DNA of 64,000 nt, taken from contig NZ_BLLN01000005.1 of NCBI RefSeq assembly GCF_011170125.1, forward strand, positions 806,001 through 870,000, read 5' to 3'. Of the stretch, positions 1 through 64,000 are shown in pieces; positions within the stretch are counted from its first letter, which is position 1; the number at the start of each line of letters is the position of its first letter. The notes below the pieces were generated by a model. It worked only from the letters and a program-made list of their open reading frames with translations, was not told where the DNA came from and made no database searches. Source of the DNA: Streptomyces diastaticus subsp. diastaticus (GTDB lineage Bacteria; Actinomycetota; Actinomycetes; Streptomycetales; Streptomycetaceae). The position numbers and the translations under genes were made by a program.

Positions 1-595
1 GGACGACGATCAGCCCGCTCGCGCCCGCCATGGCCAGCAGGGCCACGGTGATCCCGAGCCGTACCGGGAGCACCTTCCACACCGGCCGCCCCTCCGGCAT
101 GTCGTAGACGGCGTTGGAGGAGCGGATGAAGGCGCCCACGTATCCCGAGGCCGACCACAGGGCGGCGAGCACACCGACGACGGCGAGCAGGGAGCCCAGC
201 CCGCCGGCGCCCTGCAACTGCTCCACCGCGCTGGTGACGACGTCCCGCGCGGGACCCGGCGCCATCTTCTTGATGGCGTCCAGCACCCGCCGGGTCGCCG
301 ACTCCCCCGCCATCCCGAGCAGCGACACCAGCACCAGCAGCCCCGGGAAGAGCGCGAGCACGCCGTAGTACGTGAGGGCCGCCGCCCGGTCGGCCAGCTC
401 GTCGTCGTTGAACTCGGCCGCCGTCCGCCGCAACACCGCCTTCCACGATTTCTTCCGCAGGTCGGTGGGCTGCTCGGGTGCCTCCCGCTCGACCTCGGGC
501 GAGGGCCCCGGCTCCGCGGAGCCCTCGTCCCCGCGCTCCGGCCGCAGGCCGGGCGGCGACGTGTCGTCCTTCGTTCCATCCCTGTTCGGTGCCAT
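1..595 (-). CDS. YihY/virulence factor BrkB family membrane protein (3' end outside window)
   Basis: The gene reads leftward from an ATG at 595 and runs off the window, so only about 198 residues are visible. A charged, Pro/Glu-rich cytoplasmic head of about 60 residues is followed by the family signature LADRAAALTYYGVLALFPG and hydrophobic helices (LLVLVSLLGMAG; GLGSLLAVVGVLAALWSASGY). YihY/BrkB proteins are polytopic inner-membrane proteins of uncertain function, once wrongly called RNase BN. It is divergent from the next gene, with a 178-base shared upstream region that contains an inverted repeat. Family assignment is firm; the role is unknown. Confidence 0.88.
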   Translation of the reverse strand, partial: MAPNRDGTKDDTSPPGLRPERGDEGSAEPGPSPEVEREAPEQPTDLRKKSWKAVLRRTAAEFNDDELADRAAALTYYGVLALFPGLLVLVSLLGMAGESATRRVLDAIKKMAPGPARDVVTSAVEQLQGAGGLGSLLAVVGVLAALWSASGYVGAFIRSSNAVYDMPEGRPVWKVLPVRLGITVALLAMAGASGLIVV

Positions 596-635
596 ACCGG
601 TAGGCGTAACCCGGATCGGCCGCACCGAACGTCCC

Positions 636-713
636 ACCGGACGGTCCGAGGCCGCGGGCCCTCCTGGGCGGCCTGAGGGCGGCCTCGGTTCGGTGAGCGG
701 CGAACCGTCCGGT
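636..713. promoter_or_regulatory. 10-bp inverted repeat between divergent genes (candidate operator)
   Basis: ACCGGACGGT at 636-645 and its exact reverse complement ACCGTCCGGT at 704-713 lie 58 bases apart. The left arm is also part of an 11-base palindrome, CGGAC-G-GTCCG. The pair sits between the YihY gene and the rightward DUF6058-like gene. A regulator site is an inference from symmetry and position only. Confidence 0.3.
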
Positions 714-773
714 CGATAGCGTGCCGGGACCGGTGCGGGAGCCGCCCGCACGGCATCCCGGAAGGACCACCTG

Positions 774-1370
774 ATGTCGGACACGGAGCTGAGAGAGCGG
801 CTCGCCGCGCGGTTTCGCGAGGTCAACGGCGACCACCCCATGAGCGCGGCCGACGACGCCTACGTCAGTGCGCAGTTCGCCGGGCTGGACGCCGTGTGCG
901 CGGGCCGGGGCGGCGGTGCGGCGGCCCGGCGGCTGATGCTGGAGGGCCGGCTGCCGCTTCCGGGTTACCTGCGCTCCGACGGGACGGAGATGGTGCCGCG
1001 CGACCTGTTCTGCCTCGCCGACGCGGCGGGCGGTGTGGACGGGCTGGAGGCGTGGTTCACCGGGCACTGGGCCGACCCGGCCGAGGGGAGGGCGGAGTGG
1101 GCGGCGTATCTGAGCGGGCGGTACGTCTGCCTGCGCTCGGTGAGCCCGGCCACGATCCGGCGGAAGGAGCACCTGACGGCGGCGATCGCCGCCGCCGCGG
1201 ACGGGCCAGGCGCGGGCCCGGGGCCGTGGGCGGAGCGGCTGCACGCGCTGATCGACGAGCTCGACCGGCTGGAACCGGCGTTCTGCGCCTACGACCGTCT
1301 CAGGTTCGGCGGTCCCACGTCACGCGACCTCTTCGTCGACGCGATGCGCGCCCGTCTCCCGCGCCCGTGA
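774..1370 (+). CDS. DUF6058-like protein of unknown function
   Basis: 198 residues from an ATG, with an AGGACC-type ribosome site just upstream. The protein is soluble and mostly helical, with no signal peptide or membrane segment. Recognisable stretches are REVNGDHPMS, RRLMLEGRLPLPGYLRSDGT, MVPRDLF and FGGPTSRDLFVDAMR. They resemble the DUF6058 family, which some annotations tie to natural-product biosynthesis; that link is from memory and is weak here because no biosynthetic genes flank it. The gene stands alone, and a strong hairpin follows 27 bases after its stop. Confidence 0.7.
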   Translation: MSDTELRERLAARFREVNGDHPMSAADDAYVSAQFAGLDAVCAGRGGGAAARRLMLEGRLPLPGYLRSDGTEMVPRDLFCLADAAGGVDGLEAWFTGHWADPAEGRAEWAAYLSGRYVCLRSVSPATIRRKEHLTAAIAAAADGPGAGPGPWAERLHALIDELDRLEPAFCAYDRLRFGGPTSRDLFVDAMRARLPRP

Positions 1371-1397
1371 GCCGGCCGCTTCCAGCCGTCACACGGG

Positions 1398-1426
1398 AAG
1401 AACCCCGCACGGGGTGCGGGGTTCTT
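1398..1426. terminator. Bidirectional hairpin terminator
   Basis: Perfect 13-bp stem AAGAACCCCGCAC / GTGCGGGGTTCTT with a GGG loop. It ends the rightward DUF6058-like gene and lies 7 bases beyond the 3' end of the leftward tRNA. Read leftward or rightward it ends in a short T-rich run, so it can serve both. Confidence 0.8.
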
Positions 1427-1432
1427 CTTGAG

Positions 1433-1517
1433 TGTCCGGGGGGGGACTTGAACCCCCACGCCCGATAAAGGGCACTAGCACCTCAAGCTAGCGCGTCTGC
1501 CATTCCGCCACCCGGAC
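1433..1517 (-). tRNA. tRNA-Leu (anticodon GAG)
   Basis: The reverse strand folds as a class II tRNA of 85 bases. Acceptor arms GTCCGGG / CCCGGAC are followed by discriminator A. The D-arm is GCGGAATGGCAGACGC. The anticodon stem CTAGC / GCTAG encloses loop TTGAGGT, giving anticodon GAG. A long variable arm (TGCCCTTTATCGGGCG) and a GGTTCAAGTCC T-loop complete it. The long variable arm and GAG anticodon identify leucine. No CCA is encoded, as usual in Streptomyces. Confidence 0.97.
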
Positions 1518-1650
1518 AAGGTGTCTGCCTTCGCGGGGTGTTTCCCGCGCTGACAGAGAAAACTCTACCAGGGGTTCGGAGTGCTGTTCACCGGCATATC
1601 GGGTGGTCAGGGGTGGGGCGGCGCACAAGGTGACCGGATGGTCGCGCGGT

Positions 1651-1706
1651 GTGCCGGGAGGGTGGGGGAAGGGCCCCCACGGCCTCTTCCCCCGTCCTCC
1701 CGGCAC
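1651..1706 (-). terminator. Terminator of the ebo-like operon
   Basis: Long hairpin with arms at 1651-1671 and 1686-1706. It starts GTGCCGGGAGG and closes CCTCCCGGCAC, with 19 of 21 positions paired. It lies 8 bases beyond the last stop codon of the leftward operon (1714). Confidence 0.75.
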
Positions 1707-1713
1707 GGGCCTG

Positions 1714-2787
1714 TCAGCGCCTCTTCTTGCGGAGGGAGTGCAGGTGGGCGCTGGAGCGGCGGGCGAAGCGGAGGGAGTCGGCGGGGTTGTCGTGCTCGGT
1801 CTGCCAGTGGTGGGCGCGGCGGTGGCCGCGCAGTCCGGTGACGGTGGAGATGAAGTGCCGGTAGTCGATGTCGCCGTCGCCCACGTCGGTCATGCGGTAT
1901 CCGTCGGTGGTCGTCTCGTCGTGCTCGCCGTCCTTGACGTGGAAGAGCGGGTAGCGGTCGGGCTGTTCGAGGACGTAGGCGAGCGGGTCGAGCGGGGCCG
2001 GGGTGCCGTCGGCACGCCTGGAGAACCGGAACTGGGCGCAGTACGCCCAGTAGACGTCCATCTCCAGGTGGACCAGGTCCGGGTCGGTCTCGGCGAGCAG
2101 CACGTCGTAGAGGCGGACGTCGGGGCGGTCGGAGGCGAAGGAGAACTCCTCCGCGTGGTTGTGCTGGTAGAACTTCATGCCGCGCTTCTTCGCCTCGGCG
2201 CCGTAGTGGTTGAACTCCTCGGCGCAGCGTTTCCAGCCGTCGACGGTGTCGCCGTAGCGCCAGGGGCCGGAGGCGGTGCCGATGTGGGGCAGGCCCAGTT
2301 CGGCGGCCTCGTCGAGGACCTTGTCGAGGTTCTGGGCGAAGCTGTAGGCGTCGGGGTTGTCGTCGTCGTAGTAGTTGACGTGGCTGCCGATGGGCTTCAG
2401 GCCGTGGTTGCGGGCGAGGCGCTTGAGTTCGCGCAGGGAGATCGGCCCGGCCTCACCCTGGGTGTAACCGGCGAACTCGATCTCGTCGTAGCCGTAGAGG
2501 GCCAGTTCCTTGAAGACGGTGGCGAAGCCGAGGGTGGCCACCTTGTCACGGAGGCTGTACAGCTGGATGCCGAGGCGGCCGGGGGGCAGCACGGGCTCGC
2601 CCTTGCCGGGCCCGCCCCTGCCCTGGGCGTCGAGGTCGGTGGCGGCGGCCGGGGAGGCGGAGGCCGCGGCGGCCAGCAGGGCGGCGGCGCCGGTGCCGGC
2701 CGCGACGCCGAGCATGTTGCGGCGGCTCAGGCGCTTGTTCAGCTCGGGGTCGGTCACGTCGCGGAGGTGGCGGGGTGTGCGGCTCAT
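1714..2787 (-). CDS. Tat-exported sugar phosphate isomerase/epimerase-like TIM barrel
   Basis: 357 residues. A twin-arginine signal (SRRNMLG followed by an Ala-rich helix) ends near residue 49, so export of the folded protein is expected. The rest is a xylose-isomerase-like TIM barrel: RLGIQLYSLRDK, YDEIEFAG, GSHVNYYDD, FYQHNHAEEF, HLEMDVYWA and LFHVKDGE carry the Glu/His/Asp ligands usual for a divalent metal site. The ATG overlaps the stop of the upstream phosphatase gene (bases 2784-2787, ATGA), so translation is coupled. It is the last gene of the ebo-like operon. The substrate is unknown; a periplasm-side sugar or cyclitol step is an inference from the signal peptide and context. Confidence 0.85.
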   Translation of the reverse strand: MSRTPRHLRDVTDPELNKRLSRRNMLGVAAGTGAAALLAAAASASPAAATDLDAQGRGGPGKGEPVLPPGRLGIQLYSLRDKVATLGFATVFKELALYGYDEIEFAGYTQGEAGPISLRELKRLARNHGLKPIGSHVNYYDDDNPDAYSFAQNLDKVLDEAAELGLPHIGTASGPWRYGDTVDGWKRCAEEFNHYGAEAKKRGMKFYQHNHAEEFSFASDRPDVRLYDVLLAETDPDLVHLEMDVYWAYCAQFRFSRRADGTPAPLDPLAYVLEQPDRYPLFHVKDGEHDETTTDGYRMTDVGDGDIDYRHFISTVTGLRGHRRAHHWQTEHDNPADSLRFARRSSAHLHSLRKKRR

Positions 2788-4214
2788 GTGCGGTCCTCCC
2801 GGGTAAGGGCGGTGTCGGGTGCGGAGGTGGTGGTGAGACCGGCGAGGCGCAGCAGGAGCGCCTTGACGTCGGTGGCCGCCACGGGGCCTTCGGTGGCTCC
2901 GGGGCGGGAGCTGAGGAGGAGCGGGCCGTCCGCCTCGTCGGCGGGCAGGCGGCCGTGGCTGCCGCGGATGGGCGAGGCGTCGAGCGGGACGACGGCCATC
3001 CGGTAGCGCATGCCGAGCTTCTTGCGGGCGACGGCGGCGCCCGCGCGGAGCTTCACGTAGGGGTCGTTCGGGTCCATGAAGAGCTCGACGGGGTCGTAGC
3101 CCGGCTTGCGGTGGATCTCGACGAGCTGGGCGAAGTCGGGGGCGCGGGCGTCGTCGAGCCAGTAGTAGTACGTGAACCAGGCGTCCGGTTCCGCGACGGC
3201 GACGAACTCGCCGGAGCGCGGATGGTCCAGGCCCTGCTCCTTCTTGCCCTCCTCGTCCAGCAGGGTCTCGACACCGGGCACGTCGGCGAGCAGGGCGCGG
3301 ACGGTGTCGAGGTCCTCGGGGCGCTTGACGTAGACGTGGGCGAGCTGGTGGTCGGCGACGGCGAAGGCGCGGGAGGCCATCGTGTCCAGGTACTCCATGC
3401 CGTCCTGGGTGTGGACCTCCAGCAGCCCGGCCTCGCGCAGGACGCGGTTGAGGTGGACGGGGCGGCTGACGGAGGTGATGCCGTACTCGGAGAGGACCAC
3501 GACGGTGCGGCCGGCCGCCTCGGCCTGGTCCAGCAGCGGGCCGACGGCCTCGTCCAGTTCACGGGCGGCGGCGTGCGAGCGGGGGTCGTCGGGGCCGTAC
3601 CGCTGGAGGTCGTAGTCGAGGTGGGGCAGGTAGGCGAGGGTGAGGTCGGGGTCGCGGGTGGCCATGACGTGGCGGGTGGCGTCGATGATCCACTGGGAGG
3701 AGACGAGGTCGGCGCCGGGGCCCCAGAAGTGGAAGAGGGGGAAGGTGCCGAGCCGTTCGGTCAGTTCCTCGTGGAGTTCGGGCGGCCGGGTGTAGCAGTC
3801 GGGTTCCTTGCGGCCGTCGGCGTAGTAGACGGGTCGCGGGGTGACGGTCCAGTCGGTGTCGGCGCCCATCGCGTACCACCAGCAGATGTTGGCGACGGTG
3901 TAGCCGGGGTGGGCGCGGCGGGCGGCGTCCCAGAGGCGGTCGCCGCTGACGAGGCCGTTGTGCTGGCGCCACAGGAGGACGTCGCCGAGTTCGCGGAAGT
4001 ACCAGCCGTTGCCGACGATGCCGTGGTCGGCGGGGAGGGTGCCGGTGAGGAAGGTGGACTGGGCGGAGCAGGTGACGGCGGGCAGGACGGTGCCGAGCGG
4101 GGAGCGGCTGCCGCGCGCGCCGAGGGCGGCGAGGCGCGGCATGTGCTCCAGCAGGCGGGGGGTGAGGCCGACGACGTCGAGGACGAGGAGCGGCTGGGGT
4201 CGGTCGGCGGTCAC
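2784..4214 (-). CDS. Alkaline phosphatase superfamily (nucleotide pyrophosphatase/phosphodiesterase type), EboF-like
   Basis: 476 residues from a GTG at 4214 that overlaps the EboE stop by four bases (GTGA). I preferred this start to an in-frame ATG further upstream because the protein begins at the conserved strand LLVLDVVGLTPRLL. Type I phosphodiesterase features are visible: the nucleophile region AVTCSAQSTFLTGTLPADHG, the partner segment YLPHLDYDLQRYGPDDPRS and the metal-binding VVVLSEYGITSVSRPVHLN. No signal peptide is seen. In the cyanobacterial ebo cluster, EboF is also an alkaline-phosphatase-superfamily enzyme, and position supports the same role here. The substrate is not known. Confidence 0.88.
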   Translation of the reverse strand: MTADRPQPLLVLDVVGLTPRLLEHMPRLAALGARGSRSPLGTVLPAVTCSAQSTFLTGTLPADHGIVGNGWYFRELGDVLLWRQHNGLVSGDRLWDAARRAHPGYTVANICWWYAMGADTDWTVTPRPVYYADGRKEPDCYTRPPELHEELTERLGTFPLFHFWGPGADLVSSQWIIDATRHVMATRDPDLTLAYLPHLDYDLQRYGPDDPRSHAAARELDEAVGPLLDQAEAAGRTVVVLSEYGITSVSRPVHLNRVLREAGLLEVHTQDGMEYLDTMASRAFAVADHQLAHVYVKRPEDLDTVRALLADVPGVETLLDEEGKKEQGLDHPRSGEFVAVAEPDAWFTYYYWLDDARAPDFAQLVEIHRKPGYDPVELFMDPNDPYVKLRAGAAVARKKLGMRYRMAVVPLDASPIRGSHGRLPADEADGPLLLSSRPGATEGPVAATDVKALLLRLAGLTTTSAPDTALTREDRT

Positions 4215-5386
4215 GGCAGCTCCTTGAGGCCCAGGTCGATGAGGAGGTCGCGGGCGAGGGTGAGTTCGGCGGCGATGCCCTCGGTGAGGCGGGCGCGGGC
4301 CCTGGGGCGCAGCGCGGGCGGCAGGGCCTGCCAGGTGTACGTCTCGACCTCCAGGTGGTGGGTGCGCGGAGTGGGGCCGCCGACGAGCCCGGCGAGGGTC
4401 TCGCGGAGCACCGGCAGGGTGGAGGTGAGGGGCGGTTCGGGGTCGGCGTGCAGCGGGATGTGGAAGTGGGAGCGCCACGGCCCGGTGTCGGGCAGGCCGC
4501 CGGTGAGGGCTTCACCGAGGTCGTCGGTGCCGCTCAGTCCGGCCTCGGTGGTGGTGCGGGTCTGGTGCAGGAAGCGTGGTTCGTCGAAGGCTGCGAGGGC
4601 CGCGCGGACCCCGGCCCGGTGGGGTTCCTCGGCGTGCAGCGCGGCGGACAGCTGGGCCTTGACGACGCGGACGCCGCCCGCCTGGAGGGTGCCGAGCGCG
4701 CGGGCGGGGTCCTCGAAGGAGGTGGCGAGGTGGCAGGTGTCGAGGCAGACCCCGATGCGGTGGGCGGTGGTGCCTCCGAGCGGGGCGAGGGCGGCCACCG
4801 CGTCGGCGGTGGTCTCGACGGTGCAGCCGGGTTCCGGTTCGAGGCCGACGCGGATGGAGCGGCCGGTGAGGTCGGCGAGGGCGTCGAGCCGTTCGGCGAG
4901 GGTGGTGAGGGCGCCGAGGGCCGCGCGGTGGCGTCCGCTGTCGTAGTCGGTGCGCCAGGCGAAGGGCAGGGTGGAGACGGAGCCCTCGGTGACGTCGTCG
5001 GGGAGCAGGGAGGCGAGGAGGCGTGCGAGGTCGGTGGTGTGGGTGAGGCGGGCGCGTTCGGTCCAGTCGGGCCGGTAGACGCGGTACTTGACCTCGGCGT
5101 CGCCGAATCCCTCGTAGGGGAAGCCGTTGAGGGTGACCACCTCCAGGCCCCGCCGGTCGAGGTCGCCGCGGAGGGTGCGCAGGGCGGCGGGGTCGGCGAC
5201 CAGGGCGGCGGCCGCGTCGCGGGCGAGCCAGAGGCCGATGCCGAGCCGGTCGCGGCCCAGCCGTCGGCGGACGGGTTCGCAGTGGTCGCGGAGCTGGGCG
5301 CGGACGCCGTCGAGGGTCTCGGCGGGGTGGACGTTGGTGCAGTAGGCGAGGTGGACGGTGGAGCCGTCGGGGTGGCGAAAGCGCAT
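4211..5386 (-). CDS. eboE: Metabolite traffic protein EboE (xylose-isomerase-like TIM barrel)
   Basis: 391 residues from ATG 5386, four bases after the TatD-type gene. The start STVHLAYCTNVHPAETLDG is the hallmark of EboE proteins. Later motifs VGLEPEPGC, CLDTCHLA, WRSHFHIPLH and HHLEVETYTW supply the His/Glu/Asp set of a metal-dependent TIM barrel. In Nostoc punctiforme the ebo operon is needed for moving a scytonemin precursor out of the cytoplasm; the biochemical reaction of EboE is unknown. This is the marker gene that identifies the operon. Confidence 0.92.
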   Translation of the reverse strand: MRFRHPDGSTVHLAYCTNVHPAETLDGVRAQLRDHCEPVRRRLGRDRLGIGLWLARDAAAALVADPAALRTLRGDLDRRGLEVVTLNGFPYEGFGDAEVKYRVYRPDWTERARLTHTTDLARLLASLLPDDVTEGSVSTLPFAWRTDYDSGRHRAALGALTTLAERLDALADLTGRSIRVGLEPEPGCTVETTADAVAALAPLGGTTAHRIGVCLDTCHLATSFEDPARALGTLQAGGVRVVKAQLSAALHAEEPHRAGVRAALAAFDEPRFLHQTRTTTEAGLSGTDDLGEALTGGLPDTGPWRSHFHIPLHADPEPPLTSTLPVLRETLAGLVGGPTPRTHHLEVETYTWQALPPALRPRARARLTEGIAAELTLARDLLIDLGLKELP

Positions 5387-5390
5387 CGGC

Positions 5391-6263
5391 TCACTCCCCC
5401 GCCGTGAGGGGAGCGCCCCGCTGGATGCTGTTGCCCTCGTGCTCGGCGGTTCCGGCGGGCGCCGGCACGGTCAGGTCGCCGAGGCGGCCGCTGAGCCCGT
5501 AGAAGGCGAGGGGGTTGCGCCACAGCACCTGGTCGACGGCGTCCTCGTCGAAGCCGGCGGCGAGCAGGGCGTCGCCGACGGCGCGGGTCTTCAGCGGGTC
5601 GCTTCTGCCCCAGTCGGCGGCGGAGTTGACCAGGACCTTCTCGGGGCCGTACTCGGTGAGGACGGCGACCATGCGCTGCTCGTCCATCTTGGTGTCGGGG
5701 TAGATGGAGAAGCCGAGCCAGGCGCCGGAGTCCTTGGCCTCCTTGACGGTGGTCTCGTTGAGGTGGTCGATGAGGACGCGTTCCACGTCGAGCGCGGACT
5801 CGCGGACCACGTCGAGGGTGCGGCGCAGCCCGCTGAGCTTGTCCCGGTGCGGGGTGTGGACCATCGCGGGCAGGCCGTGGTCGGCGGCGAGCTGGAGCTG
5901 GGCGGTGAGGGCGGCGTCCTCGGCGGGGGTCATGGAGTCGTAGCCGATCTCGCCGACGGCGACCACGTTGTCCTTGAGGAGGTAGCGCGGCAGGAGGTCG
6001 AGGACCGGGGTGCAGCGCGGGTCGTTGGCCTCCTTGGGGTTGAGGGCGAGGGTGCAGCGGTGGGCGATGCCGTACTGGGCGGCGCGGAAGGGCTCCCAGC
6101 CGAGCAGCGCGTCGAAGTAGTCGCGGAAGCTGTCCGGGGAGGTGCGGGGCTGCCCGAGCCAGAAGGCGGGCTCGACCAGGGCGCGCACTCCGGCGTCGTA
6201 CATGGCCCGGTAGTCGTCGGTGGTGCGGGAGGTCATGTGGATGTGGGGGTCGAAGATGCGCAT
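5391..6263 (-). CDS. TatD family metal-dependent hydrolase (EboB-like)
   Basis: 290 residues from ATG 6263, whose A is shared with the EboA stop (TGATG). The N-terminal MRIFDPHIHMTSRT holds the HxH metal ligands; VGEIGYDSM supplies the bridging Glu, MVHTPHRDK and IDHLNETT further His ligands, and VNSAADWGRSDP the late Asp. These are amidohydrolase-fold TatD features. TatD enzymes are usually nucleases or esterases, but the ebo-linked branch has no established substrate. It is coupled to EboA upstream and EboE downstream. Confidence 0.9.
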   Translation of the reverse strand: MRIFDPHIHMTSRTTDDYRAMYDAGVRALVEPAFWLGQPRTSPDSFRDYFDALLGWEPFRAAQYGIAHRCTLALNPKEANDPRCTPVLDLLPRYLLKDNVVAVGEIGYDSMTPAEDAALTAQLQLAADHGLPAMVHTPHRDKLSGLRRTLDVVRESALDVERVLIDHLNETTVKEAKDSGAWLGFSIYPDTKMDEQRMVAVLTEYGPEKVLVNSAADWGRSDPLKTRAVGDALLAAGFDEDAVDQVLWRNPLAFYGLSGRLGDLTVPAPAGTAEHEGNSIQRGAPLTAGE

Positions 6264-6940
6264 CAGTTCTCCTTCGCGCCGCCACCGGCGGGCTGGGTCG
6301 TGGGGCGGCCGGTGGGCGCGGCCCCGGTGAGCGCGCGGGCGGCGGTGAGGTCGGCCGGGACGGCGCGGCCGGCGGCGGCGCGTTCCTCGGCGAAGTCGGC
6401 GAGCATCCGGTCGAGTTCGCCGTCCCCGGCGGCGCGTTCGGCGAGGCCGGCGACGGCGGTCAGCGGGACGCCGGTGAACAGGCACTTGAGGACGGCGTGC
6501 CGCCAGGCGTGGGCGTCCAGGTGACGGGCCGCGTACGGGCCGACGGCGGCGGCGACGATGCCGGTGTCGTTGGCGCGCAGGGCGTCCTCGACCAGGGGGA
6601 CGGCCTCGTGGCCCGGCACCACGAGCGTCAGCGCGTCGAGCACGGCGCGGCGTTCGGCGCCGCTGCCCTCCCGGTAGAGGCGGGTGAGGGTGCCGGCGTC
6701 GGCCCCTGCGGCGTGCAGCAGCAGGACGCGGGCGGTGTCGGCGTGGGCGGCGCCGGCACGGCGCCCGGCCTCGGCGAACCGGCGCTCCCAGGCGGGCAGC
6801 GGCCCGGCGCCCGCGCCCTCGGCGGCCTCGGCCAGGGCGGTGTCGAGCCAGGCGCGGGCGTCGGCGTCGAGCCGGCCGGCGAGGGCGCGGCGGATGGCGG
6901 CCGGGTCGGGCCGCGGCGGGGCGGAGGCGGGGTGGTTCAT
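6263..6940 (-). CDS. eboA: EboA domain-containing protein
   Basis: 225 residues from ATG 6940. An AGGAGG ribosome site lies just upstream on the coding strand. The protein is helical and Ala-rich with no catalytic motif that I can see. The segments WLDTALAEAAEG, AVLDALTLVVPGHEAVPLVEDALRAND and HAVLKCLFTGVPL agree with EboA proteins, which always accompany EboE. Its stop codon overlaps the TatD start. EboA's function is unknown in every organism. The recognition leans partly on operon context. Confidence 0.82.
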   Translation of the reverse strand: MNHPASAPPRPDPAAIRRALAGRLDADARAWLDTALAEAAEGAGAGPLPAWERRFAEAGRRAGAAHADTARVLLLHAAGADAGTLTRLYREGSGAERRAVLDALTLVVPGHEAVPLVEDALRANDTGIVAAAVGPYAARHLDAHAWRHAVLKCLFTGVPLTAVAGLAERAAGDGELDRMLADFAEERAAAGRAVPADLTAARALTGAAPTGRPTTQPAGGGAKEN

Positions 6941-6983
6941 ACGGGGTCCTCCTGTCGCGGCGTGGGGCGGGGTGCGGGCCGCC

Positions 6984-7874
6984 TCATGCGGGCCCGGCCG
7001 GGGTGAGGGCGGCGCCGGCCGCGCGGGCCGCGCGCCGCAGGAACGGCAGGGCGTGCGCGGCCTGCGCGGGCCCGGCGTGCGAGTGGCGGGGCAGTTCGAC
7101 GACGGTGAGCCCCTGGTAGGCGGTGGCGGCGAGCGCGGCGAGGACCGGCGGGAAGTCGATCTCCCCCTCGCCGAACGGCAGATGTTCGTGGACGCCGCGC
7201 CGCATGTCCTCGATCTGGACGTGCCGCAGCCAGGGCGCGGCCGCGCGGACGCAGGCGGCGGGCGGCTCGGGCTCCAGGCACTGGCAGTGGCCGATGTCCA
7301 GCGTGAGGCCCAGTTCGGCGGGGTCGCCGAGGAGGGTGCGCAGGCGGTGGAAGTCGGCCAGAGTGGCGACCAGGTGGCCCGGTTCGGGTTCCAGGGCCAG
7401 GGGGACACCGGTGGTCCGGGACGCCTCCAGGACGGGGGCGAGGGCGTCGGGCAGCGCGGCCCAGCCCTCCTCGGCGGTGGTGCCGGGCGGCGCGGAACCG
7501 GTGAAGCAGTGCAGGGCGTGGGCGCCCAGGTCGGCGGCGACCTGGGCGGCGGTGGCGAGCAGGCCGGTGCGACGGGCCCGCCGGTCCGGGTCGGCATCGA
7601 GCAGGCCGGGGCCGTGCTTCTCGCGGGGGTCCAGGACGTAGCGGGCACCGGTCTCGACGGTCACCGCGAGGCCCAGTTCCGCGAGGCGCCCGGCGATGCG
7701 GGCGGTGCGGGCGGCGAGGCCGGGGGCGAGCGGGTCGTGGTGCATGTGGTCGAGGGTCAGTCCCACGCCGTCGTAGCCGAGGTCGGCGAGGAGGGCGAGG
7801 GCGTCGTCGAGGCGCAGGTCGGTGAGGCCGTTGGTGCCGTAGCCGAGACGGAGGGGGGCGGGTACCGGGGTCAT
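6984..7874 (-). CDS. Sugar phosphate isomerase/epimerase (TIM barrel)
   Basis: 296 residues from ATG 7874, overlapping the stop of the prenyltransferase gene by four bases. The xylose-isomerase-like barrel is shown by LRLGYGTNGLTDLRLDDALALL, YDGVGLTLDHMHHDP, LALEPEPGHLV, GLTLDIGHCQC, RHVQIEDMRRGVHEHLPFGEG and TVVELPRHSH, which place His, Glu and Asp for a metal centre. The C-rich DIGHCQCLEPEPP stretch is a family feature. It is a second barrel in the same operon, cytosolic, unlike the Tat-exported one at the end. The substrate is unknown; a sugar or cyclitol phosphate is likely. Confidence 0.87.
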   Translation of the reverse strand: MTPVPAPLRLGYGTNGLTDLRLDDALALLADLGYDGVGLTLDHMHHDPLAPGLAARTARIAGRLAELGLAVTVETGARYVLDPREKHGPGLLDADPDRRARRTGLLATAAQVAADLGAHALHCFTGSAPPGTTAEEGWAALPDALAPVLEASRTTGVPLALEPEPGHLVATLADFHRLRTLLGDPAELGLTLDIGHCQCLEPEPPAACVRAAAPWLRHVQIEDMRRGVHEHLPFGEGEIDFPPVLAALAATAYQGLTVVELPRHSHAGPAQAAHALPFLRRAARAAGAALTPAGPA

Positions 7875-8827
7875 GTGGCGCTCACCTTCCTCGCGGCGAG
7901 GCGGGCCAGCGGCACCAGGGCGACGGTGGCGAGCGCCCCGCCGAGGGCTCCGGCGCGGGCGGACAGCGCCGCCTGGAGGGGGATCATGGCGCGGATGCCG
8001 CCGCCGACGGCCCGCTGGGTGAGCGGTGGCGAGGGGTTGAGCGCGGCGTGCAGGTAGGGCACGGCGGCCGTGGCGCCGTACAGGCCGGCGAGACCGACCC
8101 GGGCGGCGGCCCTGGCCCGGCGTGGACCCGGCGGACCGGGGGCGGCTGCTTCCCGCCGGTCCGCCGGGAGTCGGGTGGGTGCCCCGCGTCGCAGCCCGGC
8201 CACGGTGGCGGCGGTGGCCGCGGTGGTGACGAGGGCGCCGAGCGGGGCGCGGGTGGAGCCGCCGCGGGTTTCGTGGCGTGACACCGATGTCACGGCGTAG
8301 GTGTGCGCGCCGAGCAGGGCCGCGGCGGGCAGCGCGGTGCGGGCCGCGGCGCCGGTGCGGGCGGTGGCGGTGGCGCCGAGGAGCACGTCGAGGGTGCGGG
8401 CGGCGGCCATCCCGGCCGGGCCCGCCACCGTGCCGGCGAGTTTCAGGTCGTAGAGCCAGACGGTGGCGGCCAGGGCCGAGGCCGTGGTGAGGGCGGGGCG
8501 TCCGGCGGCCGCGGCCAGGCCGAGCCCGGCGGCGGTCAGCCCGGTGGCCGCGGTGAGCGCTGCGGCGGGGCTGATCCGGCCCGAGGGCAGCGGGCGGTGC
8601 GGGCGCTCGGCGCGGTCCTCGGCGCGGTCGGCCCAGTCGTTGAGCACCATCCCCGCCTCGTAGAGGCAGAGCGAGGAGCCGGCGGCGAGCAGGGTGCGCG
8701 GGCCGGGCCGGGCACCGGAGGCGGCGGCTCCGGCGAGGGCGTCGCCGGGCACGCTGAACGCGGCGGACACACGCAGGAGTTCGGCCCAGGCGGCGAGGCG
8801 GCCGCCCGGGGTGCGGGAGTGTGTCAC
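7871..8827 (-). CDS. UbiA family prenyltransferase (EboC-like)
   Basis: 318 residues from GTG 8827, which overlaps the stop of the inositol-phosphate-synthase-like gene (GTGA). An integral membrane protein with about eight hydrophobic helices. The first Asp-rich motif is NDWADRAEDRAERPHRPLPSG, the NDxxD site that binds prenyl diphosphate and Mg; a second, weaker site is YDLKLAG. UbiA enzymes transfer a polyprenyl chain to a small acceptor at the membrane. Placed directly after a cyclitol-forming enzyme, prenylation of a cyclitol or its derivative is an attractive inference; no acceptor has been shown. Confidence 0.87.
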   Translation of the reverse strand: MTHSRTPGGRLAAWAELLRVSAAFSVPGDALAGAAASGARPGPRTLLAAGSSLCLYEAGMVLNDWADRAEDRAERPHRPLPSGRISPAAALTAATGLTAAGLGLAAAAGRPALTTASALAATVWLYDLKLAGTVAGPAGMAAARTLDVLLGATATARTGAAARTALPAAALLGAHTYAVTSVSRHETRGGSTRAPLGALVTTAATAATVAGLRRGAPTRLPADRREAAAPGPPGPRRARAAARVGLAGLYGATAAVPYLHAALNPSPPLTQRAVGGGIRAMIPLQAALSARAGALGGALATVALVPLARLAARKVSAT

Positions 8828-10041
8828 GCGGCGGCCCCCAGTCGTCGGGCGAAGCCGAGGAGGAGCTGGTACTGCTCGGCGAGTCCGGCCGGCGCCGCGG
8901 TGGCGCCGTCCTTCGGACCGCGTACCGGGTCGGGGTCCTTGAAGTAGAAGGCCAGTTCGCCGAGGGGGCCGCTGATCCCGGCCTCGTGGGCGCGGGCCAG
9001 GAGCCGGGCCAGGTCGAGGACGAGGGGCGCGGCGAGGGCCGAGTCGCACCCCTGCCAGGTGGTCTGGAGAACCATGCGGGTGCCGAGGAAACCGTCGAAG
9101 GCGATGTGGTCCCAGGCGGTCTTCCAGTCGCCGAGGGCCGGTACGTCGTCGATGTGCACCTCGCCCTCGGGGACGGCGGGCAGGGTGTCGGCGAGGACGC
9201 GTTCCTTTCCGGCGTTCTTGGCGGCGGCCGCGGCCGGGTCGGCCAGTGCCGCCCCGTCGCCGCCGCCGAGCAGGTTGGCGCCGGACCAGGCGCGTACCGC
9301 GAGCGCCCGGTCGCGGAACATCGGGCCGAGCACGGAGCGCAGCAGGGTCTGCCCGGTCTTGCCGTCCCGCCCGGCGTACGGCAGCCCGGACGCCCGCGCC
9401 CGCTCGGCGAGGGCGGGGTGCTGGATGCCGGTGGAGGGCGTGAAGTTGGCGTACGGGCAGCCGGCGCGCAGGGCGGCGGCGGCGTAGAGGGAGCTGGCGG
9501 GGAGCACGCCGTCGGTTGGGGCGGGCTCGGTGGAGGCGACGTTGACCACGACGACGCGGGCGAGGCCGTGCTCCGCGCGGAAGGCGGTGAGGTCGGCGGC
9601 GAAGGCGTCGACCAGCTCCTCGGTGGACCGCGGGTCACCGGGCTGCGGGCCGCCGGGGCGGACGGCGCGGTCGGCGGCCTCCAGTTCGGCGCGGACCGCG
9701 GTGGGCATGCCGTGCGGCAGGACACCTCCCTCGGCGAGCGCCTCGGCACGCTTGGGGAGCGGGCAGTCGGCGGTGTCGTGGCCGCCGAAGACGAGGGAGG
9801 AGAGCGGTACGAGGCCGGCCTGGGAGAAGGGGCGGGTCTCGGTGGCGAGGCCGGTCGGCGGATGCAGCCCGGCGACCACGGCGGCACAGCCGGCGACGGC
9901 GGTGGTGGCGACGGAGCCTCTGGCGCCGATCAGCCAGACACCGGTCCGGGGCTCGGACGCCGAGGAGCCGGCGGCGCGCCGGTCGGTGCCGGGAGCGGTG
10001 CGGGGAGCGGGGGTGTCGGTGGGGAACGACTCGGTGGACAC
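8824..10041 (-). CDS. Inositol-3-phosphate synthase-like protein
   Basis: 405 residues from GTG 10041, chosen because AGGAGG lies 6 bases upstream on the coding strand. It has an N-terminal NAD-binding GARGSVATT and a catalytic-type core: LPASSLYAAAALRAGCPYANFTPS, GRDGKTGQTLLRSVLGPMF, WSGANLLGGGDG, and FLGTRMVLQTTWQGCDSALAAP. The family turns glucose 6-phosphate into 1L-myo-inositol 1-phosphate using NAD internally. This copy is the first gene of the ebo-like operon and is likely a specialised paralogue rather than the housekeeping Ino1 used for mycothiol. It could act on a different hexose or heptose phosphate. Confidence 0.88.
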   Translation of the reverse strand: MSTESFPTDTPAPRTAPGTDRRAAGSSASEPRTGVWLIGARGSVATTAVAGCAAVVAGLHPPTGLATETRPFSQAGLVPLSSLVFGGHDTADCPLPKRAEALAEGGVLPHGMPTAVRAELEAADRAVRPGGPQPGDPRSTEELVDAFAADLTAFRAEHGLARVVVVNVASTEPAPTDGVLPASSLYAAAALRAGCPYANFTPSTGIQHPALAERARASGLPYAGRDGKTGQTLLRSVLGPMFRDRALAVRAWSGANLLGGGDGAALADPAAAAAKNAGKERVLADTLPAVPEGEVHIDDVPALGDWKTAWDHIAFDGFLGTRMVLQTTWQGCDSALAAPLVLDLARLLARAHEAGISGPLGELAFYFKDPDPVRGPKDGATAAPAGLAEQYQLLLGFARRLGAAA

Positions 10042-10391
10042 AGGCAGCCTCCTGTTACCAGCGAACAGCAGTGATCCGATGGGTCGGTGCGCGCGGCGCC
10101 GGGACAAGGCGGCCGTCTGCCGCCCGGTCGCCGCCGGGCGCGCGCGGGTGTGGCGCGGGTCCGACGGGCGCGCGCGGGGCGCGGGGCCCGCGGGTCCCGG
10201 GGTCGGCCGGGCCTTCGGGGCCCGGGGCACTACCGGAACCGGGAGCGGAACCGGAGGGGGCGGCGGGTGCGGGGCCGGGGCCGGCGTGCTGCCCGGCCCC
10301 GGTCCCGTCGTGGTACCCGGGCCCCGGTCGGGGGACGGGAGGCGGGGGCCGCCCGTCCCCGCGGGTGGGTGGGGTGCCGGAAGGCGGGTGA
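10042..10391. other. Gene-free upstream region of the ebo-like operon
   Basis: About 350 bases of very G+C-rich sequence with G-runs and short GGGGCCCG-type repeats. It must hold the promoter of the leftward ebo-like operon, but I see no convincing -10/-35 pair. No open frame here has coding character. Confidence 0.5.
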
Positions 10392-10429
10392 GACGGCGGG
10401 CGGAGGTCCGGCGTCCGCCGCCCGCCGTC
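10392..10429 (-). terminator. Terminator of the five-domain ThuA gene
   Basis: Perfect 12-bp stem GACGGCGGGCGG / CCGCCCGCCGTC with a 14-base loop, two bases beyond the stop codon at 10432. Confidence 0.75.
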
Positions 10430-10431
10430 GC

Positions 10432-13400
10432 TCAGTCGCCCTGGGCGGGCAGTTCCTTCAGCCGGATGTCGCGGAAGGTGACGTGGTCGTCGTCCCCGTG
10501 GTTCTGGAGGCCGATGTACCCGTCGGTCAGGGAGCGGGCCGGGTCCTCGTTGGTGAAGTCGTTGATCTCGACTCCGTTGAGGAACACCTGGAGGCGTTCG
10601 CCCTGGACCTTGATCTCGTAGCTGTTCCACTCCCCCGGCGGGTTGAGGGCCTTGTCACGGGCCTCGATGTCGGCGGACTGGAAGGTGTAGACCGCGCCGG
10701 TGGTGCGGTCGGGTTCGTCGGTGGCGTCGATCTGCACCTCGTAGCCGTTGTCCACGGCCGACCAGGGGTCTTCGGAGGCCGGGAAGCCCACGAAGACACC
10801 GGAGTTGTCGTCGCCCCTCATCTTCCAGTCGAGCTTCAGGGAGTAGGAGGACAGCTCCTTGGCCTCGTACCAGAGCAGGCCCATGCCGCCGGTGGTGGTC
10901 AGCTCACCGTTGTCGACGGTGAACTCGCCGGGGCCCGCCTGTTTCCAGCCGTCGAGGGTCTTGCCGTCGAAGACCGGCTCGTAGCCGTCCTCCTCCTCGC
11001 CGCCGCCCTTGGGGGAGCAGTCGGCGTCGGCCAGGCCGGTGGCGTACGTCAGGCCGCCGGCCAGGTGGGCGCGGAAGCCGGCCTCGGCGAAGGACTCGAC
11101 GGTGTGGCCGCCGCCGGTGTAGAAGGAGCGGCCGCCCTCGTAGGTCTGGCACCAGGCGATGGGGTGGTCACCGTCCATGGTGCCGCCCTCGTAGCTGGAC
11201 TCGTCCAGGGTGGCGAGGACGCGGGCCTGCTCACGGGGGTTGGTGCCGTAGTTGTACCACTCGTCGGTGCGCTCCCAGGTCTCGCCGAGGTGCGCGGTGG
11301 CGGGGTGGTCGTGGTCCTCGACCTGGACGGTGGCTTCCTGGATGTGCGGGTGGGAGTCGAAGTAGGCGCCGACCAGGCCGCCGTAGAACTCCCACTCGTA
11401 CTCGGTGTCGGCGGCCGCGTGGACGCCGACGTAGCCGCCGCCGTCCGCGACGTACTCCTCGAACGCCTTCTGCTGGTCGCCGTCGAGGACGTCGCCGGTG
11501 GTGGAGAGGAAGGTGACGGCGTCGTACTCGGCGAGCTTCTCCGGGGTGAACCGGCCGGCGTCCTCGGTGGCGTCGACCTCGATGCCGTTCTCCGCGCCGA
11601 TCTCCTTCAGAGCCTCGATGCCGGCCGGGATGGAGTCGTGGCGGAAGCCGGCGGTCTTGGAGAAGACCAGGAGCTTCTTGTCGGCGGCCGCCGGGGCGGC
11701 GCCGTCGATGACGAAGTCGTCCACGTCGTAGAGGGCGCCGTCGCCCTCGCCCTTGAAGACGAGGAAGAGTTCGGTGGTGTCCGGGCCGATGTCGGTCAGC
11801 GCGGTCTCGACGTCCTCGAAGGTCTCCCAGCCGCCGGTGACCGGGACGGTGGCGGTGCCGTGCAGGGTGCCGGTGGGCGACCCGCTGCGGACCTCCAGGG
11901 TGCCGCCGCTGCCGCCGGAGGAGATGCGGGCGGTGAACTTGTCGGCGCCGGTGAGGTTGTACGGCTTGAAGGAGATCCAGTCGCCGTCGTGGATGTCGCC
12001 GACGGTCTTGCCGCCGTGGGCGGTGGACTTGTTCTGCGGGGCCACGCCCTCGAAGTCGCCGTAGTGCTCGGCCTGCCGGTGGCGGGGCTGGAGCGTGATC
12101 TGGTCGGAACCGCTGAGCGCGGGCTGGCCGCCCGCGCCGGTGTCGGTGTAGGAGGCGTCGATCACGCCGAAGATGTTGGCGTTGGGATCGTGCTCGCCGT
12201 CGGCGGGCACGTTGAGGGTGCCCTCGCAGCCCTCTGCCGAGGTGATGGGGTGGCCGTGGTTGTCGTGGCCGAGGATGTAGCGGACGGTGACCTTGGAGCA
12301 GTCGATCTCCTCGTCCTCGGGGTCGGTGACCTCGACCTTGAAGGAGACGGTGTCACCGAACTTGAACAGCGTGCCGTCCTTCGGCTGCTGGAGGGTGACG
12401 GTCGGCGCGGTGTTGCCGACGGTGACATGGACCGAGGCGGTGCCCTTGAGGCCGGCCGGGTCGGTGGCGGTCAGCGTCGCGGAGTAGACGCCGTTCTCCT
12501 CGTAGGCGTGGGTGGGGTTCTCCTCGTCGCTGGTGGCTCCGTCGCCGAAGTCCCAGCTGTAGGTGAGCGGGTCGCCGTCGGCGTCCTCGGTGCCCTCGGA
12601 GGAGAAGGCGACCTCCAGCGGGCTCTGGCCCGAGGTCTTGTCGGCCTTGGCCACGGCGACCGGAGCGTAGCCGTCGGTGGCGTTCTCGATGCGGTAGACG
12701 GCCGAGTTGGCGTCGCCGCCGAAGTAGCCGGTGCCGTAGTCGAGGACGTACAGGGCGCCGTCCGGACCGAACTCCATGTCCATGACCTGGGTGCCGGACC
12801 ACGGGAAGTCGTGGATGGCCTCGACGGTGCCGTCCTCGCCCTGCTCGATCCGCTTGATCCACTGGCGGCCGAACTCCCCGGCGAAGAAGTTCCCGTCGAA
12901 CTCCTCGGGGAACTTCACCGGCGAGTCGAGGGAGGCGTCGTAGCGGTAGACCGGGCCGCCCATCGGCGACTCGGAGCCGTTGCCGAACTCCGGGACGCTG
13001 TCGCCGTCGTAGGGGATCCAGGCGGCCTGGGCCGGCGGCAGGTCGGTGAGGCCGGTGTTGTGCCGGGAGGTGTTCTTCGGCGCGTCGCAGTCGAAGGGCT
13101 CGCCGGAGGTCTTGGTCGCGAAGTCGTAGTCGTTGAACGGCTCGTTGTCACCGGTGCAGTACGGCCAGCCGAAGTTGCCGGCCTCGGTGACGCGGGCGAA
13201 CTCGACCTGTCCGGCGGGACCGCGGTCCGGGTCGGCGGAGCCGGCGTCGGGGCCGTAGTCGCCGACGTAGACGATGCCGGTGGCCTGGTCGACGCTCATC
13301 CGGAACGGGTTGCGGAAGCCCATCGCGTAGATCTCGGGACGGGTCTTCTCGGTGCCGGGGGCGAAGAGGTTGCCCTCGGGGATGTCGTACGAGCCGTCGT

Positions 13401-14157
13401 CCTTGACCTTGACGCGGAGGATCTTGCCGCGCAGGTCGTTGGTGTTGCCGGAGCTGCGGCGGGCGTCGAAGGCCGGGTTGCGGTCCTCGCGCTCGTCGAT
13501 GGGGGTGAAGCCGTCGGAGGCGAAGGGGTTGGTGTCGTCGCCGGTCGACAGGTAGAGGTTGCCGTCCGCGTCGAAGGCGATGTCACCGCCGACGTGGCAG
13601 CACATGCCGCGTGAGGCGGGGACGTCGAGGATCTTCTTCTCGCTGTCCTGGTCGAGGGTGCCGTCCTCGTTCAGGACGAACCGCGAGAGGCGGTTGACGC
13701 CGTCGTACGGCTCGAAGTCGGCGGCGGTGCCGTTCTCGGGGGCGTCGCCGGAGGGGGTGTCGAGCTTCGGGGCGTAGTACAGGTAGATGAATCGGTTCTC
13801 CTCGAAGCCGGGGTCGACCCCGACTCCCTGGAGCCCCTCCTCGTCGTGGCTGTACACGTCGAGGGTGCCGGCGACCTTGGTGGTGCCGCCCGCGTCGGTG
13901 AGCCGCAGGTCGCCCTCGCGGGCGGTGTGCAGGACGCCGCCGTCGGGCAGGACGGCCATGGTCATCGGCTCCCCGGTCTCCTCCACGCCCTTGGCGAGGG
14001 TGACCTGCTGGAAGGTGGGGGCCGCGGCGGGCTTGCCGATCGCCTCCGGGTCGGCGGCGCTCGCGGGGAGCGCGGCCAGGCCCAGTGAGGCGCTGGTGAG
14101 GAGGGCGCCGGTGAGGAGCGCCACCGCCTGGCGGAGTCTTGGACGTTTCCTGTGCAC
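10432..14157 (-). CDS. Secreted five-domain protein: PQQ-type sugar dehydrogenase propeller, PKD, CBM6-like, ThuA, 3-keto-disaccharide hydrolase
   Basis: About 1241 residues from GTG 14157, preferred over ATG 14214 because GGAGG lies 7 bases upstream. After a signal peptide (to about residue 35) come a glucose/sorbosone-dehydrogenase-like beta-propeller (about 45-510: PMTMAVLPDGGVLHTAREG, LYLSTGDDTNPF, GNFGWPYC, DMEFGPDGALYVLDYGTG), a PKD repeat (YSWDFGDGATSDEENPTHAY), a carbohydrate-binding module (AEHYGDFEGV, DGDWISFKPYNLTG), a ThuA domain (LLVFSKTAGFRHDSI, GVHAAADTEYEW, WYNYGTNPRE) and a C-terminal DUF1080 domain (FDGKTLDGWKQ, YSLKLDWKMRGDDNSG). Boundaries are approximate. ThuA-linked systems process 3-keto sugars, and DUF1080 enzymes cleave 3-keto-disaccharides, so this looks like an extracellular glycoside processor. 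Upstream DNA matches that of the ROK gene. Confidence 0.9.
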   Translation of the reverse strand: MHRKRPRLRQAVALLTGALLTSASLGLAALPASAADPEAIGKPAAAPTFQQVTLAKGVEETGEPMTMAVLPDGGVLHTAREGDLRLTDAGGTTKVAGTLDVYSHDEEGLQGVGVDPGFEENRFIYLYYAPKLDTPSGDAPENGTAADFEPYDGVNRLSRFVLNEDGTLDQDSEKKILDVPASRGMCCHVGGDIAFDADGNLYLSTGDDTNPFASDGFTPIDEREDRNPAFDARRSSGNTNDLRGKILRVKVKDDGSYDIPEGNLFAPGTEKTRPEIYAMGFRNPFRMSVDQATGIVYVGDYGPDAGSADPDRGPAGQVEFARVTEAGNFGWPYCTGDNEPFNDYDFATKTSGEPFDCDAPKNTSRHNTGLTDLPPAQAAWIPYDGDSVPEFGNGSESPMGGPVYRYDASLDSPVKFPEEFDGNFFAGEFGRQWIKRIEQGEDGTVEAIHDFPWSGTQVMDMEFGPDGALYVLDYGTGYFGGDANSAVYRIENATDGYAPVAVAKADKTSGQSPLEVAFSSEGTEDADGDPLTYSWDFGDGATSDEENPTHAYEENGVYSATLTATDPAGLKGTASVHVTVGNTAPTVTLQQPKDGTLFKFGDTVSFKVEVTDPEDEEIDCSKVTVRYILGHDNHGHPITSAEGCEGTLNVPADGEHDPNANIFGVIDASYTDTGAGGQPALSGSDQITLQPRHRQAEHYGDFEGVAPQNKSTAHGGKTVGDIHDGDWISFKPYNLTGADKFTARISSGGSGGTLEVRSGSPTGTLHGTATVPVTGGWETFEDVETALTDIGPDTTELFLVFKGEGDGALYDVDDFVIDGAAPAAADKKLLVFSKTAGFRHDSIPAGIEALKEIGAENGIEVDATEDAGRFTPEKLAEYDAVTFLSTTGDVLDGDQQKAFEEYVADGGGYVGVHAAADTEYEWEFYGGLVGAYFDSHPHIQEATVQVEDHDHPATAHLGETWERTDEWYNYGTNPREQARVLATLDESSYEGGTMDGDHPIAWCQTYEGGRSFYTGGGHTVESFAEAGFRAHLAGGLTYATGLADADCSPKGGGEEEDGYEPVFDGKTLDGWKQAGPGEFTVDNGELTTTGGMGLLWYEAKELSSYSLKLDWKMRGDDNSGVFVGFPASEDPWSAVDNGYEVQIDATDEPDRTTGAVYTFQSADIEARDKALNPPGEWNSYEIKVQGERLQVFLNGVEINDFTNEDPARSLTDGYIGLQNHGDDDHVTFRDIRLKELPAQGD

Positions 14158-14241
14158 GGAGTTCCTCCGGGAAGACGTCGTGCGGGTGGGGGTGCTGCCG
14201 GGGTGCGCCGTCACCCCGGAGAGCCGTACTGGTCTCGCTCT

Positions 14242-14320
14242 GGACCGTAGCGACCTTTGTTCCCGCCGGAAACCCCTTGCACAGCAGGGAAGTTGAACTT
14301 TCTCCCGGCACAGGACAAAG
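14242..14320 (-). promoter_or_regulatory. Promoter and upstream element of the five-domain gene, shared with the ROK gene
   Basis: Read leftward: -35 TTTCCG (14267-14272), 17-base spacer, -10 TACGGT (14244-14249). Further upstream, 14297-14320 holds CTTTGTCCTGTG, three bases, then GGAGAAAGT. The ROK gene has the same arrangement without any gap (22261-22339). A palindrome AAGTT-C-AACTT (14290-14300) overlaps the element here only. A common regulator is inferred; which protein binds is not known. Confidence 0.6.
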
Positions 14321-14338
14321 GGGTGGGCGGGCAGCCCT

Positions 14339-14371
14339 GACCGGCCCGTCGGCGCTGCCGCCGGGCCGGTC
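14339..14371 (-). terminator. Hairpin terminator after the TIM-barrel gene
   Basis: Stem GACCGGCCCG / CGGGCCGGTC (10 bp), 13-base loop, 28 bases beyond the stop at 14400. It separates the upstream operon from the five-domain gene, consistent with that gene having its own promoter. Confidence 0.65.
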
Positions 14372-14399
14372 CTCGGAGCCCTTCCGCCTCAGGCGGGGG

Positions 14400-15404
14400 T
14401 CAGTCGCGACCGCCGAAGGCCGCGTCGAAGGATGCCTTGGGCGGGTCCCAGTCGAGCTTGCGCAGGGTGGCCAGCGCCTCGGGCGCGCCGGTCAGCCGGT
14501 CCATCCCGGCGTCCTCCCACTCCACCGAGACGGGCCCCTGGTAGCCGATCGAGCGGAGCATCCGGAAGACGTCCTCCCAGGGCACGTCGCCATGGCCGGC
14601 CGAGACGAAGTCCCAGCCGCGCCGCGGGTCGCCCCACGGCAGATGGGAGCCGAGCCGTCCGTTGCGCCCGTCGAGGCGCTTGCGGGCCTCCTTGCAGTCC
14701 ACGTGGTAGATCCGGTCACGGAAGTCCCACAGGAAGCCGACCGGGTCGAGGTCCTGCCAGACGAAGTGGCTCGGGTCGAAGTTGAGCCCGAAGGCGGGCC
14801 GGTGACCGACCGCCTCCAGGGCCCGGTGGGTGGTCCAGTAGTCGTAGGCGATCTCGCCCGGGTGGACCTCGTGGGCGAAGCGGACGCCCTCGGCGTCGAA
14901 GACGTCGAGGATCGGGTTCCAGCGGTCGGCGAAGTCCTGGTAGCCGCGGTCGATCATGCCCTCGGGAACTGGCGGGAACATCGCGACCAGGTGCCAGATG
15001 GCCGAGCCGGTGAAGCCGATGACGGTGTCGACGCCGAAGGCGGCCGCGGCCCGGGCGGCGTCCTTGATCTCGGCGGCGGCCCGCTGCCGGACCCCTTCGG
15101 GCTCGCCGTCGCCCCAGATGCGGGCGGGCAGGATGTTCCGGTGCCGCTCGTCGATGACGGCGTCGCAGACCGCCTGGCCGACCAGGTGGTAGGAGATGGC
15201 CCGGCACTTCAGCCCGTACTTGTCGAGCAACTGGTGCCGCCCGGCGACGTAGGCCGGGTCGGCCAGCGCCTTGTCGACCTCGAAGTGGTCCCCCCAGCAG
15301 GCAAGTTCCAGCCCGTCGTAACCGAAGTCGCGGGCCAGCCGGCAGACCTCCTCCAGGGGGAGGTCTGCCCACTGCCCGGTGAAGAGGGTGAATTCGCGCG
15401 GCAT
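14400..15404 (-). CDS. Sugar phosphate isomerase/epimerase (TIM barrel) of the sugar cluster
   Basis: 334 residues from ATG 15404, one base after the oxidoreductase stop. Barrel signatures are [88 protein letters not shown] and [13 protein letters not shown]; the Glu, Asp and two His residues form the expected metal site. Such barrels paired with Gfo/Idh/MocA enzymes act on 3-keto glycosides (for example C-deglycosylation systems) or on inosose-type sugars. The pairing with the next gene is therefore more informative than the family alone. Exact substrate unknown. Confidence 0.88.
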
Positions 15405-15405
15405 G

Positions 15406-16638
15406 TCAGGTCGCCTCCTGGTCCGTTACGGGGGTGTAGACGGCGTTCTTCGCGGCACTCTCCTCGACCGCCGCCAGCACCCGCTGGACGCGGAGCCCGT
15501 CGGCAAACGAGGGGGCGGGGCTGGTGCCGGCGGCGACCGCGTGCACCAGGTCGCGGGCCTGGTGGACGAAGGTGTGGTCGTAGCCGAGCCCGTGGCCCGG
15601 CGGCCACCAGCCCTCCAGGTACGGGTGGTCCGGCTCGGTCACCAGGATGCGGCGGAAGCCGCTGGTGGCGGCGGGCTCGCTCTGGTCGTGGAAGGACAGC
15701 TCGTTGAGCCGTTCCAGGTCGAAGGCGAGTGAGCCGAGTTCGCCGTTCAGCTCGACCTGGAGGGAGTTCTTGCGGCCGGTGGCGAACCGGGTCGCCTCGA
15801 AGGTGCCGAGCGCGCCGGAGGCGAACCGGGCGGTGAAGACCGCCGCGTCGTCCACGGTGACGGGCCCGGTCTTTGTCGCGCCCGCGCCGCGCAGACCGGA
15901 GGAGGAACCGGCGAGCAGCGGCCGCTCCTTGACGAAGGTCTCGGTGAGCGCGGACACCCCGGCGACGGCCTCGCCCGTGAGGTACTGCGCGAGGTCGACG
16001 GCGTGCGCGCCGAGGTCGCCGAGCGCGCCGGAGCCCGCGCTCTCCTTGCGCAGCCGCCAGGTCAGCGGGAACGCCGGGTCGACCAGCCAGTCCTGGAGGT
16101 AGCGCACCCGCACGTGGCGCAGCCGGCCCAGGCGGCCCTCGGCGACCAGCGAGCGGGCGTAGGCGGCGGCGGGGACGCGCCGGTAGTTGAAGCCGACCAT
16201 GGCGACCTGGCCGCGGGCGGCGGCCCGCTCGGCCGCGGCCACCATCGCCTCCGCCTCCTCGACGGTGTTGGCGAGCGGCTTCTCGCACAGCACGTGCTTG
16301 CCCGCCTCCAGCGCGGCGACCGCGATCTCGGCGTGGCTGTCGCCGGGGGTGCAGATGTCGACCAACTGGACGTCATCGCGGGCGATCAGCGCCCGCCAGT
16401 CGGTCTCGGCGGCGTCCCAGCCGAGCTTGGCCGCGGCCGTGCGCACCGCCTCGGGGTCACGGCCGCAGACCGCGGCCAGCTGCGGCTGGAGCGGCAGGTC
16501 GAAGACGCGTCCGGCGGTCCGCCAGCCCTGGGAGTGGGCCGCGCCCATGAACGCGTAACCGACCATGCCCACACCGAGACGCGGGGTCCCGGGCGGGGCC
16601 GGGCGGCCTGCGGCCGCCTCCTGCTCCGTCTCTCGCAT
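15406..16638 (-). CDS. Gfo/Idh/MocA family NAD(P)-dependent oxidoreductase
   Basis: 410 residues from ATG 16638 with a strong GGAGGAGGAAG ribosome site. The Rossmann start is [18 protein letters not shown], then [31 protein letters not shown] with the EKP catalytic Lys, NYRRVPA, and [16 protein letters not shown] carrying the second-domain Asp and His. The family oxidises or reduces sugar hydroxyls, often at C3. It lies between the ABC importer genes and the TIM barrel, so it probably oxidises the imported sugar. A cytosolic enzyme. Confidence 0.9.
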
Positions 16639-16662
16639 GCAGTCTTCCTCCTCCTGGGAATG

Positions 16663-16723
16663 GGGCGGCCCCGGCCCCCGTGACGCGTGCCACGGGGGCC
16701 CGGCGTGCGGTCCGGGGCCGCCC
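16663..16723 (-). terminator. Nested hairpin between the ABC lipoprotein and oxidoreductase genes
   Basis: Outer perfect arms GGGCGGCCCCGG (16663-16674) and CCGGGGCCGCCC (16712-16723) enclose a second stem GCCCCCGTG / CACGGGGGC (16674-16682, 16691-16699). It sits after the binding-protein stop and before the next gene. It may stop most transcripts or protect the abundant lipoprotein mRNA, as is common after binding-protein genes. Confidence 0.6.
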
Positions 16724-16745
16724 TCGGGTACGCGGTGCCCCCGGC

Positions 16746-17792
16746 CTACTTGAAGCCGGTCGGCAGGTATTCCTTGACGTTGTCCTTGGTGACGACGGCC
16801 GAGTAGAGCGTCAGCGAGGTGGGGATCTCGTGCTCGGCCAGGCCGCTGACGCCCTTGCCCTGGCCGAGGGCTCGGGCCAGGTCGATGGCGGAGGCCGACA
16901 TGGTCGGCGGGTAGAGCACGGTGGCCTTCAGGACGCTGTTGTCGGCCTGGATGGCCTCCATGGCGGAGAGCGCCCCGGCTCCGCCGACCATCACGAAGTC
17001 GTCGCGGCCGGCCTGGTCGATGGCGCGCAGCGCGCCCACGCCCTGGTCGTCGTCGTGGTTCCACATGGCGTCGAAGCTCTTCTGGGCCTGGAGGATCTGG
17101 GCCATCTTGGCCTGCCCGGTCTCCACGGTGAACTCGGCCTGCTGGCGTGCGACCTTCTTGATGTTCGGGTAGTTCTTCAGGGCGTCGTCGAAGCCCTGGG
17201 TGCGCTGCTTGGTCAGCTCCAGGTTGTCGGGGCCGGAGAGCTCGACGACCTTGGCGTTCTTCTTGTCCTTGAGGAGTTCGCCGATGTAGTGACCGGCGTT
17301 GAGCCCCATCCCGTAGTTGTCGCCGCCGACCCAGCAGCGGTACGCCTGCGGGCTGGCGAAGACCCGGTCGAGGTTGACGACGGGTATCCCGGCGCGCATC
17401 GCCTTCAGCCCGGCCTGGGTCATCGCCTTGCCGTCGGCGGGCAGGATGACGAGGACGTCGACCTTCTTGTTGATCAGCGTGTCGATCTGGCCGATCTGGG
17501 CGGCGGTGTCGTTGGAACCCTCGGTGATGTCGAGGGTGACGTCGGAGTACTTCTCGGCGCGCTCACGCGCGTTGACGTTGATGGCGTTGAGCCAGCCGTG
17601 GTCGGCCTGGGGCCCGGCGAAGCCGATGGTGACCTTCTTGCCGGGCTTGTCGTCGGCGGCGGCCGCCTGGTTGTCCGTCGAGCCGGCGGAGGACTCCTTC
17701 GGCTCGTTGCTGGTGCAGGCGGTGAGGAAGGCGCCGGCGCCGAGGGCGGCGGAACCGAGGAGCAGTCCTCTGCGGCTGGGGATCTCTGGCAT
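16746..17792 (-). CDS. Sugar ABC transporter substrate-binding lipoprotein (ribose/galactose type)
   Basis: 348 residues from ATG 17792. The signal peptide has a twin-arginine pair (SRRG) and a lipobox FLTAC, so a Cys-anchored lipoprotein exported in folded form is expected. The mature part is a periplasmic-binding-protein type 1 fold: VTIGFAGPQADHGWLNAINVNA, TLINKKVDVLVILPADGKAM, GIPVVNLDR, GFDDALKNYP, WNHDDDQGVGALRAI. It delivers an unknown sugar to the permease and ATPase encoded just upstream. Confidence 0.92.
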   Translation of the reverse strand: MPEIPSRRGLLLGSAALGAGAFLTACTSNEPKESSAGSTDNQAAAADDKPGKKVTIGFAGPQADHGWLNAINVNARERAEKYSDVTLDITEGSNDTAAQIGQIDTLINKKVDVLVILPADGKAMTQAGLKAMRAGIPVVNLDRVFASPQAYRCWVGGDNYGMGLNAGHYIGELLKDKKNAKVVELSGPDNLELTKQRTQGFDDALKNYPNIKKVARQQAEFTVETGQAKMAQILQAQKSFDAMWNHDDDQGVGALRAIDQAGRDDFVMVGGAGALSAMEAIQADNSVLKATVLYPPTMSASAIDLARALGQGKGVSGLAEHEIPTSLTLYSAVVTKDNVKEYLPTGFK

Positions 17793-17880
17793 GGTGGTGG
17801 CCCTTTCGGGGTGCGGCTCGTGGGCGGGGCTCGGCTGACGGGGGCTGTGGGGTGCCGGGGGTCCGGAGGATCCTGCGGCG

Positions 17881-17917
17881 CGTCCGCGGTGGGGGGCGTG
17901 CTCCCGGTGCGCGGACG
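17881..17917 (-). terminator. Intercistronic hairpin upstream of the lipoprotein gene
   Basis: Arms CGTCCGCG and CGCGGACG with a 21-base loop, in the 201-base gap between permease and binding-protein genes. A weak terminator or processing site is possible; the gap is unusually long for this operon. Confidence 0.35.
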
Positions 17918-17993
17918 AAGGCCCTCGGGCGGGGCGTTTCCTGCTCGGACGGAGTCGAGAGCCCGGGCGCGCGTGCGGATCGGCCGGACGCCC

Positions 17994-19040
17994 CTAGGTG
18001 GTGTGCTGTGCGGAGCGGCGCTGGACCAGCACGGCGACGACGATGATGGCGCCCTTGGCGATCTGCTGGACGTCGCTCTGGAGGTTGTTGAGCGCGAAGA
18101 TGTTGGTGATCGTGGTGAAGATCAGGACGCCGAGGACGGAGCCGACGACGGTGCCGCGCCCGCCGGTGAGCAGGGTGCCACCGATGATCGCGGCGGCGAT
18201 GGCGTCGAGTTCGTAGAGGTTGCCGTTGGTGTTCTGGCCGGAACCGGAGAGGACCACCAGCAGGAAGGCGGCGATGCCGCAGCACAGCCCGGAGAGCAGG
18301 TAGAGGTAGAGGCGCTGGCGGCGGACGTCGATCCCGGCGAGCCGGGCGGCCTCCGCGTTGCCGCCGACGGCGACGGTGCGGCGACCGAAGGTGGTGCGGT
18401 TGAGCACCAGCCAGCCGACGACGGTGACCAGGGCGAAGACCATCACCAGGGGCGGGATCCCGAGGACGTAGGAGCTGCGGGAACCGAGATCGAGCACCGA
18501 CTCGACGGTGACGATCTGGGTGTTGCCGTCGGTGATCAGCAGGGCGAGACCGCGCGCCGAGACCATCATGGCGAGCGTCGCGATGAACGGCACCATCTGG
18601 CCGTAGGCGATGAGCACGCCGTTGACCAGGCCGCAGCCGAGGCCGACCAGGACGGCGGTGAGGAGGATGCCGGCGAAGCCGAAGTCCTGGGTGGCGACGG
18701 TGGTCGCCCAGACCGAGGCGAGGGCGACGATGGCGCCCACCGACAGGTCGATTCCGCCGGACATGATCACGAAGGTCATGCCGACGGTGACCACACCGAT
18801 CACCGAGGACTGCACCAGCACCAGCTGGAGGTTGGTGGTGGCGAGGAACTCGTCGGGGCGGGTGATGCCGCCGACCAGGATCAGGGCGGCGAGCACCCCG
18901 AGCAGTGCGAGGGTGCGCAGGTCCGGGCGGAAGAACCGCGTTCCGCCCGGGGCGGCGGGGCCGGGGTCGTCCTTGCCGAGTTCGAGCGGCGGGCCGGCAC
19001 CGGGCCCGCCCTGCTGAGCCGAGGGGGCAGGCTGCGTCAT
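17994..19040 (-). CDS. Sugar ABC transporter permease (RbsC/XylH type)
   Basis: 348 residues from ATG 19040, overlapping the ATPase stop by four bases. A Gln/Pro-rich head of about 45 residues precedes about ten hydrophobic helices. The BPD_transp_2 signature is clear: GMTFVIMSGGIDLSVGAIVALASV, GLVNGVLIAYGQMVPFIATLAMM, GRRTVAVGGNAEAARLAGIDV and AIIGGTLLTGGRGTVVGSVLG. It forms the homodimeric membrane channel for the importer. The order ATPase-permease-binding protein differs from the xylFGH order, so I give no symbol. Confidence 0.93.
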   Translation of the reverse strand: MTQPAPSAQQGGPGAGPPLELGKDDPGPAAPGGTRFFRPDLRTLALLGVLAALILVGGITRPDEFLATTNLQLVLVQSSVIGVVTVGMTFVIMSGGIDLSVGAIVALASVWATTVATQDFGFAGILLTAVLVGLGCGLVNGVLIAYGQMVPFIATLAMMVSARGLALLITDGNTQIVTVESVLDLGSRSSYVLGIPPLVMVFALVTVVGWLVLNRTTFGRRTVAVGGNAEAARLAGIDVRRQRLYLYLLSGLCCGIAAFLLVVLSGSGQNTNGNLYELDAIAAAIIGGTLLTGGRGTVVGSVLGVLIFTTITNIFALNNLQSDVQQIAKGAIIVVAVLVQRRSAQHTT

Positions 19041-20560
19041 GTCGTCGGAGTCCCTTCCATCACTAGATCCAGTACGCGGTGTTCGTCGAGTTCCGTCGCG
19101 GGCGCCTCGTGGACGACCCGCCCCTCGCGGAGCACCAGGACACGGTCGGCGAGGCCCAGCACTTCGGGGACCTCGCTGGAGACGAGGAGGACGGCGAGGC
19201 CGTCGTCGGCGAGCCGGCGGATCACCGCGTACAGCTCGGCGCGGGCGCCCACGTCGACGCCCCGGGTCGGTTCGTCCAGCAGCAGCACCCGGCAGCCGCG
19301 CAGCAGCCAGCGGGCGAGGACCGCCTTCTGCTGGTTGCCGCCGGAGAGGGTGCGGACCGGGGTCTCCGGGTTGTCGGGGCGCAGCGAGAGTTCGCGGGTG
19401 GCCGCGCGGGCGTCGGCGCGTTCGCGGCCCCGGTCGACCCAGCCGCCCCGGGAGAACCGGGAGAGGGCGGAGACGGAGACGTTGCGGGTGACCGACTCCA
19501 GCATGAGCAGTCCCTGGGCCTTGCGTTCCTCGGGGGCGAGCCCGACGCCGGCCCGGACGGCGGCGCGGACGCTGCCGGTGCGCAGCCAGGTGCCGTCGAC
19601 GGCGACGCGGCCGGTGGCGGGTTTGCGGGCGCCGTAGACGGTCTCCAGGATCTCCGAACGCCCGGAGCCGACGAGTCCGGCGAGGCCGACGATCTCGCCG
19701 GGGCGCACCTGGAGGTCGAGCGGCTCGAACTCGCCGGTCCGGGAGAGGTTCTCCACCGTCAGCACCGGTGCGGTGCCGGCCACGGCGGGCTGTCCGGGCC
19801 GCGGCGGGAAGACGTACTCGACGGTGCGGCCCGTCATCAGGGAAACGATGTCACGGGTCGGGGTGTCGTCCGCCGGCAGGGACCGGGCGACGGCGCGGCC
19901 GTCCTTCAGGACGGTGACCCGGTCGCCGATCTGCCGGATCTCCTCCAGCCGGTGGGAGATGTAGACGATGGCGACGCCCTCGGCGGTGAGCGAGGAGACG
20001 ATCCGGAAGAGGTTGGCGACCTCGTCGGGGTCGAGGGCGGCGGAGGGCTCGTCCATGACGATCAGCCGTACGTCGTGGGAGAGGGCCCGGGCCATCGAGA
20101 CGATCTGCTGGTGTGCGGCGGAGAGGTCGCCGACGAGGGTGGCGGCGTCGATCTCGGGGTGACCGAGACGCCGCAGCAGGGCGCCCGCGCGCTCGCGGGC
20201 GACAGCGCCCTTCACGACGAATCCGGCACTGGTCGGTTCGTGGCCGAGGTAGACGTTCTCGGCGACGCTGAGTCCCTCCACCAGGTCGAGTTCCTGGTAG
20301 ATGGTGGCGATGCCCAGGCGCATCGCGGCGATGGGCGACCTGAGGGTGACCGGCTCGCCCCGCCAGGTGATGGTGCCCTCGTCGGGCTGGTGGGCTCCGG
20401 CGAGCACCTTGATGAGTGTGGACTTCCCGGCGCCGTTCTGGCCGAGCAGGCAGTGGACCTCACCGGCGGCGACCTCCAGGTCCACCCCGTCGAGGGCGCG
20501 GACGCCCGGGAAGGACTTGGCGATGCCGGACATGGTGAGCAGGGGCGGTTCTGGTGCCAT
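19037..20560 (-). CDS. Sugar ABC transporter ATP-binding protein (two-domain, RbsA/XylG type)
   Basis: 507 residues from ATG 20560 (GAGGGGAA ribosome site), chosen over an upstream in-frame start because homologues begin near LLTMSGIAKSFPGVRALDGV. Two ABC domains. The first has Walker A GQNGAGKST, a signature replaced by the degenerate LSAAHQQ, and Walker B LIVMDEPSAAL. The second has a degenerate Walker A (GLVGSGRSE), signature LSGGNQQKA and Walker B LLLDEPTRGVDVGA. This asymmetry is normal for the sugar-importer class. It energises the importer with the adjacent permease. Confidence 0.93.
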   Translation of the reverse strand: MAPEPPLLTMSGIAKSFPGVRALDGVDLEVAAGEVHCLLGQNGAGKSTLIKVLAGAHQPDEGTITWRGEPVTLRSPIAAMRLGIATIYQELDLVEGLSVAENVYLGHEPTSAGFVVKGAVARERAGALLRRLGHPEIDAATLVGDLSAAHQQIVSMARALSHDVRLIVMDEPSAALDPDEVANLFRIVSSLTAEGVAIVYISHRLEEIRQIGDRVTVLKDGRAVARSLPADDTPTRDIVSLMTGRTVEYVFPPRPGQPAVAGTAPVLTVENLSRTGEFEPLDLQVRPGEIVGLAGLVGSGRSEILETVYGARKPATGRVAVDGTWLRTGSVRAAVRAGVGLAPEERKAQGLLMLESVTRNVSVSALSRFSRGGWVDRGRERADARAATRELSLRPDNPETPVRTLSGGNQQKAVLARWLLRGCRVLLLDEPTRGVDVGARAELYAVIRRLADDGLAVLLVSSEVPEVLGLADRVLVLREGRVVHEAPATELDEHRVLDLVMEGTPTT

Positions 20561-20650
20561 GGCGGTTCCCCTCGGCGGATGACGGCCGGTGAGCGGGCAG
20601 GGCGGACCGCGCGCCGACGGCGCGGTGATGCCGCGTGGGCGGTGCGGAGT

Positions 20651-20726
20651 TGCTGCGGGTGCGGGTGCTGACGGTGCCGGTGGTACGGACGGGTCAGGGG
20701 CCGGGCTGCTGCGGGTACGGGTGCTG
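20651..20726. repeat. Direct repeat pair, 20 bases, 19 identical
   Basis: TGCTGCGGGTGCGGGTGCTG at 20651-20670 recurs as TGCTGCGGGTACGGGTGCTG at 20707-20726, 56 bases later. One mismatch. Confidence 0.7.
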
Positions 20727-20875
20727 CTGCGTACGGGGGCGGGCGCGGGCACGGCGGTCCCGTGCGTGCGCCCCCTTGACGGGCGCGGGTGTGCGGCTCG
20801 GTGGTGCGTGGTGCGGTCGTGCCTGGGTACGGCCGGGGTGCGGTCCGCGCCCGGCGCGGATCGGCCGGGGCGGAT

Positions 20876-20912
20876 GGTGCGCCTTGCGGTGGTGCGCCCT
20901 TGCGGTGGTGCG
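20876..20912. repeat. Short tandem repeat
   Basis: GGTGCGCCTTGCGGT (20876-20890) is followed immediately by GGTGCGCCCTTGCGGT (20891-20906) and a partial third unit GGTGCG. Units of 15-16 bases; probably slippage-derived. Confidence 0.7.
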
Positions 20913-20962
20913 GGTGGTGCGTCCGTCCGGCGGGCCGGGCGGGGTGGTGCGCGCCGGCCCTG

Positions 20963-22153
20963 TCAGGCCGGCGAGAACAGGTGGTCGCTGATGAGCCGGG
21001 CGCCGCCGATGACTCCGGCGGCGGGCCCCAACTCGCCCAGGACGATGGGCAGGTTGCCGGTCGCGAGCGGCAGCGACTGGCGGTACACCTGGGTGCGGAT
21101 GGCGGCGAGCAGGTTGTGGCCGAGGCCGGTCACCCCGCCGCCGATCACCACGAGCCCGGGGTTGAAGAAGGAGACGAGGCCGGCGATGACCTGGCCGGTG
21201 TGACGGCCGCCGCGGCGGATGAGTTCGAGGGCGGCGGTGTCACCGCCGGAGGCGGCGGCGGCCACGTCGGCGGCGCTGAGCCGTCCGGCGGCCGCCAGCC
21301 GGGCCGCCAGTTCGGCCGAGCGGCCCTCCCGCGCCACCTGTTCGGCGTCGCGGGCCAGCGCGGAGCCGCTGAAGTGGGCCTCCAGGCAGCCCTGGTTGCC
21401 GCAGGCGCAGGGCAGGCCGTCCGGCTCGACCTGGATGTGGCCGATGTCGCCGGCGCTGCCGGTGGTGCCGCGGTAGACGGTGGAGCCGACCACGATCCCG
21501 CAGCCGATGCCGGTGCCGATCTTGACGCAGAGGAAGTCCCGGGCGGTGCGGGCGACTCCGGCGTGCTGCTCCCCCATGGCCATGAGGTTCACGTCGTTGT
21601 CGACCATGACGGGGCAGCCCAGTTCCTGGCTGAGCGCCTCACGGACCGGGAAGCCGTCCCAGCCGGGCATGATCGGCGGGGCGACCGGGACGCCCTCGGG
21701 GAAGCGGACGGGGCCCGGCACACCGATGCCCGCGCCGTCGAAACCCTCGGCGAGGCCGGAGGCCTTGAGCTTCTCGGCCATGTCGAGGACCTGCTCGAAG
21801 ACGGCGACCGGCCCCTCGCGGACGTCCATCGGCTGGGTGATGTGGCCGAGCACCTCCAGCTCGGCGTTGGTGACGGCCGCGTCGACCGAGGTGGCGCCGA
21901 TGTCGACGCCGAGGAAGCGCAGGTGGGGGGCGAGGCGGATGTTGTGCGAGCGGCGTCCGCCGCGGGAGGCGGCGAGGCCGTCGGCGACGACGAGACCGGT
22001 CTCCAGCAACCGGTCGACCTCGACGGCGAGTTTGGAGCGGGAGAGGTCGACCTCCTCGCCGAGCTGGGCGCGGGAGTGGGCGCCGCCGTCGCGGAGCAGC
22101 CGCAGCAGGCGCGCCTGGTGTGCGTTGGCCGGTCGTGCGGTCATGCGTCTCAC
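20963..22153 (-). CDS. ROK family transcriptional regulator
   Basis: About 396 residues from GTG 22153, which sits 5 bases after AGGAGG; ATG 22144 (MTARPAN) is the alternative. The N-terminal winged helix spans about residues 8-70 (ARLLRLLRDGGAHSRAQLGE, SRSKLAVEVDRLLETGLV). The ROK sugar-binding half follows: FLGVDIGATSVDAAV, GAGIGVPGPV, VDNDVNLMAMGE, and the zinc motif IGHIQVEPDGLPCACGNQGC. ROK repressors sense sugars. It is the first gene of the sugar cluster and probably controls it, including its own promoter. Confidence 0.92.
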   Translation of the reverse strand: MRRMTARPANAHQARLLRLLRDGGAHSRAQLGEEVDLSRSKLAVEVDRLLETGLVVADGLAASRGGRRSHNIRLAPHLRFLGVDIGATSVDAAVTNAELEVLGHITQPMDVREGPVAVFEQVLDMAEKLKASGLAEGFDGAGIGVPGPVRFPEGVPVAPPIMPGWDGFPVREALSQELGCPVMVDNDVNLMAMGEQHAGVARTARDFLCVKIGTGIGCGIVVGSTVYRGTTGSAGDIGHIQVEPDGLPCACGNQGCLEAHFSGSALARDAEQVAREGRSAELAARLAAAGRLSAADVAAAASGGDTAALELIRRGGRHTGQVIAGLVSFFNPGLVVIGGGVTGLGHNLLAAIRTQVYRQSLPLATGNLPIVLGELGPAAGVIGGARLISDHLFSPA

Positions 22154-22260
22154 GCGCCCCTCCTCCCCCATGCCTGCCGGTGCGGGGAAACCTCTGCGAA
22201 CGGTGGTGCCGCGGACGCCCCGCCGGGGGTGCGCCGGGCTCACCGCTCGCGCTTTCGAGG

Positions 22261-22339
22261 GGAACGTAGCAGTGCCTGCCGGGCGTGGGAAGAAGTTGAG
22301 CGGGAATTACCCCCGACTTTTTCCATTCACAGGACAAAG
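22261..22339 (-). promoter_or_regulatory. ROK promoter with conserved upstream element
   Basis: Read leftward: -35 TTCCCA (22286-22291), 17-base spacer, -10 TACGTT (22263-22268). Upstream at 22316-22339 lies CTTTGTCCTGTG, three bases, GGAAAAAGT. The distance from the -10 to this element is identical to that at the five-domain gene (14242-14320). The site lies inside the 319-base gap between the ROK gene and the KASIII gene, which holds nothing else I can identify. Confidence 0.6.
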
Positions 22340-22472
22340 CCGGGAAGCCCGCTCTCCGGCGGCACCGGCTCCCCGCGCCCGGCCTCACGTCCGTCCTCCC
22401 GCCCGTCCTCCCAGGTGAACGGGGTCGCGAGAGGAATCACGGGGAACCGGGTGTGCGGCGGCCGGCCACCGG

Positions 22473-23423
22473 TCACGGGCAGCGCACGACCTGGCCCGCG
22501 TACGAGAGGTTGCCGCCGAAACCGAAGAGGAGGACGGGGTCGCCGGTGCTGATCTCGCCGCGTTCGACCAGTTTGGAGAGGGCGAGCGGGATGGAGGCCG
22601 CGGAGGTGTTGCCGGACTCCACGACGTCCCGCGCGACGACGGCGTTGACCGCGCCGAGCTTGGCGGCGACCGGTTCGATGATGCGCAGGTTGGCCTGGTG
22701 GAGGACGACGGCGGCCAGCTCCTCGGGGCCGATCCCGGCGCGTTCGCAGACCTTGCGGGCGATCGGCGGGAGGGTGGTGGTCGCCCAGCGGTAGACGCTC
22801 TGGCCCTCCTGGGCGAACCGGGGCGGGGTGCCCTCGATACGGACGGCGTGGCCGAGGCCGGGGACCGAACCCCACAGGACCGGGCCGATGCCCGCGCCGT
22901 CGCCGCCCGCCCGGTCGGCGGTGACGACGGCGGCGCCCGCCCCGTCCCCGACCAGGACGCAGGTGCCTCGGTCGCTCCAGTCGGCGACCTGCGACATCTT
23001 GTCGGCCCCGACGACCACGGCGCGCTCGGCCGAGCCGGCCCGTACCGCGTGGTCGGCGGTGGCCAGGGCGTGGGTGAACCCGGCGCAGACCACGTTGAGG
23101 TCGAGGGTGGCCGGGGAGGCCATGCCGAGCCGGGCGGCGAGGCGGGCGGCGGTGTTCGGGGAGCGGTCGATGGCGGTGGAGGTGGCCACCACGACCAGAT
23201 CGACGGCGGCCGGCTCGATCCCCGCCGAGGCCAGGGCCTTGGCGGCGGCGTGCGCGGCCAGTTCGTCCACCGGCTCGTCGGGGCCGGCGATCCGCCGGGT
23301 CCGGATGCCCACCCGGCTGCGGATCCACGCGTCGCTGGTGTCGACCATCTCCTCCAGTTCCTCGTTGGTGAGTACCCGGGCGGGCTGGTAGTGGCCGACG
23401 GCGGCGATGCGGGTGCCGATCAT
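22473..23423 (-). CDS. Ketoacyl-ACP synthase III-like protein (FabH family)
   Basis: 316 residues from ATG 23423, the usual FabH length. The catalytic triad is present: Cys113 (NVVCAGF), His242 (VLHQANLRI) and Asn272 (ESGNTSAAS). The GIRTRRIA and LVGDGAGAAVV stretches are also typical. KASIII enzymes condense an acyl-CoA starter with malonyl-ACP; others in this group acylate small molecules. It is isolated, without fab genes nearby, so it is more likely a secondary or specialised enzyme than the housekeeping initiator of fatty acid synthesis. Confidence 0.9.
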   Translation of the reverse strand: MIGTRIAAVGHYQPARVLTNEELEEMVDTSDAWIRSRVGIRTRRIAGPDEPVDELAAHAAAKALASAGIEPAAVDLVVVATSTAIDRSPNTAARLAARLGMASPATLDLNVVCAGFTHALATADHAVRAGSAERAVVVGADKMSQVADWSDRGTCVLVGDGAGAAVVTADRAGGDGAGIGPVLWGSVPGLGHAVRIEGTPPRFAQEGQSVYRWATTTLPPIARKVCERAGIGPEELAAVVLHQANLRIIEPVAAKLGAVNAVVARDVVESGNTSAASIPLALSKLVERGEISTGDPVLLFGFGGNLSYAGQVVRCP

Positions 23424-23574
23424 TGGAGCGGGGTCCCCCTTGTGTCCGGATGGCGAACGGATCCTCCAGTCTGGTCAGCGACTCACGGGTAGCGGGGCAG
23501 GTGATGCCACAGGATTCGGGGGCGACCCTTGGAGACATCACCCACCCGCTTCGGCCCGCGTTCGCGCGTGGGGG

Positions 23575-23715
23575 TCAGCCGGTGAACAGTTGTGCGGCCT
23601 TGATTCCCAGCTCGTACAGGGCCCAGCCGAGCGGCAGCCCGACCCAGAGCCAGGCGAGGACGGTCAGGGCGCGGCGCCGGGGCGGTGCCGCCGGGATGTC
23701 AGCGGGCGTCGTCAT
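23575..23715 (-). CDS. MFS transporter small subunit (46 residues, one membrane helix)
   Basis: A short frame read directly from the sequence: ATG 23715 to TGA 23575. It begins MTTPADIPAAPPRRRA, then one hydrophobic helix TVLAWLWVGLPLGWALYELG and a short tail IKAAQLFTG. It overlaps the 3' end of the transporter gene by 17 bases in another frame, so translation is likely coupled. The WLWVGLPLG...YEL pattern agrees with small proteins that accompany oxalate/formate-type MFS carriers. It probably binds the carrier in the membrane. The exact role is unknown. Confidence 0.8.
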   Translation of the reverse strand: MTTPADIPAAPPRRRALTVLAWLWVGLPLGWALYELGIKAAQLFTG

Positions 23716-25090
23716 GGGCGGCGGCCTCCTTGGGGGCGTGCTCCGGCACGGCGGCGGGAGCCGAGCCGGGCGGGGTGACGTGGTGACGGGGATGGACCGG
23801 GCGGACCAGCTCGTTGGCGAGGAAACCGACGACCAGCAGGCCGGTCATCACGGTGAGGGAGAGCCCGTACAGCTCGGGCCCGCTGTGTCCGGCGGCGGCC
23901 TGGCGGTCGGCGATCTGGTTGACGATGAGCGGGCCGAGGACACCGGCGGTGGACCAGGCGGTGAGCAGGCGCCCGTGGATGGCGCCGACCTGATAGGTGC
24001 CGAAGAGGTCCTTCAGGTAGGCGGGGACGGTGGCGAAGCCGCCGCCGTAGAAGGAGAGCAGCACCAGCGCGCAGAGGATGAACAGCGGCTTGGAGGCGTC
24101 CCCGAACTGGGAGATGAGCAGGTACATCAGGGCGCCGACGCCCAGGTAGACCCGGTAGATGTTCTTGCGGCCGATCAGGTCGGAGGTGCTCGACCAGCCG
24201 ATCCGCCCGGCCATGTTGGCGGCGGAGAGCAGGGCCACGAACCCGGCGGCGGCCGCGACCGAGACGGGCGTGTCGGTGTCCGCGAAGAAGTCGGAGATCA
24301 TCGGCGCGGCCTTCTCCAGGATGCCGATGCCCGCGGTGACGTTCATGCACAGGACCACCCACAGGCACCAGAACTGCGGGGTGCGCAGGGCCGAGCGGGC
24401 CGAGACGCCGTGGCCGGCCGAGGGGGCCCGGGCGGCCTCGCCGCTCCCCTCGTCCGCCGCCCGGGCGGCCGGCGTGCGGATCAACAGGACGCCCAGCCCC
24501 ATGAAGACGGCGTAGGCCACGCCGTGGACGAGGAAGGCGAGGGCGATGCCCCGGGTGTCGTGGCCGAAGGTGTCGAGCATCGCGGCCGACCAGGGCGAGG
24601 CGATGAGGGCGCCGCCCCCGAAGCCCATGATGGCGATGCCGGTGGCCATGCCGGGCCGGTCGGGGAACCACTTCATCAGGGTGGAGACGGGCGAGATGTA
24701 TCCGATGCCCAGGCCGATGCCGCCGACGAAGCCGTATCCGAGGACGATCAGCCAGTACTGCGAGGTGGCGGCGCCCAGCGCGGAGATCAGGAAGCCGGAG
24801 GAGAAGCAGACGAGCGAGACGGTCATGGCCCAGCGGGGACCGTTGCGCTCGACGAGGGTGCCGCCGAAGGCCGCGGAGAGGCCGAGCATCACGATGGCGA
24901 GCTGGAAGGGGAGGGCGCTCTGGGTGCCGCTGAGACCGAGCCCCGACTCCAGCGCCGGTTTGAAGACGCTCCAGGCGTACGCCTGGCCGATGGAGAGGTG
25001 GATCGAGAGCGCGGCCGGCGGGACCAGCCACCGGCTCCAGCCTGGAGGCGCGACCGGGCCGCGGCGAGCGGCGGCGGGGGGAGTCGTCAT
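23699..25090 (-). CDS. Oxalate/formate antiporter-type MFS transporter
   Basis: 463 residues from ATG 25090. About 12 membrane helices with the OFA-family pattern: LSIHLSIGQAYAWSVFKPAL in the first helix, GFVGGIGLGIGYISPVSTLMKWFPDRPGMATG in the middle, and GYGGGFATVPAY-like sequence (YGGGFATVPAYLKDLFG) late. An Arg/Lys-poor core and a His-rich tail (HPRHHV) are present. The family exchanges oxalate for formate or carries related monocarboxylates. The neighbouring fdhD gene supports a link with formate. The one-helix gene downstream overlaps it. Confidence 0.88.
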   Translation of the reverse strand: MTTPPAAARRGPVAPPGWSRWLVPPAALSIHLSIGQAYAWSVFKPALESGLGLSGTQSALPFQLAIVMLGLSAAFGGTLVERNGPRWAMTVSLVCFSSGFLISALGAATSQYWLIVLGYGFVGGIGLGIGYISPVSTLMKWFPDRPGMATGIAIMGFGGGALIASPWSAAMLDTFGHDTRGIALAFLVHGVAYAVFMGLGVLLIRTPAARAADEGSGEAARAPSAGHGVSARSALRTPQFWCLWVVLCMNVTAGIGILEKAAPMISDFFADTDTPVSVAAAAGFVALLSAANMAGRIGWSSTSDLIGRKNIYRVYLGVGALMYLLISQFGDASKPLFILCALVLLSFYGGGFATVPAYLKDLFGTYQVGAIHGRLLTAWSTAGVLGPLIVNQIADRQAAAGHSGPELYGLSLTVMTGLLVVGFLANELVRPVHPRHHVTPPGSAPAAVPEHAPKEAAAHDDAR

Positions 25091-25342
25091 GATCCGGAAC
25101 CCTAGGAACCGCTTGCGGTCGTTGGGAAGAGCCTCGACAGTTCCGGTACGTGTGCCGCCGCCGCGGACACCCTTCGTGTCCGCCGGGCAGGAGCGGCGCG
25201 GCACCCGGCCGGGTTCGCGGCGGCGGACCTGGAGAAGAATGGCACTGTGGAGACCGGGCGTGCCGCGCCCCGGCCGGGTGCCCGCGCGGTCTTCGCACCA
25301 GGGCCGACCGGGCCGCCGTACGCACAGAACCAGGACCGCTTC

Positions 25343-26185
25343 ATGGGCCGAGTCACCGAACGCCGCCGCGTCCTCCGCATCCGGGACGGTGCCGTCTCCG
25401 CGCGGGCGGACACCCTGGTCGCCGAGGAGCCCCTGGAGATCCGGCTGAACGGCAAGCCGCTGGCGGTCACCATGCGCACCCCGGGGGACGACTTCGCGCT
25501 CGCCGCCGGGTTCCTGGTCAGCGAGGGCGTCCTCGCCGACGCCGCCGAACTGGCCAACATCGTCTACTGCGCGGGCGCCACCGCCGACGGCTCCAACACG
25601 TACAACGTGGTGGACGTGCGGCTCGCCGACGGCGTGGCGGTGCCCGACATCTCGCTGGAGCGGAACGTCTACACCTCCTCCTCCTGCGGCCTGTGCGGCA
25701 AGGCCAGCCTGGACGCGGTCCGCACCAGCACCCGCCACCCGCTGACCGGTGCCGACGGCCTGCGCCTGACCCCCGCCCAGCTCTCCGCCCTCCCCGGCCG
25801 GCTCCGCGAGGCCCAGCAGGTCTTCGACCGCACCGGCGGGCTGCACGCGGCTGCGCTGTTCGCACCGGACGGCGAACTGGTCGACACCCGGGAGGACGTG
25901 GGGCGGCACAACGCCGTCGACAAGGTGGTGGGGCGGGCCCTCCAGCAGGGCCGGCTGCCGCTCTCCGACTCGGTGCTGATGGTGTCGGGCCGCGCCTCGT
26001 TCGAGCTGGTGCAGAAGGCGGTGATGGCGGGCATCCCGGTGCTGGCCGCCGTCTCCGCCCCGTCCTCCCTCGCCGTCGAACTGGCCCGGGAGAGCGGCAT
26101 GACCCTGGTCGGCTTCCTGCGCGGCTCCTCGATGAACGTGTACGCGGGCGAGGAGCGGATCGCGCTGCCGGTGGACGCCGGCTGA
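25343..26185 (+). CDS. fdhD: Formate dehydrogenase accessory sulfurtransferase FdhD
   Basis: 280 residues from ATG 25343 (AGGA upstream). I chose this over an in-frame ATG 96 bases earlier because homologues start at GRVTERRRVLRI. The sulfur-carrying pair Cys115/Cys118 (SSSCGLCGKAS) is intact, and REDVGRHNAVDKV, the molybdopterin-binding signature, follows. FdhD takes sulfur from a cysteine desulfurase and sulfurates the Mo-bis-MGD cofactor of formate dehydrogenase. It is divergent from the oxalate/formate carrier. No formate dehydrogenase gene lies in the window. Confidence 0.95.
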   Translation: MGRVTERRRVLRIRDGAVSARADTLVAEEPLEIRLNGKPLAVTMRTPGDDFALAAGFLVSEGVLADAAELANIVYCAGATADGSNTYNVVDVRLADGVAVPDISLERNVYTSSSCGLCGKASLDAVRTSTRHPLTGADGLRLTPAQLSALPGRLREAQQVFDRTGGLHAAALFAPDGELVDTREDVGRHNAVDKVVGRALQQGRLPLSDSVLMVSGRASFELVQKAVMAGIPVLAAVSAPSSLAVELARESGMTLVGFLRGSSMNVYAGEERIALPVDAG

Positions 26186-26204
26186 CCGGCCCGCCCGGCC
26201 GGTC
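26184..26204. terminator. Bidirectional terminator between convergent genes
   Basis: GACCGGCC / GGCCGGTC, 8-bp perfect stem with a 5-base loop. It fills the whole gap between the fdhD stop and the stop of the leftward transporter gene. Confidence 0.65.
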
Positions 26205-27218
26205 TCAGGCCGTACCCGGCCCCGCCACCGGCGCCGGCTCCCCCGCCGCCTCCGGGTCCCGGGCGCGGCGCCTGGCGATCACCGCGCAGACCATGAGCTG
26301 CATCTGGTGGAAGAGCATCAGCGGCAGCACCGCCAGCGAGGCGTGCGAGGCGAAGAGCACCGTGGCCATCGGCAGGCCCGCCGCGAGGGACTTCTTCGAG
26401 CCGGCGAACTGGAGGGCGATCCGGTCCGCCCGGCCGAAGCCCAGCCGCGGCGCCCCGTACCAGGTCAGCGCCAGCATCGCGGCGAGCAGGAGGGCCTCGG
26501 CGGCGAGCAGCGCGAGCAGCCGGGGCCAGGTCACCTGCTGCCAGATGCCCGCCACCACCCCCTGGCTGAAGGCGGTGTAGACGACCAGCAGGATCGAGCC
26601 GCGGTCGACGAGGCCGATGATCCGCCGGTGACGGGCGAGGAAGCCGCCGGTCCACCTGCGCAGCAGTTGCCCGGCGAGGAACGGGGCGAGGAGCTGGAGG
26701 GCGATCTTCAGCGCGGAGTCGGCCGAGAACCCGCCGCCGGAGGAGCCCAGCAGCACCACGGCGAGCAGCGGGGTCAGCACCATCCCGGCGAGCGAGGAGA
26801 AGGAACCGGCGCAGATGGCGGCCGGCACGTTGCCCCTGGCGATCGAGGTGAAGGCGATGGAGGACTGGATGGTGGAGGGGACCAGGCACAGGAAGAGGAA
26901 GCCGCCGTACAGCTCGGGGGTGAGCAGCCACGGCACCAGCCCCCGGGCGGCCAGCCCGAGCAGCGGGAAGAGGACGAAGGTGCAGGCGAGGACGGTGAGG
27001 TGGAGCCGCCAGTGGCGCACGCCGTCCATCGCCTCGCGGGTGGAGAGCTTCGCGCCGTAGAGGAAGAAGAGCAGCCCGACCACGACGGTGGAGGCGCCCG
27101 AGGCGGCCTCGGCCGCCACCCCGCGCGCCGGCAGCAGCGTGGCGAGGACGACCATCCCGAGCAGCGCCAGGATGTACGGATCGACGGGCGGCCTCAGCCG
27201 CCTGCGCGGGCCTGTCAC
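26205..27218 (-). CDS. Bile acid:sodium symporter (BASS/SBF-like) family transporter
   Basis: 337 residues from GTG 27218 with a CCGAGGAA ribosome site. Ten or so hydrophobic helices. The family patterns GLLFFLYGAKLSTREAMDGVRHWRLH, CLVPSTIQSSIAFTSIARGN and FAGSKKSLAAGLPMATVLF are present, the second containing the crossover-helix region. This SBF-like branch (YfeH-type) carries organic anions; its substrate is unknown. It is divergent from a LysR regulator, which most likely controls it. Confidence 0.9.
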   Translation of the reverse strand: MTGPRRRLRPPVDPYILALLGMVVLATLLPARGVAAEAASGASTVVVGLLFFLYGAKLSTREAMDGVRHWRLHLTVLACTFVLFPLLGLAARGLVPWLLTPELYGGFLFLCLVPSTIQSSIAFTSIARGNVPAAICAGSFSSLAGMVLTPLLAVVLLGSSGGGFSADSALKIALQLLAPFLAGQLLRRWTGGFLARHRRIIGLVDRGSILLVVYTAFSQGVVAGIWQQVTWPRLLALLAAEALLLAAMLALTWYGAPRLGFGRADRIALQFAGSKKSLAAGLPMATVLFASHASLAVLPLMLFHQMQLMVCAVIARRRARDPEAAGEPAPVAGPGTA

Positions 27219-27336
27219 GGTGTTCCTCGGTCGGGCCGGGTGCCGTCCTGCGGGCGGGCGGCACGAAAGGGCCGGTCACCGGCGTGGGAGCGCGGCGCCG
27301 GAGGGGCGCCTCCAGCATCTCCCGCCGGCCCGCGAT

Positions 27337-27347
27337 CGGGAATCCCG
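27337..27347. promoter_or_regulatory. Palindrome in the BASS-LysR intergenic region
   Basis: CGGGA-A-TCCCG, a perfect 5+1+5 palindrome, lies 37 bases before the LysR start and 119 bases from the transporter start. Position suits a LysR operator, though it is not the classic T-N11-A form. Confidence 0.35.
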
Positions 27348-27383
27348 TACACCGCTCTGACTGTCATCACGCCAGGCGATAAC

Positions 27384-28259
27384 ATGCGGCCCGTGTACGA
27401 CCCCACGCTGCTGCGCACCTTCCTCGCCGTGTCCCAGACGCTGAGCTTCACCCAGGCCGCCCGGCGGCTCGGGGTGCGCCAGTCCACCGTCAGCCAGCAC
27501 GTGCGGCGGCTGGAACAGCAGGTGGGCCGGGCGCTGTTCGTGCGGGACACCCACACGGTGGAGCTGACCGGCGACGGCGCGGCCATGCTCGGGTTCGCCC
27601 GCCGCATCCTCCAGGTGCAGGAGCAGGCGGCCGCCTACTTCGGCGGTGCGCCGCTGCGCGGGCGGCTGCGCTTCGGTGCCTCGGAGGACTTCGTGCTGAC
27701 CCGGCTGCCGGAGATCCTGGAGGCGTTCCGCCGCGACCATCCCGAGGTGGAACTGGAGCTGACCGTGGAACTCTCCGGGACGCTGCACGAGCGGCTGGCG
27801 GCGGGCAAGCTCGACCTGGTCCTCGCCAAGCGGCGCCCCGAGGACCCGCCTGCCCCGCTGGTCCGCCGCGACCGGCTGGTGTGGATCGGCGCCGACCGGC
27901 TGCGGCTCGATCCGGAGGACCCGGTGCCGCTCATCGTCTACCCGGTGCCCGGCATCTCGCGGGCCCGCGCACTGGACTCACTGGAGCGGCACGGCCGGCC
28001 ATGGCGGATCGCCTGCACCAGCGGCAGCCTCAACGGCCTGCTCGCCGCCGCCCGGGCGGGGCTCGGCGTGATGGCGCACGCCCGGGGGCTGATCCCGTCC
28101 GGCCTGGTCCGGATCCCCGAACGCGCCGGGCTCCCGGAGCTGGGCGAGGTGGAGTTCGTCCTCGCGTACGGCGAGCCACGCGGCGGGAGCGACCCGGCAC
28201 CCGCGCGGGCCCTGGGGCGGGCCCTCCTGGAGGGCGGCGACCGGCTGCGGGGGCCCTGA
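27384..28259 (+). CDS. LysR family transcriptional regulator
   Basis: 291 residues from ATG 27384. The winged helix-turn-helix is at residues 6-65 (LLRTFLAVSQTLSFTQAARRLGVRQSTVSQHVRRLEQQVG), a textbook LysR head. The periplasmic-binding-like effector domain follows (RLRFGASEDFVLTRLPEILEAFRRDHPEVELEL). It is divergent from the BASS transporter gene over a 165-base gap that contains a palindrome, so regulation of the transporter is likely. The effector is unknown. Confidence 0.93.
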   Translation: MRPVYDPTLLRTFLAVSQTLSFTQAARRLGVRQSTVSQHVRRLEQQVGRALFVRDTHTVELTGDGAAMLGFARRILQVQEQAAAYFGGAPLRGRLRFGASEDFVLTRLPEILEAFRRDHPEVELELTVELSGTLHERLAAGKLDLVLAKRRPEDPPAPLVRRDRLVWIGADRLRLDPEDPVPLIVYPVPGISRARALDSLERHGRPWRIACTSGSLNGLLAAARAGLGVMAHARGLIPSGLVRIPERAGLPELGEVEFVLAYGEPRGGSDPAPARALGRALLEGGDRLRGP

Positions 28260-28513
28260 GCATGTGAAGGCCCGCCGCCGAAGGCCGTTCCCGGTGACCG
28301 TCCTGCACAGATCCGGTGCAGATCGACCCGATTCCACTTACCGGTGGGTCAGGATTCTGTCCCGCCCTTCCCCGATGTGGCCGGGTCTCCCTGGCTGACC
28401 AGTGCGGATGCCGTGGGGGCCGGCCACGCGCCGCCTCTCCCGCCCGGGACGCGACTGGGGTAGCGTCACCGCGCTGTCAGGGCTTTCAGCAGGGCGTCCC
28501 CCAGGAGCAGCGC

Positions 28514-30340
28514 GTGCGCGAGTTCACCTCTCCCCCGTCGGCGTCGGCCCCGCCGGTGGGCGGTCTCGCCGACGTCGTCTTCGACCACGCCGACACCGGT
28601 CCGGACCGGGTGGCGCTGGCCCGCAAGGGTGCCGACGGCCGCTGGCGGGACGTGACGTCGGCGGGCTTCCGCGACGAGGTGCTGGCACTGGCCAAGGGGC
28701 TGCTGGCGGACGGCGTGCGTTTCGGCGACCGGGTGGCAGTGATGTGCCGTACCCGCTACGAGTGGACGCTCTTCGACTTCGCTCTGTGGACGGTCGGCGC
28801 CCAGGTGGTGCCGATCTACCCGACCTCCTCGGCCGAGCAGGTCGCGTGGATGCTGCACGACGCGCAGGTGTCGGCGGCGATGGTCGAGCACGAGGACCAC
28901 GCGATGACGATCGGTTCGGTGGTGGACCGCCTGCCCGGGCTGCGGCGGCTGTGGCAGCTGGACGCCGACGCGGTGACGGAGCTGGTCGAGGCGGGTGCGG
29001 AGGTCCCCGACGACACCGTCCACCGGCATCGCAGGGCCGTCACCCCCGACAGCACCGCGACCCTCATCTACACCTCGGGCACCACCGGCCGGCCCAAGGG
29101 CTGCGTCATCACCCACGCCAACCTGATGTTCGAGACGGACACCGCGATCAGCCGCTGGGAGCCGGTCTTCCACTCCCGTGCCGGCGAACAGGCCTCCACG
29201 CTGCTCTTCCTGCCGCTCGCGCACGTATTCGGCCGCATGGTGCAGGTCGCGGCGGTCCGCGGCCGGGTCAAGCTGGGCCACCAGCCGGAGCTGAACGCGG
29301 CGGCGCTCCTGCCGGACCTGGCCGCCTTCCGGCCGACCTTCGTGCTGGCCGTCCCGTACATCTTCGAGAAGGTCTTCCACTCCGCGCGGCGCAAGGCAGA
29401 ACGGGACGGGCGCTCGGGTCCGTTCGAGAAGTCGGTGGAGGTGGCCGTGCGGTACGCCGAGGCGGTGGAGGCGCGCGCCTTCGGCACCGGCCCCGGGCCC
29501 ACGGCGGGGCTCAGGATGCAGCACCAGCTCTACGACAAGCTGGTCTACTCCCGGGTCCGGGACGCCCTCGGCGGCCGGGTGCGGCACGCCATGTCGGGCG
29601 GCTCCGCGATGAACCGGCGGCTCGGGCTCTTCTTCGCCGGAGCCGGCATCACCGTCTACGAGGGGTACGGCCTGACCGAGTCGACCGCCGCGGCCACCGC
29701 CAACCCGCCGGAGCGCACCCGGTACGGCACGGTGGGCCTGCCGCTGCCGGGCACCACCGTGCACATCGCCGACGACGGGGAGGTCTGGCTCCACGGCGAC
29801 CACGTCTTCCGCGGCTACCTCAACGCCCCGCAGGCCACCCGTACGGCGCTGCGCGAGGGGTGGCTGGCCACCGGGGACCTCGGGCGGCTCGACGAGGACG
29901 GCTATCTGACGATCACCGGCCGCAAGAAGGAGATCCTCGTGACCTCCGGCGGCAAGAGCGTCTCGCCGGGACCGCTGGAGGAGCGGGTCCGCGACCACCC
30001 GCTGGTGGCCCAGTGCGTCGTCGTCGGCAACGACCGGCCGTACGTCGCGGCGCTGGTCACCCTGGACACGGAGGCGGTCAGCCACTGGCTGGCGATGCGC
30101 GGCAAGCCGGAGCTGACCCCGGCCGAGCTGGTCCGCGACCCGGACCTGGAGACGGAGGTGCGACGGGCCGTCATCGCCGCCAACACCCTCGTCTCGCAGG
30201 CCGAGTCGATCCGGACCTTCCGCATCCTGGGCCACCGGTTCACCGAGGAACGCGGGCTGCTCACCCCCTCGCTGAAGCTGAAGCGCAAGGCGATAGAGGA
30301 GTCCTACGCGGCGGAGCTGGAGGCGCTGTACCGCACCTGA
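28514..30340 (+). CDS. AMP-dependent long-chain fatty acid-CoA ligase (FadD15-type)
   Basis: 608 residues from GTG 28514, chosen for the AGGAG site 8 bases upstream and because the protein starts at a typical short head. Adenylation signatures are TATLIYTSGTTGRPKGC (P-loop, A3), YEGYGLTESTAAATANPP (A5), GWLATGDLGRLDEDGYL (A7) and ITGRKKEILVTSGGKSVSPGPLE (A8). The LPLAHVFGRM stretch marks the long-chain acyl-CoA synthetase group. One oddity: the A8 region has KSVSPGPLE where most relatives have KNVxPxxLE. It activates fatty acids with ATP and CoA in the cytosol or at the membrane face. Confidence 0.93.
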   Translation: MREFTSPPSASAPPVGGLADVVFDHADTGPDRVALARKGADGRWRDVTSAGFRDEVLALAKGLLADGVRFGDRVAVMCRTRYEWTLFDFALWTVGAQVVPIYPTSSAEQVAWMLHDAQVSAAMVEHEDHAMTIGSVVDRLPGLRRLWQLDADAVTELVEAGAEVPDDTVHRHRRAVTPDSTATLIYTSGTTGRPKGCVITHANLMFETDTAISRWEPVFHSRAGEQASTLLFLPLAHVFGRMVQVAAVRGRVKLGHQPELNAAALLPDLAAFRPTFVLAVPYIFEKVFHSARRKAERDGRSGPFEKSVEVAVRYAEAVEARAFGTGPGPTAGLRMQHQLYDKLVYSRVRDALGGRVRHAMSGGSAMNRRLGLFFAGAGITVYEGYGLTESTAAATANPPERTRYGTVGLPLPGTTVHIADDGEVWLHGDHVFRGYLNAPQATRTALREGWLATGDLGRLDEDGYLTITGRKKEILVTSGGKSVSPGPLEERVRDHPLVAQCVVVGNDRPYVAALVTLDTEAVSHWLAMRGKPELTPAELVRDPDLETEVRRAVIAANTLVSQAESIRTFRILGHRFTEERGLLTPSLKLKRKAIEESYAAELEALYRT

Positions 30341-30501
30341 CGCGGTGTCCGTACCCGTGCCCCGGCCGGGTTGCGAGGCCGGTGAAGCGGCCGGGCGGGG
30401 GAACTCTCGACGGCGTGCACGGGTCGGTGGGCGGGAATGCGAGCGGGCGGGTCATAGTTGACCATGGGAGTCCCCACCGACCACGTTAGGACCAATCGCT
30501 C

Positions 30502-31335
30502 GTGAGCAAGGTTCCCCCGATCATCCTGAACAACGGCGTCCAGATGCCCCAGCTCGGCTTCGGCGTGTGGCAGGTCCCGGACGACGAGGCGTTCACCGCA
30601 GTCGGCGCGGCCCTGGAGGCGGGCTACCGCTCCATCGACACCGCCGCCGCCTACGGGAACGAAGAGGGCACCGGCAAGGCGATCGCCCGCTCCGGCATCC
30701 CCCGTGAGGAACTCTTCGTCACCACCAAGCTGTGGAACAGCGACCACGGGTACGACGCCGCCCTGCGTGCCTTCGACACCTCGCTGGAGAAGCTGGGCCT
30801 GGACCACGTCGACCTCTACCTGATCCACTGGCCGCTGCCGGCCAAGGACACCGCCGTCGACACCTACAAGGCGCTGGAGAAGATCTACTCCGAGGGCCGG
30901 GCCCGCGCCGTCGGCGTCTCCAACTTCCTCCCGGAGCACCTGGAGCGGCTGATCGACGCGACCTCGGTGATCCCCGCGGTCAACCAGATCGAGCTCCACC
31001 CCCACCTCCAGCAGCGGGCCGCCCGTGAGTACCACGACGAGCAGGGCATCACCACCGAGGCGTGGTCCCCGCTCGGCCAGGGCAAGGGCCTGCTGGAGGT
31101 GCCCGCCGTCGTCGCCATCGCGCAGAAGCACAACGTCACCCCCGCGCAGGTGGTGCTGCGCTGGCACGTGCAACTGGGCAACGTCGCCATCCCGAAGTCC
31201 GTGACGCCGTCGCGGATCAAGGAGAACATCGACGTCTTCAGCTTCGAGCTGGACACCGAGGACATGGCGGCGATCCGCGCGCTCAACGAGGACCGCCGGC
31301 TGGGCCCGGACCCGGCCGAGTTCAACGAGGGCTGA
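30502..31335 (+). CDS. Aldo/keto reductase
   Basis: 277 residues from GTG 30502 with AGGA 12 bases upstream. The AKR tetrad is complete: Asp46, Tyr51, Lys76 and His109 (DTAAAYGNE, TTKLWN, LIHWPLP). The NADPH-loop IPKSVTPSRIKENIDVF is present near residue 233. It is of the AKR5 type (2,5-diketo-gluconate reductase-like), with a broad carbonyl range. It stands alone between terminators. Confidence 0.95.
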   Translation: MSKVPPIILNNGVQMPQLGFGVWQVPDDEAFTAVGAALEAGYRSIDTAAAYGNEEGTGKAIARSGIPREELFVTTKLWNSDHGYDAALRAFDTSLEKLGLDHVDLYLIHWPLPAKDTAVDTYKALEKIYSEGRARAVGVSNFLPEHLERLIDATSVIPAVNQIELHPHLQQRAAREYHDEQGITTEAWSPLGQGKGLLEVPAVVAIAQKHNVTPAQVVLRWHVQLGNVAIPKSVTPSRIKENIDVFSFELDTEDMAAIRALNEDRRLGPDPAEFNEG

Positions 31336-31355
31336 GCGCCCGGCCGCCCGCGCTC

Positions 31356-31391
31356 GGGTGCCCCGCGCCGCGGTCGCGGCGCGGGGCACCC
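31356..31391. terminator. Very strong bidirectional terminator
   Basis: A perfect 17-bp inverted repeat starting GGGTGCCCCGCG with only GT between arms, between the rightward aldo/keto reductase and the leftward methyltransferase (stop 31409). Confidence 0.85.
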
Positions 31392-31408
31392 GTGCCTACG
31401 GTCCCGGC

Positions 31409-32335
31409 TCACTTCTCGCGCACGGCCAGGTGGGCGGTCTGGGCGCTGAGCAGGAAGAGGTCGGGCCGGTGGTACAGCCCGGCGGGGTCCTCGGGGTCGA
31501 GCAGGCGGTCGGCGGTGGCGCGGTCCACCGCGTCCAGTTCGGCGTGCTCCAGCCTGCGCTGCCACTGGGACAGCAGGTGGGCGCGGGTCTCGTAGGTCAC
31601 CGGGGCGGGCAGGTCGAGCAGGAAGGTGCGGGTCGCGACGTGACGCAGCCCGGCGGCCTCCAGCAGGGCGGCCCAGTCCTCGGGCTCCTTGACGGTACCG
31701 GGGAGCGAGGTGCGCATCGTCTCGAACCACTCCTCCTGGGCGGCGTCGAGCCGGGTCTCGATACCGGGCCTTCCGAAGCCCAGTTCGCGCGGCAGGGTCC
31801 GCGGTCGCAGACCGCCCTCCAGCAGGACCAGGCCGCCGCCGGGGGCCAGGGCCCGGCCGAAGGCGGCGAGTCCGGCGCGCTGGTCGCCGACATGGTGCAG
31901 GGAGCGCCCGGCCCAGACCAGTGAGGCGGCTGGCAGCGCCTCGAGGCCGTCGGGGAGTTCGGCCCGGTGGGTGCGGAGCCGCCCTTCCAGCCCGGTGCGG
32001 TGCGCCCGGTCGGCGGCGCGCTCCAGCAGCTCCGCCTCGGCGTCGACGGCGTACACCTCGCGGTCCGGGAAGACCTCCGCGAGGAGGGCGGAGACCACGC
32101 CCGGTCCGCTGCCCGCGTCGATCACCGGTCCCGGCACACGGGCGCCTCGCTCGGCGGCCCAGTCGGCGATCTCCCGGTACAGGGGGAGGCTGACCTCGGC
32201 CTCCTGCTCCAGCACGGGCCCCATCACGGACCAGTCCAGGTCGCCGTGCCCGTGCTCCCCGTGCTCCCCGTGGTGTCTCCCGTGGCCGTCCGCGCCGTGC
32301 CCGGACCCGTTCCGCGACTCCTGCCGCTCACTCAT
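31409..32335 (-). CDS. Class I SAM-dependent methyltransferase with His-rich N-terminus
   Basis: 308 residues from ATG 32335. The first 33 residues are His/Gly-rich (HGADGHGRHHGEHGEHGHGD), about ten histidines in thirty residues. The Rossmann methyltransferase core begins near residue 70: motif I VIDAGSGPGVVSALL, VYAVDAEAELLERA, and the late motif LAPGGGLVLLEGG. The His-rich head resembles metal-binding tails of nickel or zinc proteins, which suggests metal sensing or storage. The methyl acceptor is unknown. Confidence 0.88.
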   Translation of the reverse strand: MSERQESRNGSGHGADGHGRHHGEHGEHGHGDLDWSVMGPVLEQEAEVSLPLYREIADWAAERGARVPGPVIDAGSGPGVVSALLAEVFPDREVYAVDAEAELLERAADRAHRTGLEGRLRTHRAELPDGLEALPAASLVWAGRSLHHVGDQRAGLAAFGRALAPGGGLVLLEGGLRPRTLPRELGFGRPGIETRLDAAQEEWFETMRTSLPGTVKEPEDWAALLEAAGLRHVATRTFLLDLPAPVTYETRAHLLSQWQRRLEHAELDAVDRATADRLLDPEDPAGLYHRPDLFLLSAQTAHLAVREK

Positions 32336-32441
32336 CTGCGCCGCCTTCCGCTCGCTCGGTGATGCCGTCCACCCTGGTACGGGGTGCGCGAGCGGGCCAG
32401 TCGTGTTGCCGTTCCGGCAAGCGGAGGCGGTGCGTGCGGGG

Positions 32442-33152
32442 TCAGGCGGCGCGGAAGGCCATCAGCCGGAAGACCGGTTCGGGGCGCGGGGTGTCCGGGT
32501 CGGGCAGGGCCGCGAGGCGCGCGGCGAGGGCGCTGCCGCCTTCGCGGTACATGTCGCCGGCACGGACCCGGCGGGCCAGTTCGGCGGGGGTGCGTCCCTG
32601 CCCGTGGCCCTGGAAGAGCGCCTCGCCGCAGGGGAAGAGGCCGTGCTCCTCGGCGAGGGCGGTGACGGTGGCGTGGGCGTCGGCGACCTGGTGCAGCCGG
32701 TAGGGGCCGACCAGGGTGTCGATGTCGCTGCCGACGTCGTGCGCGTCGGCCTTGTCCACGGTGGTGACGAAGACCCCGCCGGGGCGCAGTACCCGGGCCG
32801 CCTCGGCCACCACACCGGCCGCCTCGTCCAGCAGGTGGAGCAGCCAGACGGCGGAGACCGAGTCGAAGGCGGCGGGGGCGAAGGGCAGGCGGCGGCAGTC
32901 GGCGCGCAGCGCGTGGCCGGGCAGCCGGCCGGCGGCCACGGTGAGCATGCCGGGGGCCAGGTCGACGCCGACGACGCGGCGGCCGGGCTGCGCGATGCGC
33001 TCGCTGACCAGGCCGGTGCCGCAGGCGAGGTCCAGGTGGTCGCGGGCGGTGGCGGGCAGCAGGGCGTGGACCGCCTCGGCGGCGGCACGGGCGCGGGGGA
33101 CGCCGCCGCGGGTGGCGTCGTAGACGGCGGCTTCGCGTGTGTAGTCCAGCAC
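32442..33152 (-). CDS. Class I SAM-dependent methyltransferase
   Basis: 236 residues from GTG 33152, one base after the pterin dehydratase stop. Motif I HLDLACGTGLVSERIAQ, VVGVDLAPGMLTVA, ADCRRLPFAPAAFDSVSAVWLLHLLD and RVLRPGGVFVTTVD show a small-molecule methyltransferase of the UbiE/COQ5 group. A downstream segment GHGQGRTPAELARRVRAGDMY is conserved in actinobacterial relatives. Likely transcribed with the dehydratase. Acceptor unknown. Confidence 0.9.
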   Translation of the reverse strand: MLDYTREAAVYDATRGGVPRARAAAEAVHALLPATARDHLDLACGTGLVSERIAQPGRRVVGVDLAPGMLTVAAGRLPGHALRADCRRLPFAPAAFDSVSAVWLLHLLDEAAGVVAEAARVLRPGGVFVTTVDKADAHDVGSDIDTLVGPYRLHQVADAHATVTALAEEHGLFPCGEALFQGHGQGRTPAELARRVRAGDMYREGGSALAARLAALPDPDTPRPEPVFRLMAFRAA

Positions 33153-33153
33153 G

Positions 33154-33459
33154 TCAGTGCGCTCCGTGGGCCGGTGCCAGTTGCTCGATCCGGGCCGCGA
33201 GGTCCAGGTCGAGCGCGGTGATCGCGCCGTCGGCGCTGTGGGTGCGCACGGCGAGCCGCACCGTGTCGTAGCCGAGGGTCAGGTCGGAGTGGTGGTTCAG
33301 CTCGTCCTGGACCTGGGCGATGTGTGTGGTGAACGCGGCGGCGGCGAAGTGGGAGCCCAGCCGGTAGGCCCGGGTGATCCCGTCGTCCTCCAGGGCCCAG
33401 CCGGGGAGTTGGGCGAGCCGGTCCTCGATCTGCTGGTGCGGCAGAGGGTCGGCGGTCAT
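33154..33459 (-). CDS. 4a-hydroxytetrahydrobiopterin dehydratase (PCD/DCoH family)
   Basis: 101 residues from ATG 33459, the normal size. The signature NHHSDLTLGYDTVRLAVRTHSADGAIT contains the active-site His pair and the Tyr-x-x-Val strand. The enzyme dehydrates 4a-hydroxytetrahydropterins formed by aromatic amino acid hydroxylases. No hydroxylase is encoded nearby. The gene is coupled to the methyltransferase downstream. Confidence 0.95.
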   Translation of the reverse strand: MTADPLPHQQIEDRLAQLPGWALEDDGITRAYRLGSHFAAAAFTTHIAQVQDELNHHSDLTLGYDTVRLAVRTHSADGAITALDLDLAARIEQLAPAHGAH

Positions 33460-33573
33460 GACCTGCCTCCTTCGGTACGACTGCCGGTACGACTGCGGTC
33501 GGGGTCACCCTGCCACACCGGCGGCGCTCCCCGGCTGATGCGCGCCTCGGGTTCGCCCGGGCGCGCGAGGATC

Positions 33574-33610
33574 GGCCCCCGGTGCCGCCGGACGGCGGCG
33601 CCGGGGGGCC
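33574..33610 (-). terminator. Terminator after the YciI gene
   Basis: Arms from GGCCCCCGG... (33574-33590) and ...CCGGGGGGCC (33593-33610), with one wobble and one bulge, 8 bases beyond the stop at 33618. Confidence 0.7.
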
Positions 33611-33617
33611 GGGTGGG

Positions 33618-33923
33618 TCAGTCGGTGGCGAGGGCCTGGGCGAGGGGGCCGAGCACCGGCAGCCACTCGGCGACGTCGGTCCGGGCGACCAGGCCCTCGA
33701 CGCGGAACGGGTCCTTCTCGGTGAGGGCCAGCACCTCGTCCTTCGAACCGGCCCGGAACAGCAGCAGCGCACCGGCCGGCTCGTCGGCGCCGAACGGGCC
33801 GGAGACGAGGTTCACGCCCTGCTCGGAGAGGGTGCCGAGGTAGGCCCGGTGGGCCGGGCGGTGGGTGTCCCGGGCGGCGGCGGAGTCGTCGGCGTAGGTG
33901 TAGGTGACGGCGTAGATCGGCAC
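33618..33923 (-). CDS. YciI family protein
   Basis: 101 residues from GTG 33923 with AAGGA 7 bases upstream. The ferredoxin-like YCII fold is indicated by PIYAVTYTYADD, THRPAHRAYLGTLSEQG, LVSGPFGADEPAGALLLFRAGS and DPFRVEGLVARTDVAEW. The conserved His (RPAHRAYL) and Asp/Glu residues are those proposed for catalysis in the family. The function is mostly unknown; some members act as small dehalogenase- or epoxide-type enzymes. Divergent from the SRPBCC gene. Confidence 0.9.
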   Translation of the reverse strand: MPIYAVTYTYADDSAAARDTHRPAHRAYLGTLSEQGVNLVSGPFGADEPAGALLLFRAGSKDEVLALTEKDPFRVEGLVARTDVAEWLPVLGPLAQALATD

Positions 33924-34142
33924 GGAGGGTCCTTCGCGGTGCGGGTGCGGGCAGGGCGGTGCGCCGGGCCGCCGGGGCCCGGCCCCCGGATCGTACGGCG
34001 GGGGCTGCCGCAGGCGGTGGGCAGGTGGTGCGACCAGGGCCGGGTGCGGGAAGCGCCCGCCCGCCGTGGGCCGGAGGTCACCCTGTAGCGTGCCCGGCAC
34101 CCTCGCCCGGTCCCCGGGCCCCCACCCCGTCGAGGAGCAGCC

Positions 34143-34673
34143 ATGTCCCGAGTGCTGACCGTCTCCGGCAGCGTCGTCGTGCCGATCACTCCCGGGGAGG
34201 CGTACGCGCTGATCGCCGACCCGGCCGGAATGGGGCGGTGGAGTCCGGAGAACGAGGGGGCGGTGGTGCGCGGCGAGGGCGGCGCTCCGTATCCGGGGAT
34301 GGTGTTCGACGGGCGGAACCGGCGCGGCTTCGTGCGGTGGACGACGCGGTGCACGGTGACGGCGGCCGAGCCCGGTGAGCGGTTCGCCTTCAAGGTGCGG
34401 GCGATCGGGCTGCGCCGCCCGGTGGTGCGCGGTCCGATCGCCACCTGGGAGTACCGCTTCGAGGCGGCGCCGGGCGGCGGCACGCGGGTCACCGAGAGGT
34501 GGACGGACGACCGGCGGGGCTGGCCGGACGCCGCCGCGTGGGTCTTCGACCACGTGGTGACCTCGGGCCGCTCGTTCGCCGGCTTCCAGCGGCGCAACAT
34601 CGCCGCCACCCTGCGCCGCTTCGCGGAGCGCTGCGCCGTCCCCGCGGCCGGGGAGGCCGGCACGGGGCGCTGA
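34143..34673 (+). CDS. SRPBCC family protein
   Basis: 176 residues from ATG 34143 (GAGGAGC upstream). A START/polyketide-cyclase-type fold for small hydrophobic ligands: VSGSVVVPITPGEAYALIADPAGMGRWSPEN at the start, strands CTVTAAEPGERFAFKV and ATWEYRFEAAPGGGTRVTERWT, and a long C-terminal helix. Ligand unknown. No biosynthetic cluster is adjacent, so a lipid or stress role is as likely as a polyketide one. Confidence 0.88.
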   Translation: MSRVLTVSGSVVVPITPGEAYALIADPAGMGRWSPENEGAVVRGEGGAPYPGMVFDGRNRRGFVRWTTRCTVTAAEPGERFAFKVRAIGLRRPVVRGPIATWEYRFEAAPGGGTRVTERWTDDRRGWPDAAAWVFDHVVTSGRSFAGFQRRNIAATLRRFAERCAVPAAGEAGTGR

Positions 34674-34917
34674 CGGGCCGTTCCCACGGCCCGGGCGGGT
34701 GGGCCCGGGCGGCGCGTGCATTCGCGGGCGTGTTCGGGGCATGCGGTCCAGCACCGGGAGGTACGGACACCCGGGCACCGGACCCGCGGGGACCGTGCCT
34801 CACCGGTCAGGACTCACGGGCGCCGGATCGCGACCGGCTCGCCCCCGCACCACCGACACCGCGCCGACCGCGCGGCCGTGGTGCCCCATCCGTCCACCGG
34901 AGCCGAAGGGAACAGCC

Positions 34918-35580
34918 ATGCTCACCGTCGTGATCATCGTCGCGGCCGTCGTCGTCGTGGCGGCGGCGGCCGCCTACGCCCTGACGAGGCGTGACACGCA
35001 GGGGCCCGCGCTCAAACGGCGGTTCGGGCCCGAGTACGACCGGGTCCTCGCCCGGCACAACGGCGACACCACCGCCGCCCGGCGGGAACTGGGTGAGCGC
35101 CTGAAGCGGCACGGCGCCCTCCGGGAGCGGCCGCTGCCCGCCGAGTCGCTCGCCCGGTACGAGGCCGAGTGGGCCGGCGTGCAGCGCCGGTTCGTCGACT
35201 CGCCGCAGCAGGCGATGGCCGAGGCGGGCGCGCTGCTCGCCCAGCTCGCCGAGGACCGCGGCTACCCGGGCCCCGAGCGGTACGAGGAGCAGGTCGAGGC
35301 ACTGTCCGTGCACCACGCCCACGAGGTCGAGGGGTACCGCACGGTACGCCTGGCGGCCCGGGGCGGCGGCGGCACGGAGGAGCTGCGCGAGGCGCTGCTG
35401 TCGGCCCGTTCGCTGTACGAGGTGCTGACCGGCGGCGCCGGGCACGTCGACGGGGGCCGCCCGGCGGGCCCCGCCGAGCCGGGCGACGACCCGCAGGCGC
35501 CCGCGGCACAGGACGACATCCCGGCGGCGGCCCGTCCGCACGGAGCCGAGGCCGGCATCAGGACCACCGAGGGGAAGTGA
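34918..35580 (+). CDS. Membrane-anchored protein of unknown function (first of two related genes)
   Basis: 220 residues from ATG 34918 (GAAGGGAA upstream). One N-terminal helix (LTVVIIVAAVVVVAAAAAYAL) anchors it, followed by a charged helical body: RFGPEYDRVLARHNGDTTAARRELGERLKRH and a domain around FVDSPQQAMAEAGALLAQLAEDRG. The tail is Pro/Ala-rich and disordered. The FVD domain and the later TEELREALLSARSLYEVL recur in the next gene. No function is known. Confidence 0.8.
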   Translation: MLTVVIIVAAVVVVAAAAAYALTRRDTQGPALKRRFGPEYDRVLARHNGDTTAARRELGERLKRHGALRERPLPAESLARYEAEWAGVQRRFVDSPQQAMAEAGALLAQLAEDRGYPGPERYEEQVEALSVHHAHEVEGYRTVRLAARGGGGTEELREALLSARSLYEVLTGGAGHVDGGRPAGPAEPGDDPQAPAAQDDIPAAARPHGAEAGIRTTEGK

Positions 35581-35586
35581 TCGGCG

Positions 35587-36276
35587 ATGGCAGCCGAGAG
35601 TGGCAAGTGGACCGACCAGCACACCGCCCGCACCGGGCACGAGGACCTCGTACCGGACCGCGCCCACCTGGTGGACCGTCCTGGTGACGGCCCCGCCCCC
35701 GGCCCGGGCCCCGACCGGCGGCTCGGCCACGACCGCGGCGTGGCCGCCGCCGGGACCGGCGGCGCCCGGCGCGACGAGCCGGGCCTGACGCGGGACCCGG
35801 TCGCACCCGTCGACCCGGTGGCGCCGGGCACCCCGCCGTCGCCCCCGCCGCCCGCCGCCGTGCCGCCGCCCGCCCCGGACGCCGCCGCGCCCGGCACCGG
35901 CCAGGCGACGGTGAAGCCCCAGCCGCCGGCCGGGAAGAACACCGCGGCCCCGGCAGCCGGCGGCCGCGCGGCGCCCCGGGCCCCCCGCGGTGACGGCACC
36001 CCGAACGTCCCGGTCTTCGGCGCCGGTGAGGGCGAGCGGTGGTCGGGCCGCCTCAGCCAGGCCGTCAGCGGCTTCGTCGACCGGCCCCGGGAGGCGGTGG
36101 CGGAGGCCGACGAGGTCTTCGCGGAGCTGGCCGGGCGGGTCACCGAGGCACTTGCCGAGCAGCGGCGGGTACTGCGTTCGGGCTGGGAGGAGCCGGCGGC
36201 CGAGCTGGACACGGAGCGGCTGCGGGTGGCCCTCCAGTCGTACCGGGAGGCGTCGGAGCGGCTGCTGAAGCTCTGA
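35587..36276 (+). CDS. Pro/Ala-rich cytosolic protein of unknown function (second related gene)
   Basis: 229 residues from ATG 35587, six bases after the previous stop. The first 140 residues are disordered and Pro/Gly/Ala-rich (TPPSPPPPAAVPPPAPDAAAP). The C-terminal 90 residues repeat the domain of the upstream protein: FVDRPREAVAEADEVFAELA against FVDSPQQAMAEAGALLAQLA, 11 of 20 identical, then TERLRVALQSYREASERLL. No membrane segment. The pair probably arose by duplication and may interact. Confidence 0.78.
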   Translation: MAAESGKWTDQHTARTGHEDLVPDRAHLVDRPGDGPAPGPGPDRRLGHDRGVAAAGTGGARRDEPGLTRDPVAPVDPVAPGTPPSPPPPAAVPPPAPDAAAPGTGQATVKPQPPAGKNTAAPAAGGRAAPRAPRGDGTPNVPVFGAGEGERWSGRLSQAVSGFVDRPREAVAEADEVFAELAGRVTEALAEQRRVLRSGWEEPAAELDTERLRVALQSYREASERLLKL

Positions 36277-36292
36277 CCCCTCCCCCAGGGAC

Positions 36293-36337
36293 GCCGGTGC
36301 CCGGGCCGGGGTGCGAACCCCCGGCCCGGGCACCGGC
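36293..36337 (+). terminator. Strong terminator before the nitrate reductase operon
   Basis: Perfect 19-bp arms (GCCGGTGCCCGGG... at 36293-36311, complement at 36319-36337) with a 7-base loop. It isolates the nar genes from the paralogue pair. Confidence 0.85.
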
Positions 36338-36454
36338 CTGCCCGGCCCCGGCGGACCACCCGGTCGGCCGCGCCCCCTACGGACCGCGCCGGGAGGTGGT
36401 CGGGGCGGGGCACTCCTACGGTCGCAGCACGGGCCGACCCAGGGAGCGCCTCAG

Positions 36455-37011
36455 GTGACCGACACGACGACACCGTCCGAGCCGGACGCCGCGCTGCTGC
36501 GGGCCGGGCGGTTCTTCCGGCGCGGCACCGCCGCTCCCGACCTGCACAGCGAGGAGCTGAAGGGCGGCCGGGAGGGCGACGCCTTCTACCGGGACCGGTG
36601 GAGCCACGACAAGGTCGTCAACTCCACCCACGGCGTCAACTGCACCGGTGCCTGCCGCTGGAAGGTGTACGTCAAGGACGGCATCACCTGGGAGACCCAG
36701 GAGACCGACTACCCCACGGTCGGCCCCGACCGCCCCGAGTACGAGCCGCGCGGCTGCCCGCGCGGTGCCGCCTTCGCCTGGTACACCTACTCGCCGACGC
36801 GGGTGCGGTACCCGTACGTCCGCGGGGTGCTGCTGGAGCTGTACCGCGAGGCGAAGGAGCGGCTGCGCGATCCGGTGCTGGCCTGGGCGGACATCCAGGC
36901 GGACCCCGAGCGCAGGCGCCGCTACCAGCTGGCGCGCGGCAAGGGCGGGCTGGTGCGCGCCGGCTGGGACGAGGCGGTCGAGATCGCGGCCGCCGCGCAC
37001 GTGCACGCCAT
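36455..37011 (+). pseudogene. narG: narG 5' fragment (respiratory nitrate reductase alpha), cut after about 186 codons
   Basis: From GTG 36455 (AGGGAG upstream) the frame is a normal NarG start: RFFRRGTAAPDLHSEELKGG, then STHGVNCTGACRWKVYVKDG (the FS0 cluster His/Cys region), QETDYPTVGPDRPEYEPRGCPRGAAFAWYTYSP, and WDEAVEIAAAAHVHAM. At about 37010 the match stops. Normal NarG has about 1,230 residues; the molybdenum-binding body is missing. From 37012 the DNA is narH sequence in another frame, and the narG frame ends after 33 foreign residues at 37111. An internal deletion of a little over 3 kb is the simplest reading. Confidence 0.9.
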
Positions 37012-38333
37012 GAGCCCTGGACGTACGAGTACAAGAACCTCACCGACGCGCCGCTCGGTGACGACTACCCGGTGGCCGCGCCGCGTTCGCTGCTCACCGG
37101 CAAGCCGATGAAGATCGAGTGGGGCTCCAACTGGGACGACGACCTCGGCGGCGCCCCCGAGTACGGCGAGCTGGACCCGATGGTGGCGAAGACCCGTGAG
37201 AAGGCGTCCGAGAAGATCCGGTTCGCCTTCGAGCAGACCTTCATGTTCTACCTGCCGCGGATCTGCGAGCACTGCCTCAACCCCTCGTGCGTGGCCGCCT
37301 GCCCCTCGGGCGCGATCTACAAGCGCAGCGAGGACGGCATCGTCCTGGTCGACCAGGACCGCTGCCGGGGCTGGCGCGAGTGCGTCACCGGCTGCCCGTA
37401 CAAAAGATCTACTTCAACCACCGCACCGGCAAGGCCGAGAAGTGCACCTTCTGCTACCCGCGCACCGAGGTGGGGCTGCCCACGGTCTGCTCGGAGACCT
37501 GCGTGGGCCGGCTGCGCTACCTGGGGGTGCTGCTCTACGACGCGGACCGGGTGGCGGCGGCCGCGGCCACCGAGGAGGAGACCGGGCTGTACGAGGCGCA
37601 GCTCGGTGTCCTCCTCGATCCGGAGGACGCCGGAGTGCGGCGCGAGGCCGAGGCGGCCGGCATCCCGCACGACTGGGTGCGGGCCGCCCGCCGCTCCCCC
37701 GTGCACGCGCTGGTCAGCCGGTACAAGGTGGCCCTGCCGCTGCACCCGGAGTACCGGACGATGCCGATGGTCTGGTACATCCCCCCGCTGTCGCCGGTGG
37801 TGGAGGCGCTCACCGAGACCGGGTTCGACGGCGAGGACGCCGGGAACCTCTTCGGTGCCATCGACACCCTGCGCATCCCGCTGGAGTACCTGGCGGAGCA
37901 GTTCGCCGCCGGGGACACCGGCCCGGTCCGCGCCTCGCTGGAGAAGCTGGCGGCGATGCGTTCCCACATGCGCGCCGTCAACCTCGGCGAGCCCCCCGAC
38001 CCGGCCGTCGCCGCCTCGGTCGGCATGGACCTCGCCGGGCTGGAGGCGATGTACCGGCTGCTGGCCGTCGCCAAGTACGAGGACCGGTACGTGATCCCGA
38101 CGGCCGCGGTCGGGGACGCCCGGCGGCTGGAGGAGTCGGCGGTGCCCGACTCGTGCAGCCTCGACCAGGCCGGCGGTCCCGGCATGGGCGGCGAGGGCGC
38201 CTTCGGCCAGGACTCCGGCCGCACCGAACTGCCGCTGGTCTCCCTGGAGACCTTCCACGCGCTGCGCGCCCGGCAGACCGCCGACGAGCAGCCGCACGTC
38301 GCGGACGTCGCCGAATCGCGGGGAGAGAAGTGA
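37012..38333 (+). pseudogene. narH: narH 3' fragment (respiratory nitrate reductase beta) with an internal frameshift
   Basis: narH homology starts abruptly at EPWTYEYKNLTDAPLGDD, about a quarter of the way into NarH, so the start codon and the first CxxCxxC cluster are missing. The rest is well conserved: RICEHCLNPSCVAACPSGAIYK, DQDRCRGWRECVTGCPYK, KAEKCTFCYPRTEVG, SETCVGRLRYLGV. At 37402-37405 there are four A's where the usual CPYKKIYFN requires five, shifting the frame. The second part then reads in frame to TGA 38331-38333. The stop overlaps narJ. It cannot produce a working beta subunit as given. Confidence 0.9.
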
Positions 38334-38926
38334 TGGACACCGCCGTACTCCACCAGGCCGCCGCGCTCTGCCTGGTCTACCCGGACGAGACCTTCCGCGA
38401 ACGGCTGCCGCTGCTGCGGTCGGCCGTCGACGACCCGGCGCTCGCCGAGTTCGTCGCCTGGGCCGGCGAGCAGGAGCCGGGCGAGCTGGCCGCCCATTAC
38501 GTCCGCACCTTCGACTTCCGCAACAAGCACAGCCTCCACCTCTCCTGGTGGCGCGACGGCGACACCCGCCGCCGGGGCGCGTCCCTGGTCGCGTTCAAGG
38601 CCGCCTACCGCGCCCAGGGCCTGGAGTTCACCGGTGAGGAGCTGCCCGACTTCCTCCCGGCCGTGCTGGAGTTCTCCGCCCGCGTCGGGCCCAGGCTGCT
38701 GCTGGAGAACCGGCCCGGCGTCGAACTGCTCCGCCTCGCGCTGACCGAGTCCGGCACGCCGTACGCGCGGCTCCTGGACGCCGTCTGCGCCTCCCTGCCG
38801 GGCCCCTCGCCGAAGGACAGGGCCGAGGCGGCTGCGCTGGCCCGCTCGGGCCCGCCCCGCGAGGAGGTCGGCCTGGACGGCGCCCTCGCCCCGTACGGCC
38901 GCCCGACCCTGCCGCTGCTGAACTGA
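38333..38926 (+). CDS. narJ: Nitrate reductase molybdenum cofactor assembly chaperone NarJ
   Basis: 197 residues from ATG 38333, which shares its A with the narH stop (TGATG). The TorD/NarJ helical fold shows as LCLVYPDETFRERLPLL, LAAHYVRTFDFRNKHSLHLSWW (the family core YVxTFDxxxxxSLYL-like) and GEELPDFLPAVLEFSA. NarJ binds the NarG N-terminus and delivers the Mo cofactor. The gene is intact, although its NarG partner is not. Confidence 0.95.
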   Translation: MDTAVLHQAAALCLVYPDETFRERLPLLRSAVDDPALAEFVAWAGEQEPGELAAHYVRTFDFRNKHSLHLSWWRDGDTRRRGASLVAFKAAYRAQGLEFTGEELPDFLPAVLEFSARVGPRLLLENRPGVELLRLALTESGTPYARLLDAVCASLPGPSPKDRAEAAALARSGPPREEVGLDGALAPYGRPTLPLLN

Positions 38927-38935
38927 GGAGTCCGC

Positions 38936-39646
38936 ATGAACGTGCTGCTGTGGGGCGCCCTGCCCTATGTGGCCTTCGCCCTGCTGGTGGCCGGGATCGT
39001 CTGGCGCCACCGCTACGACCGCTTCGGCTGGACCACCCGGTCCTCGCAGATCTACGAGTCGAAACTGCTCAACATCGCCTCCCCCGTCTTCCACTACGGC
39101 GTCCTCTTCGTCCTCGCCGGCCATCTGCTGGGGCTGTTCGTCCCCGCCTCCTGGACCGACGCGGTCGGCGTCACCTCGCACACGTACCACCTGCTGTCGC
39201 TGTACGGGGGCACGCTGGCGGGCCTGCTGGCCCTGGCCGGTATCGCCCTGCTGGTCCACCGCCGCCGTACCCGGGCCCCGGTCTTCCGCGCCACCACCGC
39301 CAACGACAAGGCGATGTACCTGGTCCTGGTCACCGCGCTGGTCCTCGGCATGTGGGCGAAGCTCGCCCACTCGACACCGGCCACGGGTTACGCGTACCGC
39401 GACACCATCGCCCCCTGGGCCCGCAGCCTCTTCCGGCTCAGCCCCGACGTGCCGCTGATGAGCGGCGTCCCCGTGCTGTACCAGATCCACGCGGTGGTCG
39501 GCATGGTCCTGATCGCCCTGGTGCCGTACACCCGCCTCATCCACATGTTCGCGGCCCCCGTCCAGTACCTGTTCCGGCCGTACATCGTCTATCGCAGCCG
39601 GGACGAGGGGCAGTTGGCGGAGCGGGGGGCGCGAAGGGGGTGGTGA
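38936..39646 (+). CDS. narI: Respiratory nitrate reductase gamma subunit NarI (cytochrome b)
   Basis: 236 residues from ATG 38936 (GAGGAGT upstream). Five membrane helices. Haem-ligand histidines lie in PVFHYGVLFVLAGHLLG and in YQIHAVVGM and TRLIHMF. NarI takes electrons from menaquinol and passes them to NarH. Complete and normal; without NarG/NarH it has no partner here. Confidence 0.95.
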   Translation: MNVLLWGALPYVAFALLVAGIVWRHRYDRFGWTTRSSQIYESKLLNIASPVFHYGVLFVLAGHLLGLFVPASWTDAVGVTSHTYHLLSLYGGTLAGLLALAGIALLVHRRRTRAPVFRATTANDKAMYLVLVTALVLGMWAKLAHSTPATGYAYRDTIAPWARSLFRLSPDVPLMSGVPVLYQIHAVVGMVLIALVPYTRLIHMFAAPVQYLFRPYIVYRSRDEGQLAERGARRGW

Positions 39647-39744
39647 TCCGGACGGGCCGCACCCCGCGCGGCCCGGTGGCGGCCGTGTCCGCCGGGGTCC
39701 TCCTGTGCTCCCGGGCGCTTGGGCGTGTCCCCGCCGGGGTGACC

Positions 39745-39775
39745 GCGTGCGGGAGGGGAGCCCCCTCCCGCACGC
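39745..39775. terminator. Bidirectional terminator
   Basis: Perfect 14-bp stem GCGTGCGGGAGGGG / CCCCTCCCGCACGC with a 3-base loop, between narI and the leftward OsmC gene. Confidence 0.82.
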
Positions 39776-39786
39776 CGGGCGCGGAC

Positions 39787-40212
39787 TCAGGCCAGCTTGG
39801 CGCTGTGGGTGATCGTGGTCCCCGCCAGGGCCTGGCTGACCGGGCAGTTGGCCTTGGCGTCGGCGGCGGCCGCCTCGAAGTCCTCGGCGGAGATGCCGGG
39901 CACCTCGCCCTCGACCTTCAGGTGGATGCCGGTGATGCCGGTACCGGGCTGGAAGGTGACGTCGGCGGAGGTGGTGAGGCGGGTCGGCGGGGTGCCGGCC
40001 TTGGCCAGGCCGTTGGAGAGGGCCATCGAGAAGCAGCTGGAGTGGGCGGCGGCGATCAGCTCCTCGGGCGAGGTCTTCCCGTTCGCCTCCTCCGCGCGGG
40101 AGGGCCAGGAGACCTGCTGGTCGCCGATGCCGGAGGAGTCGAACGAGACGGTGCCGCTGCCCTTGAGCAGGTCGCCTTCCCAGACGGTGTGGGCCGAACG
40201 CGTGGTGGCCAT
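39787..40212 (-). CDS. OsmC family peroxiredoxin
   Basis: 141 residues from ATG 40212. The two catalytic cysteines are Cys60 (AAHSSCFSMAL) and Cys123 (ANCPVSQAL), as in OsmC-type peroxidases. The start TRSAHTVWEGDLLKGSGTV and SPEELIAAAHSSC place it in the YhfA/OsmC branch. It reduces organic hydroperoxides in the cytosol with a dithiol partner. Confidence 0.93.
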   Translation of the reverse strand: MATTRSAHTVWEGDLLKGSGTVSFDSSGIGDQQVSWPSRAEEANGKTSPEELIAAAHSSCFSMALSNGLAKAGTPPTRLTTSADVTFQPGTGITGIHLKVEGEVPGISAEDFEAAAADAKANCPVSQALAGTTITHSAKLA

Positions 40213-40375
40213 CGGTGAGTTCCCTTCATCACGACGGACCGGCGGGGTGCCGGCCACGGCCTATCCGATCACAGGCGGGGCGGCGGCACACGCATCCGGG
40301 CGCGTCGCCCGGCCGGCGAGGTGCCTCGCCCCGCTGAGGCGGGTGAGGCAGGGTGCTCGTCGCGGCCCGGCGGCC

Positions 40376-42568
40376 TCAGGCGGCGGTGTCCGACGGCGGG
40401 ACGGGCCGCGTCGCTCCGAGGTCGCCGTCGCGGCCGGTCCGCCCGTCCGCGCCGTGCCCGGCTCCCGTCGCCCCGGGGCGGCCGTCGGGCGCCGCCGCCT
40501 CGAGCCAGCCGCGCAGCACGGCGTGGACCTGCTCGGCGCCGGTCAGGCCGGTGCCGTCGGCCGGGGCCGGGTCGGCGAGGGAGAGCGGGGAGAGCAGGAA
40601 GGGGCGGCTCTGGTCTCCGCCGAGGCCGCCGTGCGAGCCGATCTGCTCCTCGAAGGCGTGGATCTCGCCGGTCTCCGGGAAGTACGCCGAGTTGATCATG
40701 ATGTCGGCGGTGTGCGGGAACCCGTCGGTGCGCCGGACCGCCTCGCCGGCGCCGGGACCGAAGGGCTCCAGCGGCCCGCCGGGCCGGTCCGCCTCGGCCA
40801 GCGGTACGTCCTGGCCGGCACCGAGGACGACCGCGCCGTGCTCCTCGCTGCGGACCAGCAGGAAGCCGATGCCGGGGTGGGCGGCGAGGGTGGTGAGCAG
40901 GGCGGGGTGGCGGCGGTCGATCTCCTCGCGGCTCATCCGGTGCGGCACGTCGGGGAAGGAGACGAGGCCGAGGTTGCCGGAGGCGAGCACCACCGGCTCA
41001 AAGCGGCGCGGCCGTACCTCGTCCTCGTGGACCTCCACGGGCCGGTGCAGCGCGGCCCGGACGGCGGCGCGGGCCTCGGCCCCGCTCGGCGTGCGGCGGG
41101 CGCGGCGGGGCACGGGCAGGCCGCAGCCGGCGCGGACGAGGTCGGCGAGGGTCAGGCCGTAGCGGGAGCGGAAGGTCTCGCCGGGGCTCTGGCCGTGATC
41201 GGAGAGGAGGACGATCCGGTAGGGGCGCGGGGCGTGTTCGGCGACCTTCTCGATGAGGGCGAGCGACCGGTCGAGGCGGGCGAGGACCTGGTCGGTGTCG
41301 CGGCCGGCGGGCCCGGAGTGGTGGGCGACCTCGTCGTAGGCGACGAGGTCGGCGTAGACGGCGGTGCGGCCCGCGAGCATGTCGCCGATGACGGCGGCGA
41401 CGACCACGTCCCGTTCGACGACGGTGGCGAAGGCCCGCACGAACGGGTAGAGCCCGCCGCGGCCGACGCGCGGGGTGTCGCCGCGCAGCCGGGAACGGGT
41501 CGACTGGACCATCTCGCGGAGCACCTCGGCGACGAAGGACATCGCGGTGCGGACGGCGTTGGCGGGATCGGAGAAGTACGCGAAGTACCCGGCTCGGGAG
41601 CGCTGGCCGGGTTCGCGGCGCGCGGAGACCGACAGCACCAGCGCCACCTGGCCCGCGCCGCCGCTGAAGAGGTTGCCGCGGCTGGCGCCGTCGTCGGTGA
41701 GGAGCCCGCCGTCGCCGGTGCGGCGCACGGCGCGCCGCTGGAGCTCGGCGGCGGAGGCGGGCCGGTTGCTGACCATCACCTGCCGCCGGTCCTTCTCGTA
41801 CCAGCGGAAGGCGGGGATGTCGTACGTGGTGCCGTGCAGGATGCCGAGCTGGCTGGCGCCGGTCTGGCTGGACCAGTCGGTGCGCCAGGGGGTGAGGCGG
41901 TGGGTGGCCGGGGCGGGGCCGTGCCCCAGCCAGCGGGCGGCGGTGGGCAGCAGGCCGCGGCCGACGGCCGAGGCGAGGACGTCGTGGCCGACGCCGTCGA
42001 GCTGGAGGAAGACGGTGCCGGGGGTGGCGGGCACCGGCAGGGCGCGGCGGCGGCGCCGGTCGGAGAGGCGGTAGAGGCGGCGCCGGTAGGCGTTGTCGTC
42101 GCGGACGGCGAGGGCGGTGCCGGTGGCGGAGGCGACCGCCGACATGACGGCGGCGACCAGGACGGCCGTCTCCGGGGCCGCGGTGCCGCGTCCGTCGGGG
42201 ATGAGCCGGAGGGCGAGGGTGAGCAGCGAGCCGTTGATGGCGAAGGCCAGCAGCCCGAGGACCAGGGCGGGGACGAGCAGCAGGGCGCGGACGACCAGCG
42301 GCCAGACCAGCGCCGAGAGGACGCCGAAGACTCCGGCCCCGGCGGCGGCGGTGAGGCCGATGCGGGTGGCGCTGTCGCCGTCGGCGGACTGGAGGCGGAA
42401 GTCGGGCAGGATCCCCGCGAGCACCAGCATGGTGACGGTGGAGACGGCCCAGACCGCTCCCATCCGCCACAGCGCCCCCGCGAACCTCCGCCACGGCCTC
42501 TCTGCCACGCCTGCCCTCACCTCGTCCACCAGCGGGGCCCGCCCGCCGGGCCCGGTCCAGCGTTTCAC
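40376..42568 (-). CDS. Membrane protein with alkaline-phosphatase-superfamily domain (holin-like N-terminus)
   Basis: 730 residues; GTG 42568 is the likely start. Residues about 30-155 form four hydrophobic helices with a holin-family look (GILPDFRLQSADGDSA between helices). After a basic linker (YRRRLYRLSDRRRRRAL) comes a type I phosphodiesterase domain: VFLQLDGVGHDVLASAVGRG, QTGASQLGILHGT (nucleophile region), VAYDEVAHHSGPAGRDT and RIVLLSDHGQSPGETF. The domain faces the cytosol or exterior depending on topology, which I cannot settle. Substrate unknown; lipid head groups or nucleotides are possible. Confidence 0.87.
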   Translation of the reverse strand: MKRWTGPGGRAPLVDEVRAGVAERPWRRFAGALWRMGAVWAVSTVTMLVLAGILPDFRLQSADGDSATRIGLTAAAGAGVFGVLSALVWPLVVRALLLVPALVLGLLAFAINGSLLTLALRLIPDGRGTAAPETAVLVAAVMSAVASATGTALAVRDDNAYRRRLYRLSDRRRRRALPVPATPGTVFLQLDGVGHDVLASAVGRGLLPTAARWLGHGPAPATHRLTPWRTDWSSQTGASQLGILHGTTYDIPAFRWYEKDRRQVMVSNRPASAAELQRRAVRRTGDGGLLTDDGASRGNLFSGGAGQVALVLSVSARREPGQRSRAGYFAYFSDPANAVRTAMSFVAEVLREMVQSTRSRLRGDTPRVGRGGLYPFVRAFATVVERDVVVAAVIGDMLAGRTAVYADLVAYDEVAHHSGPAGRDTDQVLARLDRSLALIEKVAEHAPRPYRIVLLSDHGQSPGETFRSRYGLTLADLVRAGCGLPVPRRARRTPSGAEARAAVRAALHRPVEVHEDEVRPRRFEPVVLASGNLGLVSFPDVPHRMSREEIDRRHPALLTTLAAHPGIGFLLVRSEEHGAVVLGAGQDVPLAEADRPGGPLEPFGPGAGEAVRRTDGFPHTADIMINSAYFPETGEIHAFEEQIGSHGGLGGDQSRPFLLSPLSLADPAPADGTGLTGAEQVHAVLRGWLEAAAPDGRPGATGAGHGADGRTGRDGDLGATRPVPPSDTAA

Positions 42569-42613
42569 ACCGGCTTCGGCCGGTCCGTTCCGGTATGCGC
42601 CCGGTCCCGGAGC

Positions 42614-43039
42614 TCAGCAGCCGTCGTACCCGGCGGTGGGCATGGAGAGGCGGCGGTGCACGCGGGCCTTGGACCGGGGCCCGTACTGGGGTTCGGCGAG
42701 GTCGGCGGTGACGACACGGGCGCCGCGCCGGGCGCACAGGGCGGTGAACTCCTCGGCGCAGGTGACGGCCTGGTCGAGGACGCGCCTGCTCGGCGTGAGG
42801 AAGAGGTCGACCCGGCCGGCGTCGAAGTCCGCCCACAGCTCGGGGTGGTCGGGGGCGAGGCCGTGCAGCAGCAGTTCGCGGGTGATGACGTGGTCGTGGG
42901 CGTCGGCCCAGCGGGCGCACATGTCCTGCTGGCTGCGGGTGTCCACGAGGAAGGGGTCCTGGTCCAGGTGTTCCAGCGGGGTGAGGCTGGCGATGGCCGC
43001 CGCCCGCGGGTGCGGCGCCTGCTCCGCGGCGTCCTCCAT
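42614..43039 (-). CDS. Conserved hypothetical protein (141 residues)
   Basis: ATG 43039 has GGGAGG 6 bases upstream. I do not recognise a family. The protein is soluble, with LTPLEHLDQDPFLVDTRSQQDMCARWADAHDHVITRELLLHGL and VDLFLTPSRRVLDQAVTCAEEFTALCARRGARVV; it has four Cys (one at the very end, YDGC). The alternation of helix and strand hints at an alpha/beta fold, but no motif is decisive. It is divergent from the metallo-hydrolase gene. Confidence 0.7.
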   Translation of the reverse strand: MEDAAEQAPHPRAAAIASLTPLEHLDQDPFLVDTRSQQDMCARWADAHDHVITRELLLHGLAPDHPELWADFDAGRVDLFLTPSRRVLDQAVTCAEEFTALCARRGARVVTADLAEPQYGPRSKARVHRRLSMPTAGYDGC

Positions 43040-43256
43040 GGCGTCCTCCCTGGCCTTGACCGCCGGGCTGCGGCGCCGGCCGGTCGCGCGTCCGCCGACC
43101 CTATCTTGGCCCGTAGTCTCGTAAGGAGCGGTCTTCCGGCCGTCCCCCGTCCGGGTGACGTGGGGGCGGCGGGACGCGGGCGGGGTACGGAACCGTCCGT
43201 GCGGGGCGGGTGAGCCGGCCCGGGCGGCGCGGGCGCCGCAGGGAGGAGCGCGGACG

Positions 43257-44024
43257 GTGGAGATCACCTGGTGGGGCCATGCCACCTGCACGGTCGAGGA
43301 CTCGGGAGTGCGGTTGCTCACGGACCCGGTCTTCGCGCGGCGGCTGGCCCATCTGCGGCGGCGCCGCGGCGCTCCCCCGCCGGCCCACGCGGCCGTCGCC
43401 GACGCGGTCCTCGTCTCCCATCTGCACGCCGACCACCTCCATCTGCCGTCGCTGGCGCGGCTGGCGGCGGGCACCCGGCTGCTGGTGCCCAAGGGCGCGG
43501 TGCGCGCCGTGCCGGGGCTGCGACGCCTCGCGCGGCTGGACCTGGTGGAGGTCGAGCCCGGCGACAGCGAGAAGGTCGGCCCGGTGACGGTGCGGGTGGT
43601 GCCCGCGCTGCACGACGGACGGCGCACACCGGTCGCGCGGCACCGCGCGCCCGCGCTGGGGTTCGTGGTCAGCGGGGAGGCGCGTACCTACTTCGCGGGG
43701 GACACGGGGCTGTTCGACTCGATGGCCGCGGAGACGGGGCCGCTGGACGTGGCGCTGCTGCCGGTGGGCGGCTGGGGCCCGGGACTGGGCCACCACCACC
43801 TGGACGCGGCACGGGCGGCCGAGGCGGCCCGGCGGCTCGCCCCGGCCGCCGCGGTGCCGGTGCACTACGGGACGTACTGGCCCATCGGGCTGGACGCGGT
43901 GCGCCCGCACGAGTTCCACTCCCCCGGTGACGAGTTCGTCCGCAAGGCGGCGGTGAGCGCCCCCGGGGTACGGGTGCACCTGCTGAGCCACGGGGAGAGC
44001 GTGCGGCCCGAGGCCGGCCGGTGA
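43257..44024 (+). CDS. MBL-fold metallo-hydrolase (UlaG-like)
   Basis: 255 residues from GTG 43257 (GGGAGGAG upstream). Starts with the UlaG-type EITWWGHATCTVEDSGVRLLTDP, then the metal motif VSHLHADHLHLPSL, YFAGDTGLFDSM with the bridging Asp, and PVHYGTYWPIG with the last His. The family hydrolyses ester or phosphodiester bonds with two zinc ions. Its stop overlaps the DedA start by four bases. Confidence 0.93.
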   Translation: MEITWWGHATCTVEDSGVRLLTDPVFARRLAHLRRRRGAPPPAHAAVADAVLVSHLHADHLHLPSLARLAAGTRLLVPKGAVRAVPGLRRLARLDLVEVEPGDSEKVGPVTVRVVPALHDGRRTPVARHRAPALGFVVSGEARTYFAGDTGLFDSMAAETGPLDVALLPVGGWGPGLGHHHLDAARAAEAARRLAPAAAVPVHYGTYWPIGLDAVRPHEFHSPGDEFVRKAAVSAPGVRVHLLSHGESVRPEAGR

Positions 44025-44674
44025 CCCTCTCGCGACTGTCCGCGCCGGCGGTTCTCGGCGCGGCGGAGATGCCCGACGCGACCACCCAGCAGGCGCTCGG
44101 CTACCCCTCGCTCTTCCTGCTGGTCTTCCTGGGCGCGCTGGTGCCGGTGGTGCCGACGGGGGCCCTGGTCAGCGGGGCCGCCGTGGTCGCCTTCCACGAG
44201 GCGGCGCCGCTGACGCTGCTGGTGCTCTTCCTCGTCTCGGCCCTGGCGGCCTTCCTCGGGGACCTGGTCCTGTACTGGCTGGGGCAACGGGGAGTGCGCT
44301 CGCGCGGCGGCTCGCGGTGGCTGGACACACTGCGGGAGCGGGCGGCGCCGGACCGGCTGGAGCAGGCCCGCGCCAAGCTCGACACCCACGGGGTGACGGT
44401 GCTGATCCTCTCCCGGCTGATCCCGGCCGGCCGCGTCCCGGTGATGCTGGCCTGCCTGCTGGCGCGGATGCCGCTGTCCCGGTTCGCCCGCGGTGACGGC
44501 CCGGCCTGCCTGGCGTGGACGGCCACGTACCAGCTCATCGGCATCGTCGGCGGGTCGCTCTTCGCCGAGCCGTGGGAGGGCGTGGCCGCCGCGGTGGTGC
44601 TGACGGTGCTGATCAGCGCGGCGCCGGGGGTGTGGCGGCGGCTGCGGAGGCGGACGGCGCCGTCCTCACGGTGA
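44021..44674 (+). CDS. DedA family membrane protein
   Basis: 217 residues from GTG 44021. About five hydrophobic segments with the DedA hallmarks: FLGALVPVVPTGALVSGAAV, FLGDLVLYWLGQRGVRSRGG and ILSRLIPAGRVPVMLACLLARMPLSRFARGD, including the conserved re-entrant Arg/Pro. DedA proteins move undecaprenyl phosphate or phospholipids between leaflets and affect envelope homeostasis. The tight coupling to the metallo-hydrolase suggests a lipid-related job for both. Confidence 0.9.
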   Translation: MTLSRLSAPAVLGAAEMPDATTQQALGYPSLFLLVFLGALVPVVPTGALVSGAAVVAFHEAAPLTLLVLFLVSALAAFLGDLVLYWLGQRGVRSRGGSRWLDTLRERAAPDRLEQARAKLDTHGVTVLILSRLIPAGRVPVMLACLLARMPLSRFARGDGPACLAWTATYQLIGIVGGSLFAEPWEGVAAAVVLTVLISAAPGVWRRLRRRTAPSSR

Positions 44675-44687
44675 GGGGCCCGCGCGG

Positions 44688-45710
44688 TCACACGGTGCGG
44701 GAGCCGCCGACCGGCAGGTCCCACAGGTCCTCGCGGGGGCGGCCGGTGCGGGCCCAGGCGGCGCGGACCCGGGTGAGGGGTTCGAGGACGGGTTCGGCGG
44801 AGAGCAGGAAGGTGGCCCAGTGCATGGGGGCCATCCGGCGGGCGCCCAGGTCGGCGCAGGCGGCGACCGCCTCCTCCGGGTCGCAGTGCACGTCCCGGAG
44901 CCACCAGCGGGGGGCGTAGGCACCGATGGGCATGAGGGTGAGGTCGATGCCGGGGTGGCGGCGGCCGATCTCGGTGAACCAGTGGCCGTAGCCGGTGTCA
45001 CCCGCGAAGTGCACCTTGCGCCCCTGCGGGTCGGTGAGCACCCAGCCGCCCCACAGCGTGCGGCAGGTGTCGAACAGGCCCCGCCGCGACCAGTGGTGGG
45101 CGGGGACGAAGTCGAAGGTGACGCCGCCGATCTCGCGGCCCTGCCACCAGTCCAGCTCGTGGACGCGGGTGAAGCGGCGCCGCCGGAACCACCGCCCGAG
45201 CCCGGCCGGCACCAGGACCGGGGTGGTGCGCGGCAGGCGGCGCAGGGTCGGGGCGTCCAGGTGGTCGTAGTGGTTGTGGCTGATGACGACGGCGTCGACC
45301 GGGGGGAGGGAGGCCCAGGGGACGCCGACGGGGGTGACGCGCGGCGGGGTGCCGAGGATGCGGCGGGACCAGACGGGGTCGGTGAGCACGGTCAGCCCGC
45401 CGATCCGCAGGACCCAGCTGGCGTGACCGGCCCAGGTGAGGGCGAGTGCGCCGGGGCCCGCCGGGGGCAGCGGCGCGGGCGCGCACGGCAGCAGTGGAAC
45501 GTCGCGCCGGGCCTCGGCGCCGGGACGCAGGGCGCCCGCCTCGCGGGCCAGGCGGGCCAGGGCCCGGACGCCGGGCAGCGGGGCGGTGAGGCGGTCGCGG
45601 TAGGAGCGGCGGCGGTGCCGGCCGGGGGCCGGCGGGTCCGGCAGGGTGGTCGCCGCGGGCGCCGGGGCGAGGGCGGCGGGCGCGGTGGCGGGGTCGCGCT
45701 GCTCGGTCAC
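44688..45710 (-). CDS. MBL-fold metallo-hydrolase (NAPE-PLD-like)
   Basis: 340 residues from GTG 45710, overlapping the stop of the upstream aminotransferase-like gene by four bases. After a disordered Pro/Ala head, the core is ALTWAGHASWVLRIGGLTVLTDPVWS, VVISHNHYDHLDAPTL (metal motif), FVPAHHWSRRGLFDTC, HFAGDTGYGHWFTEIG and LMPIGAYAPRWWL. These match N-acyl-phosphatidylethanolamine phospholipase D-like enzymes. It likely acts on a membrane lipid or lactone-type substrate. Confidence 0.92.
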   Translation of the reverse strand: MTEQRDPATAPAALAPAPAATTLPDPPAPGRHRRRSYRDRLTAPLPGVRALARLAREAGALRPGAEARRDVPLLPCAPAPLPPAGPGALALTWAGHASWVLRIGGLTVLTDPVWSRRILGTPPRVTPVGVPWASLPPVDAVVISHNHYDHLDAPTLRRLPRTTPVLVPAGLGRWFRRRRFTRVHELDWWQGREIGGVTFDFVPAHHWSRRGLFDTCRTLWGGWVLTDPQGRKVHFAGDTGYGHWFTEIGRRHPGIDLTLMPIGAYAPRWWLRDVHCDPEEAVAACADLGARRMAPMHWATFLLSAEPVLEPLTRVRAAWARTGRPREDLWDLPVGGSRTV

Positions 45711-46957
45711 GGTGTGGCCTCCTGTGCTCCGGCGGGGGATGCGCCGAGGGCGCCGAGGACCTCGGCCACCCGGTCCAGGGCCCGCCGCACGGGGGCCGCC
45801 TGGAGCGGGTCGGGAGCGCCGGTGAGCAGGGCGGCGCGGACCCGCTCGTCGTCGCCGAGGAGCGCCCCGGTGGAGAGCCGGACGCGCAGTCCGGCGAGGT
45901 CGTCGCCGAAGCGGTGGCCGCCGGGGGCGGGCATCCCGAGCCGGGCGGTGAGGTCGTTCTCCAGTTCCAGGGCGTCGGTGACGCCGCGGGCGGCGAGGGC
46001 GGGGGCGAACGGCGACAGGTCGGCGTAGAGGTGGCGGCCGGCCTGCGGCGGGCGGACCAGGGCCCCGGCGGAGTGCAGCGTGGTGTGCAGGGCGGTGGCG
46101 AGGCGGCCGTGCAGGGCCACGGCGTGGGCGAGGCGTGCGGTGAGTTCGAGGGGTTCGTCCAGCGCGTGGGCGGCGGCCACGGCGACCGGGGTGGCCAGGG
46201 CGGCGTCGAGAGCGGTGAGGATGTCGAGGCAGCGGGCCCGCAGCCGGGCTCCGGCGACGGTGTCGGGGAAGCGGACGACGGCGGCGGGCCAGCCCGGCGG
46301 CAGCCAGCCGCCGGAGAGGTCGCAGATCACGGTGACCCCGTCGGGCAGCATCTCGGCCGGGCCGACCACGGGGGTCTCCTCGGGCCGGTGGACGGTGTCC
46401 CGCCAGGTCTCGTCGCTGACCACGTGCAGTCCCTCGGCGGCGGCCGCCTCGACGGCGCGGCTCATCACCTCGGCCGGGACCACCGTGCCGGTCGGGTCGT
46501 CGGCGACGGCGAGGACCAGCAGCCGCGGGTCGCCGCCCTCGGCCCTCACCCGGCGGACCGTCTCCAGCAGGGCGTACGGGTCGGGGACGCCGCCGCAGGC
46601 GGCCGGGGAGGGCACCGAGTAGGTGGGGCGGCCCAGCAGCCGGGCCTGCGGCGCCCACCAGGCCGGGCAGGGCCTGGGAAGCAGTACGTCGCCACCGGTC
46701 GCGGCGGTCAGCGCGAGCAGCAGGGCGGGGGCGCCGGGGGCGGCGGCGGTCAGGGCCGCGTCGGCGGCGAGGCCACGCCGGGCCCAGTAGCGCCGGGCGG
46801 ACTCCAGCAGGGCCCGGCCGCCGCCGGGGGGTTCGGCGTGGGGGCGGTCGGCGGCCTCGGCGAGGACGGCGGCGAGTCCGGGCACGACCGGCAGGCCCGG
46901 CTCCGGCACGGGCGGGCCGTACCGGACGGACCCACGGCCGTCCAGGGCGCTCTCCAT
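45707..46957 (-). CDS. Aminotransferase class I/II-like protein lacking the PLP lysine
   Basis: 416 residues from ATG 46957 (GGAGG 8 bases upstream). The fold-type I pattern is recognisable: GGGRALLESARRYWARRGL, VLAVADDPTGTVVP (NPTG-like, residues 153-157), HVVSDETWRD (181-187) and a late LRVRLST. The expected Schiff-base stretch reads DLSGGWLPPGW, with Gly216 in place of Lys, and I find no lysine anywhere in the protein. It therefore cannot bind PLP in the normal way. It is coupled to the metallo-hydrolase. A regulatory or binding role is possible. Confidence 0.82.
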   Translation of the reverse strand: MESALDGRGSVRYGPPVPEPGLPVVPGLAAVLAEAADRPHAEPPGGGRALLESARRYWARRGLAADAALTAAAPGAPALLLALTAATGGDVLLPRPCPAWWAPQARLLGRPTYSVPSPAACGGVPDPYALLETVRRVRAEGGDPRLLVLAVADDPTGTVVPAEVMSRAVEAAAAEGLHVVSDETWRDTVHRPEETPVVGPAEMLPDGVTVICDLSGGWLPPGWPAAVVRFPDTVAGARLRARCLDILTALDAALATPVAVAAAHALDEPLELTARLAHAVALHGRLATALHTTLHSAGALVRPPQAGRHLYADLSPFAPALAARGVTDALELENDLTARLGMPAPGGHRFGDDLAGLRVRLSTGALLGDDERVRAALLTGAPDPLQAAPVRRALDRVAEVLGALGASPAGAQEATP

Positions 46958-47164
46958 CCGCCGCACCTCCGCTCGAACGCATTACCCCTCTCGCACTGTG
47001 CCGCGCCCCGCTCCCGCCCACCACCGGGAGCCTCCGATCCGGGGAACGGCGCGCGGGCCACCGGATGGTTCGGCCCCCGGGCCCCGGGTACGTGTGGGGC
47101 CACGGCCGGCCGGGCCAGGCGTCCGCGGCCGTACGCAGAACGGACCCGTACAGAAGGGCACAGC

Positions 47165-47515
47165 ATGCAGCGAGGCAGTGACCGGATGAGCGTCCACCGT
47201 GACGAGGGGATGAAGCACGAGCTCCGCGACTACCTGAGGTCGGGCCATCCGACCCGGTCCGAGGAGTGGCACGACGCGGAGCCGGGAGATCCGCTGGGGA
47301 CGCACCCGGACATCGTGGAGGTCCGGCACGAACTGGGACGGCGGCTGGGCCGTACGCCCTTCCCCGCGAGCGCGCCGGAGCTGGCACGGGTGCTGAGCGC
47401 CTCGCACTGCCCGGACGAGGTGGTGGAGCTGCTGGCGCCGCTGCCCGCCGACGAGACGTACCGCAACGCGCAGGAGCTGGCGACGGCCGTGGTACGGGCC
47501 CGGGCGGACGCCTGA
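47165..47515 (+). CDS. DUF2795 domain-containing protein
   Basis: 116 residues from ATG 47165. Basic and acidic mixed, with MKHELRDYLRSGHPTRSEEWHDAEPGD, then the DUF2795-like core FPASAPELARVLSASHCPDEVVELLAPLPADETYRNAQELATAV. Small soluble proteins of this group are common in Streptomyces; the function is unknown. Divergent from the aminotransferase-like gene over 207 bases. Confidence 0.78.
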   Translation: MQRGSDRMSVHRDEGMKHELRDYLRSGHPTRSEEWHDAEPGDPLGTHPDIVEVRHELGRRLGRTPFPASAPELARVLSASHCPDEVVELLAPLPADETYRNAQELATAVVRARADA

Positions 47516-47521
47516 CGCCAG

Positions 47522-47549
47522 GACCCGGCGGCCCGCGGGCCGCCGGGTC
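47522..47549 (+). terminator. Terminator after the DUF2795 gene
   Basis: GACCCGGCGGCCC / GGGCCGCCGGGTC, 13-bp perfect stem with only GC between arms, 6 bases after the stop. The remaining 280 bases to the DJ-1 gene show no other feature. Confidence 0.78.
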
Positions 47550-47831
47550 GCGGACCGGCCTCGCGGGGTGTACGGGCGGTCCTAGGCGGTGTCCGCACTG
47601 CCCGGTGCGGGCCCTGGAGGGCTCCTGCTGGGCGAAGCCGGCAGCTCGGGGCGTGTGCTGGGCGCCGTGAGCGCCGGGCGTCCGGGGGCGCCCCAGCTAG
47701 ATCCCTTTGCGGACCGGGGGCGGTCCGCGCGACCCTGGAAGGACACCCGGATGGCGGCGGGCAGGCCACCCCGGGCCGCCGGACGGGCGGACCGGACAGA
47801 CCGGGCGAGGATTCGAAGGGCGGGAACGCCG

Positions 47832-48383
47832 ATGCGCGTCGCATTCCTGGTGGCCCCCGAGGGCGTGGAAGAGAGCGAACTGACCGGAGCGTGGAAGGCC
47901 GTGACGGAGGCGGGGGGTGAGGCCGTGCTGGTGTCGACCTGGCCCGGGGAGGTCCTCTCCTTCCGCCACCTGGACAAGGGGGAGCGCTTCGTCGTCGACC
48001 AGGTCGTGGGCGAGGTGTCGGCGGGCATGTTCGACGCACTCGTCCTGCCGGGCGGCGTGGCCAACCCCGACCACCTGCGCACCGACGAGGAGGCGGTCGA
48101 CCTGGTGAAGGACTTCGTCGACCAGGGCCGTCCGGTGGCCGCCATCTGCCACGCCCCGTGGCTGCTGATCGAGGCCGGCGCGGTACGCGGCCGGACCCTC
48201 ACCTCCTACCCGAGCCTGGCGACGGACATCCGGAACGCCGGGGGCACGTGGGTGGACGAACCGGTCCGCGTCGACTCGTCCGGACCGACGACCCTGATCA
48301 CCAGCCGCACCCCGCACGATCTGCCGGCCTTCACCGAGGCACTCGTGGGCGTCTTCACGACGGCGGCGGCAGCCGGGCGGTGA
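47832..48383 (+). CDS. DJ-1/PfpI family protein (type 1 glutamine amidotransferase fold, YhbO/PfpI group)
   Basis: 183 residues from ATG 47832. Fold and catalytic features: RVAFLVAPEGVEESEL with the conserved Glu, FDALVLPGGVANPDHLR, and VAAICHAPWLLIEAG with nucleophile Cys106 followed by His. PfpI/YhbO relatives act as glyoxalases or deglycases and protect against stress. No neighbours suggest a more specific role. Confidence 0.93.
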   Translation: MRVAFLVAPEGVEESELTGAWKAVTEAGGEAVLVSTWPGEVLSFRHLDKGERFVVDQVVGEVSAGMFDALVLPGGVANPDHLRTDEEAVDLVKDFVDQGRPVAAICHAPWLLIEAGAVRGRTLTSYPSLATDIRNAGGTWVDEPVRVDSSGPTTLITSRTPHDLPAFTEALVGVFTTAAAAGR

Positions 48384-48763
48384 GCCGGAGGCCGGCTTCG
48401 GTCCGGGTCGCCTCTCGAAGGGCTCCACCGACAGGAGCGGGAGGCCGCCGGGCCGGGGCGGAGTGCGGGTCCCCGGCCCGGGCGGCCTCCCGGCTCCGGT
48501 GCGGGCCGTCGGCCGGTGCGGCGGTGAGCGGGGACCGTCCGTCCCGGAAGAACCCGAGGCGGGGCGAGCGCCCGGGAGCCGACACCGACGTCTGCCGCAG
48601 CCCCCTGCCGCGACGGCCCGGCGGGCACTGCCCCGAGAGGCGCGCCACCGCACCGAGAGGCGCCCCACCGGCGGAGGTCACCGGCCCACCGCCTCCTCCC
48701 CCGCGCTCGCCAGGCCCCGCGGCCCGGACCGCGGGGCCTGGTGCGCTCCTCGCCACCCCCTCC
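48384..48763. other. Gene-free interval with a terminator near its right end
   Basis: 380 bases between the DJ-1 stop and the stop of the leftward TIGR03086 gene. G+C-rich; frames across it lack start signals and coding bias. The only clear element is the hairpin at 48710-48741. Confidence 0.5.
48710..48741. terminator. Terminator of the TIGR03086 gene
   Basis: CCAGGCCCCGCGG / CCGCGGGGCCTGG, perfect 13-bp stem with a 6-base loop, 23 bases beyond the stop at 48764. Confidence 0.8.
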
Positions 48764-49381
48764 TCAAGCCTCCCGTCCCAGACGGGCGAGGAGGCGGGTC
48801 TGCGGGTCGGCGCCGGAGGGCGGGGTGAGGGGCGGGGCGAAGACACCGCTGCCGGAGAGGTCGTCGGCGTAGGGGGCCGTCTCGCGGTCGGCGAAGGAGA
48901 CCAGTTCGGGCGGGAGGTGCTCGGTGGCACCGATGCCGCGGGCCAGATCCCAGGCGTGGACGATCAGGTCGGTGGTCATCTGGCCGCAGTAGTGGTCGGC
49001 GCCGCTCGGCCCGTAGGAGAGCTGGACGGTGCGGTCGAGGGCACCGGGGGCGGCGAACGCCTCACGGGCGCCCCGGGCGGCCGCCTCCCAGGCACCGACC
49101 GGGTCCTCGCCCAGCAGGTCGCCGTCGAGGGCGTCACCGACCGACTCCATCGTCCCGCCCGCCAGCAGCGGAGGCGCCCAGAGCTGTTCGGACACCAGGT
49201 GGGCGACGAGGTCGCGGACGTTCCAGTCGGCGCACGGGGTGGGGTGGTCCCACTGGTCGTCGAGGATGTCGTGGACCCGCCGGCCGAAGAGATCCAGTGC
49301 GGCCGCGTGCCGCGCGAGGAGTTCGGGATGGCTGGGGGTGCTCGTCTCGGGGTCTGCGCCCGACGCGCCGGAGGAGGACAT
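48764..49381 (-). CDS. TIGR03086 family metal-binding protein (mycothiol-dependent DinB-like)
   Basis: 205 residues from ATG 49381, favoured by GAGG 10 bases upstream; ATG 49390 is an alternative. The DinB four-helix fold is marked by HPTPCADWNVRDLVAHLVSEQLWAPPLLAG (first metal His) and TTDLIVHAWDLARGIGAT (second). Relatives include mycothiol-dependent maleylpyruvate isomerase, a thiol-transfer enzyme. Mycothiol-using actinobacteria carry many copies. Substrate unknown. Confidence 0.9.
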   Translation of the reverse strand: MSSSGASGADPETSTPSHPELLARHAAALDLFGRRVHDILDDQWDHPTPCADWNVRDLVAHLVSEQLWAPPLLAGGTMESVGDALDGDLLGEDPVGAWEAAARGAREAFAAPGALDRTVQLSYGPSGADHYCGQMTTDLIVHAWDLARGIGATEHLPPELVSFADRETAPYADDLSGSGVFAPPLTPPSGADPQTRLLARLGREA

Positions 49382-49503
49382 GGGATCCATCCTCACCCCG
49401 TGGGGGCGCGTGTGCCGAGGGCGGGCGCCCGTTCCGGTGACGGACGCGCCCGGTGTCGCGCGCCGGTGCGGGTGATCGGCCGGCGCGGGGGTACGCGTGC
49501 GGC

Positions 49504-51027
49504 ATGCGTCCTGACCCTGTGAACTCCCTGCCTCCGTGGCGGCGCCCGCGGGTGCCCGCCGTGTTCGCTCCGGAGCCGCCGGCCTCCCTCGGTGCCCGGC
49601 TGGTCGCCCTGGACCGCACGGTCTTCGAGGCGGTGGCGGCGCGCCGCTGGCCCGGCGCCGACCAGGTCCTGCCGAAGCTGAGCCGAAGCGCCAACCACGG
49701 TCTGCTCTGGGGCGCGATCGCGGCGGGGCTGGCGGTGACCGGTTCCCCGCGCGCCCGCCGGGCGGCGGTACGCGGGCTGGCCTCGCTGGGGCTGGCCTCC
49801 GCGACCATCAACACCCTCGGCAAGCGGACGGTGCGGCGGCAGCGGCCGGGCCTGGAGTCGGTCCCGCTGATACGGCAGCTGAAGCGGCAGCCGATCACCT
49901 CCTCCTTCCCCTCCGGTCACTCGGCGTCGGCGGCGGCCTTCGCGACCGGCGTGGCGATGGAGTCCCGGGCCCTGGGCGCGCTGGTGGCCCCGCTGGCGGC
50001 GGCGGTCGCCGTCTCCCGGGTCCACACCGGGGCGCACTACCCGGGTGACGTGCTGGCCGGGGCGGCGCTGGGCGCGGGCGCGGCCTTGGCGGTGCGCGGC
50101 CTGGTGCCGACCCGGGACCAGCTCCCCTCCCCCGGCCGCCCGCTGGTGGACGTACCGGCCCTGCCGCGGGGCCACGGCCTGGTCATGGTGGTGAACCAGG
50201 GCGCCGGCACCCCCGAGAAGGCGCGGGCCCTGCGGGAGCTGCTGCCCGAGGCCGAGGTGGTGGAGTGCCGGGGCGAGCGGCTGGTGACGGAGCTGGAGAA
50301 GGCCGCGGGGCGCGCCCTGGCCCTCGGCGTCTGCGGCGGCGACGGCTCGGTCAACGCGGCGGCCGGGGTGGCGCTGCGGAACGGGCTGCCGCTGGCGGTG
50401 CTGCCCGGCGGCACCCTCAACCACTTCGCGTACGACCTCGGGATAGAGGACCCGAAGGAGCTGTGCCGGGCGGTGGAGGCGGGCGACGCGGTCGCCGTGG
50501 ACGTGGGCCGTTTCCACTCCGGCGGCCGGACCGGTCACTTCCTCAACACCTTCAGCCTGGGTGTCTACCCCGAGCTGGTCCGGGAGCGGGAGCGCTGGTC
50601 GGGGCGGGTCGGCGGTCGGCTCGCGGACGTGGTGGCGGCGGCCCGGGTGCGGCGCCGGGACCATCCGCTGGAGGCGGTGGTGGAGGGCGAGCGGCGCCCG
50701 CTGTGGCTGCTCTTCGCGGGCAACTGCACCTACCGCCGGATGGGGCTGACCGGCGGGCGCCGGGCGGATCTGGCCGACGGTCTGCTGGACGTCCGGGCCG
50801 TGCACGGCGGGCGCGGCCCGGGATTCCGGCTGGTGGCGGCGGCGCTGGCGGGCCCGCTGACCCGCTCGCCGTTCCACGCGGCGGTACGGGTGCAGCGGCT
50901 GCGGATCGGCGGGATCAGCCCGGGCACACCGCTGGCCTTCGACGGCGAGGTGACCGACGCGGGTCCGAGTCTGGAGCTGGACAAGCTCCACGAGGGGCTG
51001 CGGGTGTACCGGCCACTGACCCTCTGA
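49504..51027 (+). CDS. Fusion of PAP2-type phosphatase and diacylglycerol kinase-type lipid kinase
   Basis: 507 residues from ATG 49504. Residues about 30-205 are a membrane PAP2 phosphatase: KRTVRRQRPG, SSFPSGHSASAAAF and SRVHTGAHYPGDVLAG give the three acid phosphatase motifs. Residues about 225-505 are a DAGK/YegS-type kinase: VMVVNQGAGTPEKARAL, GVCGGDGSVNAAAGVALRNG, VLPGGTLNHFAYDLGI and a C-terminal beta domain with LAFDGEVTD. Removing and adding phosphate on lipids in one chain suggests turnover of a prenyl or diacylglycerol phosphate. Confidence 0.93.
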   Translation: MRPDPVNSLPPWRRPRVPAVFAPEPPASLGARLVALDRTVFEAVAARRWPGADQVLPKLSRSANHGLLWGAIAAGLAVTGSPRARRAAVRGLASLGLASATINTLGKRTVRRQRPGLESVPLIRQLKRQPITSSFPSGHSASAAAFATGVAMESRALGALVAPLAAAVAVSRVHTGAHYPGDVLAGAALGAGAALAVRGLVPTRDQLPSPGRPLVDVPALPRGHGLVMVVNQGAGTPEKARALRELLPEAEVVECRGERLVTELEKAAGRALALGVCGGDGSVNAAAGVALRNGLPLAVLPGGTLNHFAYDLGIEDPKELCRAVEAGDAVAVDVGRFHSGGRTGHFLNTFSLGVYPELVRERERWSGRVGGRLADVVAAARVRRRDHPLEAVVEGERRPLWLLFAGNCTYRRMGLTGGRRADLADGLLDVRAVHGGRGPGFRLVAAALAGPLTRSPFHAAVRVQRLRIGGISPGTPLAFDGEVTDAGPSLELDKLHEGLRVYRPLTL

Positions 51028-51188
51028 CTCCGCGTCGCCCCGGCACGGAGCGCACCCCGGTGGGCCGCATCATGAGACGGGGGTCTCATGATGCGGCCCG
51101 CCGCGTGTACGGTCGCCGGCACCGGGCGCCGGCTCGCGCACCACGGGCGTCCGGCCCCTCACCCACGCGCCCGCCCGAGGAGGCCGTC

Positions 51189-52004
51189 TTGCCCACCGGT
51201 CCCACCGCCGTCGTCTACACACACGGCCACCACGAGTCCGTCCTGCGCTCCCACACCTGGCGTACCGCCGCCAATTCCGCCGCGTACCTGCTGGCGGCGC
51301 TGGAGCCGCACCACCGCGTCCTGGACGTCGGGTGCGGACCGGGGACGATCACCGCCGACCTCGCCGCCCTGGTCCCGGACGGCCACGTCACCGGGGTCGA
51401 CAACGCCGAGGAGATCCTCGACACGGCCCGCTCCGCCGCCGCCGCGCGCTCCCTGACCCACACCGCCTTCCGCACCGGCGACGCCCAGGCCCTCCCCTTC
51501 CCCGACGCCTCCTTCGACGTCGTCCACGCCCACCAGGTGCTCCAGCACCTCGGCGACCCGGTGGGCGCGCTGCGCGAGATGCGCCGGGTGTGCGCGCCGG
51601 GCGGCCTGGTCGCCGTACGCGACGCGGACTACGCGGCGATGACCTGGCATCCGCCCGCCCCGGGGCTCGACGTGTGGCTGGAGCTGTACCGGTCGGTGGC
51701 GCGGGCCGGGGGCGGGGAGCCGGACGCGGGACGCCACCTGCGGGCGTGGGCCCGGGAGGCAGGGTTCACCGACCTCACGGCGACCGCCTCGGCCTGGTGT
51801 TTCGCGGAGGAGGCGGAGCGGGACTGGTGGGGCGGACTCTGGGCGGACCGGACGACGGCCTCCGGGTACGCGGACCGGGCGATCGGCCTCGGGCACGCGG
51901 ACCCCGCACGGCTGGAGCGGATCGCGGCCGCCTGGCGCGAGTGGGCGGCCGCGCCCGACGGCTGGTTCGCCGTGCTCCACGGGGAACTGCTCTGCCGCGT
52001 CTGA
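51189..52004 (+). CDS. Class I SAM-dependent methyltransferase
   Basis: 271 residues from TTG 51189, preferred because GAGGAGG lies 6 bases upstream and no ATG or GTG fits. Core motifs are HHRVLDVGCGPGTITADLAALV (I), VTGVDNAEEILDTARS, GDAQALPFPDASFDVVHAHQVLQHL (II) and RRVCAPGGLVAVRDADYA (III). The UbiE-like pattern and the C-terminal cap WWGGLWADRTTASGYADRAIGLG are typical of actinobacterial small-molecule methyltransferases. Acceptor unknown. Confidence 0.9.
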   Translation: MPTGPTAVVYTHGHHESVLRSHTWRTAANSAAYLLAALEPHHRVLDVGCGPGTITADLAALVPDGHVTGVDNAEEILDTARSAAAARSLTHTAFRTGDAQALPFPDASFDVVHAHQVLQHLGDPVGALREMRRVCAPGGLVAVRDADYAAMTWHPPAPGLDVWLELYRSVARAGGGEPDAGRHLRAWAREAGFTDLTATASAWCFAEEAERDWWGGLWADRTTASGYADRAIGLGHADPARLERIAAAWREWAAAPDGWFAVLHGELLCRV

Positions 52005-52336
52005 GCCGGGCTCCCCGGGCCGGTCGCGCCCGTCCGAGGTGACTCCGCGTCACGTCCGGGCGGGCCCGCCCCGCGCGGCGCGCGATCCGCCGCGACCCCG
52101 AACCGGCACCACCATCACGGACAAAAGGGGCATTGGGCTTCATAAGCATCAAATACCGCGCCGGTGGACGTCGTTGGAATCGCCCCGTGAGCAGCGTCAT
52201 AGCCGTCACGGTCCGTGGCACCCACCACCAGGCGGGGCGCAACGCCCACCGAGCCCGGCAAGATCACGAGTCTACGGAGGGTGACCACCCCCGGAACAAA
52301 GGATCAAGAAAGCGACTTCCAGGGCGCCGCTGATGC
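52005..52336. other. Gene-free upstream part of the M23 peptidase leader
   Basis: 330 bases, less G+C-rich than the surroundings around 52120-52160 (runs of A and T such as CATAAGCATCAAATA). It may hold further promoters for the peptidase gene. I see no coding frame. Confidence 0.5.
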
Positions 52337-52366
52337 TTGTTCACGGGAGTCGCGCTCGTCTACGGT
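52337..52366 (+). promoter_or_regulatory. Candidate promoter of the M23 peptidase gene
   Basis: -35 TTGTTC (52337-52342), 18-base spacer, -10 TACGGT (52361-52366). The start of transcription would fall near 52373, just before the riboswitch. Confidence 0.55.
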
Positions 52367-52387
52367 CACCGTCATTCCGGATGGACC

Positions 52388-52576
52388 GCCGAATCCTGCC
52401 GCCGTCCGGTATCCGCACATCGACCCTTCCACGGCAGGAGCGGGGGACCCAGGTAAGCCGCCGGAACCGGAGCAGCGCACCGCGCACGCCACCGGCCCCG
52501 GCTAGGGGTGAAGCCGCGCCACACGGCGCGGCCGGGCATCTCCAGCCCGAACCCGACAGCTCACCTCGCAGGCGCC
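52388..52576 (+). promoter_or_regulatory. ydaO/yuaA-type c-di-AMP riboswitch
   Basis: The leader of the peptidase gene has the conserved blocks of this class in order: a helix TCCTGCCG / CGGCAGGA (52394-52401, 52432-52439), GGGGGACCCAGGT (52442-52454), GGGGTGAAGCC (52505-52515), and the end block CCCGA-ACCCGACAGC-TCACCTCGCAGGCGCC (52546-52576). In actinobacteria it sits before cell-wall hydrolase genes and lowers expression when c-di-AMP is high. Its last helix ends next to the GGAGAGGAA ribosome site, so either early termination or occlusion could be used. Confidence 0.88.
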
Positions 52577-52590
52577 GGAGAGGAACCTTC

Positions 52591-53535
52591 ATGCCCGCCA
52601 AGGGGAAGCACCGCCGTACCAGGACCATGCGCATAGCCCGCACGCTGGCCGTCGCCGGCTCCGGCAGCGCAGCTCTGGCCCTGCCGCTGATGGGCGCCGC
52701 AGGCGCACACGCCGCCGAGAAGTCGGCGCCGGAGTCCGTCTCCGTCCAGCACGCCGTCGCCGCCGCTCAGCAGCAGGCGCCGAAGAGCGCCGCCGACGAC
52801 ACCAAGACCTACGAGGTCGTCGCGGGCGACTACCTGGCCAGGATCGCCGACGCGCAGAACGTCGACGGCGGCTGGGAGCAGCTCTACCAGGACAACCGCG
52901 AGGTCGTCGGCTCGAACCCGAACCTCATCATCCCGGGCATGACGCTCTCGGTGGACGGCACCGCCGCCGAGGCCCCGAAGTCCGCCCCGGCCAAGCCGCA
53001 GAGCGCGCCGAAGCAGGCCGCCCCGAAGGCCGGCACCAGCACCTCCGCCGCGAAGAAGACCGAGACCGCGCCGAAGCCGGCCGCCCCGGCGAAGCCGGAG
53101 GCCGAGCAGGCCGAGCAGCCCGCCGCCTCCTCCGGCTGGAACCGCCCGGTCGACGCCTCCCCGTCCACCGCCTACCGCGCCTCCGGCGGCAGCTGGTCCT
53201 CCGGTTACCACACCGGTGTCGACTTCTCCGCCTCCTCGGGCACCTCCGTCAAGGCCATCGGGGCGGGCACCGTCGTCTCCGCCGGCTGGAGCGGCTCGTA
53301 CGGCAACGAGGTCGTCATCCAGCACGCCGACGGCAAGTACTCCCAGTACGCCCACCTGTCGTCGCTCTCGGTCTCGTCCGGCCAGACCGTCACGGGCGGC
53401 CAGCAGATCGGCCTCTCCGGCTCGACCGGCAACTCCACCGGCCCGCACCTCCACTTCGAGGTCCGCACCGGCCCGAGCTACGGCTCGGACATCGACCCGC
53501 TGGCCTACCTGCGCGGTCACGGCGTCTCCGTCTGA
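52591..53535 (+). CDS. Secreted LysM-M23 peptidoglycan endopeptidase
   Basis: 314 residues from ATG 52591 with GGAGAGGAA upstream. Signal peptide to about residue 43 (basic head KGKHRRTRTMR, cut after AHA). A LysM domain at about 70-118 (YEVVAGDYLARIADAQNVDGGWEQLYQDN, PNLIIPGMTLSV), then an Ala/Pro/Lys linker, then M23 peptidase at about 205-310 with zinc ligands in GYHTGVDFSAS and GPHLHFEVRTG. It cleaves peptide cross-links in the wall. Control by c-di-AMP is expected from the leader. Confidence 0.95.
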   Translation: MPAKGKHRRTRTMRIARTLAVAGSGSAALALPLMGAAGAHAAEKSAPESVSVQHAVAAAQQQAPKSAADDTKTYEVVAGDYLARIADAQNVDGGWEQLYQDNREVVGSNPNLIIPGMTLSVDGTAAEAPKSAPAKPQSAPKQAAPKAGTSTSAAKKTETAPKPAAPAKPEAEQAEQPAASSGWNRPVDASPSTAYRASGGSWSSGYHTGVDFSASSGTSVKAIGAGTVVSAGWSGSYGNEVVIQHADGKYSQYAHLSSLSVSSGQTVTGGQQIGLSGSTGNSTGPHLHFEVRTGPSYGSDIDPLAYLRGHGVSV

Positions 53536-53904
53536 CGCACCCCCGGCACCGCCGGGTTCTCCTCACCACCGGCCGGGGCCGGACCGGGGCACACACCGCC
53601 CCGTCCGGCCCCGGCCGCGCGCGTGGCCCTGGCACCGTCCCGCGCTCCGCAGCGCACCGGCGGCGCGGCGCCGGCGTCCTTCGGCCGCCGCCCCGGGCGG
53701 GCTGTTCCGGCCGCCTCCGGAACGGACCCGGCGACCACGGGAAGGACTGTGCCTCAAGGGAGTTGGGGCCCCGGGGAGGGACTGACGGTGCCGGGTGGGC
53801 GTGCCATCATGAGGGCGTCGCGCGGCTCGGACCCTGCCGTACCGCTGGCGTGCGGCGCGATCAACCGCGAGCGTGCGGGCCGGAGCGTCTGGAATGGGTG
53901 AAGC
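53536..53904. other. Gene-free interval between M23 peptidase and VOC genes
   Basis: 369 bases. It begins with a strong hairpin (53570-53617). The rest is ordinary G+C-rich DNA that should contain the promoter of the VOC gene; I see no clear -10/-35 pair. Confidence 0.5.
53570..53617 (+). terminator. Terminator of the M23 peptidase gene
   Basis: Arms starting CGGCCGGGGCCGGAC and ending GTCCGGCCCCGGCCG, extended by a GGGG/CCCC pair after a one-base bulge; 9-base loop. 35 bases after the stop. Confidence 0.8.
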
Positions 53905-54261
53905 GTGGAAATCCTGGGGACCACACTGCGGATCTGCGTCGAGGATCTGGAGGCCGCGGTGCCGTTCTACGAGCGGCTGGCGGGCAGCCGGGCGATGCGG
54001 CACCAGCAGGGCGGCGTCTCCGTCGCCGCCGTCGGCTGCTTCCTGCTGATGAGCGGCCCCAAGGCCGACCTGGACGTGCTGCGGAAGGTCGCCGCGACCA
54101 TCGCCGTGGCCGACGTGGAGAAGACCGGCCAGGTCCTCGCCGCCTCCGGCGCCGCCGTGATCGCGGGCCCGGTGGCGACGCCGGCCGGGCGCACCCTGGT
54201 CGCGATGCACCCGGACGGCTCGGTCTTCGAGTACGCGGACCGGCTCGGCGCCTCCGCCTGA
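53905..54261 (+). CDS. VOC (glyoxalase/bleomycin resistance-like) family protein
   Basis: 118 residues from GTG 53905. The beta-alpha-beta-beta-beta units show as LGTTLRICVEDLEAAVPFYERLAG and IAVADVEKTGQVLAASGAAVIAGPVATPAGRTLVAMHPDGSVFEY. The late Glu (SVFEY) is the usual metal ligand; other ligand positions are less clear, so it may be a binding protein. It ends seven bases from the truncated DUF5107 remnant. Confidence 0.88.
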   Translation: MEILGTTLRICVEDLEAAVPFYERLAGSRAMRHQQGGVSVAAVGCFLLMSGPKADLDVLRKVAATIAVADVEKTGQVLAASGAAVIAGPVATPAGRTLVAMHPDGSVFEYADRLGASA

Positions 54262-54268
54262 CCTCCCC

Positions 54269-54667
54269 TCAGCCGTTCGCCTCCGGCCGCATCCGGAAGT
54301 CGTAGGCGGCGGGCAGGGGTTCGTCGCGGTGGAGGAGTTCGCGGCCGGTGGGTTTGTGCAGCAGCGAGTGGACGCGTCCGCCGAGGCCGGGCAGGACGGT
54401 GGCGCGGAGCCGGCTGTTCTCCAGGACGAGGGTGGGCAGGGTGGTGGGGACGCGACGGCGTTCGTGGCCGTCGAGGACCCGGGTGGGCAGCAGCGAGGTC
54501 AGCGGGGCGCGGGTGAGGCCGCGCGCCATCTCCGGAGGCAGGCCGGGGACGGTGGCCGGGTCGACGACGTGGGTCTCGTCGAGCGGACGCAACGGGGCCA
54601 GCGGGTTGGCCGCGCCCAGGGGTGCGGCGGGCAGGGTCAGGCGGTCGTGCCGGATCGTGGTCGCCAA
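54269..54667 (-). pseudogene. Truncated DUF5107 protein (N-terminal remnant, 132 residues)
   Basis: ATG 54667. The sequence matches the start of Streptomyces DUF5107 proteins: IRHDRLTLPAAPLGAANPLAPLRPLDETH, MARGLTRAPLTSLLPTRVLDG and RLRATVLPGLGGRVHSLLHKPTGRELLHR. Full-length members, from memory, are many hundreds of residues with a galactose-mutarotase-like domain followed by TPR-like repeats. Here the match ends at about residue 115, followed by an unrelated tail and a stop. The 3' bulk is absent; the VOC gene follows immediately. A deletion remnant is likely. Confidence 0.72.
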
Positions 54668-54764
54668 GGCGTACTCCCCTCACCGGGGCGGTCCTTCGCG
54701 CCCCTCGCGCCATGGAACCCTCTGACCGGGTGCGGTGGCCAGGGGGGCGTCCGGGAAGGGGGGA

Positions 54765-55370
54765 TCAGCCGGCCGGACCGCGCATCTCCTGGGTGAGGGC
54801 CCAGCGTTCGTGGTCGCGCCAGGCGCCGTCGATGAGGAGGAAGTCGGGCGAGAACCCTTCGAGACGGAACCCGGCGCGGCGGGCGAGGGCGATCGAGGGG
54901 GCGTTGCCGGGCTGGACGTTGATCTCCAGCCGGTGCAGGCCGAGGGTGTCCATGGTGTGGGCGACGACCAGGCCGAGGGCCTCGCTCATCAGTCCGCGCC
55001 CCTCGCAGCCGGCGAAGGCGCCGTAGCCGAGGGCACCGCAGCGGAAGGCGCCGCCGACGATGTTGTTGACGGCGACGTACCCGGCGAGGGCTCCCGTGGC
55101 ACGTTCGTGGACGAGGTAGCCGGCCCGGTCGTCGTCGTGGACGAGGCGGCCCGCCCAGACGGCGTAGGCCCGGGCGTCGGTGGGCGGGAAGAGCCACGGG
55201 CGGTGCAGCTCACGGCTCTCCCGGGCGCGGGCGGTGAACTCCGGTCCGTCGGCGAGGGTGACGGGACGCAGGGTGGTGCGCGGCCCTTCGGCGACGGGCG
55301 CCGGGGTGGACGCCGCGCCGCCGGGGCCGGGGTCCGTGGTGCCGTCCTCGGTGGCGGCGTTCCTGTCCAT
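54765..55370 (-). CDS. GNAT family N-acetyltransferase (RimJ/RimL type)
   Basis: 201 residues from ATG 55370 (GAGGAG 10 bases upstream). Residues about 30-195 form the GNAT fold: TLRPVTLADGPEFTARARESRELHRPWLFPP, ALGYGAFAGCEGRGLMSEALGLVVAHTMDTLGLHRLEINVQPGNAPSIALARRAGFRLEGFSPDFLLIDGAWRDHERWAL. The acetyl-CoA loop appears as CEGRGLMSEA, and the HRLEI and NAPSIALARRAGF strands fix the RimJ/RimL branch. It acetylates an N-terminus or small molecule. Confidence 0.93.
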   Translation of the reverse strand: MDRNAATEDGTTDPGPGGAASTPAPVAEGPRTTLRPVTLADGPEFTARARESRELHRPWLFPPTDARAYAVWAGRLVHDDDRAGYLVHERATGALAGYVAVNNIVGGAFRCGALGYGAFAGCEGRGLMSEALGLVVAHTMDTLGLHRLEINVQPGNAPSIALARRAGFRLEGFSPDFLLIDGAWRDHERWALTQEMRGPAG

Positions 55371-55858
55371 GCGGGTCGCTCTCCTCTGCCGTAGGTCTCG
55401 GTCGCCTCCCGTCAGCATCGCCGAGCCGGGCGGTGCCCGCACCGTGAGAACCGCGGGAGGTCCGTGGGGCGAGGCCTGTCCCGGGGGGCCGGTGCGTGCT
55501 CTCGGCGCACCGGCCGAAAGTCCTCGTGGCGGAGTCACCCGGGCCCTCGGCCGGTGCGGTGAGGCCGCGTGCGGGGCGCCGTGGGCGCCGTGCGGGAGGT
55601 GACGCCCCCCGGCACCGTGCTACCACCCCGGGGCCGGTGCACGGTGGCGGTGACGCCCGCCCATCGCGGCTGCGGCGCCAGGGCCCGGCAGCCGTACGGA
55701 CGCGGCTACCGGATCGTCCTCGGCTCCGACACCACCGCCACCGGGGACGAGCCCCGCCAGGAGCGCGAACTCCTCGTGCCGCGCGAGAAGTCCGCTGAAG
55801 CCGGAGCACCGAGGAGAGCACGGAACCGCCGCCACCCGGCCGGTGGGCGCCCCCGCCG
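55371..55858. other. Gene-free interval with a hairpin
   Basis: About 490 bases between the GNAT start and the stop of the S66 peptidase gene. It contains the hairpin at 55487-55515. Frames on both strands (for example around 55620-55835) show no family resemblance I can name and no good start signals, so I call none of them a gene. Confidence 0.45.
55487..55515. terminator. Hairpin in the GNAT-S66 interval
   Basis: GGCCGGTGCG / CGCACCGGCC, 10-bp perfect stem with a 9-base loop. Far (over 340 bases) from the stop at 55859, so it may be a terminator of an unseen transcript or a simple structural element. Confidence 0.45.
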
Positions 55859-56797
55859 TCAGGCGAGCGCCGGTACGTCCAGGGTCAGCGTGCCCGCCTC
55901 GGTGTCCAGTTCGGCCGGGACACCGAACGGCATGGTCAGCGCCCCCTCACCGTGCCCGAACCCGAACTCCTCGGCCACCGGCACCCCGAGCGGCCCGAGC
56001 CGGTCGCGCAGCACGGCCCGCACCTCCTCGTAGGGGCCGCACTCCTCCCAGGAGCCGAGGACGAGTCCCCTCACCCCGTCGAGCCAGCGGGCACGCAGCA
56101 ACTGGGTGAGGACGCGGTCGAGGCGGTACGCCTCCTCACCGATGTCCTCGATCAGCAGCAGCCCGCCCGAGGCGGCCGGGCGGGCGTGCGGCAGGCCCAG
56201 TTCGGCGGCGAGGAGACTGACGCAGCCGCCGAGCGTCACTCCCCGCGCCCGGCCGGGGACGAGGACGCGACCGGTGGCGGAGGCGAGGACGCGCACCGAC
56301 TCGGGGTCGAAGAGAGTCGCGCGCAGATGCTCCTGGGCCGCCCGGCTCTTGAGGAAGCCGACGGTCGCCGGCATGGGGGCGTGCAGCGTCGCCAGACCGA
56401 GGCGGACCGCGAACTGCTCGTGCAGGGCGGTGATGTCGCTGTAGCCGACGAAGGGCTTGGGGCGCGCGGCGCGCATCGCCTCCCAGTCCAGCAGGTCGGC
56501 CATCCGCTGGCAGCCGTAGCCGCCCCGGGCGCAGAACACGGCGTCGACCGACGGGTCGCACCAGGCGGCCTGGAGGTCGGCGGCACGGTCGGCGTCCTCG
56601 CCCGCGAGGTAGGGGAAGCCGGTATGCCGGTCGAGCACGTGCGGGGCGGCCACCGGGTCCAGTCCCCAGCCGCGCAGCAGGTCGAGTCCGCTCTCCAGCC
56701 CCTCCTCGGGCACCGGACCGGCGGGGGCCACCACGGCGACCCGGGCGCCGGGGGCGAGCCGGGGCGGACGGACGAGCGGACGGACGGGCTGGGACAA
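55859..56797 (-). CDS. S66 family LD-carboxypeptidase
   Basis: 312 residues from TTG 56797 (GGGAGAG upstream). Class-I-glutaminase-like fold with the S66 triad: Ser120 in FVGYSDITAL, a Glu in LLLIEDIGEEAYRLDRVL, and a late His in FGFGHGEGALTMPFG. LAPGARVAVVAPAGP and FCARGGYGCQRM are also typical. These enzymes remove the terminal D-Ala from murein tetrapeptides during wall recycling. No signal peptide, so cytosolic. Confidence 0.93.
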   Translation of the reverse strand: MSQPVRPLVRPPRLAPGARVAVVAPAGPVPEEGLESGLDLLRGWGLDPVAAPHVLDRHTGFPYLAGEDADRAADLQAAWCDPSVDAVFCARGGYGCQRMADLLDWEAMRAARPKPFVGYSDITALHEQFAVRLGLATLHAPMPATVGFLKSRAAQEHLRATLFDPESVRVLASATGRVLVPGRARGVTLGGCVSLLAAELGLPHARPAASGGLLLIEDIGEEAYRLDRVLTQLLRARWLDGVRGLVLGSWEECGPYEEVRAVLRDRLGPLGVPVAEEFGFGHGEGALTMPFGVPAELDTEAGTLTLDVPALA

Positions 56798-56897
56798 GGG
56801 AACTCTCCCGGGGTGTCGACGGGGCGGGCCGCCGCCCCGGGCGGGGTGGCGGCCCGATGGCCGGGGCGGGCGCGGCAGGCCACGCCCGGCGCCGGTG

Positions 56898-58886
56898 TCA
56901 GTGCTGGAACTCCAGCTCCGGCACGTCGGCGGTGAACCCGAACACCTCGGCGTAGAGAGCCAGTTCCGCCTCGGCCGCGCGGACCATCGTGTCGGCGCGG
57001 CGGAAACCGTGACCCTCGCCCTCGAAGGTGAGGTAGGCGTGCGGGACTCCCCGGCCGGCGATCCGCTCCAGCAGGCGGCGGCTCTGCGCGGGCGGGCAGA
57101 TGACGTCGTCGAGCCCCTGGAGGAGGAGGAAGGGCGCGGTGATCCGGTCGGCGTGTTCGGCCGGGGAGCGCTCGGTGTACCGCTCGGGGACCTCGGCGAG
57201 CGGGCCGATCAGCGACTCCAGATAGTGCGACTCCAGGTCGTGGGTCTCGCCGGTGGCCCAGCCCGCGAGGTCGAGCACCGGATAGATGACGGTGGCGCAG
57301 GCGTAGACGTCGGTCTGGGCGATCGAGGCCGCCGCCGTCCAGCCACCGGCGCTGCCGCCCCGGACGGCGAGGCGTTGCGGGTCCGCGCTGCCCTCGGCGG
57401 CCAGTGCCTCGGCGACCGCCGCGCAGTCCTCCACGTCGACCACGCCCCACTGCTCGCGCAGGCGGTTGCGGTAGGCGCGGCCGTAGCCGGTGGAGCCCCC
57501 GTGGTTGACCTCGACGACGCCGATGCCGCGCGAGGTGAGGTACGCGACGCCCAGGTCGAGGACGGCGGCCGAACGCCCGGTGGGCCCGCCGTGCACGGAC
57601 ACGACGTACGGCGGCAGTTCGCCCTCGGGGCCGTGCCGGTCGGGATGGCGCGGCTGGTAGACGGTGGCGTGGATCTCGCGTCCGCCGGGGCCGGTGAAGA
57701 CCCGTTCCTCTGGGTGCGGGAGGTAGGCCGGGTCGACCACGTCGGTGTGGCGCTCGGCGACGGCCCTGGCCCGTCCGGTGACGGTGTCCAGCTCGACGAT
57801 CTCGTAGCCGCTGCACGGCCCCGCGGCGATTCCGGTGACCCGGCTGCCGCGCACGTCGAGGGAGGGGGCCCAGTCGTTCCACGGTCCGGCGGCGTCGCAG
57901 ATCTCCCCGGCGTCGGGGTCGAGGATGCCGAGCCGGTTGCTGCCCCGGCCGTGCACGACGGCGACGAGGCCGTTCTCCATCGGGGCGAACCAGCGCTGGC
58001 CGACCCGCCACAGGGGCCCGCCGAACTCCTCCTCGCGCGGGCAGAGCGGCTTGGCCTCACCGGTCGCGGGGTCGACGCGGTGCAGGTTCCACCAGCCGCT
58101 GCGGTCGGTGGCGGCGATCAGGGAGCCGTCGGAAGCCCACTCGGCCTGGGCGACGGACTCCTCCGGGCCGCCGATCAGGGTGCGGACGCCGGTGAACGGC
58201 CCCCGCGCGGTCACCTCGGCCATCTTCAGCTCGGTACCGTCCCACGGCATACGCGGGTGGTCCCAGGCGATCCACACGGCGCGCTGCCCGTCGGGGGACA
58301 GCTTGGGGCCGGTGACGAACCGGTGCCGGCCGGTGTCGAGTTCGCGGACCGCCTGGCGGTTCTCGGCGGCGCTGCCGTCGAGCGGGACGGCGGCCGGGAC
58401 GCGGCGCACGTCGCCGGGCCCCTCACCGGTGAACTCCTCCAGGACGCACCAGACCTCGCCCTGCGCCGCGTGCACCACCGGGTCGGCCCAGCGCAGTCCG
58501 CCGCCGACCGCCGAGACCGGGGTGAGCGGGGTGAGCGGGCGCGGCTCGGCGCCGGGCCGGTCGGGCTCGTAGGCGTAGAGCCGCTGGTCGTCGAAGTGGG
58601 CGAAGACGATGAGGGGTCCGTCGGGTCCGGGCGCCCCGGCCCAGGCCAGGCCGCCGTACTCGACGACGCGGGTGCGGACGTTCCACGGCGCGGGGAGCGC
58701 GGACTCCTCCGCGCCGTCGGGGCGGCGGCGCACCAGGGTGCGGCGGCCGCCCTCGCCGGGACGGGGCGCGGTCCACCACAGGTCGTCCCCGACGTGGGTG
58801 ACGAACTCGGGCCGGCCGTCGTGGGCGGCGGTGAGGCGGGCGTCGATGGGCGAGGGCCAGGCACCGTACGGCTCGGGCGTGCTCAT
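56898..58886 (-). CDS. S9 family prolyl oligopeptidase-type peptidase
   Basis: 662 residues from ATG 58886. A beta-propeller (about 20-400; KLSPDGQRAVWIAWDHP, EWASDGSLIAATDRSGWWNLHRVDPATG) precedes an alpha/beta hydrolase domain with Ser in VRGGSAGGWTAA, Asp in LQGLDDVICPP and His in GEGHGFRRADT. The HGGPTGRSAAV oxyanion region is present. It cleaves short peptides, often after Pro, in the cytosol. It lies between S66 and M20 genes, all leftward. Confidence 0.94.
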   Translation of the reverse strand: MSTPEPYGAWPSPIDARLTAAHDGRPEFVTHVGDDLWWTAPRPGEGGRRTLVRRRPDGAEESALPAPWNVRTRVVEYGGLAWAGAPGPDGPLIVFAHFDDQRLYAYEPDRPGAEPRPLTPLTPVSAVGGGLRWADPVVHAAQGEVWCVLEEFTGEGPGDVRRVPAAVPLDGSAAENRQAVRELDTGRHRFVTGPKLSPDGQRAVWIAWDHPRMPWDGTELKMAEVTARGPFTGVRTLIGGPEESVAQAEWASDGSLIAATDRSGWWNLHRVDPATGEAKPLCPREEEFGGPLWRVGQRWFAPMENGLVAVVHGRGSNRLGILDPDAGEICDAAGPWNDWAPSLDVRGSRVTGIAAGPCSGYEIVELDTVTGRARAVAERHTDVVDPAYLPHPEERVFTGPGGREIHATVYQPRHPDRHGPEGELPPYVVSVHGGPTGRSAAVLDLGVAYLTSRGIGVVEVNHGGSTGYGRAYRNRLREQWGVVDVEDCAAVAEALAAEGSADPQRLAVRGGSAGGWTAAASIAQTDVYACATVIYPVLDLAGWATGETHDLESHYLESLIGPLAEVPERYTERSPAEHADRITAPFLLLQGLDDVICPPAQSRRLLERIAGRGVPHAYLTFEGEGHGFRRADTMVRAAEAELALYAEVFGFTADVPELEFQH

Positions 58887-58949
58887 GGGGTCTTCCAACT
58901 CCTCGTTCGGCGGCGGCCCGCCCCGCTCCGTCGCGGGGCGGGCCCGGGG

Positions 58950-60305
58950 TCAGGCGCTGCGCAGGAACCGGTCGAGTACGCGGACGCCGAAGTGCAGGGC
59001 CTCGACGGGCACGCGCTCGTCCACGCCGTGGAAGAGCGCCTGGTAGTCGAAGCCGGGCGGCAGCTTCAGCGGGGAGAAGCCGTAGCCGGTGATGCCGAGC
59101 CGGGAGAACTGCTTGGCGTCGGTGCCACCGGACATGCAGTACGGCACGGCGCGGGCGCCCGGGGCGAACTCCTCGACGGCCTCGCGCATCAGGGCGAAGG
59201 TCGGCGAGTCGACGGGCGCGGTCAGCGCCGTCTCCCGGTGGTGGAACCGCCAGTCGACGTCGGGTCCGGTCAGCTCGTCCAGAGTGGCCCGGAACTCGTC
59301 CTCTCCGCCGGGCACGAAGCGGCCGTCGATCATGGCGGTGGCCTCGCCGGGGATGACGTTGACCTTGTAACCGGCGTTCAGCATGGTGGGGTTGGAGCTG
59401 TTGCGGACGGTCGCCTCGACCAGGGAGGCGGCCGGGCCGAGCTTGCCGAGGAGCACGTCGACGTCGAAGCCCTCGGCGCCCGGGTCGGCGTCGATGCCGT
59501 AGAGGTCGGCGAGTTCCGTGAGGGCGGCCCGGACCGTCGGGGAGAGGCGGACCGGCCATTCGTGGTTGCCGATGCGGGCGACGGCGGCGGCGAGGCGGCT
59601 GACCGCGTTGGCGCGGTTGACCTTCGAGCCGTGCCCGGCGCGGCCGCGCGCGGTCAGTTCGAGCCAGCCGGTGCCGCGTTCGCCCGCCGCGATGGGGTAG
59701 ATCTCGCGACCGGCGCCGTCGTGGAAGGTGAAGGCGCCGGACTCGCTGATGCCCTCGGTACATCCCTCGAAGAGGGGCGCGTGGCGTTCGGCGAGGAACT
59801 CCGACCCGTCCTCGGCGCTGGCCTCCTCGTCGGCGGTGAAGGCGATGACGATGTCCCGGCGGGGGCGCACGCCGGCGCGGGCCCAGGAGCGGGCCAGCGC
59901 GAGGATCATCGCGTCCATGTTCTTCATGTCGACCGCGCCGCGCCCCCAGACGACGCCGTCCTCGACCTCGCCGGAGAAGGGGTGCCTCGTCCAGTCCTCT
60001 GCCTGGGCCGGGACCACGTCGAGGTGGCCGTGGACGAGGAGGGCGTCGGCGGTGGGGTCGGTGCCGGCGATGCGGGCGACGACGTTGCCGCGGCCGGGGG
60101 TGCGCTCGAGGATCACCGGGTCGAGTCCGGCACCGGCGAGCCGCTCGGCGGCGTACTCCGCGGCCGGGCGTTCGCGGCAGTCGCCGCCGCCCCGGTTGGT
60201 GGTGTCGATGCGGATCAGCTCGGAGGTGTAGGTGACGACCTCCTCCAGGGCCTCGGCGTCGACGCCGGTGGTGGTCGTCGGTGCGGGGGCGGGCTGCTCA
60301 GCCAT
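58950..60305 (-). CDS. M20 family metallopeptidase
   Basis: 451 residues from ATG 60305, overlapping the M55 stop by eight bases. Metal ligands lie in LLVHGHLDVVPA (His, Asp), WGRGAVDMKNMDAM (Asp), FTADEEASAEDGSEFL (Glu pair), a later Asp in MIDGRFVPGG and a C-terminal His in LFHGVDERVPVEAL. The GHGSKVNRANAVSRLA dimerisation segment is present. M20 enzymes cleave dipeptides or N-acyl amino acids. Coupled to the D-aminopeptidase gene. Confidence 0.94.
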   Translation of the reverse strand: MAEQPAPAPTTTTGVDAEALEEVVTYTSELIRIDTTNRGGGDCRERPAAEYAAERLAGAGLDPVILERTPGRGNVVARIAGTDPTADALLVHGHLDVVPAQAEDWTRHPFSGEVEDGVVWGRGAVDMKNMDAMILALARSWARAGVRPRRDIVIAFTADEEASAEDGSEFLAERHAPLFEGCTEGISESGAFTFHDGAGREIYPIAAGERGTGWLELTARGRAGHGSKVNRANAVSRLAAAVARIGNHEWPVRLSPTVRAALTELADLYGIDADPGAEGFDVDVLLGKLGPAASLVEATVRNSSNPTMLNAGYKVNVIPGEATAMIDGRFVPGGEDEFRATLDELTGPDVDWRFHHRETALTAPVDSPTFALMREAVEEFAPGARAVPYCMSGGTDAKQFSRLGITGYGFSPLKLPPGFDYQALFHGVDERVPVEALHFGVRVLDRFLRSA

Positions 60306-61131
60306 AGGTCTCCTCCACGGCGTTCTGGGCGACCGTGGTGACGGCCTTGAACGTCCGGATGGCTTCGTACATGGTCTCGCTGGTGTAGCCGGCGCGGAGT
60401 TCGCCCGTCAGGGTGACACCCGGGACGACGGTGACGGCCCCGGCCAGATGCGCGGCGTCGAACTCCAGGTCCACGGTGTGCGGACCGGCCTGGACCGGCT
60501 CGTGACGGACGGCCAGGCGGGTGGCGTCGCGGGCGGCGGTACGGATGTCCGCGGCGGTGCGCTCGGGGGTGCGGCAGACGGCCGCGTACCGCGAGACGTG
60601 GTCCTTCACGGCGACCCGCTCGGCCTCGGGCGCGTATCCCTTGGAGTCCTCGCAGGCCACGTCGTCGCCGGTGACCAGAACGACGGGCACCCCGTACTCG
60701 GCGACGACGTGGGCGTTGAGCAGGCCCTCGCTGGCCCGGACGCCGTCGAGCCAGACACCGGTGAGGGAGTTGGCGAGGTAGGTGTGGGCGAGGACCCCGG
60801 CCATGCCGGCGCCCGCGTGGTAGCCGAGGAAGGCGATGCCGTCGACGTCGCCGTGCTGCACGCCCTCCACCATGCTGAGGCTCTTGTGGCGGCCGGTGAG
60901 CATCTGGGCGCGGGGGTCGAGGCGTTCCAGGAAGAGGTTGCGCATCGTCCAGTGCGCCTCGTTGATCAGCACCTCGTCGGCGCCCCCGTCGAAGAACCCG
61001 AGGACGGCGGCCTGGACGTCGGAGGTGAACATCGACCGGCACCGCTCCCACTGGGCGTGCCCCGGCAGCACGTCGTGCGGCCAGGTCACCCCCGTGGCGC
61101 CTTCCATGTCCGCGCTGATCAGGATCTTCAC
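60298..61131 (-). CDS. M55 family metallopeptidase (D-aminopeptidase DppA-like)
   Basis: 277 residues from ATG 61131. The signature start MKILISADMEGATGVTWPHDV contains Asp8 and Glu10 of the zinc site; EAHWTMRNL, LGYHAGAG and DSKGY-type segments complete it. DppA of Bacillus is a D-amino-acid-specific aminopeptidase that forms a decameric ring. It probably acts with the downstream M20, S9 and S66 enzymes on D-containing peptides such as wall fragments. Confidence 0.93.
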   Translation of the reverse strand: MKILISADMEGATGVTWPHDVLPGHAQWERCRSMFTSDVQAAVLGFFDGGADEVLINEAHWTMRNLFLERLDPRAQMLTGRHKSLSMVEGVQHGDVDGIAFLGYHAGAGMAGVLAHTYLANSLTGVWLDGVRASEGLLNAHVVAEYGVPVVLVTGDDVACEDSKGYAPEAERVAVKDHVSRYAAVCRTPERTAADIRTAARDATRLAVRHEPVQAGPHTVDLEFDAAHLAGAVTVVPGVTLTGELRAGYTSETMYEAIRTFKAVTTVAQNAVEETYG

Positions 61132-61280
61132 ACCCGCTCCGTTCGGCTACGGGGGCGGATCTTGTTCCGCCCGGCGGGGTCACCGTACGCCTTGGGTGAG
61201 GGTGGCGGTAGAGGGATTCGGGCGGGTCGGGCGGGCTGTTCCGGCGGGCCCCGGGGCCAGGGGGCGGGCGCGGCGGGGCG

Positions 61281-61306
61281 GGCCGGGGCCGTGCGGTGCC
61301 CCGGCC
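61281..61306 (-). terminator. Terminator of the MFS exporter gene
   Basis: GGCCGGGGC / GCCCCGGCC, 9-bp perfect stem with an 8-base loop, 18 bases beyond the stop at 61325. Confidence 0.65.
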
Positions 61307-61324
61307 GCGCGCCGGCCCGTCGGC

Positions 61325-63856
61325 TCAGTCCTCGTGGCCCAGCAGCAGGTCGCGTTCGGTGCGGCCGCCGCCCGCCACCTGGAGGACGGTGGCGACCGGC
61401 GGGTAGCCGGAGGCGATGACGGTGTACTCGCCGGAGGAGAGGTCGACGAAGCGGAAGGTGCCGTCGGCCGCGGTCGTCTGGGAGTCGACGACGTTGCCCC
61501 CGGCGTCGAGAAGGGTGACGCGGGCGTCCTCGACGGGGCGCCCGCCGCCCGCGCGGACGGTGCCGCGCAGCACCGCTCCCCCGGCCAGTTCGACGTCCTG
61601 ACGGGTCTCGCGGGACGCCTGGACGCTCACCGGCAGGGCGGTCGGCCGGTAGGCGTGGGCGCTGGCGGCGAGGGTGTACTCCCCGGCGACCAGTTCGGAG
61701 ATGACGTAGCCGCCCTCGCGTCCGCTGCGGGTGGAGGCGACGACCTCGCCGCGTACGTCGGTCAGGGTGACCGTGGCGTCGCGCACCGGGACACCGTCGG
61801 CGGTGAGCACGGAACCGGCGAGGCGTCCGGCGCCGCCGAGGACCACGTCCAGCTCGACCGGGCGCTCGCCGACGGTGACGGTGACGGCCTGCGGCTGGTG
61901 TCCCCCGGCGGCCGCGATCAGCACGAAGCTGCCGCTGCCCGGGGTGGCGAGCGCGTACCGCCCGTCGCCGTCGCTGGCGCCACGCCCGATCTGGCGGCCG
62001 GTCACGTCGATCAGGGTGAGGGCGGCACGGGGCACGGCGGTGCCGTCGGAGTGCTGGACGCTGCCGCACACCGCGACCCCGGCGGTGTGGCCGGTCCGGG
62101 CGGCGGGCAGCTGCGGGGCGGTCGGCGCGGCGGGCGCGGGCACGGCCTGCGGTTCGGCGGCGGGGACGGGAGCGGGCCGGGACGCGGCGTGGGACACGAG
62201 GGGGGTCTCCTTGAGGAAGAAGGCGAGCAGCAGGCCCAACAGGAGGACCGGCACGAGGAAGAGGAAGATCCGGGGCATGGCGTCGGCGTACGCCTGGATG
62301 TACGGGTCGCGCAGGGCGGCCGGCATGGCGTGCACCGCCTGCGGGGTGATCGCCTCGGCGTCGAGGGCGCCGGCCGGCGCCCCGCCCGGCAGCCGGTCGG
62401 CGAGGGCGTCGGTGAGGCGCTGGGCGAAGAGGGTGCCGAAGACGGCCGCGCCGACGCTGCCGCCGATCTGCCGGAAGTAGTTGTTGGCGCTGGTGGCGGT
62501 ACCGAGGTCGGCCTGGCGGACGCTGTTCTGCACGGCGAGCACCAGCACCGGCATGATCAGGCCGATCCCGGCGCCGAGCACGGCCATCCAGATGCTGTAG
62601 TGCAGCCGGGAGGTGCCGGTCTCCAGCAGGGAGAGCAGCCACATGCCGAGCGCGGCGAGGACACCGCCCGCGATCGGGTACGGGCGGTAGCGGCCGGTCC
62701 GGCTGATGAGCTGGCCGGAGAGGATCGAGGCGCCGACGACCCCGCCCATCATCGGCAGCATGAGCAGGCCGGACTCGGTGGCGCTGGCACCGTCGACCAT
62801 CTGGAGGAAGGTCGGCAGGTAGCTGGCGGCGCCGAACAGCGCGATGCCGACCACGGCGCCGATCAGGCCGGTGATGTTGAAGATCGACTGGCGGAACAGC
62901 CGCAGCGGGATGAGCGGTTCGGCCGCGTGGCGCTCGGCGAGGAGGAACAGCACGGCCGAGACGACGGCCCCGGCGCTCAGCGCGAGGATGGTCCGCGACC
63001 CCCATGCGTACTCGGTCCCGCCCCAGCTGGTCAGCAGCACCAGGCAGGTCGAGGCGGTGGCCAGCAGCAGGATGCCGAGGACGTCGAGGCGGCCCCGGGT
63101 GGCGGGCTTGGGGAGTTTGAGGACGACGGCGACCACGGCGAGGGTGACGAGGCCGAAGGGGACGTTGAAGTAGAAGCACCAGCGCCACGAGAGGTGGTCG
63201 GTGAAGAAGCCGCCGAGCAGCGGTCCGGCGACCGAGGCGAGACCGAAGGAGGCACCGATCAGTCCCATGTAGCGGGCGCGTTCCCGGGGCGGCACGATGT
63301 CCGCGATGATCGCCTGCACCCCGATCATCAGGCCACCCGCCCCGAGCCCCTGGAGGGCGCGGAAGGCGATGAGTTCGTCCATCGAACGCGACCAGCCGGC
63401 GAGCCCCGAGCCGACGATGAAGACGACGATCGCGAACTGGAAGACGCTCTTGCGGCCGAAGAGGTCGCCGAGCTTGCCGTAGACCGGCAGCGAGACGGTC
63501 GAGGTGAGCAGGTAGGCGGTGATGGCCCAGGACATCTTGTCGAGGCCGTGCAGCTCGCCGACGATCTTCGGCAGCGCGGTGGCCACGATCATCTGCTCCA
63601 GCGCGGCGAGCAGCAGGGCGAGCATCAGCCCGACGAAGACCATCCGGACCTGGCGGGGACTGAGCTCCTGGTCACCGGTGGCGGGGGCGGCGGCCCCGCC
63701 ACCGCCGGGGGGAAACGCTTCACCGGTCGCCAGGCGCACGGTGGGCGCGTCGGCGGCGGCGTACGCCCCCTCGGGCCCCGGGACGCCGGCCGGCGCGGGA
63801 GTCCCGGCGGGTTCCTCCCCCGAGGCCGTCCTGTGCTCCAGCGTCGTCCCGCCCAC
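61325..63856 (-). CDS. DHA2-type MFS drug exporter with three C-terminal carboxypeptidase-regulatory-like repeats
   Basis: 843 residues from GTG 63856 (GGGGAG upstream). After a disordered Gly/Pro/Ala head of about 70 residues, a 14-helix EmrB/QacA-type exporter spans about 75-560: [34 protein letters not shown] (motif A), [28 protein letters not shown] and [34 protein letters not shown] (motif C). Residues about 595-840 hold three beta-sandwich repeats ([64 protein letters not shown]). The repeats probably lie in the cytosol or outside as a binding extension. Substrate unknown. Confidence 0.93.
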
Positions 63857-63895
63857 GTCACTCTCCCCTCGTCGCGCCGCGCCGACTGCGCCGAC

Positions 63896-63909
63896 AACTG
63901 GCGCCAAGT
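63896..63909. promoter_or_regulatory. Near-palindrome upstream of the MFS exporter
   Basis: AACTGGCGCCAAGT with a perfect core TGGCGCCA, 40 bases before the exporter start. MarR- or TetR-type operators often have this look and place; the regulator gene is not visible in the window. Confidence 0.35.
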
Positions 63910-64000
63910 CTGCGCGCCCGCACACAAGTCGGGGCAAGAGGGGCGACACGCGACCAAGGCCGGACAGGCGGCATCCGGGCCGGTGGGAGCGTTGCGGGCG

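Follow-up and report, generated by a model that had tools for sequence, protein, structure and literature searches.

An actinobacterial form of the ebo operon in which an inositol-phosphate-synthase homologue probably takes the place of EboD

The ebo operon (eboA–F), presumed to build a lipid-linked compound with a ring, received its name in 2016 (Yurchenko 2016; Klicki 2018), and the literature found assigns no product to it. In Nostoc, it assists the scytonemin monomer, a pigment precursor, in leaving the cytoplasm. A C7 cyclitol has been proposed for the EboD-bearing ebo systems, and passages of one article posit that EboD acts on sedoheptulose 7-phosphate (PMC5133447). Neither Yurchenko 2016 nor Klicki 2018 uses the word "inositol" in its main text. 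Yurchenko 2016 did mention, for actinobacteria, a fusion of EboA with a xylose-isomerase-like domain; this fusion is probably the TIM1–EboA pair described below. No description of a pairing between ebo genes and a myo-inositol phosphate synthase (MIPS) was found among the open-licence papers listed.

The locus lies in a window of 64,000 nucleotides from Streptomyces diastaticus subsp. diastaticus (NZ_BLLN01000005.1), the whole stretch of DNA that was analysed. An earlier note had placed eight leftward ebo-like genes at positions 1714 to 10041, and both their coordinates and their order proved correct (Table 1). The tight packing it described holds for the 4-base overlaps of MIPS/EboC, EboC/TIM1, EboE/EboF, and EboF/TIM2, the 1-base overlap of EboA/EboB and the 4-base gap of EboB/EboE, but not for TIM1 and EboA, which are 43 bases apart. 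A consensus promoter and terminator scan of positions 9990–10480, a weak test for GC-rich actinobacterial DNA, gave no match.

Table 1. Features of the window, with positions counted from its first letter.
Feature	Position	Strand	Basis or remark
TIM2, xylose-isomerase-like TIM barrel with twin-arginine leader	1714..2787	-	PF01261, 63 bits; leader
EboF, alkaline-phosphatase-superfamily phosphodiesterase, 476 aa	2784..4214	-	PF01663, hydropathy
EboE, 391 aa	4211..5386	-	NF035939
EboB, TatD-family metal-dependent hydrolase, 290 aa	5391..6263	-	PF01026
EboA-domain protein, 225 aa	6263..6940	-	NF035938
TIM1, sugar isomerase/epimerase-like TIM barrel, 296 aa	6984..7874	-	comparative loci, conserved residues
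EboC, UbiA-superfamily prenyltransferase (SCO3242 family), 318 aa	7871..8827	-	NF045897
MIPS-like inositol-1-phosphate synthase, 405 aa	8824..10041	-	GTG start
Ribosome-binding site AGGAGG	10048..10053	-	6 bases ahead of the MIPS GTG; sequence
1260-aa protein with GSDH, PKD, CBM6, ThuA, and 3-keto-disaccharide-hydrolase domains	10432..14214	-	Pfam
TIM barrel, IolE-like by weak match	14400..15404	-	family match
Gfo/Idh/MocA dehydrogenase, levoglucosan-dehydrogenase-like	15406..16638	-	NF052479, 367 bits, below cut-off 650
Ribose-type sugar ABC importer (binding protein, permease, ATPase)	16746..20533	-	Pfam, NCBIfam

The clustered EboA, EboB, EboC-type UbiA, EboE, and EboF are shared with the described ebo operons, whereas EboD is replaced by MIPS and TIM1. 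The earlier calls of EboE, EboA, TatD, UbiA, and alkaline-phosphatase-superfamily proteins all score above the respective family cut-offs, in scans that took whole open frames, some of them longer than the gene: EboE reaches 419 bits (cut-off 250), the EboA domain 157 (50), EboB 43 (27), and EboF 233 (23), while the whole-protein EboA profile NF035937, at 58 bits, stays below its cut-off of 320. The EboB residues H7, H9, E105, H136, H167, and D217 are kept in 60 of 60 aligned rows. Matches to EboB and EboF in other phyla show about 40–70% identity, and the window proteins and their Azospirillum counterparts retrieve the same ebo neighbours.

No EboD was found in a search across the window genome; the single match to dehydroquinate synthase lies on another contig and was taken as AroB. 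The absence of EboD from the operon, with a MIPS-like enzyme as first gene, agrees with the earlier note. Of the conditions under which that note would have been refuted, an EboD elsewhere in the genome and a failure of MIPS and ebo genes to occur together in other genomes are both contradicted by these searches. Its proposed comparison of other genomes showed that the pairing is general in Actinobacteria: among the sampled genomes of the class outside Streptomyces, 51 of the 59 that contain EboE have MIPS upstream of it, and none of the 59 gave a match at EboD level. The remaining eight comprise five lone EboE homologues, two genomes with MIPS on another contig, and one (G460) whose ebo cluster adjoins no MIPS or TIM1 gene and whose only MIPS, of a different type, is on another contig. 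All ebo copies share ancestry, so that the counts are not independent. The pairing is not due to chance: the upstream, same-strand arrangement recurs in 13 actinobacterial family codes, in 12 of which the gene order was seen. Conversely, a control scan of the 80 best-scoring named EboE loci among the matches listed, taken from a longer list led by a Gemmatirosa EboE and hence under-sampling Actinobacteria, found EboD in 64 and MIPS in none. Several of the 16 without EboD are short contigs or lone EboE genes, and four (L077, L084, L102, L132) keep at least two other ebo genes. In Streptomyces, 104 of 150 sampled genomes carry an EboE above the cut-off.

On this basis, it appears reasonably probable that Actinobacteria possess a form of ebo with the core MIPS–EboC–TIM1–EboA–EboB–EboE–EboF, in which MIPS stands for EboD and the cyclitol is inositol-derived and prenylated. 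The best reading of the sequences is that MIPS, usually together with TIM1, would do the job of EboD. The ring itself would then be interchangeable between ebo systems, with the proposed C7 cyclitol where EboD is present and inositol here.

EboC matches the SCO3242-family profile with 369 bits (cut-off 260) and UbiA (PF01040) with 66 (cut-off 34), although the equivalog NF035940 gives 107 bits, below its cut-off of 250. The NDxxDxxxD motif is at residues 63–71, and its N and D residues are kept in 59 of 59 rows. The closest PDB entry is chlorophyll synthase, followed by weak matches to the group of digeranylgeranylglyceryl phosphate synthase, an archaeal UbiA enzyme that attaches a prenyl ether to a polyol phosphate; this is the type of reaction proposed here for EboC, and a prenylated cyclitol as product is consistent with the data. 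The NCBI prenyltransferase family matched by EboC is named after SCO3242 of S. coelicolor, which bears a locus tag consecutive with that of SCO3243; excerpts of PMC3610822 describe the two as a transferase and a myo-inositol phosphate synthase and list them with the CDA cluster, not as ebo. It is conceivable, though doubtful, that the two activities never meet in one molecule, with MIPS supplying inositol phosphate for a purpose of its own, as a polar head group, a sugar donor, or a solute, while EboC prenylates an aromatic or quinoline. According to excerpts of PMC9235831, EboC homologues encoded in ebo clusters from Bacteroidota transfer a farnesyl group to 8-hydroxyquinoline-2-carboxylic acid in vitro, but this result came from a panel of 14 aromatics in which those excerpts report no cyclitol. 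Likewise, on two Streptomyces plasmids the ebo cluster adjoins ScyD/ScyE-family and multicopper-oxidase genes, and on one also an aromatic prenyltransferase gene. Separate roles sit poorly, however, with the overlap of the MIPS and EboC genes and with the presence of MIPS in all 27 non-Streptomyces MIPS–ebo loci compared, whatever their other neighbours, even if these loci (27 of the 55 genomes with MIPS beside EboE, selected to span families) were chosen for having both genes together.

The MIPS homologue itself matches PF01658 with 99 bits (cut-off 27) and PF07994 with 119 (cut-off 25), and all nine active-site positions checked are kept in 49 of 49 aligned rows. It is not a mycothiol-type INO1, scoring 37 bits on the TIGR03450 equivalog (cut-off 638). 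A structure comparison done with VIA, among whose entries the PDB mutants K278A, K367A, and N255A are named, placed its predicted model closest to BT1526 and the MIPS of A. fulgidus, with which it shares the fold, the active-site residues, and 32–39% identity. The A. fulgidus enzyme serves a compatible solute. According to excerpts of PMC9246714, BT_1526 serves inositol lipids, whereas the window gene sits in an ebo operon. The window enzyme is of the archaeal/Bacteroides type, and for this reason it would by default make ordinary inositol 1-phosphate and not a ring built from a heptose. A tree with canonical INO1 as outgroup was dropped, its outgroup branch being too long and its deep forks unresolved. 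That the enzyme makes another ring, such as a five-membered or seven-carbon cyclitol phosphate, seems unlikely. There are precedents in the sedoheptulose 7-phosphate posited for EboD and in Ari2, a MIPS homologue of the aristeromycin pathway, which serves specialised metabolism as the window enzyme would. Ari2 has been deposited as a five-membered-cyclitol-phosphate synthase (PDB 6k96), but the window MIPS is no closer to it than to MIPS.

TIM1 is found in 24 of the 27 non-Streptomyces MIPS–ebo loci versus none of the 64 EboD loci, which makes it the usual partner of MIPS and the real new core member of this variant. Two of the three loci that lack it belong to one family, and the third (L185) is also short of EboC and EboF. 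Its residues E162, D193, H229, H231, and E260 are kept in 56 of 56 rows, and it weakly matches the NCBIfam models of hydroxypyruvate isomerase and IolE. TIM2, whose homologues occur at all 12 window-type Streptomyces loci (mostly drawn from the best MIPS matches) and at none of the 10 MIPS-less Streptomyces loci, is an accessory, since it occurs in only seven of the 27 others. The Tat-exported TIM barrel of the earlier note corresponds to TIM2, whose twin-arginine leader (RRNML and a hydrophobic stretch) is the only one among TIM2, EboF, EboE, EboB, and TIM1, but it is not a core part. Its view that the product is exported and then trimmed by the phosphatase finds no support, because EboF, like EboE, EboB, and TIM1, has no signal-like N-terminal segment by hydropathy.

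Upstream of MIPS lies a module for sugar import and keto-sugar metabolism. In the 12 window-type Streptomyces loci, the 1260-aa protein has a homologue in all, as do the TIM barrel at 14400 (at least 60% identity) and the Gfo/Idh/MocA gene (at least 55%). Across the 27 other MIPS–ebo loci the figures are 13, nine, and six, and all three importer genes lie beside ebo in four of these and in G460, where the TIM barrel also occurs; the latter was found in none of the 64 EboD loci. The linkage to ebo thus extends beyond Streptomyces. The locus could accordingly be devoted chiefly to sugar or cyclitol uptake and oxidation, with ebo processing an imported keto-sugar and MIPS topping up a related pool. 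ROK-family, ABC-importer, Gfo/Idh, TIM-barrel, and keto-disaccharide-hydrolase genes do lie next to ebo, both in the window and in other families as well as around the MIPS-less G460 cluster. An alphaproteobacterial ebo locus in which no EboD was detected is likewise preceded by genes for an ABC importer and a Gfo/Idh protein. This reading is nonetheless quite improbable: the seven genes of the module were not found at the thresholds used in any of the 10 MIPS-less Streptomyces loci, six type II loci gave only one match (to the 1260-aa protein), each gene of the module is present in 4–13 of the 27 loci as opposed to 27 for MIPS, and linkage within Streptomyces may be simple synteny. A MIPS that is a mere passenger, as the canonical INO1 on another contig of the same genome might suggest, is highly improbable given its constant strand and position in the 13 family codes, its overlapping start and intact active site, and its absence from the EboD-type loci among the matches listed.

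If the operon does build a prenylated, inositol-derived cyclitol, the first step would take place in the cytoplasm, where MIPS would use NAD to close glucose 6-phosphate into inositol 1-phosphate, as its family, active site, and fold suggest. In the same compartment, TIM1 with EboE and EboB may isomerise or trim the cyclitol, in line with presumed metal sites that are intact in both TIM1 and EboB, and EboF, with no signal-like N-terminus, may take off a phosphate or phosphodiester. EboC, whose prenyl-diphosphate motif is intact, would then add a prenyl chain to give a membrane-held prenyl-cyclitol. By analogy with the scytonemin monomer in Nostoc, this compound could help a partner metabolite to arrive at the membrane's outer face or to undergo a reaction there.

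That an unrelated ring-former, whose chemistry can be predicted, stands in for EboD strengthens the view that a cyclitol is what ebo deals with. It narrows the substrate to a testable candidate, inositol phosphate, and lets a question so far asked in cyanobacteria and algae be taken up in the genetically easy Streptomyces. For Actinobacteria, it also hints that mycothiol and phosphatidylinositol are not the only lipids or cofactors derived from inositol. As a tentative extension, most Streptomyces might make a hitherto undescribed compound that stays in the membrane and serves extracytoplasmic oxidative enzymes, either inositol bearing a prenyl chain or a dehydrated, quinol-like ring that derives from inositol and carries a prenyl tail. 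The users would then be the putatively extracytoplasmic GSDH- or ScyE-type proteins and the multicopper oxidases beside some clusters, G460 would perhaps use an imported cyclitol, and ebo would serve generally as a toolkit for cofactors of the prenyl-cyclitol type with a swappable ring: a C7 cyclitol from EboD, or inositol either from MIPS with TIM1 or by a phosphatase route.

The phosphatase route refers to the MIPS-less Streptomyces copies. In the chosen set of 10, an inositol-monophosphatase-family gene is near seven and none is nearby in three, and eight of the 10 copies lie in genomes that also have a MIPS copy. The best-scoring PDB matches of this phosphatase are inositol monophosphatases, but the name was rejected, as NCBIfam ranks HisN first with all scores under the cut-off. 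An independent swap of EboD for MIPS in Gemmatirosa is not claimed either: the EboE tree, which groups its EboE with EboD-type relatives (100/96), favours such a swap, but an AU test gave p 0.35 for a single MIPS clade and thus did not reject it. A legend in PMC9235831 names a Saccharomonospora ebo cluster, which, if it carries EboD, would be an actinobacterial exception.

As to the sampled actinobacterial exceptions, the separate contigs of MIPS and EboE in G499 and G628 are taken as contig breaks. The five lone homologues (G469, G493, G588, G667, and G706) have no other ebo gene within about 9 kb on each side. One scanned lone EboE homologue adjoins dehydrogenase E1-type and transketolase-type genes.

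Compared with known systems, the locus is for the most part an ebo operon and works like one; a gene for EboD, the dehydroquinate (DHQ)-synthase-like sugar phosphate cyclase of other ebo clusters, was looked for and not found, and the locus is therefore filed as an ebo variant. By domain scans the eight genes encode MIPS, an inositol-1-phosphate-synthase-like enzyme; EboC, a UbiA prenyltransferase in the SCO3242 family; TIM1, a xylose-isomerase-like TIM barrel; a protein with an EboA domain; EboB, a TatD hydrolase; EboE; EboF, a phosphodiesterase matching PF01663; and TIM2, another TIM barrel, which bears a twin-arginine leader. Five of the seven gene junctions are overlaps of 1–4 bases and another is a 4-base gap, with 43 bases separating TIM1 from EboA, so both the gene content and the tight spacing described in the earlier note hold. 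The nearest named plasmid relatives of the EboE are mostly from Streptomyces.

Features of the ebo region
Feature	Positions	Strand	Content
ebo operon	1714-10041	leftward	eight genes
linked module	10432-22243		1260-aa GSDH/PKD/CBM6/ThuA/3-keto-disaccharide-hydrolase protein; IolE-like TIM barrel; levoglucosan-dehydrogenase-like Gfo/Idh; ribose-type ABC importer; ROK-family gene

The source genome (7.08 Mb, nine contigs, with the window on contig C5) contains a single DHQ-synthase match, at C3:1210353, which is taken as AroB; EboD, noted earlier as missing from the operon, is thus absent genome-wide. The genome has a further MIPS-family gene at C2:661172, which we take to be the canonical INO1; the MIPS of the operon is thus a distinct enzyme.

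The pairing of MIPS with ebo is real and widely conserved. In a sample of 150 Streptomyces genomes, EboE (above the NCBIfam cut-off) was found in 104 and MIPS (at least 49% identity to that of the window) in 106; 101 genomes had both, three only EboE (G014, G050, G068), five only MIPS, and 41 neither (Fisher's p = 1e-27, which is descriptive only, the genomes being relatives). The genome of G050, 82% complete, carries a 47-residue fragment of MIPS, and three of the MIPS-only genomes (G008, G081, G119) hold EboE fragments below the cut-off. MIPS lies upstream of EboE on the same strand, across a gap of 2.4–4.6 kb, for 90 of the 118 EboE copies in the genus; the remaining 28 are copies on a different contig from the MIPS hit, extra MIPS-less copies, and those of the three MIPS-less genomes.

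Across the phylum (296 genomes), EboE exceeded the cut-off in 13, and comparison of coordinates placed MIPS close by in all of them. Class-wide (345 genomes), it did so in 83, 59 of which are outside the genus; 54 of these 59 have a MIPS match at 1e-20 or better, and in 51 it lies upstream on the same strand, 1.5–4.2 kb off. The other eight are two genomes with MIPS on a different contig (G499 and G628, probably owing to contig breaks), five whose EboE has no ebo neighbours, and G460. An Azospirillum EboD query against the 59 genomes returned matches of only 29–39%, none within 80 kb of EboE; the EboD proteins of ebo loci share 49–69% identity with the EboD queries, bar one extra 31% match. 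The neighbourhood comparison of MIPS versus EboD proposed in the earlier note thus comes out for MIPS. Five EboE homologues (L175–L179, from G469, G493, G588, G667, and G706) pass the NCBIfam cut-off with no other ebo gene nearby, so this cut-off also names a non-ebo group; the L177 homologue adjoins dehydrogenase E1-type genes.

As controls, we used 80 named loci, the best 80 among the matches listed for a Gemmatirosa-led EboE alignment, spanning Proteobacteria, Cyanobacteria, Bacteroidota, and others. Among these best 80, EboD was detected in 64, including 55 of the 59 loci that have two or more further ebo genes, and neither MIPS nor TIM1 in any. Annotated plasmid loci with EboD occur in Azospirillum, Roseivivax, Deinococcus, and Ketogulonicigenium; four Streptomyces plasmids carry, in order, inositol-3-phosphate synthase, a prenyltransferase of the SCO3242 family, sugar isomerase, EboA, TatD, EboE, and a gene of either phosphodiesterase or alkaline-phosphatase family. 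The only non-actinobacterium found here with MIPS and TIM1 in its ebo locus is Gemmatirosa (Gemmatimonadota). Its EboE groups with EboD-type relatives (support 100/96), and an AU test did not reject a single MIPS clade (p 0.35). Among the control loci in which EboD was not detected, an alphaproteobacterial ebo cluster (L084, an Acetobacteraceae MAG) has genes for an ABC importer and for a dehydrogenase of the Gfo/Idh family directly upstream, and L102 has a histidine kinase there instead.

Outside Streptomyces, 27 MIPS-ebo loci out of 55 such genomes known here were scored at the thresholds used: MIPS, EboA, and EboB were found in all 27, EboC and EboF in 26, TIM1 in 24, and TIM2 (at least 30%) in just seven. 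The core of the variant is the seven genes MIPS, EboC, TIM1, EboA, EboB, EboE, and EboF. Because TIM1 occurs in 24 of the 27 loci and its relatives also stand beside related MIPS genes in four ebo-less loci (L055, L062, L063, L181), TIM1 and MIPS behave mostly as a pair that jointly replaces EboD. L063 encodes MIPS, a 308-aa hypothetical protein, a methyltransferase, a Gfo/Idh, a metallo-beta-lactamase fold, a YcaO, a TIM1-like protein, and a glycosyltransferase; L062 and L181 likewise have MIPS and TIM1 relatives, and this second MIPS cluster of other Actinobacteria resembles a pathway to a cyclitol natural product that has yet to be described. In G420, adjacent MIPS and TIM1 relatives (L055) lie beside GNAT, TsaD, TsaD-like, and TsaE genes, and the ebo genes, whose EboE has an internal deletion, are on a different contig (L054).

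Streptomyces ebo loci are of three kinds. In type I, that of the window, TIM2 and three neighbouring genes, w10432 (the 1260-aa protein), w14400 (a TIM barrel), and w15406 (a Gfo/Idh), adjoin ebo in 12 of 12 fetched loci. The six type II loci all have a more distant MIPS (52–56%) and different neighbours; in two plasmid loci (L071, L074) a ScyD/ScyE-family gene (NF033206, 243 bits in L071) and a multicopper oxidase adjoin ebo. L182 (G652) shows two weaker ScyE-like matches upstream of MIPS. Type III (10 loci examined) is devoid of MIPS. Seven loci (L045, L155, L156, L158, L159, L160, L162) have, upstream of EboC, a CrtO/CrtI-like FAD oxidase followed by an IMPase-family phosphatase, and most of these seven have a pentalenolactone-synthase-like P450 match; a P450 match occurs in nine of the ten. 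Two of the ten loci lie in genomes lacking any ebo-type MIPS (G014, G068), and for the other eight the genome has one elsewhere. Type III loci look like secondary losses of MIPS, since the four rows used in the EboE tree nest within the MIPS-bearing actinobacterial clade.

Parts of the linked module adjoin ebo in other families as well: the 27 non-Streptomyces loci include w14400 (at least 60%) in nine, w10432 in 13, w15406 in six, and the entire importer in four, so synteny within the genus does not fully account for the type I neighbours. At the thresholds applied, module genes were found in none of the 64 EboD loci among the best 80 listed, which are mostly from other phyla and make type II, type III, and lone-EboE loci the fairer controls; none was found in the ten type III or five lone-EboE loci, and a w10432 match in one of six type II loci was the sole one there. 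G460 (L180, contig C2) has a true ebo cluster without MIPS or TIM1, its sole MIPS being of a different type on another contig. The cluster sits within the module (ROK gene, ABC importer, Gfo/Idh, EboC-A-B-E-F, w14400, TIM, w10432), where an imported sugar or cyclitol may plausibly take the place of the one made in the cell.

A cyclitol-isoprenoid product was already posited for ebo in Yurchenko 2016 (PMC5133447), which also notes EboD-less clusters and, in actinobacteria, a fusion of EboA with an isomerase-like domain; its main text never uses the word "inositol", and neither does Klicki 2018. PMC3610822 gives SCO3243 and SCO3242 of S. coelicolor as the MIPS and the transferase of the CDA cluster; the parts are thus annotated, and a tie to ebo was not found in the literature searched.

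The proposal that MIPS stands in for EboD is borne out, in a more specific form than first noted and with wide conservation. The replacement is well supported, the chemistry past the first step not well supported. Inositol 1-phosphate would be the first product; TIM1, EboE, and EboB may remodel the cyclitol, EboF could remove the phosphate, and EboC would add the prenyl chain. By analogy only with the Nostoc ebo mutants described in PMC6282210, a partner metabolite might be moved or finished outside the cytoplasm. The suggested order of export followed by trimming by the phosphatase is unsupported, as hydropathy revealed no signal-like N-terminus in EboF, EboE, EboB, or TIM1. Judging from conserved residues, which are presumed metal ligands, EboC, TIM1, and EboB look enzymatically alive: in EboC the Asn and Asp positions of the NDxxDxxxD motif are kept in 59/59 rows, in TIM1 E162/D193/H229/H231/E260 in 56/56, and in EboB H7/H9/E105/H136/H167/D217 in 60/60. 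NPP-type enzymes have S-D-H-G where EboF (2784-4214) shows a conserved E243-Y244-G245-I246, preceded by Ser in the window, so one metal ligand pair of EboF may be altered.
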